Shown piece by piece: positions 1 through 64,000 of a stretch of 64,000 nt of DNA. Position numbers and translations under genes: made by a program. Origin of the DNA: Leifsonia sp. C5G2. GTDB taxonomy: Bacteria; Actinomycetota; Actinomycetes; Actinomycetales; Microbacteriaceae. The stretch covers positions 1 to 64,000 of the forward strand of contig NZ_JABFMV010000008.1 of the NCBI RefSeq assembly GCF_013359685.1, given 5' to 3'. The notes beneath the pieces were generated by a model that saw only the letters and a program-made list of their open reading frames with translations, made no database searches and had not been told where the DNA came from. Each line of letters begins with the position of its first letter. Within the stretch, counting starts at the first letter, position 1.

Positions 1-43
1 TGCCGAATGAGCGCGATTCGTCACGAATAGCGCTCATTCGGCA
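1..43. repeat. Long near-perfect hairpin dyad
   Basis: Bases 1-14 (TGCCGAATGAGCGC) are the exact reverse complement of 30-43. After one mismatch the pairing continues for five more bases (16-20 with 24-28) around a TCA loop. Bases 44-50 (CGAATCG) then repeat a fragment of the arm. There is no T-tract. It could be a terminator of a gene left of the window or an intergenic palindromic element; the sequence alone does not decide. Confidence 0.6.
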
Positions 44-79
44 CGAATCGGTGCGGGCGCGATCTGGGAGGATGGGAGC

Positions 80-304
80 ATGTGGCGGCAGCTTCTGGAA
101 TACACGGACACGGTCGGCCGGGCGATGGTCGGTTTCGCGGCCGTGCTTCTGGTCGTGGCCGTCGTCAGCTTCGTCGTCGGCATCGTCCAGGCGTCCTCCG
201 GGCACGGCGCCGCCACCCTCCCGTACTGGCTGACCACCATGGGGTCGGCCGTCGTCGCCGGCCTGCTGGTGTACCTGGCGAGCCGTCGCGGCAAGCTGCG
301 CTGA
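80..304 (+). CDS. Small two-helix membrane protein, unknown function
   Basis: A 74-residue protein with an ATG start and a GGGAGG ribosome binding site about 8 bases upstream. It has two hydrophobic segments (about residues 16-38 and 48-67), a short polar loop between them, and a basic C-terminus (SRRGKLR), as expected for a small inner-membrane protein with the tail in the cytoplasm. I do not recognise the family. It stands alone before the pilus operon, about 250 bases from pilB, so a functional link is not evident. Confidence 0.6.
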   Translation: MWRQLLEYTDTVGRAMVGFAAVLLVVAVVSFVVGIVQASSGHGAATLPYWLTTMGSAVVAGLLVYLASRRGKLR

Positions 305-554
305 CCCGCACTACGCGGGCCGGCATTATCGCGCGTCGGCGCTCTGGCGGCTGAGGGCGGCCTCCCGGAGCATGGATGCATGTCCCGCGAGCGAGTGCCC
401 CCCACCGGTGTGGCACCCTCTCGCGGGTCTGTCGGTGGTGCGAGGTCGCTGCATAGGGTGAGCACGCCCTGCCGACCGTGGAGTCTCGCCCCCGACCGGT
501 CGGGTCTGCCGTTCACCCGACCCCGTCGGCAGCCGCTTTCCGTAGGAGGTCCCC
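305..554 (+). other. Intergenic region upstream of the pilus operon
   Basis: This 250-base stretch has no convincing gene. A short hairpin CCCGC-N5-GCGGG directly follows the stop of the small membrane protein (305-319). A -10-like TAGGGT lies at 454-459, but I see no good -35 box. The pilB ribosome binding site is AGGAGGT (544-550). The pilus operon promoter is probably in here. I looked for a c-di-GMP (GEMM) riboswitch core and did not find one. Confidence 0.35.
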
Positions 555-2213
555 GTGGCGTCCATGACCGAGATCCTGATCCTCCACGGCCACCTGCCGA
601 TCGAGTACCTCGACCGCGTGGCGACCGAGCCGACGGCGGATGAGGCCGTCGTGCGCGAACTGATATCGCGGGGCGCCATCACGTCCTCGCAGCTCGCCCG
701 TGCCCGGGCCGCTCAGGCCGGCATCCCGTTCGTCGAGCTGGCCGACTACCCGGTCGACCGCTCCGCCGTCGCCGCCGTCCCCGGTGCCCTCTGCCGCAGG
801 CACACCGTGCTCCCGATCGGCATCGCCGAGGGGATGATCGTGCTCGCCATGGCCGACCCCGGCAACGTCTTCGCGATCGACGACGTGCGCGCCGCGTCCC
901 GGCTGAACGTGGCTGCGGCGGTCGCGGAGGAGGCTGACCTGCGCGCGGCGATCGACCGCTACATCCGCGCCGACGACGAGCTCAGCGACCTCACCTCGAC
1001 CCTGGAGGAGGAGACGGCGGGCATCGAGGACACCGCCGTCGCGGAGTCGTCCGACGATGACGCTCCCATCGTGCGGTTCGTGAACCTGCTCGTCAGCCAG
1101 GCCATCCAGGACCACGCCTCCGACATCCACATCGAGCCGGCGGAGCACGACGTCCGTGTGCGGTACCGCATCGACGGAGTGCTGCACGCCATGCAGTCGG
1201 CGCCGAAGAGCATCCAGAACGGCGTCATCTCGCGGCTCAAGATCATGTCCGACATCGACATCGCCGAGCGTCGCAAACCGCAGGACGGCCGCATGTCGGT
1301 CGTGCACGGCGGCCGCCAGATCGACCTCCGCGTCGCCACGCTGCCGACGGTGTGGGGCGAGAAGGTCGTCATGCGCATCCTGGACAACACCAACACCGGG
1401 ATGACGCTGGGCGACCTCAACCTGCTGGAGCGCAACTTCGAGACCTACCGCGCCTCGTACTCGAAGCCGTACGGCATGATCCTGGTCACCGGGCCGACCG
1501 GCTCGGGCAAGTCGACGACCCTCTACACCACCCTGAACGCCGTCGCGCGGCCCGAGATCAACGTCATCACGGTGGAGGACCCGGTCGAGTACCGGATGCC
1601 GGGCATCAACCAGGTGCAGGTGAACCCGAAGGCCGGCCTCACCTTCGCGAGCGCGCTCCGCAGCATCCTGCGCTCCGACCCCGACGTCGTGCTGCTGGGC
1701 GAGATCCGCGACCACGAGACCGCGCAGATCGCGATCGAGGCCTCGCTGACCGGCCACCTCGTGCTGTCGACCCTGCACACGAACGACGCCCCCAGCGCCG
1801 TCACCCGCCTCACCGAGATGGACATCGAGCCGTTCCTCGTCGGCTCGGCGCTGGACTGCGTGGTCGCCCAGCGCCTCGCCCGCCGCCTCTGCGACCGGTG
1901 CAAGCAGCCCGGTTCGTTCGCGGCCGACGACCTGCGCCGACTCCGCTTCCCCGTCGCGGACGAGGTGCCGACGATGTTCGTCCCCGTCGGCTGCCCCGCC
2001 TGCTCCAACACCGGCTACCGCGGCCGCATCGCCGTGCACGAGGTGATGGCCGTGACCGAGGACATCGAGCGCCTCGCCGTCGAGCGCGCCTCCAGTGCCG
2101 AGATCGGCCGTACCGCGCGGGAGCAGGGCATGCTGACGCTCCGCGAGGACGGCTGGGAGAAGGTCAAGCTCGGCCTGACATCCGTCGAAGAGATCCTGAG
2201 AGTGGTCGCCTAG
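555..2213 (+). CDS. pilB: Type IV pilus extension ATPase PilB (GspE family)
   Basis: Hexameric cytoplasmic ATPase that powers pilin polymerisation. The protein has 552 residues. An N-terminal GspE/MshEN-type domain covers about 15-140, followed by the secretion ATPase domain: Walker A GPTGSGKS at 313-320, Asp box, Walker B with LLGEIRD near 378-384, and His box GHLVLSTLHTND. A zinc-binding tetracysteine, CxxC at 446/449 and at 480/483, marks PilB rather than PilT. The GTG start at 555 is preferred because AGGAGG sits 5 bases upstream; the ATG at 564 is 14 bases away. It is the first gene of the pilus operon; eight bases separate it from pilT. Confidence 0.95.
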   Translation: MASMTEILILHGHLPIEYLDRVATEPTADEAVVRELISRGAITSSQLARARAAQAGIPFVELADYPVDRSAVAAVPGALCRRHTVLPIGIAEGMIVLAMADPGNVFAIDDVRAASRLNVAAAVAEEADLRAAIDRYIRADDELSDLTSTLEEETAGIEDTAVAESSDDDAPIVRFVNLLVSQAIQDHASDIHIEPAEHDVRVRYRIDGVLHAMQSAPKSIQNGVISRLKIMSDIDIAERRKPQDGRMSVVHGGRQIDLRVATLPTVWGEKVVMRILDNTNTGMTLGDLNLLERNFETYRASYSKPYGMILVTGPTGSGKSTTLYTTLNAVARPEINVITVEDPVEYRMPGINQVQVNPKAGLTFASALRSILRSDPDVVLLGEIRDHETAQIAIEASLTGHLVLSTLHTNDAPSAVTRLTEMDIEPFLVGSALDCVVAQRLARRLCDRCKQPGSFAADDLRRLRFPVADEVPTMFVPVGCPACSNTGYRGRIAVHEVMAVTEDIERLAVERASSAEIGRTAREQGMLTLREDGWEKVKLGLTSVEEILRVVA

Positions 2214-2221
2214 GAGGGCAC

Positions 2222-3805
2222 ATGACGAACGACGAGAGCTGGGGAGGCTTCCCGCCGCCGACCGACAAGCCGGTCTACGAGATCCCGGTGACACCCCCTG
2301 GCGCGACCGCCGCGGGCTGGGCGCCGGGGGCGGGCGCCCCACTCGGCGCCCCGCCGGTGTGGTCGGCGCCGGCGGCGTCTGCGGCGCCTGCGGACGCGGC
2401 GCCGGCCGCGCCCGTCGTCCCCGAGCAGCAGGCTCCGCCTCAGCCCGCGTCCCCTGCAGCCCCCGCTCCCGCACCCGCCGCTGCCGCGCCGGTCTGGGAC
2501 CTGTCCGATCACACCCCCGTCGCTCGGCTCGTGCCGGGCGGGCGGCGAGCGGCCCAGCTGCAGGAGGCCACCGTCGCGGCTGGAGCGGCGGAACCCCGCA
2601 CGTTCGACGAGGACACGTCGACGCTCACGCCGGCGGAACGCGAAGCGCTCGACCGCGCCGACCCGGAGCTGGTGGCCGCGCTCCGCGAGGTGGTGCTGCA
2701 GAGGGCGTCCGACCTCCACGTCACGGTGGGCGCCCCGCCGATGGTCCGGATCGACGGCGCGCTCACGCCTGCCGTGGCCGGAGCGCCGTGGGGGACCGAG
2801 CGCACTCTGGAGGCCCTGATGAGTCTCCTCACGGACCGCCAGAAGGAACTCTTCCGGCGCGAACTCGAACTCGACTTCGCCTTCACGATCTCGGCCAACT
2901 CCCGCTTCCGTGTGAACCTGTATCAGCAGCGCGGTTCGGTCGGCGCGGCCTTCCGCCTCATCCCGACGGAGATCAAGCAGCTGCGCGAGCTCGGTGTCCC
3001 GGAGCAGATCGCGCGGTTCGCCACGCTCCCGCGCGGTCTCGTGCTCGTGACGGGTCCCACCGGTTCCGGCAAGTCGACCACCCTGGCGGCCCTCGTCGAC
3101 CTCGTGAACTCGACCCGCGCCGACCACATCGTGACGGTCGAGGACCCGATCGAGTTCATGCACACCCACAAGAAGTCGATCGTCAACCAGCGCGAAGTCG
3201 GGCACGACACCCACAGCTTCAACAACGCGCTGAAGCACGTGCTGCGCCAGGACCCCGACGTCATCCTGATCGGAGAGCTCCGCGACCTGGAGACGATCTC
3301 CGTCGCGCTGACCGCCGCCGAGACCGGCCACCTGGTCTTCGCCACGCTGCACACGCAGGACGCCCCGCAGACCATCGACCGCGTCATCGACGTCTTCCCG
3401 CCCCACCAGCAGGGCCAGGTGCGCGCCCAGCTCGCCGCGACGCTGCAGGGCGTCGTCTGCCAGACGCTCGTCAAGCGGGCGTCGGGACGAGGCCGCGCCG
3501 TCGCCACCGAGGTGCTCATGATGACCCCGGCGATCGCGAACCTCATCCGCGAGGGCAAGACCTACCAGATCGCGTCGGCGATGCAGGCCGGGCGCGGGGA
3601 CGGGATGCACACGATGGACCAGCACCTCGCCGACCTCGTCGACAGCGGCGTCATCACGCGCACCGCGGCGCTGGAGAAGGCGCACGACCTGGAAAGCATC
3701 AACCGCCTCATCCAGAGGGCCGACTCGCCAACGGACGCCTCAGCGGCAGCATTCGCCGCGAGTGAGCCCGACTTCGGCGACACCTTCTCGGGGCAGGTGC
3801 GCTGA
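2222..3805 (+). CDS. pilT: Type IV pilus retraction ATPase PilT with Pro/Ala-rich N-terminus
   Basis: ATPase that drives pilus depolymerisation and twitching. The protein has 527 residues. About the first 140 are low-complexity, rich in Pro and Ala and likely disordered; the PilT core follows. Walker A GPTGSGKS lies at about 278-285, Walker B as VILIGELRD near 347, and the diagnostic PilT motif appears as AIANLIREGK near 437 with GMHTMDQHL after it. No tetracysteine is present, unlike pilB. ATG start with AGGAGG just upstream. The stop overlaps the pilC start (TGATG). Typical PilT is about 350 residues, so the N-terminal extension is the odd feature. Confidence 0.93.
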   Translation: MTNDESWGGFPPPTDKPVYEIPVTPPGATAAGWAPGAGAPLGAPPVWSAPAASAAPADAAPAAPVVPEQQAPPQPASPAAPAPAPAAAAPVWDLSDHTPVARLVPGGRRAAQLQEATVAAGAAEPRTFDEDTSTLTPAEREALDRADPELVAALREVVLQRASDLHVTVGAPPMVRIDGALTPAVAGAPWGTERTLEALMSLLTDRQKELFRRELELDFAFTISANSRFRVNLYQQRGSVGAAFRLIPTEIKQLRELGVPEQIARFATLPRGLVLVTGPTGSGKSTTLAALVDLVNSTRADHIVTVEDPIEFMHTHKKSIVNQREVGHDTHSFNNALKHVLRQDPDVILIGELRDLETISVALTAAETGHLVFATLHTQDAPQTIDRVIDVFPPHQQGQVRAQLAATLQGVVCQTLVKRASGRGRAVATEVLMMTPAIANLIREGKTYQIASAMQAGRGDGMHTMDQHLADLVDSGVITRTAALEKAHDLESINRLIQRADSPTDASAAAFAASEPDFGDTFSGQVR

Positions 3806-5031
3806 TGGCCGGAACGGGCACCTACGCCTATCGAGGCCGGGATGCGGAGGGCAAGGTCGTCAAGGGCCGCATCGATGCGCCCGGGGAGTCGGCCGTCGCG
3901 TCACGACTGCGCACGATGGGACTGTCGCCCATCTCCATCGAGGAGGCGCCGGAGGCGACAGGGCTCAATCGTGAGATCAACCTGGGATTCGGTTCCGGGG
4001 TCAAGCTCAAGGACCTCGCGATCATGAGCCGTCAGATGGCGACGATGATCGGTTCCGGTCTGTCCATCCTGCGCACGCTCAACATCGTCGCGGAGCAGAC
4101 CGAGAACAAGAAGCTGGCCGGGATCATGGGACACGTCCGCGACGACGTCGAGTCCGGTATCGCGATCTCCGACGCGATGAGGAGGCACGGGGATGTCTTC
4201 CCGCCGCTCATGGTGAACATGATCCGTGCGGGCGAGACCGGCGGCTTCCTCGACGCCTCTCTCGAATCGGTAGCCGAGAACTTCGAGAAGGAGGTCAAGC
4301 TCCGCGGAACCATCAAGTCGGCGCTGACCTACCCCGTCATCGTGCTGGTGATGTCGCTGGTGGCGGTCGTCGCGATGCTGCTGTTCATCGTTCCCGTCTT
4401 CGAGAACATGTTCAAAGGCCTCGGCGGCCAGCTGCCGCTTCCGACCATGATCCTCGTCGAGATGTCGCACCAGATGGTGTGGGTCGCGCCCGTGTTGCTG
4501 ATCGCGACGATCGTCGGCGCCATCTGGTGGTCGCGCAACAAGAACACGGAGAACGTGCGAAGACGCGTGGACCCGATCAAGCTGCGGGTGCCCGTCTTCG
4601 GCACGCTGCTGAAGAAGATCGCCGTCGCCCGGTTCAGCCGCAATTTCGCGAACATGATCGGCGCCGGCGTCCCGATCCTGCAGGCGCTGAAGATCGTGGG
4701 CGAGACCAGCGGGAACTGGGTGATCGAGAACGCCCTTGTGAAGGTCGCCGAGTCGGTGCGTCAGGGCGAGTCGATCGCGGGACCGCTGGCGGAGCAGCCG
4801 GTGTTCCCCTCGATGGTCGTGCAGATGATCGCGGTCGGCGAGGACTCCGGGTCGCTGGAGACCATGCTGAACAAGATCGCCGATTTCTACGACCAGGAGG
4901 TCGCGTCGGCGACCGAGCAGCTGACCGCCATGATCGAGCCGCTGATGATCGCCTTCCTCGGCGTTGTGATCGGCGGCATGGTGATCGCCCTCTACATGCC
5001 GATCTTCCAGATCTCCAGCCTGGTCAAGTGA
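3805..5031 (+). CDS. pilC: Type IV pilus inner-membrane platform protein PilC (GspF family)
   Basis: Integral membrane platform that couples the PilB/PilT motors to the pilin pool. The 408 residues contain the usual two GspF repeats. Each has a cytoplasmic helical bundle (MSRQMATMIGSGLSILRTL in the first, RFSRNFANMIGAGVPILQAL in the second) followed by hydrophobic segments, near 165-195 and 215-235 and at 375-405. The N-terminal YAYRGRDAEGKVVKG is typical of the family. It starts by TGATG overlap with pilT and is the last gene before a 178-base gap with a long hairpin. Confidence 0.95.
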   Translation: MAGTGTYAYRGRDAEGKVVKGRIDAPGESAVASRLRTMGLSPISIEEAPEATGLNREINLGFGSGVKLKDLAIMSRQMATMIGSGLSILRTLNIVAEQTENKKLAGIMGHVRDDVESGIAISDAMRRHGDVFPPLMVNMIRAGETGGFLDASLESVAENFEKEVKLRGTIKSALTYPVIVLVMSLVAVVAMLLFIVPVFENMFKGLGGQLPLPTMILVEMSHQMVWVAPVLLIATIVGAIWWSRNKNTENVRRRVDPIKLRVPVFGTLLKKIAVARFSRNFANMIGAGVPILQALKIVGETSGNWVIENALVKVAESVRQGESIAGPLAEQPVFPSMVVQMIAVGEDSGSLETMLNKIADFYDQEVASATEQLTAMIEPLMIAFLGVVIGGMVIALYMPIFQISSLVK

Positions 5032-5062
5032 CCGGTAACACAGCCGCTGTCACTCATTCGGG

Positions 5063-5117
5063 GAATCCCCACAACTGGGGCGGATTATCACACTAATTGC
5101 CCCCATTTGTGGGATTC
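5063..5117. promoter_or_regulatory. Long inverted repeat between pilC and the major pilin gene
   Basis: The left arm GAATCCCCACAACTGGGG (5063-5080) pairs with CCCCATTTGTGGGATTC (5101-5117), with one bulge and one mismatch around a 20-base AT-rich loop. Lacking a downstream T-tract, it is either an imperfect terminator for pilBTC or a stable 5' stem that protects a separately transcribed or processed pilin mRNA. The region 5118-5209 is relatively AT-rich and may hold a pilin promoter, but I cannot name a clear -10/-35 pair. Confidence 0.55.
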
Positions 5118-5209
5118 TCTCGGGAATTTCGCAACAAATACCATCCAAACAGCCGGACGGGGACTCGCACCGATCGGCGTCCGCATCTCCCGACCGATTG
5201 GAAACTGCA

Positions 5210-5662
5210 ATGTACTTCCGCCTCATGGGCAAGCTCAACGCCCGCCGCAAGGGCCTGCTGGAGCAGGACGAGAAGGGCTTCACCCTGATCGAGCTCCTCG
5301 TGGTGGTCATCATCATCGGCATCCTGGCCGCGATCGCCATCCCGGTCTACCTGGGCATCCAGGACAGCGCGAAGGACTCCGGCACGAAGTCGGACCTCAC
5401 CAACGCCAAGACCGCCATCGTCGCGTGGATGAACGACAACCCCGGCAAGGCCTACACGGACGCCGTCGTGGTCGTACCGACCGCCGCGCCGCCCACGGCC
5501 GACCAGTCGAAGTACGGCGCGACGTTCAGCGACAACACCACGTCGATCACACCGAACGCGACGGCGACCGGGTTCTGCCTCGAGGGCGTCAGCAAGAGCT
5601 CGGGCGCCAAGCACTTCAAGATCACGGACTCCGCCGGCGTCGCCGAAGGCACCTGTTCGTAA
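5210..5662 (+). CDS. pilA: Major type IV pilin (prepilin)
   Basis: A 150-residue prepilin. The type III signal is basic and ends EKG, followed by FTLIELLVVVIIIGILAAIA: cleavage between Gly and Phe, Glu at mature position 5, and a hydrophobic N-terminal alpha helix. The mature pilin is about 127 residues. Two Cys near the C-terminus (in GFCLEG and in the final TCS) could close a disulfide loop. The ATG at 5210 follows a weak GGAAAC site and gives a 23-residue leader; an upstream TTG (5198) is less likely. Hairpins flank it on both sides, consistent with pilin being expressed at a higher level than the assembly genes. Confidence 0.93.
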   Translation: MYFRLMGKLNARRKGLLEQDEKGFTLIELLVVVIIIGILAAIAIPVYLGIQDSAKDSGTKSDLTNAKTAIVAWMNDNPGKAYTDAVVVVPTAAPPTADQSKYGATFSDNTTSITPNATATGFCLEGVSKSSGAKHFKITDSAGVAEGTCS

Positions 5663-5672
5663 GCACTTCCAC

Positions 5673-5707
5673 GAGAAGGGGTGCCGCATCGGCGGCGCCC
5701 CTTTCTC
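5673..5707 (+). terminator. Terminator-like hairpin after the major pilin gene
   Basis: GAGAAGGGGTGCCGC pairs, with a G-U pair, with GGCGGCGCCCCTTTCTC around a short ATC loop, just 11 bases after the pilA stop. A short T-containing stretch forms part of the 3' arm. It probably acts as a partial terminator or 3' stabilising stem, lowering read-through into the minor pilin genes. Confidence 0.6.
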
Positions 5708-5766
5708 CTCGCAGGGGGTCTGCCCCGACCGACACCACCCCCAACACCCGACACGGGAGGTGAACA

Positions 5767-7155
5767 ATGAAAGCTCTTTTCGACCGGCTCCGCACCGCGG
5801 AGTCCGGAGTCAGCCTGATCGAGGTGATCGTCGCGATGATGATCTTCGCCATCATCTCCGTCGGCGTCGCCTACTCGCTGCTTTCGGCGTTCACCATCAC
5901 CGGCGACTCACGTGCCCGCGCCGTCGCCACCAACCTCGCCGCCCAGGAGGTCGACCTCGATCGATCGTCCGGGGACTTCTTCGGCCTCCAGTCCACCCCG
6001 GCGGGCAGCCCCAAACTGGTGCAGGTCCCCGCCGGGACCGGCGTCACCTACTCGATCGCCCGCACCGTCAGCCTCGTCTACAACAGCGGAAGCGATGTGA
6101 ACTGCAACGCCTCCGCCCCCAGCTCGCTGCTCTACAAGCGCATCCACATCGCCGTCTCCTGGCCGAAGATGATCGGGCAGGCCGTCGTGGCCGACACCGT
6201 GATCGCGCCGTCGACCAAGATCAGCGTCGACACCCTCGGAACGATCCTGGTGTCCACCCGCTCGTCCGGTGGAACCCCCGTCTCCGGTGTGGGCGTCGCC
6301 GTCTCGCCGGATCCTGGCTCGGTTCCGTCCGCGACCGACTCCATGGGGTGCAGCTACGTGCTGAAGGTCCCACCGGGGACCTACACCGTGACCGTCTCGA
6401 AGTCGAACTTCCTCGACCCCTTCCAGAACGCGGCGCCGTCCACCACGGTCACGGTCAAAGCGGGTCAGAGCGCATCCGCCGGTTTCACCTACGACCAGTA
6501 CGGCACGGCGAGCTGGAGCTACCCCTCCGGCGGCACGGCCAAGCCGACCAACCTCGCTGTCAGCGCTCTCAGCACCTACGGCGTCTACAGGACCGCGGCC
6601 AGCTCGCCCGGCTCGGCCACTCTGTTCCCCTCGACCGAGTACACCATCGTCGCCGGAGCCTACTCGGCGAAGACGGACTCCAGCACCGGCTGCCTCTCGC
6701 CGAACCCGGCGGACTGGGGAACGACACCGGCCGGCGGCGGCAAGCAGCTGGTCCCCGTTGCGGCGCCCACGGCAGCCTTCGCACCGGGCGGCTCGGCCAG
6801 CATCGGGACCCTCCCTCTCAAGACCGTGACGATCACGAATGTGAGCGGGACCAGCGCCAACCTCTATCTGCGAGCCACGAGCGCAGCATCGTGGGTCGCG
6901 GGCGACCCGGGCTGCTTCGGAACCGGACTCACGCAGACGGTCGACTTCAGCGGTGCTCTGCTGGGGAAGTCCGCGGGGAGCAAGGTGACCATCCAGCTCC
7001 CGTTCGGAGCGTGGAAGCTCACCTACGGAACGACCTCGACTCCGGTCACCGCGGTCCCGGCGACCTGGATCTCGGCCCCGACGGGAGTCACCGGGATCAC
7101 GGTCGGAACGGCGGGCACCGGCACGGTCACCCTCGATCCCCGGGTGGTGCAGTGA
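5767..7155 (+). CDS. Minor pilin, PilV/GspI-like, with large C-terminal domain
   Basis: A 462-residue protein with a prepilin signal: basic leader ending ESG, then VSLIEVIVAMMIFAIISVG with Glu at mature position 5. The following ATNLAAQEVD resembles the PilV/GspI family. The rest is Ser/Thr/Gly-rich. Around residues 160-225 there is a carboxypeptidase-regulatory-like beta-sandwich pattern (VPPGTYTVTVSKSNF). Minor pilins of this kind form the pilus tip complex; the large C-terminus may be an adhesive or surface module, which is inference. An AGGTG precedes the ATG. It overlaps the next minor pilin gene (TGATG). Confidence 0.82.
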   Translation: MKALFDRLRTAESGVSLIEVIVAMMIFAIISVGVAYSLLSAFTITGDSRARAVATNLAAQEVDLDRSSGDFFGLQSTPAGSPKLVQVPAGTGVTYSIARTVSLVYNSGSDVNCNASAPSSLLYKRIHIAVSWPKMIGQAVVADTVIAPSTKISVDTLGTILVSTRSSGGTPVSGVGVAVSPDPGSVPSATDSMGCSYVLKVPPGTYTVTVSKSNFLDPFQNAAPSTTVTVKAGQSASAGFTYDQYGTASWSYPSGGTAKPTNLAVSALSTYGVYRTAASSPGSATLFPSTEYTIVAGAYSAKTDSSTGCLSPNPADWGTTPAGGGKQLVPVAAPTAAFAPGGSASIGTLPLKTVTITNVSGTSANLYLRATSAASWVAGDPGCFGTGLTQTVDFSGALLGKSAGSKVTIQLPFGAWKLTYGTTSTPVTAVPATWISAPTGVTGITVGTAGTGTVTLDPRVVQ

Positions 7156-7889
7156 TGGCCCCCGTGACCGCCCTGCAGCGTCTGCGCGAGGAGCAGGCGG
7201 GCATCAGCCTCGTCGAGTGGCTCGTGGCCATGTTCGTCTTCGGCATCGTCATCACCCTCATCGCCAACCTCTACGTCAGCACGAACCGGGCGATGGATAC
7301 CGCACAGAACACGAACCAGAACACGCGCTCGGCCTCCAACGCCATGAACGAGATGGCCAGGATGCTGCGGGCAGGAACCGACAACCCCGTCGCGAGTACC
7401 GGGTTCGGTGCGCCACCGCCGAACAACCCGGCGTTCGTCTACGCCCGCAACGAGTCGGTGCTGTTCTACGCGTTCGTCAACCTGACGGGGACGGCGCAGC
7501 AGCCCATCCAGGTCCGGCTGCGTGTCGATGCCGCGTCGCGACGCCTGCTGGAGGACATCTGGCCGGCGACCGATCTCGGCAACGGCTACTGGTCCTTCCC
7601 GGCGGAGACGACGCTTCCCCAGCGCACGCGCACCCTCGCCGACGTCATCGCGCCGAAGACGGCGACGACGCCCTGGACCTTCACCTACCTCGACGCGACG
7701 AACACCCCGATCGCCACCGGGGCGGGGACGACGGGGGGAGTCGCCAACGTGCCTGCGACGCTCGCGTCGATCGCCGCGGTCCAGCTGACCGTCACCGTGC
7801 TCTCGCGGCTCGGTGTGACGGACCACTCGGTGACTCTGCAGAACACCGTCGGGCTCCCCAACCTCGGCCTGGACAGGACCATCTCGTGA
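7155..7889 (+). CDS. Minor pilin, PilW/GspJ-like
   Basis: A 244-residue prepilin. The leader ends QAG, then ISLVEWLVAMFVFGIVITLIA with Glu at mature position 5. The following helix (STNRAMDTAQNTNQNTRSASNAMNEMARMLR) matches the PilW/GspJ pattern of a long alpha-helical stalk before a beta-rich globular part. It starts by TGATG overlap with the PilV-like gene and ends overlapping the GTG of the next gene, so the minor pilins are translationally coupled. Likely substrate of the PilD peptidase encoded two genes downstream. Confidence 0.85.
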   Translation: MAPVTALQRLREEQAGISLVEWLVAMFVFGIVITLIANLYVSTNRAMDTAQNTNQNTRSASNAMNEMARMLRAGTDNPVASTGFGAPPPNNPAFVYARNESVLFYAFVNLTGTAQQPIQVRLRVDAASRRLLEDIWPATDLGNGYWSFPAETTLPQRTRTLADVIAPKTATTPWTFTYLDATNTPIATGAGTTGGVANVPATLASIAAVQLTVTVLSRLGVTDHSVTLQNTVGLPNLGLDRTIS

Positions 7890-9643
7890 TCGCCATCGTG
7901 ACGCGCCGGCTCCGCGCTGTAAGGGAGAGCCGCTCCCGCGGGATGGCGCTCGTGACCGTGGTGATCTTCGGCACCGTCCTGGTGATGCTGGTCGCGACGG
8001 CCGCGGCGTTCGCAAGCAGCGGCGCGGTGAAGTCGCGCACCGACGACGACTGGAACGGCGCGATGGCTGCGGCCTACGCCGGCCTGGAGGACTACAAGGC
8101 CCGGCTGGCCAACGACACGACGTACGTCCAGTACCGCAACCCGGCCTCGACCTTCAGCGCCGCCGGCTCCGGGACCCTCCCGCCGACCACCAACCCCGCC
8201 TTCGGCCTCGGAACGGGCAGCAACAGCTGGGCGCAGGTGCCCGGCGACTCGGGCTCCCCGTCTCGCGCGTACTTCCGGTACGAGGTCGACAATTCCCAGT
8301 ACGCCAGCTCGGGCATCGTGCGTCTGCGGTCGACGGGAAAGGTCGGCTCGGAGGTGCGCTCCATCGTGGTCAACGTGAAGCAGACAGGATTCATCGACTT
8401 CCTCTACTTCACCGACTTCGAGGTCAAGGACCCGGCGCAGTCGAAGGCCAGCTGTGCGACCTCGAGCGGCAAGCCGAATTACGCGTGGTTCTACTCGACC
8501 AACACCCACGACAGCAACTGCACGGAGATCCAGTTCGGGCCGAACGACGTGATCAACGGGCCCCTGCACTCCAACGACACCCTGCTCATCTGCGGCTCGA
8601 CCTTCAACGGAAAGGTGACGACGGCGAACACGAAGTCGCCGTACTACAAGAAGGCGTCGGGATGCTCCAACCCGACGTTCAAGCAGGGCGTCCCCACGCC
8701 CGATTCGTCGATCGGGATGCCGCAGACGAACCTGCAGATGAAGACCGAGACGCGCACCGACCTCCCGGACTCGGTCAAGCGGCCGGGATGCCTCTACACC
8801 GGTCCGACGGTGATCACCTTCACCGGCGACGGGAAGATGAACGTCAAATCGCCGTTCACCAAGCTGACGCAGGTCGTCGGCGATCCGGCGACCGGCGGCA
8901 CCGCCGCGCCCATGTGCGGCGCGGTCGGGACCGGTGCCAACCAGCTCGGTTCGACCGGGGGAGCGACCATCGACGTCATCCCGCAGAACCTCATCTACGT
9001 CCAGAACGTCCCCGGTTCCGACGACAAGAACTACACGGCCTCCGGGACGTGGCCGGCGAACTTCACCTGCAACACCTCCGGCAACGGCTGGACCTTCGGC
9101 GGCACGGCGTACCCCATGACGGGAGAGACGGTGCCGAGCGCCAACCCGGCCCACTACGGGTGCCGGAACGGCGACGTCTTCGTCCAGGGGACGGTGCACG
9201 GCCAGGTGACCGTCGCGGCCCAGAACTACGTCTACATCACCGGGAACCTCACCTATCAGGACAACACGAAGGACATGCTCGGTCTGGTCGGGAACAACGC
9301 CGTATGGGTGTGGAACCCGTTCAAGGACTCCTCGACGCCTCTGCTCGGAACCGACCGCACCATCTATGCGGCCATCCTCTCCGTCGGGCACACCTTCATG
9401 GTGCAGAACTACGACATCGGGCCGGCCCGCGGCAGCCTCAACATCTACGGGGCGATCGCCCAGGAGTACCGCGGAACCGTGGGAACTGCAGCCGGCAACG
9501 GATACATCAAGAACTACAACTACGACCCGCGTTTCAAGTACACCGCGCCGCCCAAGTTCCTGTCTCCCGTCTCGACGACCTACGGCGTGAGCACCCTGGT
9601 CGAGGTCCCGAAGGCATTCAAACCCGACGGGAGCGCAGGATGA
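7886..9643 (+). CDS. PilX-like minor pilin with very large C-terminal region, candidate tip protein
   Basis: A 585-residue protein. After a basic leader, RG is followed by MALVTVVIFGTVLVMLVATA, the PilX/GspK type of N-terminus. The mature position 5 is Thr, not Glu, as in tip-located GspK/PilX pilins. The C-terminal 450 residues are beta-rich, with GP-LHSNDTLLICGS and later ITGNLTYQD segments, similar in style to bactofilin-like or beta-helix domains found in large PilX-like proteins. Several Cys pairs could form disulfides. The GTG start overlaps the PilW-like stop (GTGA). Role as a tip adhesin is inference. Confidence 0.8.
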   Translation: MIAIVTRRLRAVRESRSRGMALVTVVIFGTVLVMLVATAAAFASSGAVKSRTDDDWNGAMAAAYAGLEDYKARLANDTTYVQYRNPASTFSAAGSGTLPPTTNPAFGLGTGSNSWAQVPGDSGSPSRAYFRYEVDNSQYASSGIVRLRSTGKVGSEVRSIVVNVKQTGFIDFLYFTDFEVKDPAQSKASCATSSGKPNYAWFYSTNTHDSNCTEIQFGPNDVINGPLHSNDTLLICGSTFNGKVTTANTKSPYYKKASGCSNPTFKQGVPTPDSSIGMPQTNLQMKTETRTDLPDSVKRPGCLYTGPTVITFTGDGKMNVKSPFTKLTQVVGDPATGGTAAPMCGAVGTGANQLGSTGGATIDVIPQNLIYVQNVPGSDDKNYTASGTWPANFTCNTSGNGWTFGGTAYPMTGETVPSANPAHYGCRNGDVFVQGTVHGQVTVAAQNYVYITGNLTYQDNTKDMLGLVGNNAVWVWNPFKDSSTPLLGTDRTIYAAILSVGHTFMVQNYDIGPARGSLNIYGAIAQEYRGTVGTAAGNGYIKNYNYDPRFKYTAPPKFLSPVSTTYGVSTLVEVPKAFKPDGSAG

Positions 9644-10491
9644 TCTGGTCACAGGACAGCGCGGTGCTCTGGTCCCTCCTCGTGCTGGGCGGAGTGGTCG
9701 GCCTGGCGGTGGGTTCCTTCCTCAATGTGGTGGTCTACCGGTTGCCCGCCGGCGGCTCCCTGGTCGCACCGGCGAGCTCATGCCCCGACTGCGGGGCCGC
9801 CATCCGGTCGTACGACAACATCCCGGTGCTCTCCTGGCTCCTCCTCCGAGGACGGTGTCGCGACTGCCGTCGGCCCATCAGCGCGCGTTACCCGGCTGTC
9901 GAGGCACTGACCGCGATCCTCTTCGTCGTCGTCGCCGTGGTGTTCGTTCCTCCTATCGTCGGCTCGCACTCCGTCGTCGGCTCCATCGCGGGCGTGCTCG
10001 GCCTCCTCGCGTTCCTCTACCTCGCCGCCATCAGCGTGACGCTGGCCCTCATCGACATCGACACGAGGACCCTGCCCAACGCCATCGTCCTCCCGTCGTA
10101 TCCGGTCGCCTCGATTCTGCTCGGGGGTGCACTGGTGCTCCGCGGCGACCTCGACCACCTCATCTCGGCCGCGGTCGGAGGGGCAGCGCTCTTCGCCTTC
10201 TACCTGGTCCTCGCGCTGGTGCGACCGGACGGGATGGGGTACGGCGACGTCAAGCTCGCCGGTGTTCTGGGGCTCTACCTCGGTGCGCTCGGGTGGCCGC
10301 AGCTGGCCATCGGTGCGTTCGCCGCATTCGTGCTCGGCGGGCTGTTCGGCGTCGTGCTGTTGATCACCCGCAGGGCCACGCGCTCCAGCGGGATACCGTT
10401 CGGGCCCTGGATGCTCGCCGGCGCGTGGCTCGGGATCCTGTTCGGCGGCCCCCTGTGGTCCGGCTATCTCGCACTGATCGGTCTCGGCTGA
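9640..10491 (+). CDS. pilD: Type IV prepilin peptidase/N-methylase PilD
   Basis: Membrane aspartyl protease that cleaves prepilins after Gly and usually N-methylates the new N-terminus. It has 283 residues with about seven or eight hydrophobic segments. The N-terminal GSFLNVVVYRLP motif is followed by two zinc-type CxxC pairs (CPDC and CRDC). The catalytic aspartates are in LIDIDTRTLPN and in MGYGDVKLAG (GD of the GxGD motif). The start ATG overlaps the previous stop (ATGA). All four prepilins encoded just upstream are its expected substrates. Confidence 0.94.
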   Translation: MIWSQDSAVLWSLLVLGGVVGLAVGSFLNVVVYRLPAGGSLVAPASSCPDCGAAIRSYDNIPVLSWLLLRGRCRDCRRPISARYPAVEALTAILFVVVAVVFVPPIVGSHSVVGSIAGVLGLLAFLYLAAISVTLALIDIDTRTLPNAIVLPSYPVASILLGGALVLRGDLDHLISAAVGGAALFAFYLVLALVRPDGMGYGDVKLAGVLGLYLGALGWPQLAIGAFAAFVLGGLFGVVLLITRRATRSSGIPFGPWMLAGAWLGILFGGPLWSGYLALIGLG

Positions 10492-10512
10492 GCGCCGGGA
10501 GAAGGAGGAATG

Positions 10513-11562
10513 ATGGCGACGAGCATCGTGGGCGTCGATATCGGCAACGGGGTACTCCGTGCGGTGGAGGTGGCGGACGCGGCCAAGCCCCGGCCGACGC
10601 TCCTCCGGCACGCGGAGGTCGCGCTGCCGGAGGGGGCGGCCAGCCGCGGCGAGGTCCTCGAACCCAACACCGTCGCAGCCGCGCTGCGCCAGCTGTGGAG
10701 CATCGGCGGCTTCAAGTCCAAGAACGTGATCCTCGGGATGGGGAACCAGCGGGTCCTCGCTCGTGACCTCTCGATGCCGGCGATGTCACTGGAGCGCATC
10801 AAGGAGTCGCTTCCCTTCCACGTCCAGGACATGCTTCCGGTGCCGGTCGCCGAGGCCCTGCTCGACTTCTATCCGGTGTCCCACGGCCAGGGCGAGTCGG
10901 GTCCCGTCGTGAACGGTCTCCTGGTGGCCGCCGTCAAGGACGCGGTGCTCGCCAATGTGCGCGCCGCCGAGCTGGCCGGCCTCACCCCCGTCGACGTCGA
11001 TCTGATCCCGTTCGCACTCAACCGGGTGCTGGTCACCCGCCCGCGGCTGGCCGGCAGTATCGCGCTGATCCAGATCGGGAGCAGCACGACGACGGTGGTG
11101 ATCTCGGTGGACGGCGTCCCGCACTTCGTCCGGATCATCCCGACCGGAGGTGCCGACCTGACCGAAGCCCTGTACGGGGGATTGGAGATCGCGCCCCACG
11201 AGGCGGAGGCGATCAAGCGCTCCCTCGGCCTCGCGACGCAGGTCTCCGGTCCGGACGAGCAGCGGGCGGTGGAGATCATCTACCTGCACGCGAACGAACT
11301 CCTCACCAGCCTGCGCAACACGGTCAACTATTTCGTCAACACGCGCGCGGACGCCCGCATCGACGGCGTGGTGCTGACGGGCGGCGGCGCCTCCCTCCGA
11401 GGGCTGCCCGACGCCCTGGCGGAGATGACGCGGCTTCCGGTCACGACAGGCGATCCCTTCCTCGGTCTCGGCCTCTCGCGTTCCCTCGACGCCGACGAAC
11501 TGCGGGCGAAGCGATCCAGCCTCGCCGTCGCGCTCGGATTGACGATGGGACGGGCGGCATGA
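10513..11562 (+). CDS. pilM: Type IV pilus assembly protein PilM (actin-like ATPase)
   Basis: Cytoplasmic actin-fold protein that binds the N-terminus of PilN and links it to the motor. Of the two adjacent ATGs at 10510 and 10513, the second is preferred because AAGGAGG (10502-10508) would otherwise abut the start. It gives 349 residues. The N-terminal phosphate-binding loop VGVDIGNG and the C-terminal adenosine-binding LTGGGASLRGLP are those of the FtsA/PilM family. It overlaps pilN by ATGA. Confidence 0.92.
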   Translation: MATSIVGVDIGNGVLRAVEVADAAKPRPTLLRHAEVALPEGAASRGEVLEPNTVAAALRQLWSIGGFKSKNVILGMGNQRVLARDLSMPAMSLERIKESLPFHVQDMLPVPVAEALLDFYPVSHGQGESGPVVNGLLVAAVKDAVLANVRAAELAGLTPVDVDLIPFALNRVLVTRPRLAGSIALIQIGSSTTTVVISVDGVPHFVRIIPTGGADLTEALYGGLEIAPHEAEAIKRSLGLATQVSGPDEQRAVEIIYLHANELLTSLRNTVNYFVNTRADARIDGVVLTGGGASLRGLPDALAEMTRLPVTTGDPFLGLGLSRSLDADELRAKRSSLAVALGLTMGRAA

Positions 11563-12272
11563 TCGGCAAGAAGAAGCAGAAGGCCGCGGAGACGGCTCCC
11601 GAGGAGACCGCCCGGGCGATGACGGCAGAGCGCATCGTGGTCGGCTTCGAGCCCCGCGTCTCCCTCATCCCGCCGGAGGTCGTGGCGGGTCGGCGGGCCA
11701 AAGCGATGCGGCGCTCGCTCCTGTGGGGAGTGCTCGGCGTCGTCGCCGTCACCATCGCCGGAATCGGTGGCACGGCCGCGCTGGGACTGCAGGCGCAGCT
11801 CGGGCTGGCCTCCGCTCAAGCGCAGACGACGGAGCTGCTCGCGGAACAGCACACGTTCATCGAGGTGAGGAAGGTGCAGGACCAGGTGGCCCTCACCCAG
11901 GCGGCCCAGCAGGTCGGCGCCTCGACGGAGATCGATTGGAAGGACTACCTCCAGAAGGTCCAGGCGACCCTTCCCGCCGACGCGACCATGACGTCGGTCA
12001 CGGTCGATTCCGCGACGCCGCTCGCGACCTACGAGCAGCCCACGGCGCCCCTGCAGGGAGCGCGCGTCGCGACCCTCACGTTCCAGGCGACGAGCCCGGT
12101 GCTCCCGGTCGTGCCCGCGTGGCTCACCTCGCTCGCCACGCTGCCCGGATTCGCCGACGCGACGCCGGGGTCGGTGACCCTGGACGAGACCACGAAGCTC
12201 TATACGGTCACCATCACGATGCACATCAACGACGCGGCGTACGACAAGCGCTTCGATCCGAAGGGGAAGTGA
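11559..12272 (+). CDS. pilN: Type IV pilus assembly protein PilN
   Basis: Bitopic membrane protein that pairs with PilO and docks on PilM. It has 237 residues. A cytoplasmic N-terminal tail contains VSLIPPEV, which corresponds to the conserved INLLP-type PilM-binding motif. One transmembrane helix (about 55-80) is followed by a coiled-coil segment and a ferredoxin-like periplasmic-type domain; here it would face the cell-wall side, as this is a monoderm. The start overlaps pilM. Confidence 0.88.
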   Translation: MIGKKKQKAAETAPEETARAMTAERIVVGFEPRVSLIPPEVVAGRRAKAMRRSLLWGVLGVVAVTIAGIGGTAALGLQAQLGLASAQAQTTELLAEQHTFIEVRKVQDQVALTQAAQQVGASTEIDWKDYLQKVQATLPADATMTSVTVDSATPLATYEQPTAPLQGARVATLTFQATSPVLPVVPAWLTSLATLPGFADATPGSVTLDETTKLYTVTITMHINDAAYDKRFDPKGK

Positions 12273-12274
12273 TC

Positions 12275-13033
12275 ATGGACAGGAACCGGCTCTGGGTGAT
12301 CGGCAGCGTTCTCGTCATGGCCCTGATCCTCACGGGAGGCTGGGTGGTGGGCATCCAGCCTCAGCTCGGCGCGATCGCCGACGCGGATGTTCAGAGGGCT
12401 GCCGTCGATCAGACGAACGCGCGCAACCTCCGGGTGCTCGAGCAGCTCAAGAAGGACTCCGCCGATCTGCCGAAGCTCAAGTCCAGACTCGCCGAACTCG
12501 CCGCGTCGGTTCCGGACGGGTCCAGCATCCCCACCTTCACCGACCAGTTGAACGCGCTCTACACCAGCAGTCACGTCATCTGCGTCGACCAGGCCTTCGC
12601 GGACGCGGTGGCATATAAGCCGGTCGTCCCGGCCGCCGCGGCCCCCGCCGCTCCCTCCGGGTCGTCGACCCCGGCGCCGACGGCCACTCCGACGCCGACG
12701 CCCGCTGTGCCGACGGCCGCGCCGGCGGGCGTCCCGCCGGTCGCGAACGCCCTCATCACCTCCCAGAACTTCGCCGCTCAGCCCGTGACGATCACCGTCC
12801 GCGGTCAGTACGCCGACATCCTGAACTTCGTGAACGGCCTGCAGACCGGGCCGCGGCTGTTCCTGGTGACGGCTCTCAGCACCGCGCCGACGACGGGGAC
12901 GGACGCGGCGCCCGGGTCGCTCGACGGCAAGATCGCCGGCTACATCTATTCGCTGACCGCACCCGCGGCTGCGTCGGTCTCCGGCACGGGAGCGCCATCG
13001 AGCAGCGGCTCGACTGCAGAGGCCTCCAAATGA
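12275..13033 (+). CDS. pilO: Type IV pilus assembly protein PilO-like
   Basis: A 252-residue bitopic membrane protein. The transmembrane segment lies at residues 7-27, followed by a heptad-rich stretch (about 40-75), a globular region, a Pro/Thr/Ala-rich linker near 115-150, and the C-terminal domain with YADILNFVNGLQTGPRLFLV, which is characteristic of PilO. The ATG at 12275 is placed about 7 bases after AGGGGAA; a GTG at 12269 in the same frame is too close to it. Last gene of the pilus operon. No PilQ or PilP follows, as expected without an outer membrane. Confidence 0.82.
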   Translation: MDRNRLWVIGSVLVMALILTGGWVVGIQPQLGAIADADVQRAAVDQTNARNLRVLEQLKKDSADLPKLKSRLAELAASVPDGSSIPTFTDQLNALYTSSHVICVDQAFADAVAYKPVVPAAAAPAAPSGSSTPAPTATPTPTPAVPTAAPAGVPPVANALITSQNFAAQPVTITVRGQYADILNFVNGLQTGPRLFLVTALSTAPTTGTDAAPGSLDGKIAGYIYSLTAPAAASVSGTGAPSSSGSTAEASK

Positions 13034-13072
13034 ACGCCCGGACGAGCTGAGACCCCCAGCGGTACGCCTCCC

Positions 13073-13100
13073 TGGACACCGGCCGTCCCGTTGCTACAGT
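13073..13100 (+). promoter_or_regulatory. Candidate sigma70-type promoter for the 13142 gene
   Basis: TGGACA (13073-13078) and TACAGT (13095-13100) are separated by 16 bases, one and two mismatches from the -35 and -10 consensus. Transcription would start near 13107, leaving a leader of about 35 bases with GGAGG at 13129-13133. This suggests the 13142 gene is not simply read from the pilus operon. Confidence 0.5.
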
Positions 13101-13141
13101 GGGCGACGACGGGACCCGCCGGGTCCATGGAGGTGCCACTG

Positions 13142-14284
13142 ATGAGCGACACGCCGGATTCCGCGCCGAAGCGGTCGACGTACGAGCCCGGACCGGAGTC
13201 CGAGCAGCCTGCCGCCGAGCAGGTCGCTCCGGCGACGGCCCCCGCCGAGTCGGCGGCCGCCGAGCCGGCCACGGACACCGGCGCGCAGACCGTCGAGCCG
13301 CCGTCGAACCCTGTCTCCGCCCGCGGCCACGTGAACCGGCCGGCCGAGGACGGCGAGCCGCAGGCCGCGCCCGCTGCTCCCGCCGAGCCGGCTCGTCCCG
13401 CCGCCATCGCCGAGCCGGAGCCGGTCACGGCCAGCGACGACGAGGTGGCCGCCGCGATCGCCCGCAACAGTGCGCAGCCGGGGGCGACCGCCGCCGGTGA
13501 CGCCACGGTCGACACCGCCTCCCCGGTCGAGTCGGCCACGCCGGTGATCGTCGCCGCGGAGGCCGCGAACGTCCGCCAGGCGGACACCGCCGGTGTCCCG
13601 GACACCGCCACCGCCGCCTACGGCACCGCCCCGGCGGCCGCCGCCACCGCCGCCGTGACCGCCGCGGCCCCCGCGCCCCAGCCGGTCGCCCCCATCTACC
13701 TGCAGCGCCCCGAGCCGCCGAAGAAGAAGAGCAACCGCGGCGTCGGCATCCTGATTGCCCTCGTCGGCACGGTGGCCTTCGCCGTGCTGTGGGTCGCCGC
13801 CGTGCTCGTCGTCGGCTCGCTGCTGACGCCGAGCAACGAGTTCGGTCCGGCGCTCCGCGAGTTCTTCACCGGCGGCAACGCGGTCGGGCTTCGCGGCTGG
13901 GCGCCCGTGCTGGCGTTCTTCATCGGGATGGTCGTCCTCGTCCAGATCCTGAACCGCGCCCGCTGGTGGGCCTACATCCTCGGCGGGCTGTTCGTGGCCG
14001 TGTTCGTGTACTTCGTCTACATCGGCGCGAGCCTGATCGAGGGGCAGTACTGGCTGCGCACGCCCAACGAGTTCGCGATCCTGCTGCGCGCCACCTGGGT
14101 GAACCCGTTCGCGGTGCTCGCCGGCGTGATCGCCCGCGAGATCTCGATCTGGACGGGCGCCTGGCTCGCGGCTCGCGGCCGCAAGCTGAAGGCCCGCAAC
14201 GCGGAGGCGCAGGCGGACTACGAGCAGCAGCTCGCCGACGCCCAGAACCAGGCCGTCACCGCTTACGCGCAGCAGGGCTACTGA
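13142..14284 (+). CDS. Membrane protein with long disordered N-terminus, unknown function
   Basis: A 380-residue protein. About the first 190 residues are low-complexity, rich in Ala, Pro, Glu and Thr and probably disordered and cytoplasmic. A basic KKKSNRG stretch leads into about four transmembrane helices (near 200-345). The C-terminal tail is charged and probably helical (QADYEQQLADAQNQAV). I do not recognise a family. The ATG at 13142 has GGAGG 8 bases upstream, so an in-frame start further upstream is not needed. It may be co-transcribed with the next membrane protein gene, which starts 15 bases on. Confidence 0.75.
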   Translation: MSDTPDSAPKRSTYEPGPESEQPAAEQVAPATAPAESAAAEPATDTGAQTVEPPSNPVSARGHVNRPAEDGEPQAAPAAPAEPARPAAIAEPEPVTASDDEVAAAIARNSAQPGATAAGDATVDTASPVESATPVIVAAEAANVRQADTAGVPDTATAAYGTAPAAAATAAVTAAAPAPQPVAPIYLQRPEPPKKKSNRGVGILIALVGTVAFAVLWVAAVLVVGSLLTPSNEFGPALREFFTGGNAVGLRGWAPVLAFFIGMVVLVQILNRARWWAYILGGLFVAVFVYFVYIGASLIEGQYWLRTPNEFAILLRATWVNPFAVLAGVIAREISIWTGAWLAARGRKLKARNAEAQADYEQQLADAQNQAVTAYAQQGY

Positions 14285-14299
14285 GCGGCGGTCCGCCGC

Positions 14300-14794
14300 A
14301 TGCGTGACGACCGGACGTACGCCACCGTCATCGCGTTCTTCGCGGCGGGGCTCTACCTGGCGCTGATCGTCGCCGCGTTCGGGCTGGTCTCGCTCGCGAC
14401 CGACACGGAGGTGGTGGCGGACCCTGCCATGGGTCCACTTGTCGGGCCGGTCATGGTCGGCGCGGCCACCCTGATGCTGCTCGTCTTCCTCATCGTGCTC
14501 GGGACGCGGGTCCCCGCGGACCGGCAGCGCGTCTCCCCGGGCGTCGCCCTCGGTGTCGGCGTCGCCTGCTACGCCGTCTACGCGGCGGCGGGAGCCGTCG
14601 CCGGCTCCCTGGCCGACCCGGGCGGCCCGCTGCGCTACGTCCTGTTCGCGTTCGCGCAGCTCGGCGGCTGGCCCGCGATCACGGCGGGGATCGCCGCGTT
14701 CGTCGTCACGCTGCTCTTCCAGCTGGTGCTGGTCGGCCGCTTCCGCCAACGCGGGCGCCCGCGCTGGCCGTGGGAGCGCGACGACGACGAGTAG
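14300..14794 (+). CDS. Four-helix membrane protein, unknown function
   Basis: A 164-residue protein with four predicted transmembrane helices (about 10-32, 46-66, 80-103 and 118-145) and a charged, acidic C-terminus (WERDDDE). The start lacks a strong ribosome binding site (GGCGG only), so translation may depend on the preceding gene 15 bases upstream. I cannot assign a function. It is convergent with the large FtsK-type ATPase gene, with a palindromic repeat between them. Confidence 0.7.
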   Translation: MRDDRTYATVIAFFAAGLYLALIVAAFGLVSLATDTEVVADPAMGPLVGPVMVGAATLMLLVFLIVLGTRVPADRQRVSPGVALGVGVACYAVYAAAGAVAGSLADPGGPLRYVLFAFAQLGGWPAITAGIAAFVVTLLFQLVLVGRFRQRGRPRWPWERDDDE

Positions 14795-14797
14795 CCC

Positions 14798-14863
14798 GAC
14801 TGCGGCCTGACGGAACGTCTGTGGGTGCGCGCGCGGCCGCAGACGTTCCGAACGGCAGCAGTC
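14798..14863. repeat. Dispersed palindromic repeat, copy A
   Basis: A 66-base intergenic palindrome: outer arms GACTGC/GCAGTC, inner arms GGAACGTCTG/CAGACGTTCC, and a GC-rich centre GGGTGCGCGCGCGGC. The same layout recurs at 29566, 30689 and 55445. It sits exactly between two convergent genes and overlaps the stop codon of the one on the minus strand, so it could also serve as a bidirectional terminator. It resembles REP-type elements in size and structure. Confidence 0.75.
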
Positions 14864-17800
14864 AGACCCGCACGCGGGTGGGGAGGGACGCGTCCACCAG
14901 CGGCACCTGCACGCGAGTGAACCCGCCCTTCTGGATGAGGACGCCGCGGCCGGGAGGGAACTCGGACCGGTTCAGCCGGGGCAGCGGGGTCTTCAGCAGC
15001 AGGTCGCCCTCGATCGAATCCGGCTGCAGCAGCAGGCCGCGGCGGCCGTTCTTCACCTCGCCGAGCAGCGGCCACGACGTGCCCCACGCGCTCGTCTCCG
15101 CCTCGGCGACGAGCAGGTGGTCGCTGCGGCGCACCGCACGCACGAGCTCCACGATGGGGGAGTCGGCGGGGGTCTGCAGGAAGTCCCCGATGCTCTCCAC
15201 GAACACCGCGATCCGGCCCTCGGTGTCCGGGTCGGCGATGGCGGCGGTCAGGTCCTTGGCGAGCTCGGCGGCGTCGGCGGGCGTCAGCGCGCGGTCGGTC
15301 CACAGTCCGGAGCCGGCGAGCGGCGAGCGGGCCGACCCGACGTAGTAGAGGCGCGTCTCGGCGTCGAACCGGGCGACGGCGTCGGCGATCGCCGCGAGGG
15401 CCGTGGTCCGGCCGCTCGCGGGCGGACCGGCGAGCAGCAGCGTGCCGGTCGGGTCGAAGCCCTGCGGCCCGAGGTCGCTGTCCCCGATGCCGAGCACCGG
15501 CTTCCCGCCGATGCTGTCGGGCAGCGACGCCGGGTCCAGCTCCTTCGGCATGGAGCCGACGACCGGCGCGTGCGGGATGCCGGCGCGCTCCATCGCCTCG
15601 GCGAGCCGGCGGATCGCCTCCGACTGGTCGGCGACGGCGCGCGAGCCGCCCAGCACCGCGACCTGCGTCTCGTAGCCGTCGACGATGGCGCGGCCGGGCG
15701 GGGAGGCGGGCGAGAGGATGTCGCTCGGCACGTCGAGCATCCCGTACCCGTCGTCGGCGAGGCGCAGCACGACTCGGCGCTGCACGAGCGACCCGATCGC
15801 GGTCGGCACCGCGCCCGCGCGGTCGCCGGTGAGGGCGACGTGCATGCCGAGGCGGCGGCCGTCGGCGAGGAGGTCGCGGAACACGTCGTACCACTGCGAC
15901 CGCCCGGCCGGGATCTCGAAGTCCTCGCGGAAGCTGGGGAACCCGTCGACGAGCAGCAGGATGCGCGGCTCGTCGAGCCGCCCGGTCAGCGACCGGTACT
16001 CGGTGATGTTCGACGCGTTCGCCTCGGCGAAGCGCGGGCCGCGGTCCTCCAGCGTCTCCTTGAGCATCCGGAAGAGGCGGATGATCCGCTCCGGGTCGTC
16101 GCCCGGGATGATCGAGCCGACGTGCGGCAGCTTCTCCAGCATCCGGAGGCTGCCCGCGCCGAAGTCGAGTCCGTAGACGTGCACGGGGCCGCCGCGCGGG
16201 GTGATCGCCGCGGCCGAGGCGAGCGTGCGCAGCACGGTCGACTTGCCCGAACCGCCGGTGCCGTAGACGGCCAGGTTGCCGTCGACGTCCGGCTGGAAGT
16301 ACACGGGCCGCTGCTCCTGGCGGTCCGGGATGTCGGAGACTCCGAGCAGCAGTTCGGCGTCGGTGCGCTGCCGCAGCAGCCCGAGGTCGTAGGCGGTGGC
16401 CAGCTCGTCGAGCCACGGCCGGCGCGGCGCGGGGATGTGCGCGGCCGTCTGGGCGCGGACGATGGACGCGACCAGCCGCTGCTGGTCGGTCGGCCCGAGG
16501 TCGCGCTCCGGCTCCTCGGCCGGGCGCTCCTCCTCCCAGCGCACCTCGCCGCCGAACCGCAGCTCGGCGATCTCGACGCCCGCGCGCTCCGGCTCGCGCG
16601 TGGTCCAGCCGCCGGCGTAGGCCGACTGGAACCGGACCAGGCGGGCTGGCCCGGTCTTCGCCATCCCGCGTCCGGGGATGGACGGGTCGAAGTGCGCCGC
16701 GTCGGACACCCCGACGACGTCCTGGCTGTCCGACTCGTCGGCCATCCGCAGAGCGATGCGCAGGTTGGTGTTGGCGCGCAGGTTGTCCTTGATCACGCCG
16801 GCCGGGCGCTGGGTGGCCATGATCAGGTGGATGCCGAGAGAGCGTCCGCGCTGCGCGATGTCGACCACGCCGTCCACGAACTCGGGCACCTCGCCGACGA
16901 GCGCCGCGAACTCGTCGATCACGAGCACCAGGGCGGGCGGGCTGTCCGGGTCGCCGCGCTTCTCCAGCTCCAGCAGGTCCTTCGCCTTCTTGCGGTTGAG
17001 CAGGTGCTCCCGGTGGTGCAGCTCGGCTCGGAGGCTGGTGAGCGCCCGGCGGACGAGGTGCGGACTGAGGTCGGTCACCAGGCCCACGCAGTGCGGGAGG
17101 CTGACGCAGTCCGCGAAGGCCGAACCGCCCTTGTAGTCCACGAACAGGAAGGTGACCCGGTCGGGGCTGTACTCCGCCGCCATCCCGAGCACCCACGCCT
17201 GCAGGAACTCGCTCTTTCCCGCGCCGGTGGTGCCGCCGACGAGCGCGTGCGGGCCCTGGGTGCGCAGGTCGAGGTGCATGGCGTCGACGCCGGCGGAGCC
17301 GATGGTCGCGCGCAGCGTGCCCGGACGCCGCCGTGCGGGCTTAGCGCCCGGCGTGCGGTCGTGGATGGACGCGTTCTGCCGCCAGCGGTCGACGACGGCG
17401 CTCGAAGTCTCGGCCAGTTCGTGCCCGAGCAGGGTGACGAGCGACACGGAGCGGGGCAGGTCGCTCGCGTCGGCGACGAGCGCTCCGGCGTCGATGACCG
17501 GCGCCATCCGCTTCGCGTAGTCGAGGGCGGTGGCCGCCGAGACGGGCTCGGTGACGACGTCCTCCACCGTCTCGCCGATCCGCACGAACCCGGCGCGGGC
17601 GCGGTGCGGCTGGTCGGTGTGCTGCAGGAAGGTGCGGCACACGGCGGGGAGCCGGTGCACGTCCTCCGAGATCCAGACCGGGAAGACGCCGGCATCCGCG
17701 GCCGCCTCGGCCAGCTGCACCAGGCGGGCGCGGTCGACGGCGACGTCGTCGGAGATGATGACGACGACCGCAGGCACGGGCGAGGGGGTGCCGTCGGTGG

Positions 17801-19376
17801 TCTGCGAGCGGCCGACGTCGGCACCGCGCTCCAGGGCGGCGCGCTCCTGCTCCATCGCGCCGCGGCGCTGCGGGCCGCCCTTCGCGGCCGCGAGCCGCTC
17901 CTCCACGAGCCCCTCCAGCGCACTGAGCACGCCTGCGGCGCTCGAGGCGGAGTCGGCCAGGTGGCCGCCGGGCAGTGGGCTGTGCGGCGAGGAGGTGTGC
18001 GGCATCCACTTGAGCCAGGTGAGCTCGCGCGACCAGCGCGGCGACACCAGCGCGGCGACGGCCAGTTCAGCGGGGGAGTGCAGGGAGGTCAGCTGCACCA
18101 GAACGGAGTTCACGGAGCCGGCGATGAGGTCGGGAGGACCGGCGATGCCCAGCGCGCCCGACTCGTACAGGTTGTCGAGCACCGGGACGTCGTCGACGCG
18201 CTCGTTCTCGGCGATCACGGCGTCCAGCCGTTCCTGGAACTCCACGATCAGTTCGCCGCGGTCGGTCGTCTGGACGGTGTTGCGCGAGCGCATCGACCCG
18301 CGGCCGAGCTGCAGGTTGAGGAACGACCAGTGCTCCGGCCGCCTGGTCCACAGCAGCTGACCGCGCCGCACGGCCTCGGAGAGCGCGTCGGCGGTGGTCG
18401 GGGTCTCGGCCTGGCGCAGTTCGACCTCGGTGCGGCGCTCCTCCTGCAGCTTTGTGGAGAGCGCCTCCAGGCGCTGCTCGAACACCGCGATCTGCTTCTT
18501 CAGCTTGCGCTTCCCGCGCGTACGGCCGGTGATGTAGTTGCCGATGAGCATGACCGGCGACAGCAGCACGAACAGCAGCGTCGTGGGCTGGTGGGTGAGC
18601 GCGAACATCGCGCCGCCGAGCAACAGCGGGGTGATCATCGCCAGCAGCGGGAAGGGCGGGTCGTCCTTCTCGCCCGGCACGTCGGGGGCCTGGAACACCT
18701 GGCCGGCGTAGCGCCGCTCGACCCGGGGCGAACGGTTGAAGAACACCGGGCCGGAGGTCGGGGTCGCGGCGGGCAGCTCCGACGCGGCCTTCACCTCCAG
18801 CTCCACCTCCGTCTCGCCGATCAGCAGCGTCTCCGAGCGCCGCACGGTGAACCGCGTGACGAGGCCGCCGTCGACCATGACGCCGTTCGCCGAGCCGAGG
18901 TCGACGACCTCCACGCCGTCGGCCGCCTCGAACCGCACGTGGCGCTTCGAGATCAGGGGATCCTGCAGCACGATGTCGCAGGTCTCGTCGCGGCCCAGCA
19001 CCGTGCTTCCGGCGCGCAGCGGGAACTCGGTGCCCGCCTGCGGGCCGGAGAGCACCCGCAGCGTCGCGACCACCGGCACGTCGCCGAGCTCGGGGGAGGC
19101 GTAGTGGAGGCCGGCGTCGGCGAGGGCGACCGTCGCACCGCTGCCGATCCATGCCTCGCCGACGGGGGCGTCGGGCGGCAGCACGAGCGGCTCGGCCTGT
19201 CCCGGCAGCTGCGCCCGCAGGGTCAGCGCGCCGGGCGCGGCGATCGGTCCGGTGCGCCGCGGGTCGATGCGGGCGATCGTCGCCGCGACCTCGGAGATGC
19301 TGGCGGCGGCGTCCGCGGTGACGACGATGTCATCGCTCGTGCCGGACGGGCGGGCGAGAGTCAGTTTCAGTCGCAC
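14862..19376 (-). CDS. Type VII secretion FHA-FtsK/SpoIIIE ATPase (EssC/EccC type)
   Basis: Central motor of WXG100/ESX-like secretion. The 1504 residues contain an FHA domain (about 105-190: GRDE, ISKRH and NG are the phosphothreonine-binding residues), two transmembrane helices (about 242-282), and three FtsK-like ATPase modules. Walker A motifs are GGTTGAGKS near 713, GTGGSGKST near 1037, and GPPASGRTT near 1315, where the Lys is replaced by Arg. Only the first module has a clear Walker B with catalytic Glu (LVIDEF). The FHA-TM-three-ATPase order is like Firmicute EssC. The GTG start lies 6 bases after TATGGT, so the message may be leaderless. Divergent from a WXG100-like gene. Confidence 0.92.
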   Translation of the reverse strand: MRLKLTLARPSGTSDDIVVTADAAASISEVAATIARIDPRRTGPIAAPGALTLRAQLPGQAEPLVLPPDAPVGEAWIGSGATVALADAGLHYASPELGDVPVVATLRVLSGPQAGTEFPLRAGSTVLGRDETCDIVLQDPLISKRHVRFEAADGVEVVDLGSANGVMVDGGLVTRFTVRRSETLLIGETEVELEVKAASELPAATPTSGPVFFNRSPRVERRYAGQVFQAPDVPGEKDDPPFPLLAMITPLLLGGAMFALTHQPTTLLFVLLSPVMLIGNYITGRTRGKRKLKKQIAVFEQRLEALSTKLQEERRTEVELRQAETPTTADALSEAVRRGQLLWTRRPEHWSFLNLQLGRGSMRSRNTVQTTDRGELIVEFQERLDAVIAENERVDDVPVLDNLYESGALGIAGPPDLIAGSVNSVLVQLTSLHSPAELAVAALVSPRWSRELTWLKWMPHTSSPHSPLPGGHLADSASSAAGVLSALEGLVEERLAAAKGGPQRRGAMEQERAALERGADVGRSQTTDGTPSPVPAVVVIISDDVAVDRARLVQLAEAAADAGVFPVWISEDVHRLPAVCRTFLQHTDQPHRARAGFVRIGETVEDVVTEPVSAATALDYAKRMAPVIDAGALVADASDLPRSVSLVTLLGHELAETSSAVVDRWRQNASIHDRTPGAKPARRRPGTLRATIGSAGVDAMHLDLRTQGPHALVGGTTGAGKSEFLQAWVLGMAAEYSPDRVTFLFVDYKGGSAFADCVSLPHCVGLVTDLSPHLVRRALTSLRAELHHREHLLNRKKAKDLLELEKRGDPDSPPALVLVIDEFAALVGEVPEFVDGVVDIAQRGRSLGIHLIMATQRPAGVIKDNLRANTNLRIALRMADESDSQDVVGVSDAAHFDPSIPGRGMAKTGPARLVRFQSAYAGGWTTREPERAGVEIAELRFGGEVRWEEERPAEEPERDLGPTDQQRLVASIVRAQTAAHIPAPRRPWLDELATAYDLGLLRQRTDAELLLGVSDIPDRQEQRPVYFQPDVDGNLAVYGTGGSGKSTVLRTLASAAAITPRGGPVHVYGLDFGAGSLRMLEKLPHVGSIIPGDDPERIIRLFRMLKETLEDRGPRFAEANASNITEYRSLTGRLDEPRILLLVDGFPSFREDFEIPAGRSQWYDVFRDLLADGRRLGMHVALTGDRAGAVPTAIGSLVQRRVVLRLADDGYGMLDVPSDILSPASPPGRAIVDGYETQVAVLGGSRAVADQSEAIRRLAEAMERAGIPHAPVVGSMPKELDPASLPDSIGGKPVLGIGDSDLGPQGFDPTGTLLLAGPPASGRTTALAAIADAVARFDAETRLYYVGSARSPLAGSGLWTDRALTPADAAELAKDLTAAIADPDTEGRIAVFVESIGDFLQTPADSPIVELVRAVRRSDHLLVAEAETSAWGTSWPLLGEVKNGRRGLLLQPDSIEGDLLLKTPLPRLNRSEFPPGRGVLIQKGGFTRVQVPLVDASLPTRVRV

Positions 19377-19490
19377 CTCTGCACCATACCCAGAACAGCC
19401 GATTCCGGTGGATGGGGACCCCTCCCCATCGATTCCCCGCTGGCCCACAGGTACGTTTGCTTTCGGCAGGATGACCGAAGGGGAGGAACC
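19377..19490. promoter_or_regulatory. Divergent promoter region of the type VII island
   Basis: The 114 bases between the ATPase gene (leftward) and the WXG100-like gene (rightward). On the minus strand TATGGT (complement of 19383-19388) lies 6 bases before the GTG. On the plus strand TACGTT (19452-19457) is a candidate -10. Both are about 22-23 bases from the edges of a central dyad at 19412-19429, the distance at which a factor bound next to the -35 position could act on both promoters. Consensus -35 boxes are absent on both sides, which fits an activator. Confidence 0.5.
19412..19429. promoter_or_regulatory. Candidate operator, ATGGGGA-N4-TCCCCAT, copy 1
   Basis: The bases ATGGGGACCCCTCCCCAT form a 7+4+7 dyad. 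An element with identical arms and spacing lies at 23148-23165 upstream of the second WXG100-like gene; I noticed no third copy in the window. The recurrence in both divergent promoters of this island supports a shared regulator, which is not identifiable from the window. Confidence 0.6.
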
Positions 19491-19781
19491 GTGGCCGATC
19501 TCGTACTCAAGCTCGACGAGCTGGTGCAGCTGCGCGACGATCTCGACGCCGTGGTGCGCGAGTTCCAGAACGCCGACGACTTCAGCGACTCGGTCGCCGA
19601 GGCGACGGGCCACGATGATCTGCACGACCACGTCCGGGACTTCGCGCACAAGTGGAACGAGAAGCGCAAGGACATGACCGAGAACGTGAAGAACGTGCAG
19701 CAGGTCATCGCCGCCGTCGCCGACAACTTCGTCAAGGTGGACGGCGACCTCGCCAAAGCCCTCGATGAGAAGAAGAAGTAG
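19491..19781 (+). CDS. WXG100/ESAT-6-like protein
   Basis: A 96-residue, almost entirely helical and charged protein with a central break around HKWNEKRK, where the conserved Trp of a WXG-type helical hairpin would sit. Small size, two-helix pattern and position directly divergent from the FHA-FtsK ATPase support a secreted or partner ESAT-6-like role. The C-terminal tail DEKKK lacks an obvious YxxxD signal. GTG start with GGAGG 4 bases upstream. Sixteen bases separate it from the next gene, so they are probably co-transcribed. Confidence 0.72.
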   Translation: MADLVLKLDELVQLRDDLDAVVREFQNADDFSDSVAEATGHDDLHDHVRDFAHKWNEKRKDMTENVKNVQQVIAAVADNFVKVDGDLAKALDEKKK

Positions 19782-19796
19782 GGGAGCGCAGGAGAA

Positions 19797-21146
19797 GTGA
19801 GCGACCGCGAATTCCAGCCGCTGACCGGCGACCCCGGAGTGCTCGAGGCCAAGGCCCAGCACTACAAGTCGATCGGCGAGGCCATCCAGCGCTCCGTCAA
19901 GGAGCTCAACAAGATCCACGACGTCGAGGGCTACAAGTCGCAGGCCGTGTCGAAGCTCAAGGAGATGTCGAAGGACACCGCCGACGACATCGACAAGGCC
20001 AAGGACCGCTACACCACGACCGCCGACGCGCTGCTCGCCTACGCGAAGGAGCTGCGCGGCGCGCAGGACGACGCCACCGCCGCGATCACGCAGATCACCG
20101 AGAAGCAGGAGGCCGCGGACGCGGCCCACCACGCGGCGACCACCGCGCACACCGACGCGCAGAAGGCCAAGCCGGAGGACGCGAGCACCGCGGGAAAGGC
20201 GGCCGACAAGGCCGACGACCACGCCCGCGCGGCGAACGCGGCCCTGCAGGCCGCCCACCAGGCCTGGTACGACGCCCGCGACCGCAAGAACCGCGCCGCA
20301 GAGAAGGCCGTGAGCGCGATCGTGGACGTGGTCGACCACCACAACAACGGCCTCAAGAACCCGAGCTGGTGGGACAAGGTGGTGGATGTCATCGGCACGA
20401 TCGGCGACATCGCCGGCGTGCTCGCCATCTTCCTGGCGTGGGTGCCCATCCTCGGCCAGGTGCTCGTCGTGATCGCGCTGGTCGCCTCCATCGTCAAGCT
20501 GGTGGATGCGGTCGTGAAGTTCGCCAACGGGGAGGGGAGCTTCCTCTCGGTGCTCGGCGCCGCCGTCACCGTCGTGCTCAGCATCTTCGGCGGACGGATC
20601 TTCTCGTTCCTCGGCAAGGCGGCCCGCATCAAGGCGCTTGCCCGCGCGCCGAGGCTCGTCGGCGGCGTCCGCACCAGCCCGAACTCCATCCTGAAGATGC
20701 AGATGGGCAAGCGCGCCATGAAGCTGGCGACGAAGAACCTGTTCAAGAACCCGGCCAAGGACCTGAACGTCTGGAAGAGCGCAGGCGAGTCGGCCGCGGC
20801 GCAGCGCGAGGCGTACAAGGCACTGGTCACCGACGGCGCCGACAAGGCGAAGGCCATGCGTGCGCTCCTGGGCATCGACCAGAACGTGGTGAAGGCGGTC
20901 TCGCACGACCTCAGCGCGAAGGAGTTCAACCCGCTGACCGCGGTCGCCGCGTATCACCAGGGCTCTGCGCTGGTGAACAAGGGCATCGACCTCGTCAACG
21001 TGCCGGGTAAGGTCGATTCGATCGTCAACAAGTTCGACGGCGGACCGAACCATACCGACCTTCCTCAGATCAAGAACATCGATCTGCAGAAGTGGGCCAC
21101 CGACGGCGCCGACAAGGTCGCGCCGATCTATCTGCCGTCGAAGTGA
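19797..21146 (+). CDS. Candidate type VII secretion substrate with central membrane-active segment
   Basis: A 449-residue protein. The N-terminal 200 residues are helical and charged, starting with FQPLTGDPGVLEAKAQHY, a pattern like the secretion-signal region of actinobacterial T7SS-associated proteins, and continuing as a coiled-coil stalk rich in Ala, Asp and Lys. A hydrophobic segment spans about 205-275 (IGTIGDIAGVLAIFLAWVPI and following), with a basic C-terminal part after it. No signal peptide and no recognisable enzyme motif. The overall plan resembles LXG/WXG-type polymorphic proteins without a known toxin domain. Gene order places it with the island; substrate status is inference. 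GTG start after GGAGAA. Confidence 0.6.
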   Translation: MSDREFQPLTGDPGVLEAKAQHYKSIGEAIQRSVKELNKIHDVEGYKSQAVSKLKEMSKDTADDIDKAKDRYTTTADALLAYAKELRGAQDDATAAITQITEKQEAADAAHHAATTAHTDAQKAKPEDASTAGKAADKADDHARAANAALQAAHQAWYDARDRKNRAAEKAVSAIVDVVDHHNNGLKNPSWWDKVVDVIGTIGDIAGVLAIFLAWVPILGQVLVVIALVASIVKLVDAVVKFANGEGSFLSVLGAAVTVVLSIFGGRIFSFLGKAARIKALARAPRLVGGVRTSPNSILKMQMGKRAMKLATKNLFKNPAKDLNVWKSAGESAAAQREAYKALVTDGADKAKAMRALLGIDQNVVKAVSHDLSAKEFNPLTAVAAYHQGSALVNKGIDLVNVPGKVDSIVNKFDGGPNHTDLPQIKNIDLQKWATDGADKVAPIYLPSK

Positions 21147-21157
21147 GGGGAGCGGGC

Positions 21158-21781
21158 ATGACGCTGCGGCCACAGGACATCGTCGACTTCACCTTCGATG
21201 CGCCCGACGGCTGGTTCGACGTGGAGCTCCTGAGCGACCACGGCAGCGACGACTGGCCGGAGCGGCTGGCGGCGCAGCTCTCGGCCGGGGAGCCGACCGA
21301 GAAGGAGCTGGCGGAGCGCTTCCGCGCGCTGCAGCAGCTGCTCCACTCGGAGGACCCGACCGGCGCCACCCGCGCCCGCGTCTACGTGCCCGTGCCGGCG
21401 GCCGGGGTGCTGAACGCGTTCCAGACCTACGAGCTGCTGCAGCTGGAGGTGGACGACAGCCCCGAGAGCTACCTCGCCGCGACCGACGCGGAGGGCGACC
21501 ACCGCGAGCCTGGCTACGAGATCCTGGGCTACCGGTCCTGGCGCACGGCCCACGCGACGGGCGAGCTCGTCGGCTTCACCCACCTCACAGCCCTCGCTGA
21601 CGAGGACGCGGGAGACGCCCTGCTCGAGCAGCGCGTCGTCTTCGCCGTCTTCCCGGTCGGCTCGGCGCAGGCCGTGCAGTTCGTGTTCCGCTCGGCGTTC
21701 ATCGGCGGGTTCGCCGACATGGTCGCCGAGACGCAGGCGATCGCCGACTCCCTGCGCGTCACGTTGGGGGAGTTCGCATGA
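21158..21781 (+). CDS. Type VII island protein, possibly LpqN/PsbP-like fold, unknown function
   Basis: A 207-residue soluble protein without a signal peptide. It starts with an FDAPDGWFDVEL-type strand and ends with a FADMVAETQAIADSLRV helix. This F-P-GW start and terminal amphipathic helix recall the Mog1/PsbP/LpqN fold family, but I cannot confirm the assignment. It lies 11 bases after the candidate substrate gene and overlaps the next gene by ATGA, so these form one operon. A chaperone or immunity-like role for the neighbouring substrate is possible, on context only. Confidence 0.6.
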   Translation: MTLRPQDIVDFTFDAPDGWFDVELLSDHGSDDWPERLAAQLSAGEPTEKELAERFRALQQLLHSEDPTGATRARVYVPVPAAGVLNAFQTYELLQLEVDDSPESYLAATDAEGDHREPGYEILGYRSWRTAHATGELVGFTHLTALADEDAGDALLEQRVVFAVFPVGSAQAVQFVFRSAFIGGFADMVAETQAIADSLRVTLGEFA

Positions 21782-22386
21782 CCGACGCCCGGTTCACCTC
21801 GCTCGACGAGGAGCTGACGATCGTCTTCCCCGGCACCTGGGTCATGGTGCCGCTGCACGACGAGGAGGCCGCGCGCCGACGCATCCAGCGCCTGGTGACC
21901 GACCGGGTCGGCCGTGCCGACCGGCTGGCGCGCGTCCGGCGCACGGCGAAGACCGAGCTGGAGCGGCTGGTCGCCCTGGCCGACGACAGCACGGCGTTCG
22001 CGCTCGCACTGTCGCTCGAGATCCTCCCGGGCGTGCCGTTCCCCGCCTCCATCGTGCTGTCGCGCGAGGAGTGGCCGACGACTCCCGGCCCGGACGAGGA
22101 CCTCGCCACGCACCTGGCCCGCTGCTTCCCCGACGACACGGCCCTCGAGCTGTCCATCGGCCCGACGCGGCGCCGCTCCGTGCTCCGCCAGACCACCTAC
22201 GACGAGGAGTCTGCGCCCGAGCTGATCGCGGACTACCGGTTCGCCGCGCCCGGAGCCGAGCGTGTCATCCACGCCAGGATCAACGCCCCGATGGTGGCCG
22301 ACGCCGAGCTCTACCTGGAGCTGTTCGACGCGATGATCGACTCGATCAGCTTCCGGCGGCCGCTCGCGGAGCCGGCCGGCCGCTGA
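21778..22386 (+). CDS. Type VII island protein, second member of the LpqN/PsbP-like pair
   Basis: A 202-residue soluble protein. It shares the general plan of its upstream neighbour: an early beta strand with FPGTWVMVPL, an alpha/beta middle, and a terminal LFDAMIDSISF helix. The two may be distant paralogues; identity is low by eye. It starts within the stop of the previous gene (ATGA). Its 3' end overlaps by 41 bases with the convergent membrane protein gene. Function unknown. Confidence 0.6.
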   Translation: MTDARFTSLDEELTIVFPGTWVMVPLHDEEAARRRIQRLVTDRVGRADRLARVRRTAKTELERLVALADDSTAFALALSLEILPGVPFPASIVLSREEWPTTPGPDEDLATHLARCFPDDTALELSIGPTRRRSVLRQTTYDEESAPELIADYRFAAPGAERVIHARINAPMVADAELYLELFDAMIDSISFRRPLAEPAGR

Positions 22387-23101
22387 CCCGCTGCCGGAAG
22401 GCGCGCACGAGCAGCGCGACGGTCGCGACGACGAGCGCCGCGACCACGACCCCCCACACGGCCGTCCCGACCGGGCCGGGGGTGTAGAGCCAGCCGGCGG
22501 CCGCGAACGTGGCGAGACCGTACGGGTAGCCCGCGACGAACAGCGCGCGGCTGGGCCGCCAGCCGAGCAGCATCAGGTCGGTCCAGAAGCGCGTCCACGG
22601 CGTCAGCCGCACCGGGAGCAGCGAGAGCGCCGTCGCGCCGATGGAGGGCGGTCCGATGACGTTGCGGGACCATCCCGTGCTGGAGAGACGCTCGCCCGCG
22701 TAGCGCGGCGACAGGCTGCGCACGACGTACGTCCACGACAGCACCGCGAGCGGGATGGACGCGAGCGGCAGGGCGACGAAGGCGTACCCGAGCAGCGGCA
22801 CCAGGACGACCAGGGCGAACACCGCGAACAGCAGCACGGGCAGCACGGCGCCGCCGGCCACGAGATCCTGCGCGCTGCGGTCGGGGTTGGTGCTCCACAG
22901 CCCGAACGGGAGGGCGGCGGGAAGCAGCAGCGTGATCGCGCCGAGGGCCGTCCACACCACGGCGATCAGCAGGTAGCCGAACGGGCGCAGTGCCCGCCCG
23001 ACGGCCGAGGGCGGCGTCGCGGCCCGGTCGGAGCGGGGGCGCCGCGTCGCGCGGGCGGCGGCGGAGTTCCTGTTCGGCTTCATCGGGCTGTACGACGGCA
23101 T
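22346..23101 (-). CDS. Membrane protein divergent from the second WXG100-like gene
   Basis: A 251-residue protein with a basic, Arg-rich N-terminal tail and about five transmembrane segments (near 45-65, 80-98, 100-125, 183-205 and 215-240). I do not recognise a family. The ATG at 23101 is preferred because TAGCCT ends 7 bases before it, the arrangement of a leaderless start; an internal ATG at 23083 is the alternative, and neither has a Shine-Dalgarno site. Its promoter faces away from the WXG100-like gene at 23258 across the second operator dyad, so it may be part of the secretion island. Confidence 0.65.
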   Translation of the reverse strand: MPSYSPMKPNRNSAAARATRRPRSDRAATPPSAVGRALRPFGYLLIAVVWTALGAITLLLPAALPFGLWSTNPDRSAQDLVAGGAVLPVLLFAVFALVVLVPLLGYAFVALPLASIPLAVLSWTYVVRSLSPRYAGERLSSTGWSRNVIGPPSIGATALSLLPVRLTPWTRFWTDLMLLGWRPSRALFVAGYPYGLATFAAAGWLYTPGPVGTAVWGVVVAALVVATVALLVRAFRQRVSGRPAPRAAAGS

Positions 23102-23147
23102 GGCTGCCAGGCTATCCCGCTGGCCCTGCGCCGTCACGCCGGAGCGG

Positions 23148-23165
23148 ATGGGGAGTGCTCCCCAT
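23148..23165. promoter_or_regulatory. Candidate operator, ATGGGGA-N4-TCCCCAT, copy 2
   Basis: ATGGGGAGTGCTCCCCAT, with the same arms and spacing as 19412-19429. On the plus strand a -10-like TTAGGT (23188-23193) begins 22 bases after it, matching copy 1 within one base. On the minus strand TAGCCT (complement of 23109-23114) lies 33 bases away, one helical turn further. The flank on the left is GG in both copies. Confidence 0.6.
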
Positions 23166-23257
23166 TCCGTCCTCCGCCGGGTCCTGGTTAGGTGGACGTA
23201 GCTGGTCGGCCCCGGGGGTACGGCCTCTCTCGAACAAACGAAGGGAAATGGACCGCC

Positions 23258-23554
23258 ATGGCCAACATGAACGTCACGTACGGCGAGATGACCGATGCCG
23301 CCAACCGCCTCACCGCGGGCAAGGACGACATCACCGCGAAGCTGCACGAGCTCCAGAACCTGGTGAACGGACTCGTCAACGGCGGCTTCGTCACCGACCA
23401 GGCGTCCGGCGCCTTCCACACCTCCTACGAGCAGTTCACCAAGGGCACCACCGACGCGGTGAACGGCCTCGACGGGATGTCGCAGTTCCTCACCAAGGCG
23501 GCGGACGCCCTGCAGAACGTCGACAGCGAGCTCGCCAAGGGCATCGGCGGCTGA
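23258..23554 (+). CDS. WXG100 family protein (ESAT-6-like)
   Basis: A 98-residue protein with the WXG100 helical hairpin pattern. The first helix runs to about 40, the turn region is FVTDQASGAFHTSYEQF, and the second helix ends QNVDSELAKGIGG. In the turn the usual Trp-x-Gly is degenerate, but the following A-F-x-x-x-Y-x-x-F spacing matches ESAT-6 homologues. The ATG at 23258 begins MANMNVTYGEM, a typical start. The distant AAGGGA site (23241-23246) is 11 bases upstream. A strong terminator follows, so this gene is transcribed alone. Confidence 0.82.
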   Translation: MANMNVTYGEMTDAANRLTAGKDDITAKLHELQNLVNGLVNGGFVTDQASGAFHTSYEQFTKGTTDAVNGLDGMSQFLTKAADALQNVDSELAKGIGG

Positions 23555-23574
23555 GTCGCCGCAGCGCCACGAAC

Positions 23575-23614
23575 GGGGCGGTCGTCCGGACAGGACGGCC
23601 GCCCCTTTTCTGTC
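23575..23614 (+). terminator. Intrinsic terminator after the second WXG100-like gene
   Basis: GGGGCGGTCGTCC pairs with GGACGGCCGCCCC (one G-U pair) around a short loop and is followed by TTTTCTGT. A textbook intrinsic terminator 20 bases after the stop. Confidence 0.85.
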
Positions 23615-23623
23615 GCTCCCTAT

Positions 23624-23648
23624 ATCATGCATAGAAATGCAACATGAT
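23624..23648. promoter_or_regulatory. AT-rich dyad upstream of the 23660 membrane protein
   Basis: ATCATGCAT (23624-23632) is mirrored by ATGCA-AC-ATGAT (23637-23648), an inverted repeat with a two-base insertion, in an unusually AT-rich patch. TATATC/TATCAT at 23621-23628 could be a -10 box lying inside the dyad, so a bound regulator would block the promoter. The start codon is 11 bases downstream of the dyad. Confidence 0.45.
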
Positions 23649-23659
23649 GGGGGAGTCTC

Positions 23660-24319
23660 ATGATCTCGACCGAGAGCGCGGTCACCGAGCCGCGCGACCA
23701 GGAGGCGCTTCCGCGCCCCTCGGCTCTTCGATGGGCCGTCGCGGCATCGCTCGTGGCCGGCATCGCCGTCATGACGGCCGTCGTGCCGCTGCTCGCGTCC
23801 CCCGTCGACGAGAGCGGCGCCGGGGAGATCCTGTTCTTCGTCTCGCGGCTGCTCGGCGGCTACCCCGCCGGATGGGTGATCGCGGTCTTCCTGGCCGTCG
23901 CGATGCTGCGACTCCGACTCGCGGGCGGCATCGTCGCGGCGGTCGTGGCCTTCGCCGGGATGGTGGTCGTGTTCACGGCGGTCGCCTGGCTCACCGGTGA
24001 CGAGTACCTGCACATGGCGCGCTGGCTCGTCCTGGCGCTGCCGGCCGGAGCGGTGGTCGGGGCAGCGGCCGCCCTCCGCCGCTCGCCGCATCCGCTCCCT
24101 CGGGGAGCCGCGGCCGGCGTCCCGGTCGCGGCGCTTCTGGCCGCGGCGGCCGTCGAAGCGAGGCTCTACCCGGTGTCGGCCGGGCTGCTGGCGCTGGCGG
24201 CGGTGCTCTGGGCCGTCATCGAACTCGCCCGGTCGCCCCGAACGGGATGGCCGCTTCGGGCGGCGGGCTCGGCCGCGACGACCGTTGCACTGGGCCCGGT
24301 GTTCGTCCTCGGTTCGTGA
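23660..24319 (+). CDS. Multi-spanning membrane protein, unknown function
   Basis: A 219-residue, very hydrophobic protein with six or more predicted transmembrane helices separated by short Arg- and Pro-containing loops, after a 23-residue polar N-terminus. ATG start with GGGGGAG upstream. I do not recognise the family. It stands alone between the terminator of the WXG100-like gene and the rpsL promoter, and an AT-rich dyad overlaps its promoter region. Confidence 0.6.
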   Translation: MISTESAVTEPRDQEALPRPSALRWAVAASLVAGIAVMTAVVPLLASPVDESGAGEILFFVSRLLGGYPAGWVIAVFLAVAMLRLRLAGGIVAAVVAFAGMVVVFTAVAWLTGDEYLHMARWLVLALPAGAVVGAAAALRRSPHPLPRGAAAGVPVAALLAAAAVEARLYPVSAGLLALAAVLWAVIELARSPRTGWPLRAAGSAATTVALGPVFVLGS

Positions 24320-24365
24320 GTCGTTTCGCCGTGCGCGGACACAGCCTCCACCGGCCCCCGCTCAT

Positions 24366-24394
24366 TTGACCCCCGGGGGCCCGCCGGATAGTAT
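24366..24394 (+). promoter_or_regulatory. Promoter of the rpsL-rpsG-fusA-tuf operon
   Basis: TTGACC (24366-24371) and TAGTAT (24389-24394) with a 17-base spacer, close to the sigma70-type consensus. Transcription should start near 24401, leaving a leader of about 240 bases before rpsL. Confidence 0.8.
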
Positions 24395-24639
24395 TTATCG
24401 GGTGTGCGCTCTGTCGCGCGCTCGCCTCATGCCCTCTTCCGGGCCGGAGTCGAGCGGGCAGGCACGTACTCATCCGATGGGCAGGGAGACCGCACGGGAC
24501 CCCAGCCCCCACGGCATATCGGCCGGCGGCGACGCCAGTGGGCCGATCCCCCACGAACCCCCATGCCCGTCCGACGGGTCGGTGGCTCCTGGGAACCAGC
24601 AACAACTGTCACCGTGCAGTCCATATAAGGAGAAGTTCA
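24395..24639 (+). other. rpsL leader region
   Basis: A 245-base untranslated leader between the promoter and the rpsL start. It is G/C-rich with several short inverted repeats. An open frame of 74 codons starts at a GTG (24404) at the expected transcription start and ends with TAA (24626-24628), overlapping the rpsL ribosome binding site AAGGAGA. Its composition (Arg/Pro-rich) looks non-coding, so I do not call it as a gene. A leader of this length could carry autoregulation by S7 or S12, which is inference. Confidence 0.4.
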
Positions 24640-25014
24640 GTGCCAACCATTCAGCAGTTGGTCCGCAAGGGACGGACGCCGAAGGTCACCAAGACCAAGG
24701 CCCCCGCCCTGAAGGCCAACCCCCAGCAGCGCGGCGTGTGCACCCGTGTCTACACCACCACCCCCAAGAAGCCGAACTCGGCGCTCCGCAAGGTCGCCCG
24801 TGTGAAGCTCTCGAACGGGACCGAGGTCACCGCTTACATCCCCGGTGAGGGCCACAACCTGCAGGAGCACTCGATGGTGCTCGTCCGCGGCGGCCGTGTG
24901 AAGGACCTGCCCGGCGTCCGCTACAAGATCGTCCGTGGCGCGCTCGACACCCAGGCCGTCAAGAACCGCAAGCAGGCTCGCAGCCGTTACGGCGCGAAGA
25001 TGGAGAAGAAGTAA
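24640..25014 (+). CDS. rpsL: 30S ribosomal protein S12
   Basis: Decoding-centre protein of the small subunit. 124 residues, GTG start preceded by AAGGAGA. The conserved [20 protein letters not shown] segment carries the Lys positions where streptomycin resistance mutations occur, here in the wild-type form. First gene of the str operon. Its stop overlaps the rpsG start (TAATG). Confidence 0.98.
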
Positions 25015-25484
25015 TGCCTCGCAAGGGTCCCGCTCCGAAGCGCCCCGTCGTCGCCGACCCCGTGTACGGCGCCCCGGTCGTCAGCCAGCTCGTCAACAAG
25101 ATCCTCCTCGACGGCAAGAAGGGCCTCGCCGAGCGCATCGTGTACGACGCGCTCGAGGGTGTCGCCACCAAGTCCGGCCAGGACGCGGTCGTCACGCTGA
25201 AGAAGGCGCTCGACAACATCCGCCCGACCCTCGAGGTCCGCAGCCGCCGCGTCGGCGGCTCGACCTACCAGGTGCCGGTCGAGGTCAAGCCGCACCGCGC
25301 CAACACGCTGGCGCTGCGCTGGCTCACCAGCTACGCCAAGGGTCGTCGTGAGAAGACGATGACCGAGCGTCTCCAGAACGAGATCCTGGACGCGTCCAAC
25401 GGTCTCGGCGCCGCGGTCAAGCGCCGCGAGGACACGCACAAGATGGCCGAGTCGAACAAGGCCTTCGCGCACTACCGCTGGTAA
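25014..25484 (+). CDS. rpsG: 30S ribosomal protein S7
   Basis: Primary 16S rRNA 3' domain binder and assembly nucleator of the small-subunit head. 156 residues, normal for the family. It starts [10 protein letters not shown] and contains the conserved [11 protein letters not shown] and ALRWL segments. Translationally coupled to rpsL by TAATG. A perfect 12-bp hairpin follows before fusA. Confidence 0.98.
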
Positions 25485-25507
25485 CAGCGTTCATCGGAAC
25501 ATGGCTG

Positions 25508-25548
25508 GCCGCCCGGGCGTTATACGAATAGTGCCGCGCCCGGGCGGC
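25508..25548 (+). promoter_or_regulatory. Hairpin between rpsG and fusA
   Basis: GCCGCCCGGGCG (25508-25519) and CGCCCGGGCGGC (25537-25548) are perfect complements around a 17-base loop that is AT-rich (TTATACGAATAG). There is no T-tract after it. It may be a processing or attenuation element that sets the S7-to-EF-G ratio, rather than a true terminator. Confidence 0.6.
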
Positions 25549-25583
25549 ACACCTTCCACTTTCAAACTTTTCGGAGGAACCCT

Positions 25584-27698
25584 GTGGCACAGGACGTGCT
25601 CACCGACCTGAAGAAGGTCCGCAACATCGGCATCATGGCCCACATCGATGCCGGCAAGACCACCACGACCGAGCGCATCCTGTTCTACACGGGCGTCAAC
25701 CACAAGATCGGCGAGACCCACGACGGCGCCTCGACCACCGACTGGATGGAGCAGGAGAAGGAGCGCGGAATCACCATCACGTCCGCGGCGGTCACCTGTT
25801 TCTGGAACAAGAACCAGATCAACATCATCGACACGCCCGGACACGTCGACTTCACCGTCGAGGTGGAGCGCTCGCTCCGCGTCCTCGACGGCGCGGTCGC
25901 GGTGTTCGACGCGAAGGAGGGCGTCGAGCCCCAGTCGGAGACCGTGTGGCGCCAGGCCGACAAGTACAACGTCCCGCGCATCTGCTTCGTCAACAAGATG
26001 GACAAGCTGGGCGCCGACTTCTACTTCACGGTCGACACCATCGTCTCCCGCCTCGGTGCCAAGCCGCTGGTGATGCAGCTCCCGATCGGGTCCGAGTCCG
26101 ACTTCGTCGGCGTCGTCGACCTCATCGAGATGCGCGCGCTGGTCTGGCCGGGTGACGCCAAGGGCGATGTGACCATGGGCGCCAAGTACGAGGTCCAGGA
26201 GATCCCCGCCGACCTCAAGGACAAGGCGGAGGAGTACCGCGCGAAGCTGATCGAGACCGTCGCCGAGACCGACGACGCGCTGCTCGAGAAGTTCTTCGGC
26301 GGCGAGGAGATCACCGTTCCGGAGATCAAGGCGGCCATCCGCAAGCTCACCGTGAACAACGAGATCTACCCCGTCCTCTGTGGTTCCGCGTTCAAGAACC
26401 GTGGCGTGCAGCCGATGCTCGACGCCGTGATCGACTACCTCCCGTCGCCGCTGGACGTGCCCGCCATCGAGGCGCACAACCCGCGTGACGAGGAGCAGGT
26501 CATCATGCGTCATGCCGACGCGACCGAGCCGTTCTCGGCGCTGGCCTTCAAGGTCGCCGTGCACCCGTTCTTCGGTCGTCTCACCTACGTGCGCGTCTAC
26601 TCGGGCCGCATCGACTCCGGTGCCCAGGTCGTCAACTCGACCAAGGGCAAGAAGGAGCGCATCGGCAAGATCTTCCAGATGCACGCCAACAAGGAGAACC
26701 CGGTCGACTTCGTCACCGCCGGCAACATCTACGCGGTGATCGGCCTCAAGGACACCACCACCGGTGACACCCTGAGCGACCCGGACAACCAGGTCGTCCT
26801 GGAGTCCATGACGTTCCCGGAGCCGGTCATCGAGGTCGCCATCGAGCCGAAGACCAAGGCCGACCAGGAGAAGCTGGGCACCGCGATCCAGAAGCTGGCC
26901 GAAGAGGACCCGACGTTCCGCACCGAGCAGAACCAGGAGACCGGCCAGACGGTCATCAAGGGCATGGGCGAGCTCCACCTCGACATCCTCGTCGACCGCA
27001 TGAAGCGCGAGTTCAACGTCGAGGCCAACGTGGGCAAGCCCCAGGTGGCCTACCGCGAGACCCTCCGCCGCACGGTGGAGAAGTACGACTACACCCACAA
27101 GAAGCAGACCGGTGGTTCCGGTCAGTTCGCGAAGGTGCAGATCAGCCTGGAGCCCATGGAGGTCACCCCGGAGACCTCGTACGAGTTCGTGAACGCCGTC
27201 ACCGGCGGTCGCGTTCCGCGCGAGTACATCCCCTCGGTGGATGCGGGCATCCAGGATGCGATGCAGGTCGGCGTGCTCGCCGGCTTCCCGACGGTGGGCG
27301 TCAAGGCGACGCTCCTCGACGGTGCAGCGCACGACGTCGACTCCTCGGAGATGGCGTTCAAGATCGCCGGCTCGATGGCCTACAAGGAGGCCGCTCGGAA
27401 GGCGAACCCGGTGCTCCTCGAGCCGCTCATGGCGGTCGAGGTGCGTACGCCGGAGGAGTACATGGGCGACGTCATCGGCGACCTGAACTCCCGTCGCGGG
27501 CAGATCCAGTCCATGGAGGACGCCAGCGGTGTCAAGGTGGTGCGTGCCAACGTCCCGCTGTCCGAGATGTTCGGCTACATCGGCGACCTGCGGTCCAAGA
27601 CCTCGGGCCGTGCGGTGTACTCGATGCAGTTCGACAGCTACGCGGAGGTCCCGAAGGCTGTTGCCGACGAGATCGTCCAGAAGAGCAAGGGCGAGTGA
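25584..27698 (+). CDS. fusA: Elongation factor G
   Basis: GTPase that drives translocation. 704 residues, GTG start with CGGAGG upstream. The G domain shows the P-loop [15 protein letters not shown], the G3 motif DTPGHVDFT and the G4 motif NKMDK. Domain IV includes GSGQFAKV and the C-terminal domain is typical. Third gene of the str operon. Codon use matches highly expressed genes. Confidence 0.98.
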
Positions 27699-27757
27699 CC
27701 TCGGTCGCTGCTCCCAGGCAACATCCCGTAACATAAGAAACCAATCCCGCAGATCCA

Positions 27758-27779
27758 CCGGTCGAAATCCGTCGACCGG
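27758..27779 (+). promoter_or_regulatory. Hairpin between fusA and tuf
   Basis: CCGGTCGA (27758-27765) pairs perfectly with TCGACCGG (27772-27779) around a six-base loop, about 35 bases before the tuf start. The 114-base fusA-tuf gap could also hold a tuf promoter, but I see no convincing boxes. Confidence 0.45.
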
Positions 27780-27812
27780 AGGACCTGCACGAGAGTCCTG
27801 AGGAGGACCACA

Positions 27813-29006
27813 GTGGCTAAGGCCAAGTTCGAGCGGACTAAGCCGCACGTGAACATCGGAACCATCGGTCACGTCGACCACGGCAAGACGACGCTCACCG
27901 CGGCGATCTCCAAGGTGCTTGCTGACAAGTACCCGTCGGCGACCAACGTGCAGCGCGACTTCGCGTCGATCGACTCGGCTCCGGAAGAGCGTCAGCGTGG
28001 TATCACGATCAACATCTCGCACGTCGAGTACGAGACGCCGAAGCGCCACTACGCGCACGTCGACGCCCCGGGTCACGCCGACTACATCAAGAACATGATC
28101 ACCGGTGCGGCTCAGATGGACGGCGCGATCCTCGTGGTCGCCGCCACCGACGGTCCGATGGCTCAGACCCGTGAGCACGTTCTGCTCGCCAAGCAGGTCG
28201 GCGTTCCGTACCTGCTCGTCGCGCTGAACAAGTCCGACATGGTCGACGACGAGGAGATCCTGGAGCTCGTCGAGCTCGAGGTCCGCGAGCTGCTCTCCAG
28301 CCAGGACTTCGACGGCGACAACGCTCCGGTCATCCGCGTCTCGGGCCTGAAGGCTCTCGAGGGCGACGAGAAGTGGGTCCAGTCGGTTCTGGACCTCATG
28401 GACGCCGTCGACGAGTCCATCCCGGACCCGGTGCGCGACAAGGACAAGCCGTTCCTGATGCCGATCGAGGACGTCTTCACGATCACCGGTCGTGGCACCG
28501 TCGTCACCGGTCGCGCCGAGCGCGGCACCCTCGCCATCAACTCCGAGGTCGAGATCGTCGGCATCCGCCCGACGCAGAAGACCACGGTCACCGGTATCGA
28601 GATGTTCCACAAGCAGCTCGACGAGGCCTGGGCCGGCGAGAACTGTGGTCTGCTCCTCCGCGGCACCAAGCGCGAGGACGTGGAGCGCGGTCAGGTCGTG
28701 GCGAAGCCGGGTTCGGTTACCCCGCACACCAACTTCGAGGGCACTGCCTACATCCTCTCGAAGGACGAGGGTGGCCGTCACAACCCCTTCTACACGAACT
28801 ACCGCCCGCAGTTCTACTTCCGCACCACCGACGTCACCGGCGTCATCTCGCTGCCCGAGGGCACCGAGATGGTCATGCCCGGCGACACCACCGACATGTC
28901 GGTCGAGCTGATCCAGCCGATCGCCATGGAGGAGGGCCTCGGCTTCGCGATCCGTGAGGGTGGCCGCACCGTCGGCGCCGGCACGGTGACCAAGATCAAC
29001 AAGTAA
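27813..29006 (+). CDS. tuf: Elongation factor Tu
   Basis: GTPase that delivers aminoacyl-tRNA to the ribosome. 397 residues, GTG start with GAGGAGG upstream. G motifs are [18 protein letters not shown] and NKSD. Domains II and III carry the expected RGTVVTGR and GGRHNPF segments. Last gene of the str operon, followed by a strong terminator. Confidence 0.98.
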
Positions 29007-29027
29007 GTCTCTTCGACTTCACTCGGG

Positions 29028-29059
29028 AAAGGGTCGGACCTTCGGGTCCGGCCCTTTTT
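29028..29059 (+). terminator. Intrinsic terminator of the str operon
   Basis: AAAGGGTCGGACC and GGTCCGGCCCTTT (one G-U pair) enclose a stable TTCG tetraloop and run into a T-tract. It lies 21 bases after the tuf stop. Confidence 0.92.
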
Positions 29060-29147
29060 CGCGTCCCGGGGTTTACCTCCCGGCCAGTCCGGCGCACAAT
29101 TGACGCACCGTTTCAACCGGACGGTTCCGACGACGAGAGGAGCGCCT

Positions 29148-29222
29148 ATGGATACGCATGGCCTCGCAAACCAGCCCACACCGCTGACGGGTTCTCGCAA
29201 CGGAAGTTCCGGGGCCGCATAG
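29148..29222 (+). CDS. Candidate 24-residue small peptide
   Basis: An ATG-to-TAG frame coding for 24 residues, MDTHGLANQPTPL and then a Gly/Ser/Asn-rich end. It is preceded by GAGAGGAG with 5-6 bases spacing, which is a better ribosome binding site than many annotated genes here have. It lies just after the tuf terminator, and three tandem hairpins follow its stop. The peptide has no signal or membrane segment. It may be a leader peptide, a stand-alone small protein, or a chance frame with a good site; I rate these about equally. Confidence 0.4.
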   Translation: MDTHGLANQPTPLTGSRNGSSGAA

Positions 29223-29240
29223 CGGTCGTGACATTCAGCT

Positions 29241-29312
29241 AGTGGCGGCGCGAGGCGCCACTAAGAGCGGGGTCGGAGCTGTCCGGCCCCGCTCCCTCGC
29301 TTAAGGCGAGGG
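29241..29312. terminator. Three tandem hairpins
   Basis: AGTGGCG/CGCCACT (29241-29262), AGCGGGG/CCCCGCT (29266-29293) and CCCTCGC/GCGAGGG (29294-29312) stand directly one after another. The third encloses the TAA stop of the small minus-strand gene. They lie between the 24-codon frame on the plus strand and that gene, so they probably terminate both, though no T-tract is present. A structured small RNA is an alternative. Confidence 0.5.
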
Positions 29313-29471
29313 CTTCCGCATGTGACGGACGAACCAGCCCGGGTCGAGGTCGTACTCCAACTCGACCCCCGAGCTCAGCCGCACGACGAGCGTGTACGAG
29401 TCGACAGGGCTGTCGTGGCCGGCCGCTGCCGGTGCATCGGGGGAGCACACGCCGTCGTCATCCTCGCGCAT
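29301..29471 (-). CDS. Small hypothetical protein
   Basis: A 56-residue acidic protein ending in LSSGVELEYDLDPGWFVRHM, a sequence that looks like real protein with alternating beta-strand residues. The ATG at 29471 has a GGGAGGGAG site at good distance; a GTG at 29525 would give 74 residues. The stop lies inside a hairpin shared with the convergent small frame. Family unknown. Confidence 0.45.
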   Translation of the reverse strand: MREDDDGVCSPDAPAAAGHDSPVDSYTLVVRLSSGVELEYDLDPGWFVRHMRKPSP

Positions 29472-29565
29472 ACCCCCGGCTCCCTCCCGTCGGACGACCT
29501 TGGACGCAATCGTGCACCACTGCACCCCGATCCTGGTACTCCCTATTTCGTCCCCCCGGCCCCGC

Positions 29566-29633
29566 GTCTGCGCTCTCCCGTCACGATTGCGGGTGCGCGA
29601 GCACCCGCAAACGTTCCAGAGCGCCGCAGTCGC
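29566..29633. repeat. Dispersed palindromic repeat, copy B
   Basis: A 68-base palindromic element starting GTCTGCGCTCTCCCGTCACG, with a core hairpin TGCGGGTG/CACCCGCA and outer arms closing on GCCGCAGTCGC. Its left half is nearly identical to copy C at 30689, in the same orientation. The two copies bracket the gene at 29723. Confidence 0.75.
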
Positions 29634-29722
29634 AAAGTGCCCACAGGGGCGGGCCCGGGAGTGCTATCCACAGAGAGCGGAAGCGGCCGAGAACGGTGCG
29701 CGCGGCGGGATAGACACGAGGG

Positions 29723-30706
29723 ATGGATTCTCCCTCCGCCCCTGTCCGGATGGTGCTGGCGCGCGACCTGGTCGATCGCGCCGAGACGCGGCAGCAGCAC
29801 GCGCGCGCCGCGAGGCGGGGACGGGAGGTGCGGATCGGGCGCGGCGCCTACGTGGACCGGGACGCGTGGGACGAGCTCTCTCCTGTCGAGAGGGACGTGC
29901 TGAGGCTGCGTGCGTACGCCCGGACCCGAGCCGTCCCGCCCGTGTTCTCGCACTGGTCGGCGGTCGCACTCCACGGGTTGCCCTTCGCGGGCGAGAGGGG
30001 GGAGGAGATCCACATCGCCGTGGGGCCGACCGCGGGTGGCCGCTCCGGCGGACGTATCCGGGCGCACTCGGTCCACGTCCCGCCCGAGGACATCGTGGAG
30101 GTGGCCGGCCTGCAGTGCACGAGCCGGGAGCGCACCGTCATCGACATCGCGGCGGGCGGCAGGCTTCCGGATGCGGTCGCCGTCGCCGACGCCGTGCTCC
30201 GCGATCGCCGTCGCGGGCCGGGAGAGGCGGACGACGGACGCGAGGCGCTCCTCGGCGCCTGGCTGCGGGCTCAGCCGCAGCGGGGTCACCGCCGCTCGCT
30301 CGAGGCCGTCGCGTTGGCCGACGGCCGCGCCGAGTCGCCCCTCGAATCGCTCAGCCGGGTGGTCATGTACCGGTCGGGCATGCCGAGGCCCGAGCTGCAG
30401 CGTCCCTTCTCAGACGGGCGGGGCAGGATCGGCTTCGCCGACTTCGCGTGGCCCGACCACCGTGTGATCGGCGAGGCGGACGGGGCGATCAAGTACCTCG
30501 ACGCCGAGCTGCGCGCGGGACGGTCGGCCGAGCAGGTCGTCGTCGACGAGAAGGTGCGCGAGGACCGGCTGCGCGCCCTGGGCTGGCGCGTCGTACGCTG
30601 GACGTGGGCCGACGCCCGCCAGGAGACGCCCCTCGTCGCGGCCCTCACTGCCGCGGGAGTGCCGGCCGATCCGACCCACCGCTGGGCCGACTGCGCCCTC
30701 CCGTAA
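29723..30706 (+). CDS. AbiEi-like/DUF559-like protein, putative nuclease-fold
   Basis: A 327-residue protein. The N-terminal half (winged-helix-like start, then VFSHWSAVALHGLPF) resembles the AbiEi antitoxin family seen in actinobacteria. The C-terminal part IGFADFAWPDHRVIGEADG followed by KVREDRLRALGWRVVRWTW matches the PD-(D/E)xK-like DUF559/Vsr-type fold, with D and E-x-D as candidate catalytic residues. No toxin partner gene is adjacent. TAGACA ends 6 bases before the ATG, suggesting a leaderless message. The gene is bracketed by two palindromic repeats, and its last codons and stop lie inside the right one. Function is uncertain. Confidence 0.7.
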   Translation: MDSPSAPVRMVLARDLVDRAETRQQHARAARRGREVRIGRGAYVDRDAWDELSPVERDVLRLRAYARTRAVPPVFSHWSAVALHGLPFAGERGEEIHIAVGPTAGGRSGGRIRAHSVHVPPEDIVEVAGLQCTSRERTVIDIAAGGRLPDAVAVADAVLRDRRRGPGEADDGREALLGAWLRAQPQRGHRRSLEAVALADGRAESPLESLSRVVMYRSGMPRPELQRPFSDGRGRIGFADFAWPDHRVIGEADGAIKYLDAELRAGRSAEQVVVDEKVREDRLRALGWRVVRWTWADARQETPLVAALTAAGVPADPTHRWADCALP

Positions 30707-30756
30707 CGACTGCGGGTGCGCGAGCCGGGGCATTCGTTCCGCAGGGGCGCAGTCGC
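30689..30756. repeat. Dispersed palindromic repeat, copy C
   Basis: A 68-base copy starting GACTGCGCCCTCCCGTAACG and ending GGGGCGCAGTCGC. The first 18 bases encode the last residues (DCALP) and the TAA of the preceding gene, so insertion or recombination here has set that gene's end. The outer arms CTGCGCCC/GGGCGCAG are perfect; the inner arm is less so than in copy B. Confidence 0.72.
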
Positions 30757-31112
30757 GCCACGCGCGCGCGACACGCCCGGGTTGCAGCATCGCCTCCGAT
30801 CTGGCAAACTTGTCTAGTTCAACATTCCGGAACGTGTGTGCAGGTGCGCGTACCGACCGGATCACTGCCAGGCAGTGCATAGCCCACCGCACGGGTCTTA
30901 CGATCCGCGGGACGAGGTTAGGCCGCAGGCAGCAGGACACGCTCACATCGACGAACGCCGAGGCCAGGGGCTATCTCTGTGCCGGGGGCCGGTCGTGAGA
31001 GTTGACAGAAGAATAGTGGCGTTCCCCACGCGTACGTCGCACCGCGTCCAATGCGAAGAACGACTCGAGAGAGCCGTCTCGTACGACGCCATAACAAGAG
31101 AGAGAGTCAGAC
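30757..31112 (+). other. Leader region of the S10 ribosomal protein operon
   Basis: About 355 bases without a gene. It must contain the S10 promoter; the best weak candidate is TTGCAG (30785-30790) with CAAACT 17 bases on, and a consensus TTGACA further down has no -10 partner at the right distance. The palindrome CACTGCCAGGCAGTG lies at 30863-30877. The long structured leader is where L4-type autoregulation acts in other bacteria, but I see no recognisable version of that element. Confidence 0.4.
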
Positions 31113-31421
31113 ATGGCGGGACAGAAGATCCGCATTCGGCTTAAGTCGTATGACCACGAAGTCATCGACACCTCGGCGCGCAAGATCGTCGACACGGTGA
31201 CCCGTGCAGGCGCGACCGTCGTCGGCCCGGTGCCGCTTCCCACCGAGAAGAACGTGGTCGTCGTGATCCGTTCGCCCCACAAGTACAAGGACAGCCGCGA
31301 GCACTTCGAGATGCGTACGCACAAGCGGCTGATCGACATCATCGACCCGACCCCGAAGGCCGTCGACTCGCTCATGCGTCTCGACCTGCCGGCGGACGTC
31401 AACATCGAGATCAAGCTCTAA
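31113..31421 (+). CDS. rpsJ: 30S ribosomal protein S10
   Basis: 102 residues, standard length. It starts [19 protein letters not shown] and contains the LPTEKN loop. Head protein of the small subunit, and in other bacteria also a partner of NusB in antitermination. First gene of the S10 operon. Start preceded by AGAGAGAG rather than a strong GGAGG site. Confidence 0.98.
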
Positions 31422-31435
31422 GGGGGAGTGCCGCT

Positions 31436-32095
31436 ATGTCCAACAAAGACACCAAGACCTCCAAGGGCCTCCTCGGCAAGAAGCTCGGCATGACCCAGGT
31501 CTGGGACGAGAACAACAAGCTCATCCCCGTGACCGTCATCGAGATCACGCCGAACGTCGTGACCCAGGTCCGCACCCCCGAGGCCGACGGCTACAACGCC
31601 GTCCAGATCGCCTACGGCCAGATCGACCCGCGCAAGGTCAACAAGCCGTCCGCCGGTCACTTCGACAAGGCGGGCGTCACGCCGCGCCGTCACCTCACCG
31701 AGGTCCGCACCGCGGACGCCGCCGAGTACTCGGCCGGTCAGGAGCTCACCGTCGACGGCACCTTCGAGGCCGGCCAGCTGGTCGACGTCGTGGGCACCTC
31801 GAAGGGCAAGGGCTTCGCCGGTGTGATGAAGCGCCACAACTTCCAGGGCGTCTCCGCTTCGCACGGTGCGCACCGCAACCACCGCAAGCCGGGTTCCATC
31901 GGCGCCTCCTCGACTCCGAGCCGTGTCTTCAAGGGCATGCGCATGGCCGGTCGCATGGGTGGCGAGCGCGTCACCGTCCTGAACCTCAAGGTCCAGGCCG
32001 TCGACGCCGAGAAGGGCCTGCTGCTGGTCAAGGGAGCCGTCCCCGGCGCCCGTGGCCGCATCGTTTTCGTCCGCAACGCAGTGAAGGGGGCCTAA
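31436..32095 (+). CDS. rplC: 50S ribosomal protein L3
   Basis: 219 residues. It carries [11 protein letters not shown] near the N-terminus and the central [15 protein letters not shown] loop, whose tip reaches the peptidyl transferase centre; the following [16 protein letters not shown] is strongly conserved. Early assembly protein of the large subunit. AGGGGGAGTG upstream. Confidence 0.98.
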
Positions 32096-32099
32096 TCAG

Positions 32100-32750
32100 A
32101 TGGCTACCTCGATTGACGTCGTCGACCTCAAGGGCAAGAAGGCCGGCTCCATCGAGCTTCCCGAGGCCCTGTTCGACGTTCAGACCAACATCCCGCTGAT
32201 CCACCAGGTCGTGACGGCGCAGCTCGCCGCCGCCCGCCAGGGCACGCACAAGACCAAGGGTCGTGGCGAGGTCTCCGGCGCCGGCCGCAAGCCGTTCAAG
32301 CAGAAGGGCACCGGCCGCGCTCGTCAGGGCTCGATCCGCGCTCCTCAGATGACCGGTGGTGGCATCGTCCACGGCCCGACGCCGCGCAGCTACGCGCAGC
32401 GCACCCCGAAGAAGATGATCGCCGCTGCTCTGCTCGGCGCCCTCTCGGACCGCGCCCGCGGCGCCCGCCTCCACGCCGTCCAGGCCTTCACCTCCGGTGA
32501 CGCGCCCTCGACCAAGGCCGTCGTCGAGCTGCTCAGCGGCATCGCGACCTCGAAGCACGTCCTGATCGTGATCGAGCGCGACGACGAGCTGGCCTTCAAG
32601 AGCGTCCGCAACATCCCGACGGTGCACGTTCTGACCTACGACCAGCTGAACGCCTACGACGTCCTGGTGAGCGACGACATCGTCTTCTCGCAGGCCGCCC
32701 TCGAGGGCTTCATCGCTGCCAAGTCCAACAAGGAAGAGGTGAACGCGTAA
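32100..32750 (+). CDS. rplD: 50S ribosomal protein L4
   Basis: 216 residues. The extended loop with [20 protein letters not shown] lines the exit tunnel and [12 protein letters not shown] follows. In Gammaproteobacteria L4 represses its own operon, but that is not established here. The stop overlaps the rplW start (TAATG), so L4 and L23 are coupled. Confidence 0.98.
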
Positions 32751-33049
32751 TGGCCGCCGTCAACAAGGACCCGCGCGACATCATCATCGCCCCGGTCGTC
32801 TCTGAGAAGAGCTACGGCCTGATCGACGAGGGCAAGTACACGTTCATCGTCGACCCGCGCTCGAACAAGACCGAGATCAAGCTCGCCATCGAGTCGATCT
32901 TCAAGGTCGAGGTCGCGTCGATCAACACCCTGAACCGTCAGGGCAAGACCCGCCGCACCAAGTTCGGCATCGGCAAGCGCAAGGACACCAAGCGTGCCAT
33001 CGTCACGCTGAAGTCCGGTTCCATCGACATCTTCACGGCCGTCGGCTGA
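32750..33049 (+). CDS. rplW: 50S ribosomal protein L23
   Basis: 99 residues. Located at the tunnel exit, where trigger factor and SRP dock. Contains [19 protein letters not shown] and the basic [13 protein letters not shown] stretch. Coupled to rplD by TAATG. Confidence 0.97.
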
Positions 33050-33073
33050 GCGAAGGACTAGAGGAAGACAGAC

Positions 33074-33913
33074 ATGGCTATTCGTAACTACAAGCCCACG
33101 ACCCCCGGTCGTCGCGGCTCCTCGGTCGCCGACTTCGCCGAGATCACCCGCTCGACGCCGGAGAAGTCCCTTCTCCGTCCGCTGTCGAAGACCGGTGGCC
33201 GCAACAACCAGGGCCGCATCACGACCCGTCACATCGGTGGTGGCCACAAGCGCCAGTACCGCGTGATCGACTTCCGTCGCAACGACAAGGACGGCGTCAA
33301 CGCCAAGGTCGCCCACATCGAGTACGACCCCAACCGCACCGCGCGCATCGCGCTGCTGCACTTCGTGGACGGCACCAAGCGCTACATCCTGGCGCCGGCC
33401 GGCCTGAAGCAGGGCGACATCGTCGAGTCGGGCGCGGGCTCGGACATCAAGCCGGGCAACAACCTGCCGCTGCGCAACATCCCGACCGGTACCGTCGTGC
33501 ACGCGATCGAGCTGAAGCCGGGCGGCGGCGCCAAGATGGCCCGCTCCGCCGGTGCCTCGGTTCGTCTCGTCGCGAAGGACGGCCCGTACGCCCAGCTGCG
33601 CCTCCCCTCTGGCGAGGTCCGCAACGTGGACGCCCGCTGCCGCGCCACCATCGGCGAGGTCGGCAACGCCGAGCAGTCGAACATCAACTGGGGCAAGGCC
33701 GGCCGCATGCGCTGGAAGGGCGTCCGCCCGACCGTCCGCGGTGTCGCGATGAACCCGATCGACCACCCGCACGGTGGTGGTGAGGGCAAGACCTCCGGTG
33801 GTCGCCACCCGGTCAGCCCGTGGGGTCAGAAGGAAGGCCGTACGCGCCACCCCAACAAGGAAAGCGACAAGCTCATCGTCCGCCGCCGTAACGCCGGCAA
33901 GAAGCGCAAGTAG
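33074..33913 (+). CDS. rplB: 50S ribosomal protein L2
   Basis: 279 residues. Primary 23S rRNA binder needed for subunit association and peptidyl transfer. The C-terminal [18 protein letters not shown] contains the conserved His near the catalytic centre. Ends in a basic KKRK. AGAGGAAG precedes the ATG. Confidence 0.98.
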
Positions 33914-33925
33914 GAGTTCGAGAAG

Positions 33926-34207
33926 ATGCCACGCAGTCTCAAGAAGGGCCCCTTCGTCGACGAGCACCTGTTTCGCAAGGTGGTCGCCGCGAACGAGGCC
34001 AACAGCAAGAACGTGATCAAGACCTGGTCGCGCCGCTCGATGATCGTCCCGGCCATGCTGGGTCACACCATCGCGGTGCACGACGGTCGCAAGCACATCC
34101 CGGTGTTCGTCACCGAGACCATGGTCGGCCACAAGCTCGGCGAGTTCGCGCCGACCCGCACCTTCCGTGGACACGTGAAGGACGACAAGAAGGGTCGTCG
34201 CCGCTAA
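33926..34207 (+). CDS. rpsS: 30S ribosomal protein S19
   Basis: 93 residues, standard length. Starts [15 protein letters not shown] and contains [20 protein letters not shown]. Head protein that contacts the A-site tRNA and the B1 bridge with its basic C-terminal tail. Confidence 0.98.
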
Positions 34208-34232
34208 CGCGGTGACGAATAGGAGGAGAGAA

Positions 34233-34625
34233 ATGGTGGAGTCGATCGCACGCGTGCGACACATCCGCGTCACCCCCATGAAGGCCCGCCGCGTCGTCGA
34301 CCTGATCCGCGGCAAGCAGGCCCAGGAGGCCCTGGCCATCCTGAAGTTCGCGCCGCAGAGCGCGAGCGAGCCGGTGTACAAGCTGGTCGCCTCGGCCATC
34401 GCCAACGCGCGGGTCAAGGCCGACCAGAGCAACACCTACCTGGACGAGCAGGACCTCTACGTGAGCCGCGCCTTCGTCGACGAGGGCACCACCCTCAAGC
34501 GGTTCCAGCCGCGAGCACAGGGTCGGGCCTTCCGCATCAACAAGCGCACCAGCCACATCACGATCGTCCTCGCGACGCCGGATGAGGTCGAGGACGCCAA
34601 GGCTACGAAGAAGGCGAGCAAGTAA
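34233..34625 (+). CDS. rplV: 50S ribosomal protein L22
   Basis: 130 residues from the ATG at 34233, which has AGGAGGAG 7 bases upstream; an in-frame ATG at 34212 would place that site inside the gene. The hook region ([20 protein letters not shown]) reaches the exit tunnel constriction. A short Lys/Ala tail extends past the conserved end. Coupled to rpsC by TAATG. Confidence 0.97.
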
Positions 34626-35401
34626 TGGGCCAGAAAGTCAACCCGTACGGCTTCCGTCTCGGGATCACCACCGACCACGTGTCGCGCTGGTTCTCGGACA
34701 GCACGAAGCCGGGGCAGAAGTACAGCGACTACCTCGCCGAGGACGTCAAGATCCGTACCCTGCTGAAGACCTCGCTCGACCGCGCGGGCGTGTCCCGCAT
34801 CGAGATCGAGCGCACCCGCGACCGCGTCCGCGTCGACATCCACACCGCCCGTCCGGGCATCGTGATCGGTCGTCGTGGCGCCGAGGCCGAGCGCATCCGC
34901 GCCGACCTCGAGAAGCTCTCGGGCAAGCAGATCCAGCTCAACATCCTCGAGGTCAAGAACCCCGAGGCCGACGCCCAGCTCGTCGCTCAGGGCATCGCCG
35001 AGCAGCTCGCCGCCCGTGTGGCCTTCCGCCGCGCGATGCGCAAGGGCCTGCAGGGCGCGCAGCGCGCCGGCGCCAAGGGTGTCCGCATCCAGGTCTCCGG
35101 CCGTCTCGGCGGCGCCGAGATGAGCCGCTCCGAGTTCTACCGCGAGGGTCGTGTGCCGCTGCACACGCTCCGCGCCAACATCGACTACGGCTTCTACGAG
35201 GCCAAGACCACCTTCGGTCGCATCGGTGTCAAGGTGTGGATCTACAAGGGCGACATCACGAACAAGGAACTCGCTCGCGAACAGGCCAACCAGAAGCCGT
35301 CGCGCGAGCGCAACGACCGTGACCGTCCGCGCCGTGGCGGTGGCCGGAGCAACGCTCCCGCCACCGAGAGCGCGCCGGCCGCAGCAGGAGTTGAGGCATA
35401 A
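34625..35401 (+). CDS. rpsC: 30S ribosomal protein S3
   Basis: 258 residues. mRNA-entry protein with a KH domain ([20 protein letters not shown]) and helicase-related basic residues. The C-terminal 40 residues form an Arg/Asn/Gly and then Ala-rich tail, longer than in E. coli, as common in actinobacteria. Two bases separate it from rplP. Confidence 0.98.
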
Positions 35402-35403
35402 CC

Positions 35404-35823
35404 ATGTTGATCCCACGCAGAGTCAAGCACCGCAAGCAGCACCACCCCGGCCGTAGCGGCCAGGCGACCGGTGGCACGAAGGTCTCCTTCGGCGAGTTCG
35501 GCATCCAGGCCCTGACGCCCGCTTACGTGACCAACCGTCAGATCGAGTCCGCTCGTATCGCCATGACGCGTCACATCAAGCGTGGCGGCAAGGTGTGGAT
35601 CAACATCTACCCCGACCGTCCGCTCACGAAGAAGCCGGCCGAGACCCGCATGGGTTCCGGTAAGGGTTCGCCGGAGTGGTGGGTCGCGAACGTCAAGCCG
35701 GGCCGTGTCCTCTTCGAGGTCTCGGGTGTCTCGGAGCAGCTCGCTCGTGAGGCAATGACCCGTGCAATCCACAAGCTGCCCCTCAAGGCACGCATCATCA
35801 AGCGCGAGGAGGGCGACGCGTAA
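35404..35823 (+). CDS. rplP: 50S ribosomal protein L16
   Basis: 139 residues. It starts [14 protein letters not shown] and contains the conserved [18 protein letters not shown] loop. Organises the A-site region and peptidyl transferase centre of the large subunit. Stop overlaps the rpmC start (TAATG). Confidence 0.98.
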
Positions 35824-36143
35824 TGGCGATCGGTTCCAAGGAGCTTGCCTCGAGCGAGCTCGACACCTTTGAAGACGAGCGTCTCGTCGACGAGCTGAAG
35901 AAGGCCAAGGAGGAGCTGTTCAACCTGCGCTTCCAGTCGGCCACCGGTCAGCTCGAGAGCCACGGCCGCCTGCGCGCCGTGAAGCGCGACATCGCTCGTA
36001 TCTACACCGTGATCCGTGAGCGCGAGCTCGGGATCCGGGCGACCCCGGCTCCGGCCGAGGCCGCGCCCGCCAAGGAGAAGAAGTCCCGCAGCAAGAAGGC
36101 CGACGCCGCTGCTGAGGAGACCACGAATGAGGAGGCCAAGTAA
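35823..36143 (+). CDS. rpmC: 50S ribosomal protein L29 with C-terminal tail
   Basis: 106 residues. The L29 core (about 10-75) has [20 protein letters not shown], the two-helix signature at the tunnel exit. The last 35 residues are a low-complexity tail of Ala, Lys, Glu and Pro absent from the 63-residue E. coli protein. Coupled to both neighbours by TAATG overlaps. Confidence 0.96.
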
Positions 36144-36448
36144 TGGCTGAGACCACCAAGGCCGCGGCCGCGGAGTCGACGGCCGACGAGGCCATCGTCC
36201 GCGGGTACCGCAAGGCCCGCCGCGGCTACGTCGTCAGCGACAAGATGGACAAGACCATCGTCGTCGAGGTCGAGGACCGCGTGAAGCACCCGCTGTACGG
36301 CAAGGTCATCCGCCGCACCTCCAAGGTGAAGGCGCACGACGAGAACAACACCGCCGGCATCGGCGACCTCGTTCTCATCAACGAGACCCGCCCGCTGAGC
36401 GCCAGCAAGCGCTGGAGGCTCGTGGAGATTCTGGAGAAGGCGAAGTGA
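36143..36448 (+). CDS. rpsQ: 30S ribosomal protein S17
   Basis: 101 residues. An N-terminal extension of about 20 Ala/Thr/Glu-rich residues precedes the OB-fold core ([20 protein letters not shown], then [19 protein letters not shown]). Binds 16S rRNA 5' domain early in assembly. Stop overlaps the rplN GTG. Confidence 0.97.
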
Positions 36449-36813
36449 TCCAGCAGGAATCCCGACTCAAGGTCGCCGACAACACCGGCGCCAAGGAGCT
36501 CCTCGCGATCCGCGTGCTCGGCGGCTCCAGCCGTCGCTACGCGGGCCTGGGCGACGTCATCGTCGCCACGGTCAAGGACGCGATCCCGGGTGGGAACGTC
36601 AAGAAGGGCGACGTCGTCAAGGCGGTCGTCGTGCGTGTTCGCAAGAACACCCGCCGCCCGGACGGCTCCTACATCAAGTTCGACGAGAACGCCGCGGTCA
36701 TCCTGAAGAACGACGGTGACCCCCGCGGCACCCGCATCTTCGGACCGGTCGGCCGCGAGCTCCGCGACAAGAAGTTCATGAAGATCATCTCGCTCGCACC
36801 GGAGGTGCTGTAA
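36445..36813 (+). CDS. rplN: 50S ribosomal protein L14
   Basis: 122 residues, standard length. GTG start overlapping the rpsQ stop (GTGA), with GGAGAAGG upstream. Conserved [20 protein letters not shown]-terminus. Interface protein of the large subunit; first gene of the classical spc operon, which is here fused to the S10 operon without a gap. Confidence 0.98.
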
Positions 36814-36816
36814 CCC

Positions 36817-37176
36817 ATGGCGAACATCAAGAAGGGCGACCTGGTCCAGGTCATCTCGGGCCGCTCGCAGGCCCGCGGCGGTGACCGTGGCAAGCAGGGC
36901 AAGGTCATCGAGGTTCTCGTCGAGCAGAACCGCGTGATCGTCGAGGGCGTCAACTTCGTGACCAAGCACGTTCGCGTCGGACAGACGCAGCGCGGCACGA
37001 AGACCGGCGGCATCGAGACCCACGAGGCCCCGATCCACGTCTCCAACGTGGCCCTGGTCGACCCCGAGACCAAGAAGCCGACCCGCGTCGGCTTCCGCGA
37101 AGAGAGCGTCACGAAGGACGGCGTCACCAAGACGGTCCGCGTTCGTTACGCCAAGAAGTCTGGTAAGGACCTGTAA
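36817..37176 (+). CDS. rplX: 50S ribosomal protein L24
   Basis: 119 residues. KOW motif in the N-terminal part ([20 protein letters not shown] then GKQGKVIEV). Assembly initiator that binds 23S rRNA near the tunnel exit. Coupled to rplE by TAATG. Confidence 0.97.
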
Positions 37177-37763
37177 TGACCGACACTGCAGTGGAGTCTG
37201 GCAAAATCCAGCCCCGCCTCAAGCAGAAGTACAAGAACGAGATCTCCAAGCAGCTCCAGGGCGACTTCGGTTTCACGAACGTGCACCAGGTGCCCGGTCT
37301 CGTGAAGATCGTCGTCAACATGGGTGTCGGCGAGGCGGCTCGTGACGGCAAGGTGATCGACGGTGCGGTCAACGACCTCACCCTGATCACCGGCCAGAAG
37401 CCGCAGGTCACGAAGGCCCGCAAGTCCATCGCGCAGTTCAAGCTGCGCGAGGGCCAGCCGATCGGTGCGCACGTCACGCTGCGCGGCGACCGGATGTGGG
37501 AGTTCCTCGACCGCCTGCTCACGCTCGCTCTGCCCCGTATCCGCGACTTCCGCGGTCTCTCGGACAAGCAGTTCGACGGCAACGGCAACTACACGTTCGG
37601 TCTCACGGAGCAGTCGATGTTCCACGAGATCAACCAGGACCGCATCGACCGCGTCCGCGGCATGGACATCACTGTGGTGACCACCGCGAAGAACGACGAC
37701 GAGGGCCGCGCGCTGCTCAAGCAGCTCGGCTTCCCGTTCCGCTCCTCCGACGCGGCCAACTAA
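37176..37763 (+). CDS. rplE: 50S ribosomal protein L5
   Basis: 195 residues, with a short N-terminal extension. Core contains [16 protein letters not shown] and the conserved [19 protein letters not shown]. Binds 5S rRNA and contacts S13 in bridge B1b. In many actinobacteria rpsN follows; here a GC-rich hairpin and rpsH follow instead. Confidence 0.98.
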
Positions 37764-37772
37764 GGCCCACCC

Positions 37773-37799
37773 GCGGGCCGGCCGACCCGGCCGGCCCGC
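37773..37799 (+). promoter_or_regulatory. Perfect 11-bp hairpin in the position of rpsN
   Basis: GCGGGCCGGCC pairs exactly with GGCCGGCCCGC around a five-base loop, 9 bases after rplE. No T-tract follows. The 103-base gap to rpsH holds no S14 gene. The stem could be a processing or attenuation site within the operon. Confidence 0.55.
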
Positions 37800-37866
37800 T
37801 TCCACCACAGGTCGTCAGTCGTGTAACGGCTGAACGAAACCTGGTGATCCGTAAGGAAAAACCGAA

Positions 37867-38265
37867 ATGACCATGACAGATCCGGTCGCAGACATGCTGA
37901 CCAGACTGCGCAACGCGAACTCGGCTCACCACGACACCGTGTCGATGCCGCACTCGAAGCTCAAGGCGCACATCGCCGAGATCCTCACCACCGAGGGCTA
38001 CATCTCCGGCTGGGAGGTCACCGACGCCCGCGTCGGCAAGACCCTGACGCTGCAGCTCAAGTTCGGTCCGAACCGCGAGCGTTCCATCGCCGGTATCAAG
38101 CGCGTGTCGAAGCCCGGCCTTCGCGTCTACGCGAAGTCCACGGAGCTCCCCAAGGTGCTCGGCGGGCTCGGCGTCGCCATCCTGTCCACCTCCTCCGGTC
38201 TGCTCACGGACCGTCAGGCTGAGAAGAAGGGCGTGGGTGGGGAAGTCCTCGCCTACGTGTGGTAA
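37867..38265 (+). CDS. rpsH: 30S ribosomal protein S8
   Basis: 132 residues, standard length. Starts [18 protein letters not shown] and ends with GGEVLAYVW, both diagnostic. Central domain assembly protein; in E. coli the S8 protein represses its own operon by binding near rplE, not tested here. GTAAGGA site upstream. Confidence 0.98.
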
Positions 38266-38271
38266 CCCGCC

Positions 38272-38808
38272 ATGTCGCGTATTGGAAGACTGCCCATCGA
38301 CATCCCGGCAGGGGTCGATGTGAAGATCGACGGCCAGGCCGTCACCGTCAAGGGCCCGAAGGGTGAGCTCAGCCTCACCGTCGCGAACCCGATCGAGGTC
38401 AAGCTGGAGGAGAACCAGGTCCTGGTGACCCGTCCGGACGACGAGCGCGAGTCTCGTTCGCTGCACGGCCTGACCCGCACCCTCATCAACAACCAGATCA
38501 TCGGCGTCACCCAGGGCTACTCCAAGGGCCTGGAGATCGTCGGCACCGGTTACCGCGTGGTCCAGAAGGGCGCGGCCGTCGAGTTCGCGCTCGGCTTCTC
38601 GCACCCGGTGACCGTCGAGCCGCCGGCCGGGATCACCTTCACGGTCGAGGGCAACAACCGCCTGACCGTGGCCGGGATCGACAAGCAGGCCGTCGGTGAG
38701 GTCGCCGCGAACATCCGCAAGATCCGCAAGCCCGAGCCGTACAAGGGCAAGGGTGTGCGCTACGCCGGCGAGGTCGTTCGTCGCAAGGCCGGAAAGGCTG
38801 GTAAGTAA
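38272..38808 (+). CDS. rplF: 50S ribosomal protein L6
   Basis: 178 residues. [17 protein letters not shown] start and the C-terminal [17 protein letters not shown] motif, both typical. Sits near the sarcin-ricin loop and factor-binding site. Six bases after rpsH. Confidence 0.98.
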
Positions 38809-38810
38809 TC

Positions 38811-39182
38811 ATGGCTCTGGGTACCAGAGGAAAGAGCAAGGCGGCCGCCCGCGACCGCCGTCACACCCGCCTTCGCAAGAAGATCGAGGGCACCGCGGTC
38901 CGTCCGCGCCTGGTCGTCACCCGTTCGGCCCGCCACGTCTTCGTGCAGGTCGTCGACGACGCGAAGGGCCACACGCTGGCCTCCGCGTCCACCATGGAGG
39001 CGGACCTCCGCGGCTTCGACGGTGACAAGACCGCCAAGGCCCGCAAGGTCGGCGAACTCGTGGCCGAGCGCGCGAAGAGCGCCGGTGTCGAGGCCGTCGT
39101 GTTCGACCGTGGAGGCAGCAAGTATGCCGGCCGCGTCGCCGCTGTCGCCGAGGGCGCTCGAGAGGGCGGACTGAACCTGTGA
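38811..39182 (+). CDS. rplR: 50S ribosomal protein L18
   Basis: 123 residues. 5S rRNA-binding protein with [19 protein letters not shown] and the conserved C-terminal [20 protein letters not shown]. Two bases after rplF. The stop overlaps a GTG that may start rpsE. Confidence 0.98.
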
Positions 39183-39901
39183 GCGACGAGAACAACAAGG
39201 AGCAGACCGTGACCGATCAGGTAACGGACAGCGCGCAGCCGGTCGAGACCGCTGCGTCCACCGACAACAACACGACGGGCCGCGGTGAGCGCGAGCCCCG
39301 CCGTGGCGGTCGCGACCGCAACCAGGGCCGCGGCGACCGCGGCGGCCGTGACGCCGACAAGAGCCAGTTCCTGGAGCGCGTCGTCACCATCAACCGCGTC
39401 TCCAAGGTCGTGAAGGGTGGTCGTCGCTTCAGCTTCACCGCTCTCGTGGTCGTCGGCGACGGCAACGGCCTGGTGGGCGTCGGCTACGGCAAGGCCCGCG
39501 AGGTGCCGCTGGCGATCTCGAAGGGCGTCGAGGAGGCGAAGAAGAACTTCTTCCGCGTCCCGCGCGTCGGCAACACCATCCCGCACCCGGTGCAGGGTGA
39601 GGCCGCCGCCGGCGTCGTCCTCCTGCGTCCGGCCGCCGCCGGTACCGGTGTTATCGCCGGTGGCCCGGTGCGCGCCGTGCTCGAGTGCGCCGGCATCCAC
39701 GACGTCCTGAGCAAGTCGCTGGGTTCGTCGAACACGATCAACATCGTGCACGCGACCGTCGAGGCGCTGAAGCAGCTCGAGGAGCCCCGTGCCGTCGCTG
39801 CCCGCCGTGGCCTCGACTACGACCAGGTCGCCCCGGCTCGCCTGCTTCGCACCGAGGCAGCGCTGGCAGAGGCCGCCGCGACCGCGAAGGCAGGTGCCTG
39901 A
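39179..39901 (+). CDS. rpsE: 30S ribosomal protein S5 with Gly/Arg-rich N-terminus
   Basis: 240 residues from the GTG overlapping the rplR stop, or 230 from the GTG at 39209, which has the better AAGGAG site six bases upstream; the sequence does not settle which is used. About 60 residues of Thr/Gly/Arg/Asp-rich extension precede the core ([20 protein letters not shown]). Fidelity and mRNA-entry protein. The stop overlaps the rpmD start (TGATG). Confidence 0.96.
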
Positions 39902-40086
39902 TGGCTGCGCGTCTGAAGATCACGCAGATCAAGTCGAAAGTGAGCGAGAAGCAGTACCAGCGCGACACGCTGCGCAGTCTGGGACTGAAGCGCATCGGTG
40001 ACGTCGTCGTCCGCGAGGACAACCCGCAGAACCGCGGGTACGTCAACACCGTCGCTCACCTGGTGAAGGTTGAGGAGATCGACTAA
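39901..40086 (+). CDS. rpmD: 50S ribosomal protein L30
   Basis: 61 residues, standard for the bacterial protein. [20 protein letters not shown] then [14 protein letters not shown]. Overlaps both neighbours (TGATG with rpsE and TAATG with rplO), so S5, L30 and L15 are tightly coupled. Confidence 0.97.
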
Positions 40087-40778
40087 TGGCTGACGAGAAG
40101 GCCACCACTGAGGCCGCCGACTCGGCGGTCGAGAAGAAGGCTCCGGCCAAGAAGGCTCCGGCCAAGAAGGCGCCGGCTGCGGCCGCCGCCGAGAAGCCGG
40201 CTGCCGAGAAGAAGGCGCCCGCGAAGAAGGCTCCGGCCAAGGCTGCTGCCGACAAGGCCGCCGCCGACACGGCCGACGCCACCGTCGCCGAGAAGCCGGC
40301 CAAGAAGCCGGCCGCCAAGAAGGACGTCGCGGAGCCCCGCGAGCAGGTCCTGAAGGTGCACCACCTCCGTCCGGCCGCGGGCGCCAAGAAGGACCGGACC
40401 CGCGTCGGACGCGGTGAGGGCTCCAAGGGCAAGACGGCCGGCCGCGGTACCAAGGGAACCAAGGCGCGCTACCAGGTGCGTCCCGGCTTCCAGGGCGGTC
40501 AGCTTCCGCTGCACATGCGTGCGCCGAAGCTGCGCGGCTTCAAGAACCCGTTCCGCGTCGAGTACCAGGTCGTGAACCTGGAGAAGCTCGCCGAGCTGTA
40601 CCCGGCCGGCGGTGACGTCACCGTCGCCGACCTGGTCGCCAAGGGTGCCGTTCGCAAGAACGAAAAGGTCAAGGTTCTCGGCAACGGGGACATTGCGGTT
40701 AAGCTGAACGTTGCGGTCGACAAGGTCTCCGGCTCTGCCGAGCAGAAGATCGTCGCCGCTGGTGGTTCCGTCAAGTAG
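40086..40778 (+). CDS. rplO: 50S ribosomal protein L15 with histone-H1-like N-terminal extension
   Basis: 230 residues. The normal L15 core begins near residue 89 ([20 protein letters not shown]). The 88 residues before it are a repetitive Ala/Lys/Pro extension with repeated KKAPAKK units, like histone H1-type tails. The extension is in frame from the TAATG-coupled start, so it is expected to be translated. Probably an unstructured, positively charged surface tail that binds rRNA or other nucleic acid; that is inference. Confidence 0.95.
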
Positions 40779-40796
40779 CCATCCGTACAGCAGTCG

Positions 40797-40828
40797 AGTC
40801 GGGTGGCCGGGAGACCGGCCACCCGACT
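40797..40828 (+). promoter_or_regulatory. Perfect 14-bp hairpin between rplO and secY
   Basis: AGTCGGGTGGCCGG pairs exactly with CCGGCCACCCGACT around a GAGA tetraloop. Only a weak T-containing stretch (GACTCTTAGG) follows. A likely partial terminator or processing site that reduces secY expression relative to ribosomal proteins. Confidence 0.65.
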
Positions 40829-40854
40829 GACTCTTAGGAAAGCAGGACGCAGGA

Positions 40855-42177
40855 TTGTTTAGCGCCGTCGCGCGGATCTTCCGCACCCCGGATCTTCGCA
40901 AGAAGATCCTCTTTACCCTGGCGATCATCGCCCTCTTCCGGCTGGGTTCCTTCATCCCTGCGCCGTTCGTCGACTTCGGCAACGTCCAGACCTGTCTGAA
41001 CGCCAACCAGGACACCTCGGGCCTCTACTCGCTGGTGAACCTGTTCTCCGGCGGCGCCCTGCTCAAACTCTCGATCTTCGCGCTCGGCATCATGCCGTAC
41101 ATCACCGCGTCGATCATCGTGCAGCTGCTGCGCGTGGTCATCCCGCGCTTCGAGACCCTCTACAAGGAGGGCCAGGCCGGCCAGGCCAAGCTGACGCAGT
41201 ACACGCGCTACCTCACCATCGCGCTGGGCGTCCTCCAGTCGACGACCCTCATCACCGTCGCCCGCAGCGGCGCGCTGTTCGGCACCACTGCCGTCTCGCA
41301 GTGCACGCAGCTGATCACGGACGACTCCTGGTACGCGATCATGCTCATGGTCATCACCATGACCGCCGGCACCGGCCTCATCATGTGGATGGGCGAGCTC
41401 GTCACCGAGCGCGGCATCGGCAACGGCATGTCGCTCCTCATCTTCACCTCCATCGCGGCGCAGTTCCCGTCGTCGCTGTGGGCGGTCGGCCAGTCGCAGG
41501 GCATCGAGATCCTCCTGGTCGTCATCGCGATCGGACTGCTCATCGTGATGGGCGTCGTGTTCGTCGAGCAGTCGCAGCGGCGCATCCCGGTCCAGTACGC
41601 GAAGAGGATGGTCGGTCGCCGCACCTACGGCGGCAACAACACGTACATCCCGATCAAGGTGAACATGGCCGGCGTCGTGCCCGTCATCTTCGCCTCGTCG
41701 CTGCTGTACCTGCCGGCTCTGATCGCCCAGTTCAACCAGCCGGCCGCGGGCAAGGCCCCGGCGCCGTGGGTCACCTGGATCACGAACTACCTGACCAAGG
41801 GCGACCACCCGCTCTACATGCTTCTGTACTTCCTCCTGATCGTCGGGTTCACGTACTTCTACGTGGCGATCACCTTCAACCCGGAGGAGGTCGCGGACAA
41901 CATGAAGAAGTACGGCGGCTTCATCCCCGGCATCCGCGCGGGCCGCCCGACGGCCGAGTACCTCGACTACGTGCTCACCCGCGTGACGCTGCCCGGCTCG
42001 TTCTATCTCGGTATCATCGCGCTGATCCCGTTGGTCGCCTTCGCGTTGATCGGCGCAAGCCAGAACTTCATGTTCGGCGGCACGTCCATCCTGATCATCG
42101 TCGGTGTCGGACTGGAGACGGTCAAGCAGATCGACTCCCAGCTCCAGCAGCGGCATTACGAAGGGCTTCTGCGTTGA
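40855..42177 (+). CDS. secY: Protein translocase subunit SecY
   Basis: Ten-helix core of the SecYEG channel. 440 residues from a TTG start ([15 protein letters not shown]), with AGGACGCAGGA upstream. Family motifs include the GNGMSLLIF and the cytoplasmic loop before the last helices. The rare start and the hairpin upstream both point to reduced output compared with the adjacent ribosomal genes. The stop overlaps the TTG proposed for adk. Confidence 0.97.
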
Positions 42178-42788
42178 CCCGAATGCTGATCGTCGGTCCC
42201 CCCGGAGCGGGCAAGGGCACTCAGGCCTCCCGCATCACCACCACCTACGGGATCCCCGACATCTCCACGGGCGACATCTTCCGGGCCAACATCAAGAACG
42301 AGACCGAGCTCGGCAAGCAGGTCAAGGCCATCGTGGACGCGGGCGACTACGTCCCCGACAGCCTGACGAACCAGCTCGTGGCCGACCGTCTGGACGAGGA
42401 GGACGCCAGGAACGGCTTCCTGCTCGACGGCTACCCCCGCACGCTGGCCCAGGTCGACTACCTCGATGAACTGCTCGCCGGCAAGGGCCAGAAGCTCGAC
42501 GCCGTCGTCCAGCTCACCGCCGATCAGGAGGAGATCGTCCAGCGCCTCACCAAGCGCGCCCAGGAGCAGGGCCGTGCGGACGACTCCGAGGACGCGATCC
42601 GTCACCGCCAGGAGGTCTACCTCCGCGAGACGTCGCCCCTCATCGACGTGTACCGCGAGCGCGGGCTGCTGGTCCCGGTCGACGGACTCGGCGGAATCGA
42701 CGAGGTCGCCGACCGCATCGCGGCGGCTCTGGCCGAGCGCGGCATCCACCCGGTCGCCGGCGCCTCCGCCGGCGAGCCCGTGGCCTGA
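42174..42788 (+). CDS. adk: Adenylate kinase
   Basis: Interconverts ATP + AMP and 2 ADP. 204 residues from the TTG at 42174 ([17 protein letters not shown]); this start overlaps the secY stop and has GAAGGG 8 bases upstream, whereas the ATG at 42183 has no site. P-loop [12 protein letters not shown]-binding DISTGDIFR, and GYPRT are present. The LID is the short type without a zinc finger. Confidence 0.95.
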
Positions 42789-42804
42789 CGGCCGCCGCCG
42801 CTCG

Positions 42805-43635
42805 ATGATCCTCCGCAGGTCGATCTACAAGACGCCCGCCCAGCTGCGCGACATGGTCGCGCCCGGGCTGGCGACCGCCGCCTCCCTCGACGCCGTGGCC
42901 GCCGCCGTCGCGCCCGGCATCTCGACCCTGGAACTCGACGCGCTCGCCGAGCGGGCGATCGTCGACGCGGGCGGCGCGTCGAACTTCCAGCTGGAGCCCG
43001 GCTACCACCACACCATCTGCGCCTCGGTGAACGACGAGGTCGTGCACGGGATCCCCGGCGCGCGCATCCTGCAGCCGGGCGACATCCTCTCGGTCGACAG
43101 CGGCGCGATCCTCGGCGGCTGGAACGGGGATGCGGCCCGCACCTTCGTGCTGCCCGACCCGGCGCACCCGGAGCGGGTGGAGGAGCGGCAGCGTCTCTCC
43201 GACGTGACCGAGCAGTCGCTGTGGCGAGGGATCGCCACCCTGGCGTCGGCCCGCCACCTCAACGAGGTGGGCGAGGCGATCGAGGACCACATCCTCTCCC
43301 AGGGCGACTACGGCATCCTCACCGACTACATCGGTCACGGCATCGGCCGGAAGATGCACGAGGAGCCGCCGGTGTTCAACTACCGCGTGCGCGCCAAGGG
43401 GCCCGAGGTGCGTCCCGGGCTGGTGGTCGCCATCGAGCCGATGGTGGTGCTCGGCGACCAGGAGACCTACGTGAAGGACGACGGCTGGACCGTCGCCACG
43501 GAGGACGGCTCGGCCGCGGCGCACTGGGAGCACAGCGTCGCCGTGCACGAGGGCGGGATCTGGGTGCTCACCGCCGCCGACGGCGGGGCCGCCGGCCTCG
43601 CGCCCTTCGGCGTGACGCCCACCCCGATCCCGTGA
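42805..43635 (+). CDS. map: Methionine aminopeptidase, type I
   Basis: Removes the N-terminal Met from nascent proteins. 276 residues. Metal ligands are visible in order: Asp in SVDSGA, Asp in NGDAARTF, His in GHGIGRKMHEE, Glu in AIEPMV, and Glu in HWEHSVAV. Starts 16 bases after adk; no strong ribosome binding site is seen. A weak hairpin GCCCG/CGGGC (43653-43673) follows the stop. Confidence 0.96.
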   Translation: MILRRSIYKTPAQLRDMVAPGLATAASLDAVAAAVAPGISTLELDALAERAIVDAGGASNFQLEPGYHHTICASVNDEVVHGIPGARILQPGDILSVDSGAILGGWNGDAARTFVLPDPAHPERVEERQRLSDVTEQSLWRGIATLASARHLNEVGEAIEDHILSQGDYGILTDYIGHGIGRKMHEEPPVFNYRVRAKGPEVRPGLVVAIEPMVVLGDQETYVKDDGWTVATEDGSAAAHWEHSVAVHEGGIWVLTAADGGAAGLAPFGVTPTPIP

Positions 43636-43691
43636 CCGGGTTCGTGGCGGGAGCCCGTTCGCTCAGAGCGGGCGCAGATGATACACGCGGA

Positions 43692-43721
43692 TTGGCGAAA
43701 ACGCGCCCTTTCGCATAAGAT
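43692..43721 (+). promoter_or_regulatory. Promoter of infA
   Basis: TTGGCG (43692-43697) and TAAGAT (43716-43721) with an 18-base spacer. Two bases after the -10 comes GATCCTTGGTGTC, shared with the rplM promoter, then a hairpin GGCACGT/ACGTGCC (43739-43757). Confidence 0.75.
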
Positions 43722-43811
43722 AGATCCTTGGTGTCTTAGGCACGTTTTCCACGTGCCTTCCGCCGATCAACGCACGACCAGCAAACCACGACTTTTAGCG
43801 ACAGTGAGGCT

Positions 43812-44033
43812 ATGGCCAAAAAAGACGGTGTCATCGAGATCGAAGGATCCGTGATCGAGGCTCTCCCCAACGCGATGTTCCGCGTCGAGTTGACCAACGG
43901 TCACAAGGTTCTTGCCCACATCTCAGGCAAGATGCGTCAGCACTACATCCGCATCCTCCCGGAGGACCGCGTGATCGTCGAGCTGAGCCCCTACGATCTG
44001 ACCCGCGGCCGGATCGTCTACCGCTACAAGTAA
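43812..44033 (+). CDS. infA: Translation initiation factor IF-1
   Basis: 73 residues, standard length. OB-fold protein that binds the ribosomal A site during initiation. Starts [20 protein letters not shown] and contains [15 protein letters not shown]. Own promoter and leader upstream; followed by rpmJ. Confidence 0.98.
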
Positions 44034-44113
44034 GGGTCTGCTGTAAGTAACGGCCACGCCACCGGGTTGCCCCTGGCGAGGTACGAGGACAGCGAACGAA
44101 GGTAAGAATCACA

Positions 44114-44227
44114 ATGAAGGTCAACCCCTCGGTCAAGAGGATCTGCGACAAGTGCAAGGTCATCCGTCGCAACGGCCGCGTCATGGTCATCTGCGAGAAC
44201 CCGCGCCACAAGCAGCGCCAGGGCTGA
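44114..44227 (+). CDS. rpmJ: 50S ribosomal protein L36, zinc type
   Basis: 37 residues: [20 protein letters not shown] then [17 protein letters not shown]. The CxxC-x12-C-x4-H zinc ligands are all present, so this is the zinc-binding form. ATG at 44114. The 80 bases before and 137 bases after it are non-coding with short inverted repeats. Confidence 0.97.
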
Positions 44228-44364
44228 ACGCAGCGTCATAACCGAATAGAGAACAGGCGATCCCAGATCCCGAACCGGCCAGACCGGAGCGGGGGACACC
44301 CTCGGAGGAGGCCGGGGCACCGGGACCGCTGCAGACCTCCACTCATCACAGGAGAAGCCAACAC

Positions 44365-44739
44365 ATGGCACGTCTAGCAGGCGTCGACATCCCGCGCGAG
44401 AAGCGCGTGGAGGTCGCACTCACCTACATCTACGGAGTCGGTCGCACCCGCGCCCTCCAGACTCTGCGCGAGACCGAGATCTCGGGCGACATCCGCGTCA
44501 AGGACCTGACCGACGACCAGCTCGTCGCTCTCCGCGACTACATCGAGGGCAACTTCAAGGTGGAGGGTGACCTCCGTCGCGAGGTCGCCGCCGACATCCG
44601 CCGCAAGGTCGAGATCGGCAGCTACGAGGGTATCCGCCACCGCAAGGGCCTCCCGGTCCGCGGCCAGCGCACCAAGACGAACGCGCGCACCCGTAAGGGA
44701 CCGAAGCGCACGGTCGCCGGTAAGAAGAAGGCTCGCTAG
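44365..44739 (+). CDS. rpsM: 30S ribosomal protein S13
   Basis: 124 residues. Head protein with a P-site-contacting basic tail. Starts [20 protein letters not shown], contains [20 protein letters not shown], and ends in GKKKAR. CAGGAGAAG site upstream. Confidence 0.98.
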
Positions 44740-44769
44740 GCCGACAACCAGGATTGCAGGAGTAGATAA

Positions 44770-45168
44770 ATGGCAGCACCCAAGTCGGCCGCTCGTAAGC
44801 CGCGCAAGAAGGAAAAGAAGAACATCGCTGTGGGCCAGGCCCACATCAAGAGCACGTTCAACAACACGATCGTCTCGATCACCGACACCACCGGTGCCGT
44901 GATCAGCTGGGCCTCGTCCGGCGGCGTCGGGTTCAAGGGCTCCCGCAAGTCGACCCCGTTCGCGGCACAGCTCGCGGCCGAGTCGGCTGCGCGTCAGGCG
45001 CAGGAGCACGGCATGAAGAAGGTCGACGTCTTCGTCAAGGGCCCGGGCTCGGGTCGTGAGACCGCGATCCGTTCGCTCCAGGCCGCCGGCCTCGAGGTGG
45101 GCTCGATCAACGACGTCACCCCGCAGGCGCACAACGGCTGCCGCCCGCCGAAGCGTCGCCGCGTCTAA
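44770..45168 (+). CDS. rpsK: 30S ribosomal protein S11
   Basis: 132 residues. Platform protein near the E-site mRNA. Contains [20 protein letters not shown] and the C-terminal [16 protein letters not shown], both strongly conserved. In many bacteria rpsD follows; here a hairpin and rpoA follow. Confidence 0.98.
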
Positions 45169-45187
45169 GTTCTCTTCACGTCCGCCG

Positions 45188-45217
45188 CAGGCGGCGGTCC
45201 CCACGGGCCGCCGCCTG
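45188..45217 (+). promoter_or_regulatory. Perfect 10-bp hairpin between rpsK and rpoA
   Basis: CAGGCGGCGG pairs exactly with CCGCCGCCTG around a 10-base loop, 19 bases after rpsK. No T-tract. One of several such stems inside these operons. Confidence 0.5.
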
Positions 45218-45247
45218 ACGGCGTGACACCCCCACCTCAGTAGAAGC

Positions 45248-45269
45248 AAGTGTCATATAGCGGACACTT
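45248..45269. promoter_or_regulatory. Dyad upstream of rpoA
   Basis: AAGTGTC (45248-45254) and GACACTT (45263-45269) form an exact inverted repeat with an 8-base AT-rich centre (ATATAGCG), ending a few bases before the rpoA ribosome binding site GGAAGGAA. It may be an RNA hairpin controlling rpoA translation or an operator. Confidence 0.5.
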
Positions 45270-45287
45270 AGCCGGAAGGAATCAACA

Positions 45288-46286
45288 GTGCTCATTGCAC
45301 AGCGTCCTACGCTCACCGAAGAGAACATCTCCGAGTTCCGCTCGCGGTTCGTCATCGAGCCGCTGGAGCCGGGCTTCGGTTACACCCTCGGCAACTCCCT
45401 GCGTCGCACCCTCCTCTCCTCCATCCCTGGCGCTGCGGTCACCAGCATCCGCATCGACGGCGTGCTGCACGAGTTCAGCACCGTGCCGGGCGTGAAGGAG
45501 GATGTCACCGAGATCATCCTGAACATCAAGGGTCTCGTGGTCTCGAGCGAGCACGACGAGCCGATCACCGCGTACCTCCGCAAGACCGGCGCCGGTCAGG
45601 TCACCGCCGCCGACATCTCGGCTCCGGCCGGTGTGGAGATCCACAACCCCGAGCTGGTCATCGCGACCCTCAACGACAAGGCGAAGTTCGAGGTCGAGCT
45701 GACCATCGAGCGCGGCCGCGGCTACGTCTCGGCCCAGCAGAACCGCAACGAGTACAGCGAGGCGGGCCAGATCCCGATCGACTCGATCTACTCGCCGGTC
45801 CTCAAGGTCACCTACCGCGTCGAGGCCACCCGTGCCGGCGAGCGCACCGACTTCGACCGCCTCGTGGTCGACGTCGAGACCAAGCCCGCGATCAGCCCGC
45901 GCGACGCGATCGCGTCGGCCGGCCGCACGCTGGTCGAGCTGTTCGGTCTGGCCCGCGAGCTCAACAGCGCGGCCGAGGGCATCGAGATCGGCCCCGCGCC
46001 GGTCGACGCCGTCCTCAGCTCCGAGCTGTCGATGCCGATCGAGGACCTGGACCTGTCGGTCCGCTCCTACAACTGCCTCAAGCGCGAGGGCATCAACACC
46101 GTGAGCGAGCTCGTCTCGCTGTCGGAGACGCAGCTCATGAACATCCGCAACTTCGGTCAGAAGTCGGTGGATGAGGTCAAGGACAAGCTGACGGAGATGG
46201 GCCTGTCGCTGAAGGACTCGGTCCCCGGGTTCGACGGCGCCCACTTCTACAGCGGGTACGACGAGGACGAGTCCACCACCATCTGA
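45288..46286 (+). CDS. rpoA: RNA polymerase subunit alpha
   Basis: 332 residues, GTG start after GGAAGGAA. The N-terminal dimerisation domain has [20 protein letters not shown]. The C-terminal domain ([20 protein letters not shown] and [15 protein letters not shown]) contacts UP elements and activators. Lies between rpsK and rplQ in the alpha operon. Confidence 0.98.
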
Positions 46287-46340
46287 GGCACGTCCCCCGA
46301 CTACGCCATCAGACCTTTTCAACACTGGAGATAACCGATC

Positions 46341-46916
46341 ATGCCTAAGCCCACCAAGGGCCCCCGCCTCGGGGGCGGCCCGGCGCACGAGCGCCTGCTG
46401 CTCGCCAACCTGGCCGCTGCGCTCTTCACGCACAAGAGCATCAAGACCACCGAGACCAAGGCGAAGCGCCTCCGTCCCGTGGCCGAGCGCCTGATCACGT
46501 TCGCGAAGCGCGGCGACCTGCACGCCCGCCGTCGCGTCCTGGCCGTGATCCAGGACAAGACCGTCGTGCACGAGCTGTTCACGCAGATCGCGCCGCTGGT
46601 CGCCGAGCGTGAGGGCGGCTACACCCGCATCACCAAGCTCGGCTACCGCAAGGGCGACAACGCGCCGATGGCGCAGATCGAGCTCGTGCTCGAGCCCGTC
46701 GCCCCGAAGGTGAAGTCGTCCAAGTCGTCCGCCGCGCCGAAGGCCGCCGCCCCGGTCGAGGAGCCGGCCGCCGAGGAGACCAGCGCTGACGAGACGTCGG
46801 CTGACGAGACGTCGACCGACACCGCCGCCGCTGAGGCGGAGGTCGTCGAGGACGCCACCGCCGACGCCGACGCCGCAGGCGAGACCGACGCAGAGGCCGA
46901 GGCCGAGAAGGCGTAA
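46341..46916 (+). CDS. rplQ: 50S ribosomal protein L17 with acidic C-terminal tail
   Basis: 191 residues. The conserved L17 core covers about 1-120 ([20 protein letters not shown] and so on). The last 65-70 residues form an acidic Ala/Glu/Asp/Thr tail with [14 protein letters not shown]-type repeats, not found in the 127-residue E. coli protein. Tunnel-exit protein at the surface of the large subunit. Last gene of the alpha operon, followed by a strong terminator. Confidence 0.97.
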
Positions 46917-46934
46917 CCTCCTTCGCCCGTACGC

Positions 46935-46971
46935 ACGAAGGCCCCGCATCCGAGCGATGCGGGGCCTTCGT
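46935..46971. terminator. Strong terminator of the alpha operon
   Basis: ACGAAGGCCCCGCATC pairs exactly with GATGCGGGGCCTTCGT around a five-base loop: a 16-bp perfect stem beginning 18 bases after rplQ, with a short TCGTT after it. Confidence 0.88.
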
Positions 46972-46993
46972 CGTTCCCGCAGCTCTGACGCCG

Positions 46994-47038
46994 TTCCGTC
47001 GGAGATTCGGCCAGAGGCGTGCTGAATCTCCGACGGAA
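46994..47038. repeat. Palindrome with a partial third arm copy
   Basis: TTCCGTCGGAGATTC (46994-47008) and GAATCTCCGACGGAA (47024-47038) are exact 15-base complements. A third partial copy CGACGGAGATTCG follows near 47047. The element lies between the alpha operon terminator and a GNAT gene and differs in sequence from the repeat family at 14798. Confidence 0.6.
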
Positions 47039-47121
47039 GACAGCCGCGACGGAGATTCGTATCGATTCGGTCCTGCGGAAGGCGGCGACGCCGCCGGCGG
47101 CGGTTCTTCTATGGTGGAGGC

Positions 47122-48156
47122 ATGACCTCGACCGACGACGCCGTCCTCGCCCCGCTCCGGGAGCGCGTGACGGCCCCGCCGACGCACCGACCGTCGCATC
47201 CCGAGATCGCGGAGTGGCGGCCGGCGACCCTCGCCGACCTGGATGCGGTGCTGGAGGTGGTCCGTGCCATCGACGCCGCCGACCATCCGAACTACCTGAC
47301 CACCCGTGACGAGCTCGAGGAGGAGCTCGGCTACAGCTTCATCGACCTCGAGACGGACACCCTCCTCGCCCTGACCGCGGACGGCCGGATCGCCGCGGCG
47401 GGCATCGTCATGGAGCCGCCCCGGCAGGAGACGCTGGTGCGCGAGTTCCTGAACGGCGGCGTCCATCCCGAGTTCCGCGGGCGCGGGATCGGCCGGGAGC
47501 TGCTGGCGTGGCAGCGGGCGCGCGGGGAGCAGAAGCTGGCCGCGTCGGACAAGACGCTCCCCGGCTGGCTGGTCGGATACGCGGACGGGCGGGCGCCGGA
47601 CCGCAAGCGGCTGCTGGAGGCGAGCGGCTTCGAGGTGGTGCGGTACTTCCAGACCATGGAGCGCGACCTCTCGGAGCCCATTCCGGAGGTGACGCCGGTC
47701 GGCGACGTACGGATCGAGCCGTACCGCCCGGAGCTGTCGGCCGAGGCGCACCGGGTGAGGAACGACGCGTTCCGCGACCACTGGGGCAGCCAGCCGCTGA
47801 CGGACGAGCAGTTCGCCGGGCTGGTCTCCGGCTCCTTCGTCGCCGACCTCTCGTTCGTGGCGTTCGTCGGCGACGAGCCGGCCGGAGTGCTCCTCACCGA
47901 CGTCGCCGAGGGCGACTGGCCGGGGCAGGGCTTCTCCAGCTCGTACGTGTCGACGGTCGCGGTGATCCGGCCCTTCCGCGGGCGCCGCATCGCGCCGACC
48001 CTGCTGCGCCACGTGCTCCTCGCGTCGGCGGCACGCGGACTCGACAAGGTCGTGCTGGACGTGGACGCTGAGAATCCGACCGGCGCCCTCGGGCTCTACA
48101 CCGGGATGGGATTCGCGACCACACAGCAGGAGCTGGGGCTCGTCCGTGCCTACTGA
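47122..48156 (+). CDS. Tandem GNAT-family acetyltransferase
   Basis: 344 residues containing two GNAT domains. The first has GGVHPEFRGRGIGRELL near 115 as acetyl-CoA binding motif A; the second has VAVIRPFRGRRIAPTLL near 280, where the last Gly is degenerate. The plan is that of MshD-like double acetyltransferases, but the substrate is not predictable. TATGGT is followed by GGAGGC and the ATG, so the start has both a possible leaderless promoter and a ribosome binding site. Its end overlaps the truA start. Confidence 0.85.
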   Translation: MTSTDDAVLAPLRERVTAPPTHRPSHPEIAEWRPATLADLDAVLEVVRAIDAADHPNYLTTRDELEEELGYSFIDLETDTLLALTADGRIAAAGIVMEPPRQETLVREFLNGGVHPEFRGRGIGRELLAWQRARGEQKLAASDKTLPGWLVGYADGRAPDRKRLLEASGFEVVRYFQTMERDLSEPIPEVTPVGDVRIEPYRPELSAEAHRVRNDAFRDHWGSQPLTDEQFAGLVSGSFVADLSFVAFVGDEPAGVLLTDVAEGDWPGQGFSSSYVSTVAVIRPFRGRRIAPTLLRHVLLASAARGLDKVVLDVDAENPTGALGLYTGMGFATTQQELGLVRAY

Positions 48157-49018
48157 GACACGGACCACCCGCTACCGCCTCGACGTCGCCTACCAGGGGA
48201 CCGACTTCAACGGCTGGGGCCGCCAGCCGGGGCTGCGGACGGTGCAGGGGACGCTGGAGGACGCGCTCGCGACGATCTTCCGGCGTGCGGGCGAACCACC
48301 GCAGCTGACGGTGGCGGGCCGCACCGACGCGGGCGTGCACGCGGTCGGTCAGGTCGCCCACGTCGACCTGACGGAGGCTCAGGAGGCGATCCTGCGCAAG
48401 CCGCACGGCAAGCGCCCACCGCTGTCGGCGGAGGAGGCGCTGGGCCGACGGCTCAACGGCGTCCTCGGCCCGGTGTCCGACGTGGTCGTGCTCGCCGCGA
48501 CCGTCGCGCCGGACGGCTTCGACGCCCGCTTCTCGGCGTTGTGGCGGCGATACCAGTACCGCGTCGCCGACCGCCTCGCCCTGCGCGACCCGCTGCAGCG
48601 TCACCGCACCGCGTGGGTGTCGTCCGATCTCGACGCCGACGCGATGGACATCGCCTCCCACGGGCTCCTGGGGCTCCACGACTTCGCCAGCTACTGCAAG
48701 GCGCGTGAGGGGGCGACGACCATCCGCACCCTGCAGGCGTTCGCCTGGCGCCGCGACCCGGACGGCGTGCTGCTCGCCGACCTGACCGCGGACGCGTTCT
48801 GCCACAGCATGGTGCGCGCGCTGGTCGGTGCGTGCGTCGAGGTAGGGGAGGGCAAGCTCGGCCCGGGCGACCTCGTGGGCCTGCGCGACGAGAAGCGCCG
48901 CACGAGCGCGTTCAAGGTGATGCCGGCCCGCGGGCTCACGCTCATGGAGGTCGGCTACCCGGAGGGTCCGGAGCTGGCCCTGCGCGCGGAGCGAACCCGG
49001 GCCCTCCGCGAGCTGTAG
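48146..49018 (+). CDS. truA: tRNA pseudouridine(38-40) synthase TruA
   Basis: 290 residues. Isomerises uridines in the anticodon stem-loop. Catalytic Asp in GRTDAGVHA; RYQYRV and CHSMVRALVG are family motifs. GTG start overlapping the end of the GNAT gene by 11 bases. In other actinobacteria truA commonly follows rplQ; here the GNAT gene is inserted between them. Confidence 0.96.
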   Translation: MPTETRTTRYRLDVAYQGTDFNGWGRQPGLRTVQGTLEDALATIFRRAGEPPQLTVAGRTDAGVHAVGQVAHVDLTEAQEAILRKPHGKRPPLSAEEALGRRLNGVLGPVSDVVVLAATVAPDGFDARFSALWRRYQYRVADRLALRDPLQRHRTAWVSSDLDADAMDIASHGLLGLHDFASYCKAREGATTIRTLQAFAWRRDPDGVLLADLTADAFCHSMVRALVGACVEVGEGKLGPGDLVGLRDEKRRTSAFKVMPARGLTLMEVGYPEGPELALRAERTRALREL

Positions 49019-49027
49019 CCCGGCCGG

Positions 49028-49867
49028 TCAGCTCAGCGTCTGCGCCCCGATGACCGACAGCAGCCGCAGCTTGTCGGCGGATTCGCTGCCCGGCACCGCC
49101 GTGTACACGAGCAGCGAATGCGCGTGACCGGGGTCGACGAGCTGCTGGCAGTGCATCTCCAGCTCTCCGACCTCGGGATGCACGAAGTGCTTCACCTCCG
49201 TCGGGCGCAGCCCGACCTCGTGGGCGGCCCAGAGTCGGCGGAACTCCTCGCTGCGTGCGCCCAGGTACTCGGCCAGAGCGGCCGCCCGTGAGTCCGGTCC
49301 CCGGGTCGTGGCGATCTCGCGAAGACCGGATGCGAACATCCGGCTGAGGAAGTCGTGGTCTCGCTCCGCGTAGAGCCGGCGCGCGTCCGGATCGGTGAAC
49401 CAGCGCACGCCCAGGCTGCGCTCCGGTCCCCGGAGGGACGCCGTGTCTCCGGTGAGGGCCACGCCCATCCGGCTCTGCCGCAACGTCGCGCCGAGCTCGG
49501 TCACGATCTCCGCCGGGGTGTCGTCGAGGCGGTCGAGCACCCGCAGCAGACCCGGGCTCACGTGCTCGCTCTCGGAGCCGCGGTCCGGAGGCGTGTGGCC
49601 GGCGAGCCGGAACAGGTGATCGCGTTCCGCGTGGGAGAGGTGCAGCCCCTGCGCGATCGACGCGAGCATCTGCTCCGACGGCTGCGGACCGCGCTCGCGC
49701 TCCAGCCGCGCGTAGTAGTCGACCGACATGTGGGACAGCGCGGCGACTTCCTCGCGCCGCAGACCGGAGGTGCGTCGCCTGCTGCCGCGCGGGAGTCCGA
49801 CGTCCTCCGGCTGCAGCAGCTCGCGCCGCGTGCGGAGGAACCCGGCGAGCCCGATGCGATCGATCAC
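49028..49867 (-). CDS. XRE-family regulator with MmyB-like ligand-binding domain
   Basis: 279 residues. The N-terminal helix-turn-helix (about 12-85) includes [20 protein letters not shown] and [10 protein letters not shown]. The C-terminal domain is the MmyB/PAS-like type with [19 protein letters not shown] and the [14 protein letters not shown] segment. GTG start, with TAGACA ending 6 bases before it. Divergent from the SDR gene 107 bases away, which is the usual arrangement for this regulator type controlling its neighbour. Confidence 0.88.
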
Positions 49868-49974
49868 CCCTCATGTCTACCGCCCCGCGTGCTCCGCAGC
49901 CACGGATCGTCGGGCCGTGGCTACGGCGCGGCCGCGAGGTTCAGGGTGGAACCACCGACAGAAGGAGAACGGGC
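49868..49974. promoter_or_regulatory. Divergent promoter region, regulator and SDR gene
   Basis: 107 bases. On the minus strand TAGACA precedes the regulator start by 6 bases. On the plus strand the SDR gene has AAGGAG 7 bases before its ATG. I see no clear operator dyad. Confidence 0.4.
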
Positions 49975-50922
49975 ATGGCACGCAGCATCGACATCGAGAT
50001 CCCGCCGCTGAGCGGACGCCGCGCGGTCGTCACCGGCGCGAGCGACGGCATGGGGATCGTGATCGCGACGCGGCTGGCTGCCGCGGGCGCGGAGGTCGTG
50101 CTGCCGGTCCGGGACCGCGCGAAGGGCGAGGCGGCCGTGCAGCGCATCCGCTCGGCGGCGCCGGACGCGGCCCTGGTGCTCCGCGACCTCGACCTGGCCT
50201 CGCTCGAGTCCGTCGCCGCCTTCGGTGACCGGATGCGGGCGGACGGCGACCCGATCCACGTGCTCGTGAACAACGCCGGTCTGATGACACCCCCCGAACG
50301 CCGCACCACGGTCGACGGCTTCGAGTTGCAGTGGGGCACCAACCACCTCGGCCACGTCGCGCTCGTCGGCGCCCTCCTGCCGCTGCTGCGGGACGGGAGG
50401 GCGCGCGTCACCTCGCAGGTGAGCGTCGCCGCGAGGAGCGGCTCCATCGACTGGGACGACCTCGCGAGCGAGCGCCGCTATCGTGCCCAGCGCGCCTACA
50501 GCGCCTCGAAGATCGCGCTCGGCCTGTTCGGGCTCGAACTCGACCGCCGCAGTACCGCGAACGGGTGGGGCATCGTGAGCAACCTGTCGCATCCCGGTGT
50601 CGCCCCCACGAACCTGCTCGCCGCGCAGCCCGGGTACGGACGCTCGTCCGACACAGGGGCCGTACGCGTCATCCGCTGGCTCTCCGCGCGCGGGGTGCTC
50701 GTCGGGACCCCGGAGACCGCTGCCCTCCCGGCGCTGCTGGCGGCCACCGGGCCGGATGCCGTCGGGGGCCGAATGTACGGGCCGAGCGGGCCGGGCCACC
50801 TCGGCGGGGTGCCTGCGGAGCAGACCCTGTACGCGCCGCTGCGCGACGACGCGGAGGCCGCGCGGGTCTGGGAGGTGTCGGAGCAGCAGGCGGGCGTCGT
50901 CTTCCCCGTCGGGCAGCGCTGA
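49975..50922 (+). CDS. Short-chain dehydrogenase/reductase
   Basis: 315 residues, classical SDR fold. Cofactor motif TGASDGMG near 22-29, NNAG, catalytic Ser in the SQVSVAARS region, and catalytic YSASK. The substrate is not predictable; the length and the [11 protein letters not shown] segment are like WW-domain oxidoreductase or retinol-dehydrogenase-type SDRs. ATG with AAGGAG upstream. Likely target of the divergent MmyB-type regulator. Confidence 0.88.
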
Positions 50923-50940
50923 CGTCGCCTCCGGCGCGGG

Positions 50941-51576
50941 TCAGCGCACGAGCCCGTTCTCGTAGGCGAACGCGACCAGCTGCACCCGGGTGGCGAGGTC
51001 CAGTTTCGCCAGGATGCTGCGGATGTGCGTCTTGACGGTCGCCTCGGAGATGAACGCCGTCCGGCCGATCTCCGCGTTGCCGAGCCCGCGTGCCGCAAGC
51101 AGGAACACCTCCTTCTCGCGCATGGAGAGCGGGGCGATCGCTTCGGGACGGCGCTGGGCGATGCTGCGGAACAGGTCGCTCGTCGACTTGTGGGCGATGA
51201 CGGACGTGCCCTCGTGGACCGTACGGATCGTCGAGAGGATGAGGTCGGGGGTCGCGTCCTTGAGCACGAAGCCGTCCGCTCCGGCGCGGAGCGCGGCCGC
51301 GACCGCGTCGTCGCGCTCGAAGGTGGTGAGGACGACGATGCGGGGGAGGGCGGCTGCGGCGCTGTCGCGGATCGCCCGGGTGGCGGCGATCCCGTCGACG
51401 TTCGGCATCCGGATGTCCATGAGCATGACGTCGGGATGTGCCTCCCGTGCCAGCTCGACGGCGTGCGCGCCGTCGAGGGCGGCGCCGGCGAACGCGAGGT
51501 CGGGTTGCGACTCGATCATCATCTGCAGGCCGGCGCAGAACAGGGGCTGGTCGTCGGCGACCGCGACCCGGATCAT
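50941..51576 (-). CDS. Response regulator, NarL/LuxR family
   Basis: 211 residues. Receiver domain with ADD near the start, phospho-acceptor Asp in DVMLMDIRMPN, Thr in VVLTTF and Lys in VLKDA. C-terminal LuxR helix-turn-helix (SMREKEVFLLAARGLGNAEI and EATVKTHIRSIL). Its start overlaps the stop of the sensor kinase gene (ATGA), so the two form one operon. Confidence 0.95.
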   Translation of the reverse strand: MIRVAVADDQPLFCAGLQMMIESQPDLAFAGAALDGAHAVELAREAHPDVMLMDIRMPNVDGIAATRAIRDSAAAALPRIVVLTTFERDDAVAAALRAGADGFVLKDATPDLILSTIRTVHEGTSVIAHKSTSDLFRSIAQRRPEAIAPLSMREKEVFLLAARGLGNAEIGRTAFISEATVKTHIRSILAKLDLATRVQLVAFAYENGLVR

Positions 51577-52787
51577 GCGGTCACCGCCGCGCGGCCGGCC
51601 GCCGGGAGGTAGGCGGTGACGAGGTAGCCGCCGGGGATGTCGTCGTCGGGTCCGGCGTCGAGCCAGCCGCCCGCCAGCCGGGCGCGCTCGCGCATGCCGA
51701 CGAGTCCTCGGCCTGCAGTGTTCGGCTCGGGCGGCGTGCGGGCGGGGTCGGCGGGTCGGGAGGCGACCGACAGTGCGAGGCCGTCCTCGCGCATGTCCAG
51801 CGCCAGCCGGGCGGCGGCGCCGGGGCCCGCGTGCTTCAACGCGTTGGTCAGCGCCTCCTGCACGATCCGGTAGACGGCCAGCTGCTGGGCGGGCGTCAAG
51901 TCGCCGTCGCCGCCGAAGCGTTCCACCGAGATCGAGAGTCCGGAGTCGGACAGCCGCCGGACGAGGTCGTCGAGGTCGCCGAGACCGGGATGCTCGATGC
52001 CCGTCGGGGAGCCGACAAGCGTCTCGATCAGCATGCGCACCTCCGTGAGCGACGATCGCGCGGTGTCGGCGATGGTTCCGAGGGACGGCGCGACCGCCGC
52101 CGGCCGCTCCTCGGCGAGCAGGCGGGCGCCATCGGCTTGCGCGAGGATCACCGAGAGGGAGTGCGCCATGATGTCGTGCACGTCCTGCGCGATGCGCTCA
52201 CGCTCGCTCGTGACCAGCGCTTCGGCCTCCGCAACACGCAGGCGGCCCGTGGCCCGCTCGAGCTCCAGCTCTTTCCGGTGAGAGTGCGACCAGACCCCGG
52301 TGAGCGTCCCGACCAGCCAGGCCATCGCGCCCGCAGCGGCGCAGAGGACGAAGAAGAGGTCTCTGGCTGCGGGATCCCCGCGCCCGATGCCGAATGCCCA
52401 TGCCATGAGTCCCGCGGCCGAGATTCCGGCGCCCACCGCGAAGGCGAACGCGACCACGCGCATACGGCCGCGCACCGACGCGGCGACGACCAGGGCGACG
52501 ATCACGTAGCCGAGGTAGACCAGCGGGTCGTCGAAGATGCCGACCGGGAACAGCAGCTGGCCGATGAGGACGGCTGTTCCTATCGCCATGGCGGCGATCG
52601 GGCTGAGACGGGACACGCCGATCGCGCATGCCAGGAGGAGAAGCGCCGCCCAGAACGGGCCCTCTGCGCGCAGCATGCCCGGCCCCAGCTGATTCCTGCC
52701 GACCAGGGCGAACGCCCAGAAGACGAAGAAGACCACGGCGATTGCCGGTTCGAGCAGCCAGCGGCTGCGGAGCAGGAGCGATCTCAT
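51573..52787 (-). CDS. Two-component sensor histidine kinase, HisKA_3 type
   Basis: 404 residues from ATG at 52787. About five to six transmembrane helices fill the first 170 residues, with no large extracellular sensor domain. The dimerisation/phosphoacceptor region has ERERIAQDVHDIMAHSLSVI, with the His in DVHD, followed by the HATPase domain (VQEALTNALKHA and GRGLVGMRERARLAGG). Pairs with the response regulator just downstream. TAGCGT ends 7 bases before the ATG, and no Shine-Dalgarno site is present, so the message may be leaderless. Confidence 0.92.
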   Translation of the reverse strand: MRSLLLRSRWLLEPAIAVVFFVFWAFALVGRNQLGPGMLRAEGPFWAALLLLACAIGVSRLSPIAAMAIGTAVLIGQLLFPVGIFDDPLVYLGYVIVALVVAASVRGRMRVVAFAFAVGAGISAAGLMAWAFGIGRGDPAARDLFFVLCAAAGAMAWLVGTLTGVWSHSHRKELELERATGRLRVAEAEALVTSERERIAQDVHDIMAHSLSVILAQADGARLLAEERPAAVAPSLGTIADTARSSLTEVRMLIETLVGSPTGIEHPGLGDLDDLVRRLSDSGLSISVERFGGDGDLTPAQQLAVYRIVQEALTNALKHAGPGAAARLALDMREDGLALSVASRPADPARTPPEPNTAGRGLVGMRERARLAGGWLDAGPDDDIPGGYLVTAYLPAAGRAAVTA

Positions 52788-52872
52788 ACCGGTCACGCTA
52801 GGGTGAACCGCCGGGTCTCCGTGCTCGATCGGCCGCGATTTCAGCCCTGCGGATGAGTGGAATCCACCCGGT

Positions 52873-52902
52873 TTGACCGCGTACACCGCACTCCCGTACT
52901 AT
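52873..52902 (+). promoter_or_regulatory. Promoter of rplM-rpsI
   Basis: TTGACC (52873-52878) and TACTAT (52897-52902) with an 18-base spacer. Two bases after the -10 begins GATCTTTGGTGTC, as at infA. A stem GTGTC..CGCC/GGCG..GACAC (52912-52938) forms the start of the leader. Confidence 0.82.
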
Positions 52903-53046
52903 TGATCTTTGGTGTCCGCGCCTCCTGCGGCGTGACACGCGAACGTGAGCCCTCCACCGGCATCGGTTCCCTCTTCCCAAGAGACGAACCCCCATCGGAG
53001 CGGGATTCACGAACACCTCCGTTCGAGACAGAAAGCAGCCACTACT

Positions 53047-53493
53047 GTGACGCGCACCTATTCCCCGAAGGCAGACGAGATCCAGCGCGACTGGGTCGTC
53101 ATCGACGCGACCGATGTCGTGCTCGGCCGTCTCGCCAGCCACACCGCCGCCCTCCTCCGCGGCAAGCACAAGCCGACCTTCGCCCCGCACATGGACTCCG
53201 GTGACTTCGTCATCATCATCAACGCGGACAAGGTCGCCCTGACCGGTCAGAAGCTCCTCCAGAAGAAGGCCTACCGCCACTCGGGCTACCCGGGCGGCCT
53301 CAAGGCCACCACCTACTCGGAGCTGCTCGAGAAGAACCCGATCCGCGCCGTCGAGAAGGCCGTCCGCGGCATGCTCCCGAAGAACTCCATCGGTCGCGCC
53401 CAGCTCCGCAAGCTGAAGGTCTACACCGGAAGCGAGCACCCGCACGCCGCCCAGCAGCCGAAGCCGTACACGCTCGGCCAGGTCGCGCAGTAA
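53047..53493 (+). CDS. rplM: 50S ribosomal protein L13
   Basis: 148 residues from a GTG start ([20 protein letters not shown]). Contains [19 protein letters not shown] and the [14 protein letters not shown] segment. Early large-subunit assembly protein. Upstream in-frame starts lie in the leader and would add a non-conserved extension. Forms an operon with rpsI, 46 bases downstream. Confidence 0.97.
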
Positions 53494-53539
53494 GCGCGTA
53501 GACGACTTTCAGACTCAGAGACAAAGGATTATCACCACC

Positions 53540-54037
53540 GTGGCGAAGATCGCAGACAGCATCGACTCGGCCCAGGTCGAGAACGTCGAGTCCTACTCGA
53601 CCGAGACCCCGGAGAGCGCGGCCCCGGCCGCGCCCCGTCCCGTCCTCTCCGTGCCCGGCGCGGCCGTCGGCCGCCGCAAGGAGGCCATCGCGCGTGTGCG
53701 CCTGGTCCCGGGCGCCGGAACCATCACGGTCAACGGCCGTGAGTTCGCGGACTACTTCCCGAACAAGCTCCACCAGCAGCTCATCAACGACCCGTTCAAG
53801 GTGCTCGACCTCCTCGGCTCCTACGACGTGGTCGCCCGCATCACCGGCGGCGGCCCCTCGGGCCAGGCGGGCGCGCTGCGCCTCGCCATCGCGCGCGCGC
53901 TCAACGAGATCGACCGCGAGAACAACCGCCCGACGCTGAAGAAGGCCGGCTTCCTGACCCGCGACGCCCGCGTCACCGAGCGCAAGAAGGCCGGTCTCAA
54001 GAAGGCCCGCAAGGCGTCGCAGTTCTCCAAGCGCTGA
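53540..54037 (+). CDS. rpsI: 30S ribosomal protein S9 with N-terminal extension
   Basis: 165 residues, GTG start. The conserved core begins about residue 42 ([20 protein letters not shown]) and ends in [12 protein letters not shown], whose Arg/Lys tail contacts the P-site tRNA. The first 40 residues are Ala/Pro/Glu-rich and variable. Followed by a perfect palindrome and glmM. Confidence 0.97.
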
Positions 54038-54051
54038 CGCTCGCGAGCGTC
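54036..54051. repeat. Perfect 16-bp palindrome between rpsI and glmM
   Basis: GACGCTCGCGAGCGTC reads the same on both strands. It overlaps the final TGA of rpsI and abuts TAGGCT, the candidate -10 of glmM, so an operator role for glmM is possible. Confidence 0.5.
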
Positions 54052-54064
54052 TAGGCTTCGGTCC

Positions 54065-55426
54065 ATGCCCCGCCTTTTCGGAACCGACGGCGTTCGCGGT
54101 CTCGCGAACGGCAGTCTCACCGCCGACCTGGCGCTCGGCCTTGCGCAGTCAGCTGCAGCTGTACTGACGCAAGGCCGAAGCGCCGAGGCGCGCCGCGCAG
54201 CCGGCAAGCGCCCGACGGCCATCGTCGCCCGTGACCCCCGCGTCTCGGGCGAGTTCCTCTCCGCCGCCGTCGCCGCCGGGCTCGCCAGCTCCGGCATCGA
54301 CGTGTTCGACGCGGGAGTCATCCCCACCCCGGCTGCGGCCTTCCTGATCTCCGACTTCGACGCCGACTTCGGGGTGATGGTGTCCGCCTCGCACAACCCG
54401 GCGCCCGACAACGGGATCAAGATCTTCGCCCGCGGCGGCACCAAGCTGCCCGACATCGTCGAGGATCGCATCGAGCAGCACCTCGACCTCGACAAGCTGA
54501 CCCCGACCGGGGCCGATGTCGGCCGTATCCGCCGCTTCGCCGACGCCGAGGACCGCTACGTTCTCCACCTCCTGGCGAGCCTGCCGCATCGGCTCGACGG
54601 GATCCACGTGGTGCTCGACTGCGCCCACGGCGCGGCCGCCGGCGTCTCGCCCGAGGTCTTCACCGACGCCGGCGCGCGCGTCACCGTCATCGGCGACGCC
54701 CCCGACGGGATGAACATCAACGACGGGGTCGGCTCGACCCACCTCGACAACCTGGCGAAGGCCGTCCTGGCCGCCGGGGCGGACGTCGGCATCGCCCATG
54801 ACGGCGACGCGGACCGCTGCCTCGCGATCGACGCGGACGGCAACATCGTCGACGGCGACCAGATCATGGCGATCCTCGCCGTCGGGATGAAGGAGCGCGG
54901 CAAGCTGCGCGACGACACCCTCGTGGCGACCGTGATGAGCAACCTGGGCCTGAAGCTCGCCATGCGCGACAACGGGATCCGCGTGGTCGAGACGGCTGTC
55001 GGCGACCGCTACGTGCTCGAGGAGATGAACGAGAACGACTACTCGCTCGGCGGCGAGCAGTCGGGTCACGTCATCATGCGCGAGTTCGCGACGACCGGCG
55101 ACGGCATCCTCACCGGCCTCCACCTCCTCTCGGAGATGGCCAGGACCGGGAAGACGCTCGCCGAGCTGGCGAAGGTGATGACGGTGTACCCGCAGGTCAT
55201 GGTCAACGTGAAGGGCGTGGACCACCACGCCGTGCACACCGACGAGGGCCTCCGCACGGCGGTCCGCACGGCGGAGAGCGCGCTGGGCGACACCGGCCGC
55301 GTGCTGCTGCGACCGTCCGGCACCGAGCCGCTGGTCCGCGTGATGGTGGAGGCGTCCGATCAGGTCACCGCGGAGCGGCTCGCGAACGAGCTCGCCGACG
55401 TGGTGCGGGAGCGGCTGGCGCTCTAG
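54065..55426 (+). CDS. glmM: Phosphoglucosamine mutase
   Basis: Converts glucosamine-6-phosphate to glucosamine-1-phosphate for UDP-GlcNAc and peptidoglycan. 453 residues. Starts [15 protein letters not shown]. The phosphoserine loop is [14 protein letters not shown], the metal loop DGDADRCL, and the sugar-binding loop GGEQSGH. TAGGCT ends 7 bases before the ATG and no Shine-Dalgarno site is seen, so the message may be leaderless. The early part of the gene contains a 44-base palindrome. Confidence 0.97.
54135..54178. repeat. 44-base palindrome inside glmM
   Basis: TCGGCCTTGCG (54135-54145) is complementary to CGCAAGGCCGA (54168-54178). Inside it CAGT and ACTG pair, and the centre CAGCTGCAGCTG is itself a palindrome. 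It encodes [16 protein letters not shown] of GlmM, about 24-38 codons from the start. Confidence 0.6.
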
Positions 55427-55444
55427 CCGCATCCGTTCGCCCGC

Positions 55445-55512
55445 GTCTGCGCCGGTTCGGAACGAGTGCGCCTGCGCGCGCAGCCGCAATCGTTCCGAGC
55501 GGCCGCAGTCGC
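55445..55512. repeat. Dispersed palindromic repeat, copy D
   Basis: 68 bases starting GTCTGCGCCGG and ending GGCCGCAGTCGC. Inner arms GGAACGA.TGCG/CGCA.TCGTTCC flank a GC-rich centre. Lies between the convergent glmM and XRE genes, as copy A does between its convergent pair. Confidence 0.72.
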
Positions 55513-55521
55513 GGCCTGCGG

Positions 55522-55830
55522 TCAGCGGCCCTCTTCGGCCCGGCGGGCCGCGATGAAGTCGGCGACGGAGTAGGCGCGGGCGTGCTGCGGCAGCATGCCA
55601 TCGCCGTACAGGCCGGCCATCAGCTCCGCGGGGTCGGTGTCGAGCGCCGTGGCGATGCGCACGATGGTGTGCAGTTCGGAGTTGGCCTCGCCGCGCTCCA
55701 CCCGCCCGAAGTTCGTCACGTGCATGTCGGCGAGGTTGGCGATCTCCTCCTGGCTCATCCCGAGAGCGACGCGGGCGGTTCGGACGCGCTGGCCGAAGAG
55801 TTCGGCGGCGCGGGAGCGAGGGGTCGGCAT
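55522..55830 (-). CDS. Small XRE-family regulator, paralogue 1
   Basis: 102 residues. Helix-turn-helix of the Cro/C1 type covers about 12-68 (GMSQEEIANLADMHVTNFGR), followed by LMAGLYGDGMLP and YSVADFIAARRAE. About three-quarters identical by eye to the next gene. TAGGCA ends 6 bases before the ATG, suggesting a leaderless message. Targets unknown. Confidence 0.88.
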   Translation of the reverse strand: MPTPRSRAAELFGQRVRTARVALGMSQEEIANLADMHVTNFGRVERGEANSELHTIVRIATALDTDPAELMAGLYGDGMLPQHARAYSVADFIAARRAEEGR

Positions 55831-55915
55831 GCTTCATGCCTACCGAATGCCTGCATTCCCGACCAGAGCGTCTACGTCCGTGGCTCACAGCACTGAGGTG
55901 TAAGAGCCAGGTCGG

Positions 55916-56221
55916 TCATTCGGGCTGCGCGCGCTGCGCGGCGACGAAATCGGCGACCGAGTAGGACCGCGAGCGGTCCGGGAGCATCTCGGTGCCGTAC
56001 AGGCCGGCCATCAGGACCGCCGGATCGACGTTCAGCGCCGTCGCGATGCGGACGATGGTGTGCAGCTCGGAGTTCGCCTCGCCGCGCTCGATCCGGCCGA
56101 AGTTCGTGACGTGCATGCCGGCCAGGTTGGCGATGTCCTCCTGGCTCATACCGAGCGCGATGCGGGCCTCGCGCACGCGTCTGCCGAGGATGTCTGCGGC
56201 CCGGGAGCGTGGTACTGGCAT
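55916..56221 (-). CDS. Small XRE-family regulator, paralogue 2
   Basis: 101 residues, same plan as its neighbour: MPVPRSRAADILGRRVREAR, then GMSQEDIANLAGMHVTNFGR, then LMAGLYGTEMLP and YSVADFVAAQRAQ. A tandem duplication, since the two lie head to tail 85 bases apart. TAGACA ends 6 bases before the ATG. The upstream regions of the two genes are also alike (CCAGAGC and nearby), so both promoters were copied. Confidence 0.88.
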   Translation of the reverse strand: MPVPRSRAADILGRRVREARIALGMSQEDIANLAGMHVTNFGRIERGEANSELHTIVRIATALNVDPAVLMAGLYGTEMLPDRSRSYSVADFVAAQRAQPE

Positions 56222-56301
56222 ACCTCATGTCTATGGCATTGCCGCATCGCGGGCCAGAGCACCTCGACCTCGCGCGTCCGGACCCCAGGCAGAGGGGCGG
56301 G

Positions 56302-57240
56302 TCAGAGCTTTCGCAGCAGAACGGAGCTCACCGCGTGTTCCGAATCCTTGCGCAGGACGAGCTTCGCCCGCGACCGCGTCGGGCGGATGTTCTGCACCAG
56401 GTTCGGCTCGTTGATGCTCGTCCAGATGCTGGCGGCACGCGCACGCGCCTCATCCTCGGTCAGTTCGGCGTACCGGTGGAAGTACGACTTCGGGTTCGCG
56501 AACGCCCCGCGCTGCAGCTTCAGGAAGCGCTCCTCGTACCAGTGCGCGATGTCGCGCTGCCGGGCGTCGACGTACACCGAGAAGTCGAACAGGTCGCTCA
56601 CGGCGAGCCGGTTTCCGCCGCCCGCGGGCTGCAGCACGTTGAGGCCCTCGACGATCAGGACGTCCGGGCGGCGCACGACGATCTCCGCGTCCGGCACGAT
56701 GTCGTAGCTGAGATGCGAGTAGAACGGGGCGCGAACCTCCGGCGCCCCGCTCTTGACGGCGGTGACGAAGCGCAGCAGCGCCTTGCGGTCGTACGACTCG
56801 GGGAAGCCCTTGCGCTCCATCAGCCCGCGGCGCTGCAGTTCGGCGTTGGGGAGCAGGAACCCGTCGGTGGTCACCAGCTCGACCCGGGGCGTGTCGTCCC
56901 AGCGCGAGAGCAGCTCGCGCAACAGCCGGGCGATGGTCGACTTGCCGACGGCGACCGACCCGGCGACGCCGATGACGAACGGGGTGCTCGCCGCGCGCTC
57001 GCCCAGGAAGTCGCTGGTCGCCCTGTGCAACTGCTTCGTTCCGGCGACGTACAGGTTGAGCAGTCGGCTCAGGGGGAGGTAGACCTCCTCGACCTCGCGC
57101 ATGTCGAGCGGATCGCCGAGACCGCGCAACTGCACGATCTCCGTCTCCTGCAGCGGGAGGCGGGTGTTCTGCGCCAGTTCCGCCCAGTCGGCCCTGCTGA
57201 GCTCGACGAAGGGGGTGGAGGAGTCGCCGTGGGGGAGCAT
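56302..57240 (-). CDS. coaA: Pantothenate kinase, type I
   Basis: First step of coenzyme A synthesis. 312 residues. P-loop [17 protein letters not shown] near 88-104, then [10 protein letters not shown], and [20 protein letters not shown]. Typical of the CoA-feedback-inhibited bacterial enzyme. Divergent from glmS across a 66-base region. TAGACT is 9 bases before the ATG. Confidence 0.96.
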
Positions 57241-57306
57241 AGGGCACCCAGTCTAGGGGTGCGCTCCCAGCGGGTCCGCACCTGGACCCACGGTAGACTC
57301 GGGTGC
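57241..57306. promoter_or_regulatory. Divergent promoter region coaA/glmS
   Basis: 66 bases with the same short element on both strands: TAGACT-CGGGTGC-ATG toward glmS (57294-57309) and TAGACT-GGGTGCCCT-ATG toward coaA. Each would be a -10 box almost touching the start codon, so both messages could be leaderless or nearly so. No Shine-Dalgarno site is present on either side. Confidence 0.55.
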
Positions 57307-59157
57307 ATGTGTGGAATCGTGGGGTACGTCGGTACCGACAAGAGCCTCGAGGTGCTGCTCGGTGGCCTGAAGCGCCTGGAATACCGCGGCTACGACTCGG
57401 CGGGCATCGCCGTGATCGGCCCGGACGGGGCCCTGGGCACCGCGAAGAAGGCCGGGAAGCTCTCCGTGCTGACCGAGGACCTGCAGGAGCACCCCATCCC
57501 GAACGGGCAGACCGGCATCGGGCACACCCGCTGGGCGACGCACGGCGGCCCGACCGACGTGAACGCCCACCCGCACCTGGGTGACGACGGCCGTCTCGCC
57601 GTCATCCACAACGGCATCATCGAGAATTTCGCGACACTGAAGGACGAGCTGCTCGCCGACGGCTTCGCCTTCGAGTCGGAGACCGACACCGAGGTCGCCG
57701 CCGTGCTCCTCGGCCGCGAGTACCGCCGTACGGGCGACCTGCCGCAGGCGTTCCAGAGCGTCGTCTCGCGTCTGGAGGGCGCCTTCACGCTGCTGGCCAT
57801 GCACCAGGACCAGCCGCACGTCGTCGTCGGCGCGCGCCGCAACTCGCCGCTCGTCATCGGCCTCGGCGACGGGGAGAACTTCCTCGGCTCCGACGTCGCC
57901 GCCTTCGTCGAGCACACCCGCCGGGCGATGGCGATCGGTCAGGACCAGATCGTGACCATCACGCCCGACAGCGTGACCGTCACCGACTTCGCGGGCGCTC
58001 CCGTCGAGGTGGAGCCGTTCGAGGTGGCGTGGGACGCCTCCGCCGCCGAGAAGGGCGGCTGGTCGTCGTTCATGGCGAAGGAGATCGCCGAGGAGCCCGA
58101 CGCGGTCGCGAACACCCTCCGCGGCCGGATCGTGGGCGAGACCGTGCACATCCCCGAGCTCGACGCGCTCGGCGACGACTACTTCGCCGGGATCGACCGC
58201 ATCACGATCATCGCCTGCGGCACCGCCGCCTATGCCGGTGTCGTCGGCAGCTACGCCATCGAGAAGTGGGCTCGCGTGCCCGTGACGGTCGAGCTCAGCC
58301 ACGAGTTCCGCTACCGGGAGCCTGTGCTCACCGACGGCACGCTCGTCATCTCCATCAGCCAGTCCGGCGAGACGATGGACACGCTGATGGCCGTCAAGTA
58401 CGCCCGCGAGGCCGGCGCGAAGGCCATCTCCGTCTGCAACACGCAGGGTGCGACCATCCCGCGCGAGTCCGACGCCGCCCTCTACACGCATGCGGGCCCG
58501 GAGGTCGCGGTCGCCTCGACCAAGGCGTTCGTCGCCCAGATCACGGCGCTGTACCTCTTCGGTCTGCACCTGGCCCGCATCCGCGGCACGCTGACGGATG
58601 CGCAGCAGCGCGACGCCATCGACGAGCTGCAGCAGATCCCGGAGAAGATCGCGACCGTGCTCGAGTCGCACGCCGAGATCGCGCAGCTGGCCAAGTGGAT
58701 GTCGGACACCCGCTCCGTGCTGTTCCTCGGCCGTCACGTCGGCTACCCGATCGCGCTGGAGGGTGCGCTCAAGCTCAAGGAGCTGGCCTACATCCACGCC
58801 GAGGGCTTCGCCGCGGGAGAGCTGAAGCACGGCCCGATCGCGCTGATCGAGCCGGGTCAGCCCGTGTTCGTCGTGGTGCCCAGCCCGCGCTGGTCGGACG
58901 AGCTGCACAAGAAGGTCGTCTCGAACATCCAGGAGATCCGCGCCCGCGGCGCCCGCGTCATCGCGATCGCCGAGGCCGGAGACGCGGCCGTGCTGCCGTT
59001 CGCCGACGAGGTCATCCGCATCCCGCTCGCCGCTCCGCTGTTCGAGCCGCTGCTCGCGGTCATCCCGCTGCAGGTCTTCGCGATGGAGCTCTCCGCCGCA
59101 AAGGGCCTCGACGTCGACCAGCCGCGCAACCTGGCCAAGTCCGTCACCGTGGAGTGA
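57307..59157 (+). CDS. glmS: Glutamine-fructose-6-phosphate aminotransferase (isomerising)
   Basis: Makes glucosamine-6-phosphate, the substrate of GlmM in this window. 616 residues. The glutaminase domain begins MCGIVGYVG with Cys as nucleophile after Met removal, and has HTRWATHG. Two SIS sugar-isomerase domains follow ([45 protein letters not shown]), and the C-terminus ends [13 protein letters not shown]. No ribozyme or obvious leader: the candidate -10 lies 7 bases from the ATG. Confidence 0.97.
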
Positions 59158-59161
59158 TCCC

Positions 59162-59518
59162 ATGATCGCCGGCATCGGGGTCGACGTCGTCGACCTCGCC
59201 CGCTTCGAGCGGTCGATCGAGCGCACCCCGAAGCTGCGCGAGCGGCTGTTCACGGAGGCGGAGCGTCCGCTGGCGGTGCACTCGCTGGCGGCCCGGTTCG
59301 CTGCCAAGGAGGCGCTGATCAAGGCGCTCGGCGGCTCGGAGGGCGTGCGCTGGCACGACATGGAGATCGTCCCGGACGAGGAGAGGAACCCCGGTTTCGT
59401 GCTGCACAACGTGGTCGAGGCGCAGGTGCGCGAACGCGGCATCGTGCGCATCCACGTCTCGATGTCGCACGACGCCGGGGTGGCCACCGCGTTCGTCGTG
59501 ACGGAGTCGGCGCCGTGA
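59162..59518 (+). CDS. acpS: Holo-[acyl-carrier-protein] synthase
   Basis: 118 residues. Transfers phosphopantetheine from CoA to ACP. Starts [17 protein letters not shown], where the Asp binds Mg, and has [13 protein letters not shown] with the conserved Glu. Four bases after glmS. The stop overlaps the alr GTG. Confidence 0.96.
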
Positions 59519-60636
59519 CCCCGGCGTTCCGCGAGCGCGTCGTCGACCTGGACGCGGTGACCGGCAACGTTCGGCGCCTGCGAGAGCTGGTGCCCACGCC
59601 CCACGCGATGGTGGTCGTCAAGGCCGACGCCTACGGGCACGGGGCGGTCGAATGCGCCCGGGCGGCGCTCGCCGGCGGCGCGGACTGGCTCGGGGTCGCC
59701 GAGATCGCCGAGGGTCTCGCCCTCCGCGAGGCCGGCATCACCGCTCCCGTGCTGGCCTGGCTGCACGACCCGGAGGACGACTTCGCCGAGGCCGTCCGCG
59801 CGCGCATCGATCTCGGTCTGTCGTCGCTCGTCCAGCTGGAGACCGCCGCGGCCGCCGGGGACGGCGAGACGCCGGTCGCCGTGCAGGTGAAGGTGGAGAC
59901 CGGCCTCAGCCGCAACGGTGTCGCCGAGCAGGACTGGGACGCCGTCTTCGCCCGGGCGCGCGAGCTCGAGGACGCGGGGCGGATCGTGGTGCGCGGCATC
60001 TTCTCACACCTCTCCAACGCGTCCCCGGAGGACGACCTCGCCGCGGTCGCGGTGTACGAGAGGGCGCTCGCGCGGGCCGAGGCCGCGGGACTGCAGCCGG
60101 AGCTGCGGCACCTCGCCGCCAGCGCCGCAGCGCTCTCCCTCCCGGAGGCGCGCTACGACCTGGTTCGCTTCGGCATCGCCGCCTACGGGCTGTCGCCCTT
60201 CGGCGGCGGGCACGGTGCCGAGCTGGGGCTGCGCCCGGCGATGACCGTGCGCGGGCGTGTGGCCGCCGTGCGACGGGTGCCGGCGGGAAAGGGCGTGTCG
60301 TACGACTACACGTACCGCACCACGGAGGAGACCACGCTGGCGCTGGTGCCGCTCGGGTACGCCGAGGGCATCCCGCGGCACGCGTCCAACCGCGCCCCGG
60401 TGTCGATCGGCGGCCGCACCTTCCGGATCAGCGGCCGGGTCGCGATGGACCAGTTCATCGTCGACGTGGGCGACTTGGAGGTGCAGGTCGGCGACGAGGT
60501 GGTGCTGTTCGGCGACCCGGCGACCGGCGTTCCGAGCGCGGACGACTGGGCCGAGGCGGCGGACACGATCAACTGGGAGATCGTCACGCGGCTCGGCGGC
60601 CGTCTCGCGCGGACCTTCGTCGGAGGCGCGGCGTGA
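59515..60636 (+). CDS. alr: Alanine racemase
   Basis: PLP enzyme that supplies D-Ala for peptidoglycan. 373 residues from the GTG overlapping acpS. PLP Lys at residue 36 in [10 protein letters not shown]; the second catalytic Tyr is in [21 protein letters not shown] and [10 protein letters not shown] are family motifs. The stop overlaps the tsaE start (GTGA). Confidence 0.97.
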
Positions 60637-61160
60637 CCACGCGACGGATCGCCACGGCCGAGGGGATGCACGCCTTCGGCCGGGAGCTCGCGGGCGCGCT
60701 CCGCGCCGGCGACCTCGTCGTGCTGTCCGGACCGCTCGGCGCGGGCAAGACCACCCTCACCCGCGGCATCGGCGAAGGGCTGGGGGTGCGCGGCCCCGTG
60801 ACGAGCCCCACGTTCGTGCTCGCCCGCACGCACCCGAGCCTCACCGGAGGGGCGCCGCTCGTGCACGTGGACGCGTACCGGCTGTCCAGCGCGCTCGAAC
60901 TGGACGACCTCGACATCGACTTCGCCCGGTCCGTCGTCGTGGTCGAGTGGGGTGCCGGGATGCTGGACGGCGTCGCCGAGTCGTGGCTGGAGGTCGCGAT
61001 CGAACGGCCCACCGGCGCCGACGAGCGACGGGAGGCCGGAGACGCGCCCGACGCGGAGCAGGCGGACGAGGTCGGCGAGTCCGACGAGCCGCGCACGGTC
61101 ACGGTCACAGGGTACGGCCCCCGCTGGGCGGGCACGCCGGTCGTCGGCGATCCCGCTTAG
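60633..61160 (+). CDS. tsaE: tRNA threonylcarbamoyladenosine synthesis ATPase TsaE
   Basis: 175 residues. P-loop GPLGAGKTTLTRGIG near 33-47, TSPTFVLARTH, and VHVDAYRL. Works with TsaB and TsaD, encoded just downstream, in t6A37 formation. GTG start overlapping alr. A C-terminal acidic tail of about 40 residues is less conserved. Confidence 0.95.
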   Translation: MTTRRIATAEGMHAFGRELAGALRAGDLVVLSGPLGAGKTTLTRGIGEGLGVRGPVTSPTFVLARTHPSLTGGAPLVHVDAYRLSSALELDDLDIDFARSVVVVEWGAGMLDGVAESWLEVAIERPTGADERREAGDAPDAEQADEVGESDEPRTVTVTGYGPRWAGTPVVGDPA

Positions 61161-61169
61161 GCTGGAGGC

Positions 61170-61790
61170 ATGCTCCTCGCCATCGACACGTCCGCCGGCA
61201 CCAGCGTGGCAGTGGTGGACCGCGACGGCGGCGTGCTGTCGGAGGTCATCGAGACCGACACCATGCGCCACGCCGAGGTCATCGGCACGCTCATCGAGGA
61301 GGCCCTCACCGCCTCCGGCGTCGAGGTCCGTGCGCTGTCGGGCGTCGTCGCGGGAATGGGACCCGGTCCCTTCACGGGCCTGCGCGTCGGCATCGCCGCC
61401 GCCAAGGCCTTCGCGATCGGCGCAGGCAAGCCGCTGGTCCCGGTGGTCAGCCACGACGCCGTCGCCTACGACTGGTACGCCGAAGGCAACAGCGGTCCCG
61501 TGATCGTGGTGACGGACGCCCGGCGCCGCGAGCGGTACTGGACCGCGTATTCGGGCGCCGACGGCTTCGGCCTCCCGGTGCGCCTCGACGGGCCGGGACT
61601 GGCGAAGCCGGACGAGCTGCCGCATCCCGACCTCTCCCGGATCGACGCGCAGGTCGTGCCCGCCGGCCGGCTCGGCATGCTCGCCGAGCTGCGCTACGCG
61701 AACGGTCTGCCGATGGATGCCGACGAGGCGCTGTACCTGCGGTCGCCCGACGTGACGCTGTCCGCGGGACCGAAGCGGGTGACCGCGTGA
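61170..61790 (+). CDS. tsaB: tRNA threonylcarbamoyladenosine synthesis protein TsaB
   Basis: 206 residues. ASKHA-fold scaffold of the t6A complex: [20 protein letters not shown], then [20 protein letters not shown], a hallmark of TsaB. TAGGCT followed by GGAGGC precedes the ATG, so it may have an internal promoter as well as a ribosome binding site. Overlaps rimI by GTGA. Confidence 0.95.
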
Positions 61791-62272
61791 CCGCCTACCA
61801 GCTGCGCCGGGCGCAGGCGGACGACGTGCCCGCGATCATGGAGCTGGAGCGGTCCATCTTCATCACCGACGCCTGGTCGGAGCGGTCGATGCTCTCCGAG
61901 GTGACGGGCGAGCACGGGTACTACCTGGTCGCGTTCGAGCCGGAGACGCCGGACCGCATCGACGGGTACGCCGGGCTGCTGGCGCCGCGCGGCGGGGCGG
62001 AGGGCGACATCCAGACCATCGCCGTGGCGCCGCACGCCCGCCGCCGCGGCCTCGGACGCACGCTCATGCTCGCGCTGATCGCCGAGACCCGGCGTCGCGG
62101 CGCGCGCGAGCTGTTCCTGGAGGTGCGCGCGGACAACCCCGGCGCCCAGACGCTGTACCGGGAGCTCGGCTTCGAGGAGATCGGCGTGCGGCCGCGCTAC
62201 TACCAGCCGGACGGGGTGGACGCGATCGTGATGCGTCTCGCCGTCCCGAACCCGGAGACCACCCTGGCATGA
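61787..62272 (+). CDS. rimI: Ribosomal-protein-alanine N-acetyltransferase RimI
   Basis: 161 residues. GNAT fold with [15 protein letters not shown] as acetyl-CoA motif and [19 protein letters not shown], plus GVDAIVM near the end. Acetylates S18 in E. coli, and is usually found between tsaB and tsaD, as here. GTG start. The stop overlaps the tsaD ATG. Confidence 0.93.
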
Positions 62273-63354
62273 CCCACCTCGACGCCTCTGCAGCCGGCCC
62301 CCTGGTGCTCGGCATCGAGACCTCCTGCGACGAGACCGGTGTCGGTATCGTCCGCGGCACGACCCTGCTCTCCAACACGATCGCCTCGTCGATGGAGGAG
62401 CACGCCCGGTATGGCGGCGTCGTCCCGGAGGTGGCCGCACGCGCACACCTGGAGGCGCTCGAGCCGACACTGCGGACGGCGGTCGACGACGCGGGCATCC
62501 GGCTGGCCGACGTGGATGCGATCGCCGTCACGAGCGGACCGGGCCTCTCCGGCGCGCTGATGGTCGGGGTCGGTGCGGCCAAGGCGCTCGCCGTGTCCCT
62601 CGGCAAGCCGCTGTACGCCGTCAACCACCTCGTCGGGCACGTCGGGGCCGACCTGCTCGACGCCTCCGGCGGGCCCGGTCACCCGGTGGAGCTGCCCACG
62701 ATCGCGCTGCTCGTCTCCGGCGGTCACACGTCGCTGCTGCTGGTGCGCGACCTGGTGTCCGACGTCCGGCTGCTCGGCGAGACGATCGACGACGCGGCGG
62801 GGGAGGCCTTCGACAAGGTCGCGCGCGTTCTCGGCCTGCCGTACCCCGGCGGCCCGCAGATCGACCGGGTCGCCGCGGACGGCGACCCGAAGGCGATCCG
62901 CTTCCCGCGGGGGCTCACCAAGCCCAAAGACCTGGAGCAGCACCGCTACGATTTCTCGTTCTCCGGCCTCAAGACGGCGGTCGCGCGCTGGGTCGAGCAG
63001 CGCCAGGACGCGGGCGAGGAGGTGCCGGTGGCCGACGTCGCCGCCTCCTTCCGCGAAGCGGTCGCCGACGTGCTCATCACCAAGGCGCTGGCGGCCTGCC
63101 GGGACTTCGACGTGCCGCGGCTGCTGCTGGGCGGCGGCGTCGTCGCCAATGCCCGCGTGCGTCGGCTGGCGATCGCGCGCGCAGCGGACGCGGGCGTCGC
63201 CCTGCGCATCCCGGCGCTCTCGCTGTGCACCGACAACGGGGCGATGATCGCGGCGCTCGGCGCGCAGCTGATCATGGCCGGGCACGGGCCGAGCGAGCTG
63301 ACCTTCTCCGCCGACTCCACCCTCCCGGTGACGGACATTCAGGTCATGCGCTGA
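62269..63354 (+). CDS. tsaD: tRNA threonylcarbamoyladenosine synthase catalytic subunit TsaD
   Basis: 361 residues. [12 protein letters not shown] near the N-terminus, the NHLVGH motif (His 120 and His 124, metal ligands), and [13 protein letters not shown] are all characteristic. Transfers the threonylcarbamoyl group to A37 of ANN-decoding tRNAs. Last gene of the glmS-to-tsaD run. Confidence 0.97.
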
Positions 63355-63362
63355 GAGGTGCG

Positions 63363-63392
63363 TTGACACCCCCGCGCGGGCCCTGCCACCAT
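63363..63392 (+). promoter_or_regulatory. Possible promoter of the 63477 gene
   Basis: A consensus TTGACA (63363-63368) is followed after 18 bases by CACCAT, a poor -10. The gene's AAGGAG site is at 63462-63467, so the leader would be about 75 bases. Confidence 0.35.
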
Positions 63393-63476
63393 GGAACAGA
63401 TACAGCGTTCTCTCAGGATCTTCCCTTCCCGTGAGGCGCCGACCGCACGCTTCCAGCACTGAAGGAGATGGGTCCC

Positions 63477-64000
63477 ATGACCGATCCGAACGCTCCCGCC
63501 GACCCGGCGGAACCCAACGCCCAGAACGGCTCCGTGCCGCCGGCCGCTCCGACCCCGCCGACGCCGCCCGCGGCACCGGTTCCGCCCGCGCCGCCCGCCG
63601 GTGACACCGGCGCGGTGCCGCCGCCGCCCGCCCCGGGCTACGGCCAGCAGCCGCCCGCTCCGGGCTACGGCCAGCAGCCTCCGGCCCAGCCGTACGGTCA
63701 GCAGCCGCCGGCTCCGGGCTACGCGCAGCCGGGCCAGCCGTACGGCCAGCCGGGCCAGCAGCCCTACGGCCAGCCCGCCTACGGTCAGCCCGCGCCGGGC
63801 TACACCCAGCCGTACGCGCAGCCGGCCGCCAAATCGCCGATCCTGAGCATCCTCTCGCTCGTCGGCGGCATCCTCGGCATCGTGCTGAACATCGCCTGGG
63901 GCATCGGCTTCCTGTTCGGCATCGCGGCGATCGTGCTCGGCTTCATCGGCCGCAACAAGGAGCCGCAGGCGCGCGGGTTCTGGCTGACCGGCATCATCCT
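63477..64000 (+). CDS. Pro/Gly/Gln-rich membrane protein, partial (3' end outside window)
   Basis: At least 174 residues are visible and the gene runs past the window edge. The first 115 residues are low-complexity: Pro/Ala, then repeated APGYGQQPP and QPYGQ units, likely disordered. Two transmembrane segments then follow (ILSLVGGILGIVLNIAWGIG and FLFGIAAIVLGFIG), the pattern of DUF4190-type proteins. The ATG at 63477 is 9 bases after AAGGAG; an in-frame ATG at 63468 abuts the site. Function unknown. Confidence 0.75.
   Translation, partial: MTDPNAPADPAEPNAQNGSVPPAAPTPPTPPAAPVPPAPPAGDTGAVPPPPAPGYGQQPPAPGYGQQPPAQPYGQQPPAPGYAQPGQPYGQPGQQPYGQPAYGQPAPGYTQPYAQPAAKSPILSILSLVGGILGIVLNIAWGIGFLFGIAAIVLGFIGRNKEPQARGFWLTGII

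What the first reader, a model, noticed from the sequence alone, without database searches (positions are those of the whole stretch)
19412..23165. Same 18-bp operator in both divergent promoters of the type VII island
ATGGGGA-N4-TCCCCAT occurs at 19412-19429 and 23148-23165. Each copy lies between a WXG100-like gene and a divergently read gene (the FHA-FtsK ATPase; a membrane protein). On the WXG100 side the candidate -10 box begins 22 bases after the dyad in both cases. On the other side the distance is 23 and 33 bases, one helical turn apart. No consensus -35 boxes are seen, which suggests an activator bound near the -35 position. I know of no described regulator with this site.
Basis: partly seen in the sequence, partly recalled or inferred. 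Interest (0 to 1): 0.75.

Follow-up and report, generated by a model that had tools for sequence, protein, structure and literature searches.

The report
Shared switch for type VII secretion
An 18-letter DNA palindrome marks promoters of a bacterial protein-export system in many actinobacteria related to Leifsonia, and it goes together with one unnamed gene switch that probably binds it and turns the system on.

Summary
ATGGGGA-N4-TCCCCAT occurs exactly at both places and once more in the 4.09 Mb genome (a Leifsonia, judged by named relatives; reversed control 0). The third copy lies between an unnamed FHA/winged-helix regulator gene and a large Ig/Fn3 surface-protein gene, in a PP2C-FHA-kinase-regulator-Fn3-MoxR-DUF58 cluster.

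Dyad and regulator go together. Own genus (one mismatch allowed): 16 of 16 regulator genomes have it, 1 of 12 others. Exact dyad: 74 of 78 dyad genomes in a family sample and 79 of 80 in an order sample carry the regulator.

Among 112 distinct fetched sites (224 flanks) TAnnnT starts 22, 23 or 24 bases from the dyad on 54, 32 and 12 flanks; control about 0.1 per position. 44 of 79 sites precede a WXG100-like gene. In 7 of 7 Brachybacterium loci the regulator precedes EccC.

Best explanation: operator of a type VII secretion regulon, bound at about -43.5 by the FHA-winged-helix protein as a class II activator, perhaps tuned by the neighbouring kinase and phosphatase. Binding, activation and phospho-control are inferred. 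EspM is nearest in design; its family model does not match. Ten searches of open-access papers showed no description of it.

The parts
19412..19429 (.). Operator 1, ATGGGGACCCCTCCCCAT
   Evidence: a dyad (up to 2 mismatches) stands before the ATPase gene in 15 of 17 Leifsonia orthologue loci L042-L058; the misses are G018 and G022
23148..23165 (.). Operator 2, ATGGGGAGTGCTCCCCAT
   Evidence: in 14 Leifsonia loci taken at this dyad the WXG100 side has T[AT]NNNT at 22 or 23 in 14 of 14 (presence of the dyad is by construction there)
19452..19457 (+). Candidate -10 box TACGTT of the WXG-like gene, 22 bases from operator 1
   Evidence: peak at 22-24 over 112 sites
19383..19388 (-). Candidate -10 box TATGGT of the FHA-FtsK ATPase gene, 23 bases from operator 1; the start codon follows 6 bases later, so probably leaderless
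   Evidence: 22 or 23 in 15 of 15 Leifsonia loci that have the dyad there
23188..23193 (+). Candidate -10 box TTAGGT of the WXG100 gene, 22 bases from operator 2
23109..23114 (-). Candidate -10 box TAGCCT of the membrane-protein gene, 33 bases from operator 2; the start codon follows 7 bases later, so probably leaderless
14862..19376 (-). EssC/EccC-type ATPase with N-terminal FHA domain (1504 aa)
19491..19781 (+). WXG100-like small protein (96 aa)
   Evidence: weak alone; iterative profile
19797..21146 (+). Probable substrate with T7SS_signal domain PF21725 (449 aa)
   Evidence: E 2.2e-9
21158..21781 (+). Unnamed protein P4 (207 aa), same direction, probably same transcript (inferred)
   Evidence: no Pfam hit
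21778..22386 (+). Unnamed protein P5 (202 aa), same direction, probably same transcript (inferred)
   Evidence: no Pfam hit
22346..23101 (-). Protein of 251 aa, membrane protein as read from its sequence, divergent from the WXG100 gene
   Evidence: no Pfam hit
23258..23554 (+). WXG100 protein (98 aa), TsdA/EsxA-like
   Evidence: PF06013 E 2.1e-15

Best explanation
The dyad is the operator of a type VII secretion (T7SS) regulon. Its binding protein is most likely the 253-aa FHA-winged-helix protein encoded beside the third copy (own genome contig C10; L007:9065-9823, not in the window). A dimer would bind the two half sites at about -52 to -35 (centre about -43.5). There it would contact RNA polymerase as a class II activator and make up for a poor -35 box, at the ATPase, WXG-like, WXG100 and Fn3-gene promoters. 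At the membrane-protein promoter it would sit one helical turn further up. The regulator gene lies just downstream of PP2C, FHA and Ser/Thr-kinase genes on the same strand. The simplest input is therefore threonine phosphorylation read by its FHA domain. Shown: operator, conservation, promoter geometry, co-occurrence, gene neighbourhood. Inferred: binding, dimer, activation, phospho-signal. Rough odds: T7SS operator 0.95; this regulator 0.85; activator rather than repressor 0.75; phospho-input 0.5.
For: Three exact copies in the genome, reversed control 0. Third copy directly between regulator and Fn3 genes. Genus: dyad (up to 1 mismatch) in 16 of 16 regulator genomes and 1 of 12 others. Family: 74 of 78 dyad genomes have the regulator; by genus, of 85: both 28, dyad only 2, regulator only 10, neither 45. 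Order: 79 of 80; 1.86 sites per regulator genome (124) against 0.006 per other genome (173). Only the N4 spacing occurs: 41 copies (repeats of one genome not removed), none for N0-N3 or N5-N12, in 1.55 Mb fetched by regulator. -10 peak at 22/23/24: 54/32/12 of 224 flanks. Symmetrical double changes beside the regulator, ATGGGC-A-N4-T-GCCCAT, in 2 of 42 loci (L035, L094). WXG100-like gene within 300 bp at 44 of 79 sites; PF06013 in 32 of 105 flanking proteins from 58 of 60 loci. Model: beta sandwich with FHA matches in PDB (6ccd, E 2.1e-5), then helices in winged-helix order. Regulator next to EccC in 9 of 80 named loci, 7 of them Brachybacterium.
Against: No binding or expression data. 37 of 111 family genomes and 45 of 124 order genomes with the regulator have no exact dyad, so the site varies or the protein has other targets. 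Beside the regulator gene itself a dyad (up to 2 mismatches) is missing in 14 of 42 genus and family loci and in 25 of 30 loci of the order set. 18 of 79 sites have neither a WXG100 nor a known cluster gene next to them; 11 of these 18, flgB (three), flgN and TetR (two) among them, also lack the -10 box, 7 have it. In all 20 of 112 sites lack a box at 22-24. The FHA part has GR, H and N-x-G invariant in 41 of 41 but no serine where canonical FHA domains contact phosphate (the canonical pattern is recalled), so phosphothreonine binding is doubtful. Model confidence is moderate (pLDDT 74, pTM 0.46). Pfam finds neither FHA nor a convincing HTH; no HTH structure is among the 50 Foldseek hits shown, which besides FHA domains hold SMAD/IRF beta sandwiches and a few odd chains. 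Co-occurrence p-values are not corrected for relatedness.
Confidence: 0.72

Rival explanations
1. Same operator and same regulator, but a repressor: the bound protein covers the -35 region and keeps the T7SS off until a kinase signal releases it, as EspM represses whiB6 in mycobacteria.
For: The dyad abuts the -35 position, where many repressors sit (recalled). EspM, the nearest known FHA-HTH design, is called a repressor (PMC11005418, abstract).
Against: Repression does not need a spacing to the -10 box fixed to two or three bases, nor a poor -35; both are seen. The one-turn shift to 32-33 at the membrane-protein gene also fits activators better.
Confidence: 0.2
2. The dyad is bound by another regulator that is inherited together with the T7SS and kinase module; the FHA-winged-helix protein only senses or modulates.
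For: The whole module travels together: the close Fn3 gene is in exactly the 16 genomes of 28 that have the regulator, so co-occurrence alone cannot single out one gene of the module.
Against: Among the gene products that I scanned by family in the two clusters it is the only one with a DNA-binding-like part; not every ORF was scanned. The dyad is next to its gene in 15 of 16 Leifsonia genomes with at most 2 mismatches, with symmetrical changes there.
Confidence: 0.12
3. The dyad is an RNA or terminator hairpin, or a dispersed repeat, not a protein site.
For: Site 3 lies inside a longer G+C-rich inverted repeat 26 bases downstream of the regulator stop codon. Sites 2 and 3 are 86% identical over 44 bases.
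Against: The window sites lie upstream of both divergent starts. The four spacer bases vary while the half sites and the distance to the -10 box are fixed. Flanks of site 1 show only short matches to those of sites 2 and 3; the flanks of other sites differ as read.
Confidence: 0.02
4. Chance palindromes in G+C-rich DNA.
For: With mismatches allowed, counts fall to background in this genome.
Against: Exact copies: 159 sites in 78 of 299 family genomes and 232 in 80 of 297 order genomes, against 1 reversed-pattern site in each set.
Confidence: 0.01

Closest known systems
EspM (mycobacterial ESX-1 regulator; PMC7002343, passages read)
   Same: N-terminal FHA domain, C-terminal helix-turn-helix, encoded next to a T7SS, binds an intergenic region and controls T7SS genes.
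   Different: Our regulator (253 aa) gives no hit to the EspM family NF052403 (the FHA part of the ATPase does, weakly). EspM acts on whiB6 and represses; a search of that paper's text for 'palindrom' found nothing. Ours goes with a strict dyad directly at the structural genes.
T7SSd of Actinomycetota (PMC11217815, section 9 and passages read)
   Same: WXG100 protein, FHA-bearing ATPase, Ser/Thr kinase, large Ig-like surface protein.
   Different: Split over two loci here, with PP2C, FHA, MoxR and DUF58 genes in addition. The paper's main text has no match for 'Microbacteri' and its one 'transcriptional regulator' is a LytR-like protein of T7SSi.
PFNA operon of bifidobacteria (PMC8430577, passages read)
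   Same: Kinase, fn3, AAA-ATPase, DUF58 and, in some species, prpC and fha genes.
   Different: Described as a host-signal operon; no match for 'type VII' or 'WXG' in its text. Here one paralogue of such a cluster shares an operator with a T7SS.
Class II activators such as CRP at -41.5 (recalled)
   Same: Dyad centred just upstream of or over the -35 box at a fixed distance.
   Different: Other protein family; half site ATGGGGA instead of TGTGA (recalled).
CsoR copper repressors (PMC3902906, search listing only)
   Same: G-tract pseudopalindromic operators.
   Different: CsoR is described as controlling copper efflux; no such gene was seen beside the window sites. Sequence details not compared.

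Membership tests
EspM family of FHA-HTH T7SS regulators | Sequence match to NF052403 (EspM) | tested here: not met
   no hit at E 0.1
EspM family of FHA-HTH T7SS regulators | N-terminal FHA fold | tested here: met
   Foldseek against PDB: FHA domains, best 6ccd E 2.1e-5; Pfam FHA not reached
EspM family of FHA-HTH T7SS regulators | C-terminal DNA-binding HTH | tested here: inconclusive
   helices 140-154, 167-174, 178-194, strand 201-203 and helix 211-221 in the model; HTH_8 only weakly; no HTH structure among the 50 listed Foldseek hits
T7SSd | FHA-bearing EssC-type ATPase with WXG100 gene beside it | tested here: met
T7SSd | Ser/Thr kinase component | tested here: met
   PF00069 kinase in the cluster on contig C10; on one stretch with the ATPase gene in Brachybacterium
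T7SSd | Large Ig-like surface protein with C-terminal membrane helix (TsdI) | tested here: inconclusive
   1757-aa protein with six Big_9 stretches and one fn3 domain, hydrophobic N-terminus; the C-terminus as read shows no obvious membrane helix, no topology program run
T7SSd | No ubiquitin-like (YukD/EsaB) gene | not tested
   -
T7SSd | Phylogenetic place of the ATPase | not tested
   -
PFNA-type cluster | kinase, fn3, AAA-ATPase, DUF58 and tgm genes together | tested here: inconclusive
   kinase PF00069, fn3 PF00041, AAA_3/MoxR-type PF07726 and DUF58 PF01882 are there; the gene after DUF58 was not identified (only its start was read)
Class II activator site | Site centred near -41.5 at a fixed distance from the -10 box | tested here: met
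   centre about -43.5 by the -10 boxes; transcription starts not mapped
Class II activator site | Activation depends on the bound protein | not testable with these tools
   -

The most novel reading that the evidence does not exclude
A whole lineage of actinobacterial type VII systems is run by one phosphorylation-gated regulon. An FHA-winged-helix activator, encoded with its own kinase and phosphatase, reads one strict dyad at the ATPase, WXG100, substrate and surface-protein promoters. The dyad plus a -10 box 22-24 bases away would then act as a sequence tag by which unknown T7SS substrates, and parts of kinase-Fn3 clusters, can be found anywhere in a genome.
Probability: 0.5. Interest if true: 0.82.

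Novelty: new variant of a known kind. Interest (0 to 1): 0.72.

Why it matters
Regulation of type VII secretion is known mainly from mycobacteria and a few Bacillota (recalled). Here a named protein, an 18-bp site and a fixed promoter geometry can be tested in soil bacteria. The site also ties a kinase/phosphatase/Fn3 cluster, described so far as a separate bifidobacterial operon, to a secretion machine, and it offers a DNA tag for finding substrates.

Tried and rejected
Mismatch searches in the own genome: at 2 mismatches forward and reversed patterns are equal, so the L004-L006 sites were dropped as chance. G016, G055, G249, G277 and G505 have a dyad but no regulator; the five loci fetched for them show no WXG100 within 300 bp. 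Three (L017, L109, L176) also lack the -10 box; two (L112, L116) have TTNNNT at 22 or 23. I read them as chance or as lost regulators, untested. G092 (dyad, no regulator) was not fetched. Flagellar (L160-162, L180) and TetR (L171, L174) sites lack the -10 geometry and were not counted as targets. G018 looked like a natural test (ATPase 83% identical, no regulator, no dyad), but in about 9 kb upstream of the ATPase gene none of the other island genes was found, so it is only a remnant with a -10-like box left.

Dropped before counts: G008's regulator hit (E 9e-4, 81 residues) was counted as absent although the tool's tally says 17 of 28. L073 was left out of alignment A1 because of a doubtful start. 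In one search, sites with less than 300 bases on either side and repeats of the same 138-base core were dropped. The 41 copies of the N4 spacing include repeats of one genome under two names. One search left out L058 (G022, ATPase 55% identical), which has no dyad before its ATPase gene. In one search one ORF per side was chosen by codon bias, 105 from 58 of 60 loci; ORFs of 60 aa or more starting within 300 bases were used. Genome lists for the two-by-two tables were typed from the outputs; their lengths agree with the tools' tallies.

Literature: ten searches showed no description of this operator or regulator in the listings; only open-access papers are held, and the listings are capped. 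The DNA-letter search gave 341 papers that hold both half sites somewhere; 15 titles were seen, none read. Papers: PMC11217815 section 9 and passages; PMC7002343 and PMC8430577 passages; PMC11005418 abstract and outline; all others search listings only.
Full report
OBSERVATION. The two dyads are exact and at the stated places. The genome (4,091,029 bases, 35 contigs) holds one more exact copy, and the reversed pattern has none. By base composition 0.057 copies are expected. Allowing 2 mismatches gives 6 forward and 6 reversed, so only exact copies stand out.

THE THIRD COPY. It lies on contig C10 (L007:9853-9870), 26 bases after the stop codon of a 253-aa protein and 72 bases before the likely ATG of a 1757-aa surface protein. 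The order there is PP2C phosphatase, FHA protein, Ser/Thr kinase, this protein, Ig/Fn3 protein, MoxR-type ATPase, DUF58 protein, named by family matches (PP2C_2 and NF033484, FHA, Pkinase, Big_9 and fn3, AAA_3, DUF58). The 253-aa protein has no named Pfam or NCBIfam family and no PDB sequence relative at E 1. Its model (pLDDT 74, pTM 0.46, 41 sequences) is a beta sandwich followed by helices in winged-helix order. Foldseek puts the first part with FHA domains (6ccd, E 2.1e-5). Over 41 family members the FHA residues G32, R33, H46, N63 and G65 and the stretch F181-N187 in the helix of residues 178-194 do not vary. The usual phosphate-contact serine (recalled) is not there.

CO-OCCURRENCE. Genus sample of 28: dyad with up to 1 mismatch in 17 (reversed control 3 sites in 3 genomes), a strong regulator match in 16 (a 17th, E 9e-4, was not counted). 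All 16 regulator genomes have the dyad; 1 of the 12 others does (G016), and its site has no WXG100 gene near it. Family sample of 299: exact dyad in 78 (159 sites; reversed control 1 site), regulator in 111, both in 74. By genus, of 85: both 28, dyad only 2, regulator only 10, neither 45. Order sample of 297 (it shares some genomes with the family sample): dyad in 80 (232 sites; reversed control 1), regulator in 124, both in 79. Phylum sample of 296: regulator in 12; the dyad was not counted there. Fisher p-values (1e-36, 3e-38; 6e-12 by genus; 6e-7 within the genus) are not corrected for descent.

WHICH GENE OF THE MODULE. The close Fn3 gene (69% identity or more) is in exactly the same 16 of 28 genomes, so the module is inherited as a block and co-occurrence alone does not pick the binder. 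Adjacency helps in Leifsonia: the dyad with at most 2 mismatches is beside the regulator gene in 15 of 16 loci, G022 lacking it. Further away it is less regular: beside the regulator a dyad is missing in 14 of 42 genus and family loci and in 25 of 30 order loci. In some genera it stands upstream of PP2C instead, for instance L246, L254, L256 and L272. Two of 42 loci carry symmetrical double changes, L035 ATGGGCAGCGCTGCCCAT and L094 ATGGGCAGGACTGCCCAT, which points to a dimeric binder.

GENE NEIGHBOURHOODS IN NAMED GENOMES. Of these 80 loci, 77 have the kinase, 77 the FHA gene, 73 PP2C, 69 Fn3, 52 MoxR and 52 DUF58 within the fetched stretch (some are cut by contig ends); 54 have a dyad with up to 1 mismatch there, up to 8 kb on either side. 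In 9, among them all 7 Brachybacterium loci, the regulator is followed by the EccC-type ATPase gene. In Mycetocola miduiensis the T7SS island lies beside PP2C, and island genes lie at the edge of the Plantibacter, Okibacterium and M. zhadangensis loci. The two Leifsonia loci therefore look like one system split in two.

TARGETS. Of 79 dyad sites in loci of about 3 kb, 44 have a WXG100-like ORF starting within 300 bases by an iterative profile. Ten more are the regulator-Fn3 gap of Leifsonia genomes, one precedes a Fn3-like gene (L179), one has its WXG100 gene cut off by the contig end (L115), five belong to genomes without the regulator, and 18 are unexplained; 7 of these 18 do have a -10 box at 22-24. 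By Pfam, 32 of 105 flanking proteins from 58 loci match PF06013, 2 EccD and 3 LXG. Both EccD genes (L165, L166) lie in genomes of one other family of the order (f14), so T7SSa-type loci seem to be included. Twenty further stretches with 24 dyads were taken from five multi-copy genomes; 19 of the 24 have T[AT]NNNT at 22-24, before WXG100-like, Fn3-like and small membrane proteins among others.

PROMOTER GEOMETRY. Over 45 WXG-oriented sites, TAnnnT starts 22 (26 sites) or 23 (11 sites) bases after the dyad and nowhere else in 60 bases. Over 112 distinct sites, both sides (224 flanks), the peak is 54, 32 and 12 at 22, 23 and 24; no other offset exceeds 4, and control stretches 150-216 bases away average 0.10 per offset. 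Eighty of 112 sites have T[AT]NNNT at 22/23 on at least one side and 15 on both; 20 have none at 22-24. At the ATPase gene 15 of 17 Leifsonia orthologue loci have the dyad (not G018, not G022), with TAnnnT at 22 (6) or 23 (9); in the 13 in which the start codon was matched it lies at 34-36, which implies a leaderless transcript. On the Fn3 side T[AT]NNNT lies at 22, 23 and 24 in 5, 15 and 10 cases, other offsets 3 or fewer. At the membrane-protein gene the box is at 32-33 in 8 of 9 Leifsonia loci with that gene, and at 21 in the ninth; the 5 loci without the gene have no TAnnnT there but keep the WXG side. With the first base of the box at -12, a 22-base distance puts the dyad at -52 to -35. 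A weak -35 begins where the dyad ends.

MECHANISM. Shown: site, strict spacing, geometry, conservation, partner gene. Inferred: the FHA-winged-helix dimer binds, contacts polymerase as a class II activator, and is tuned by the kinase and phosphatase beside it. A repressor is the main rival.

KNOWN RELATIVES. EspM has the same domain order, but the EspM family model does not match. The T7SS has parts of T7SSd, not tested by phylogeny. The cluster resembles PFNA. A search for 'PFNA' with 'type VII secretion' gave 0 papers. Prior description was sought in ten searches of open-access papers only.

Noticed in passing
G000:C7:11922-20567: A second T7SS-like ATPase (30% identity to the window's) with a WXG100 gene lies on another contig; no exact dyad lies there, so the regulon seems to cover only one of the two systems.
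   Followed up: partly
G000:C32:20240-21007: A paralogue of the Fn3/Ig surface protein (about 34% identity over the N-terminal part) lies elsewhere; a paralogue of 28-37% identity is in all 28 genomes of the genus, whereas the dyad-linked copy is in 16.
   Followed up: partly
L160-L162, L180: Exact dyads next to flagellar genes flgB (three genomes) and flgN (one), in genomes that carry the regulator, but without the -10 box at 22-24.
   Followed up: partly
L101:1584-2705, L308:4442-4969: Two proteins behind dyads with a -10 box look like possible secreted effectors: a WXG-type N-terminus with a calpain-like protease domain (PF00648), and a weak hit to a papain-fold glutamine deamidase (E 0.007, below the family's cut-off).
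   Followed up: partly
L007:9840-9885: Site 3 sits in a longer G+C-rich inverted repeat that could also end the regulator transcript (read).
   Followed up: no
window 22346-22386: The convergent genes P5 (+) and the membrane protein (-) overlap by 41 bases at their 3' ends.
   Followed up: no
L265 (NZ_JADHDY010000023.1): A record named Sporosarcina beigongshangi carries a Brachybacterium-like regulator-ATPase locus; probably contamination.
   Followed up: no
window 555-7155: Type IV pilus or type II secretion-like genes (pilin with GFTLIELLVVVIIIGILAAIAIP) precede the T7SS island, and ribosomal protein genes follow it; read from the translations only.
   Followed up: no
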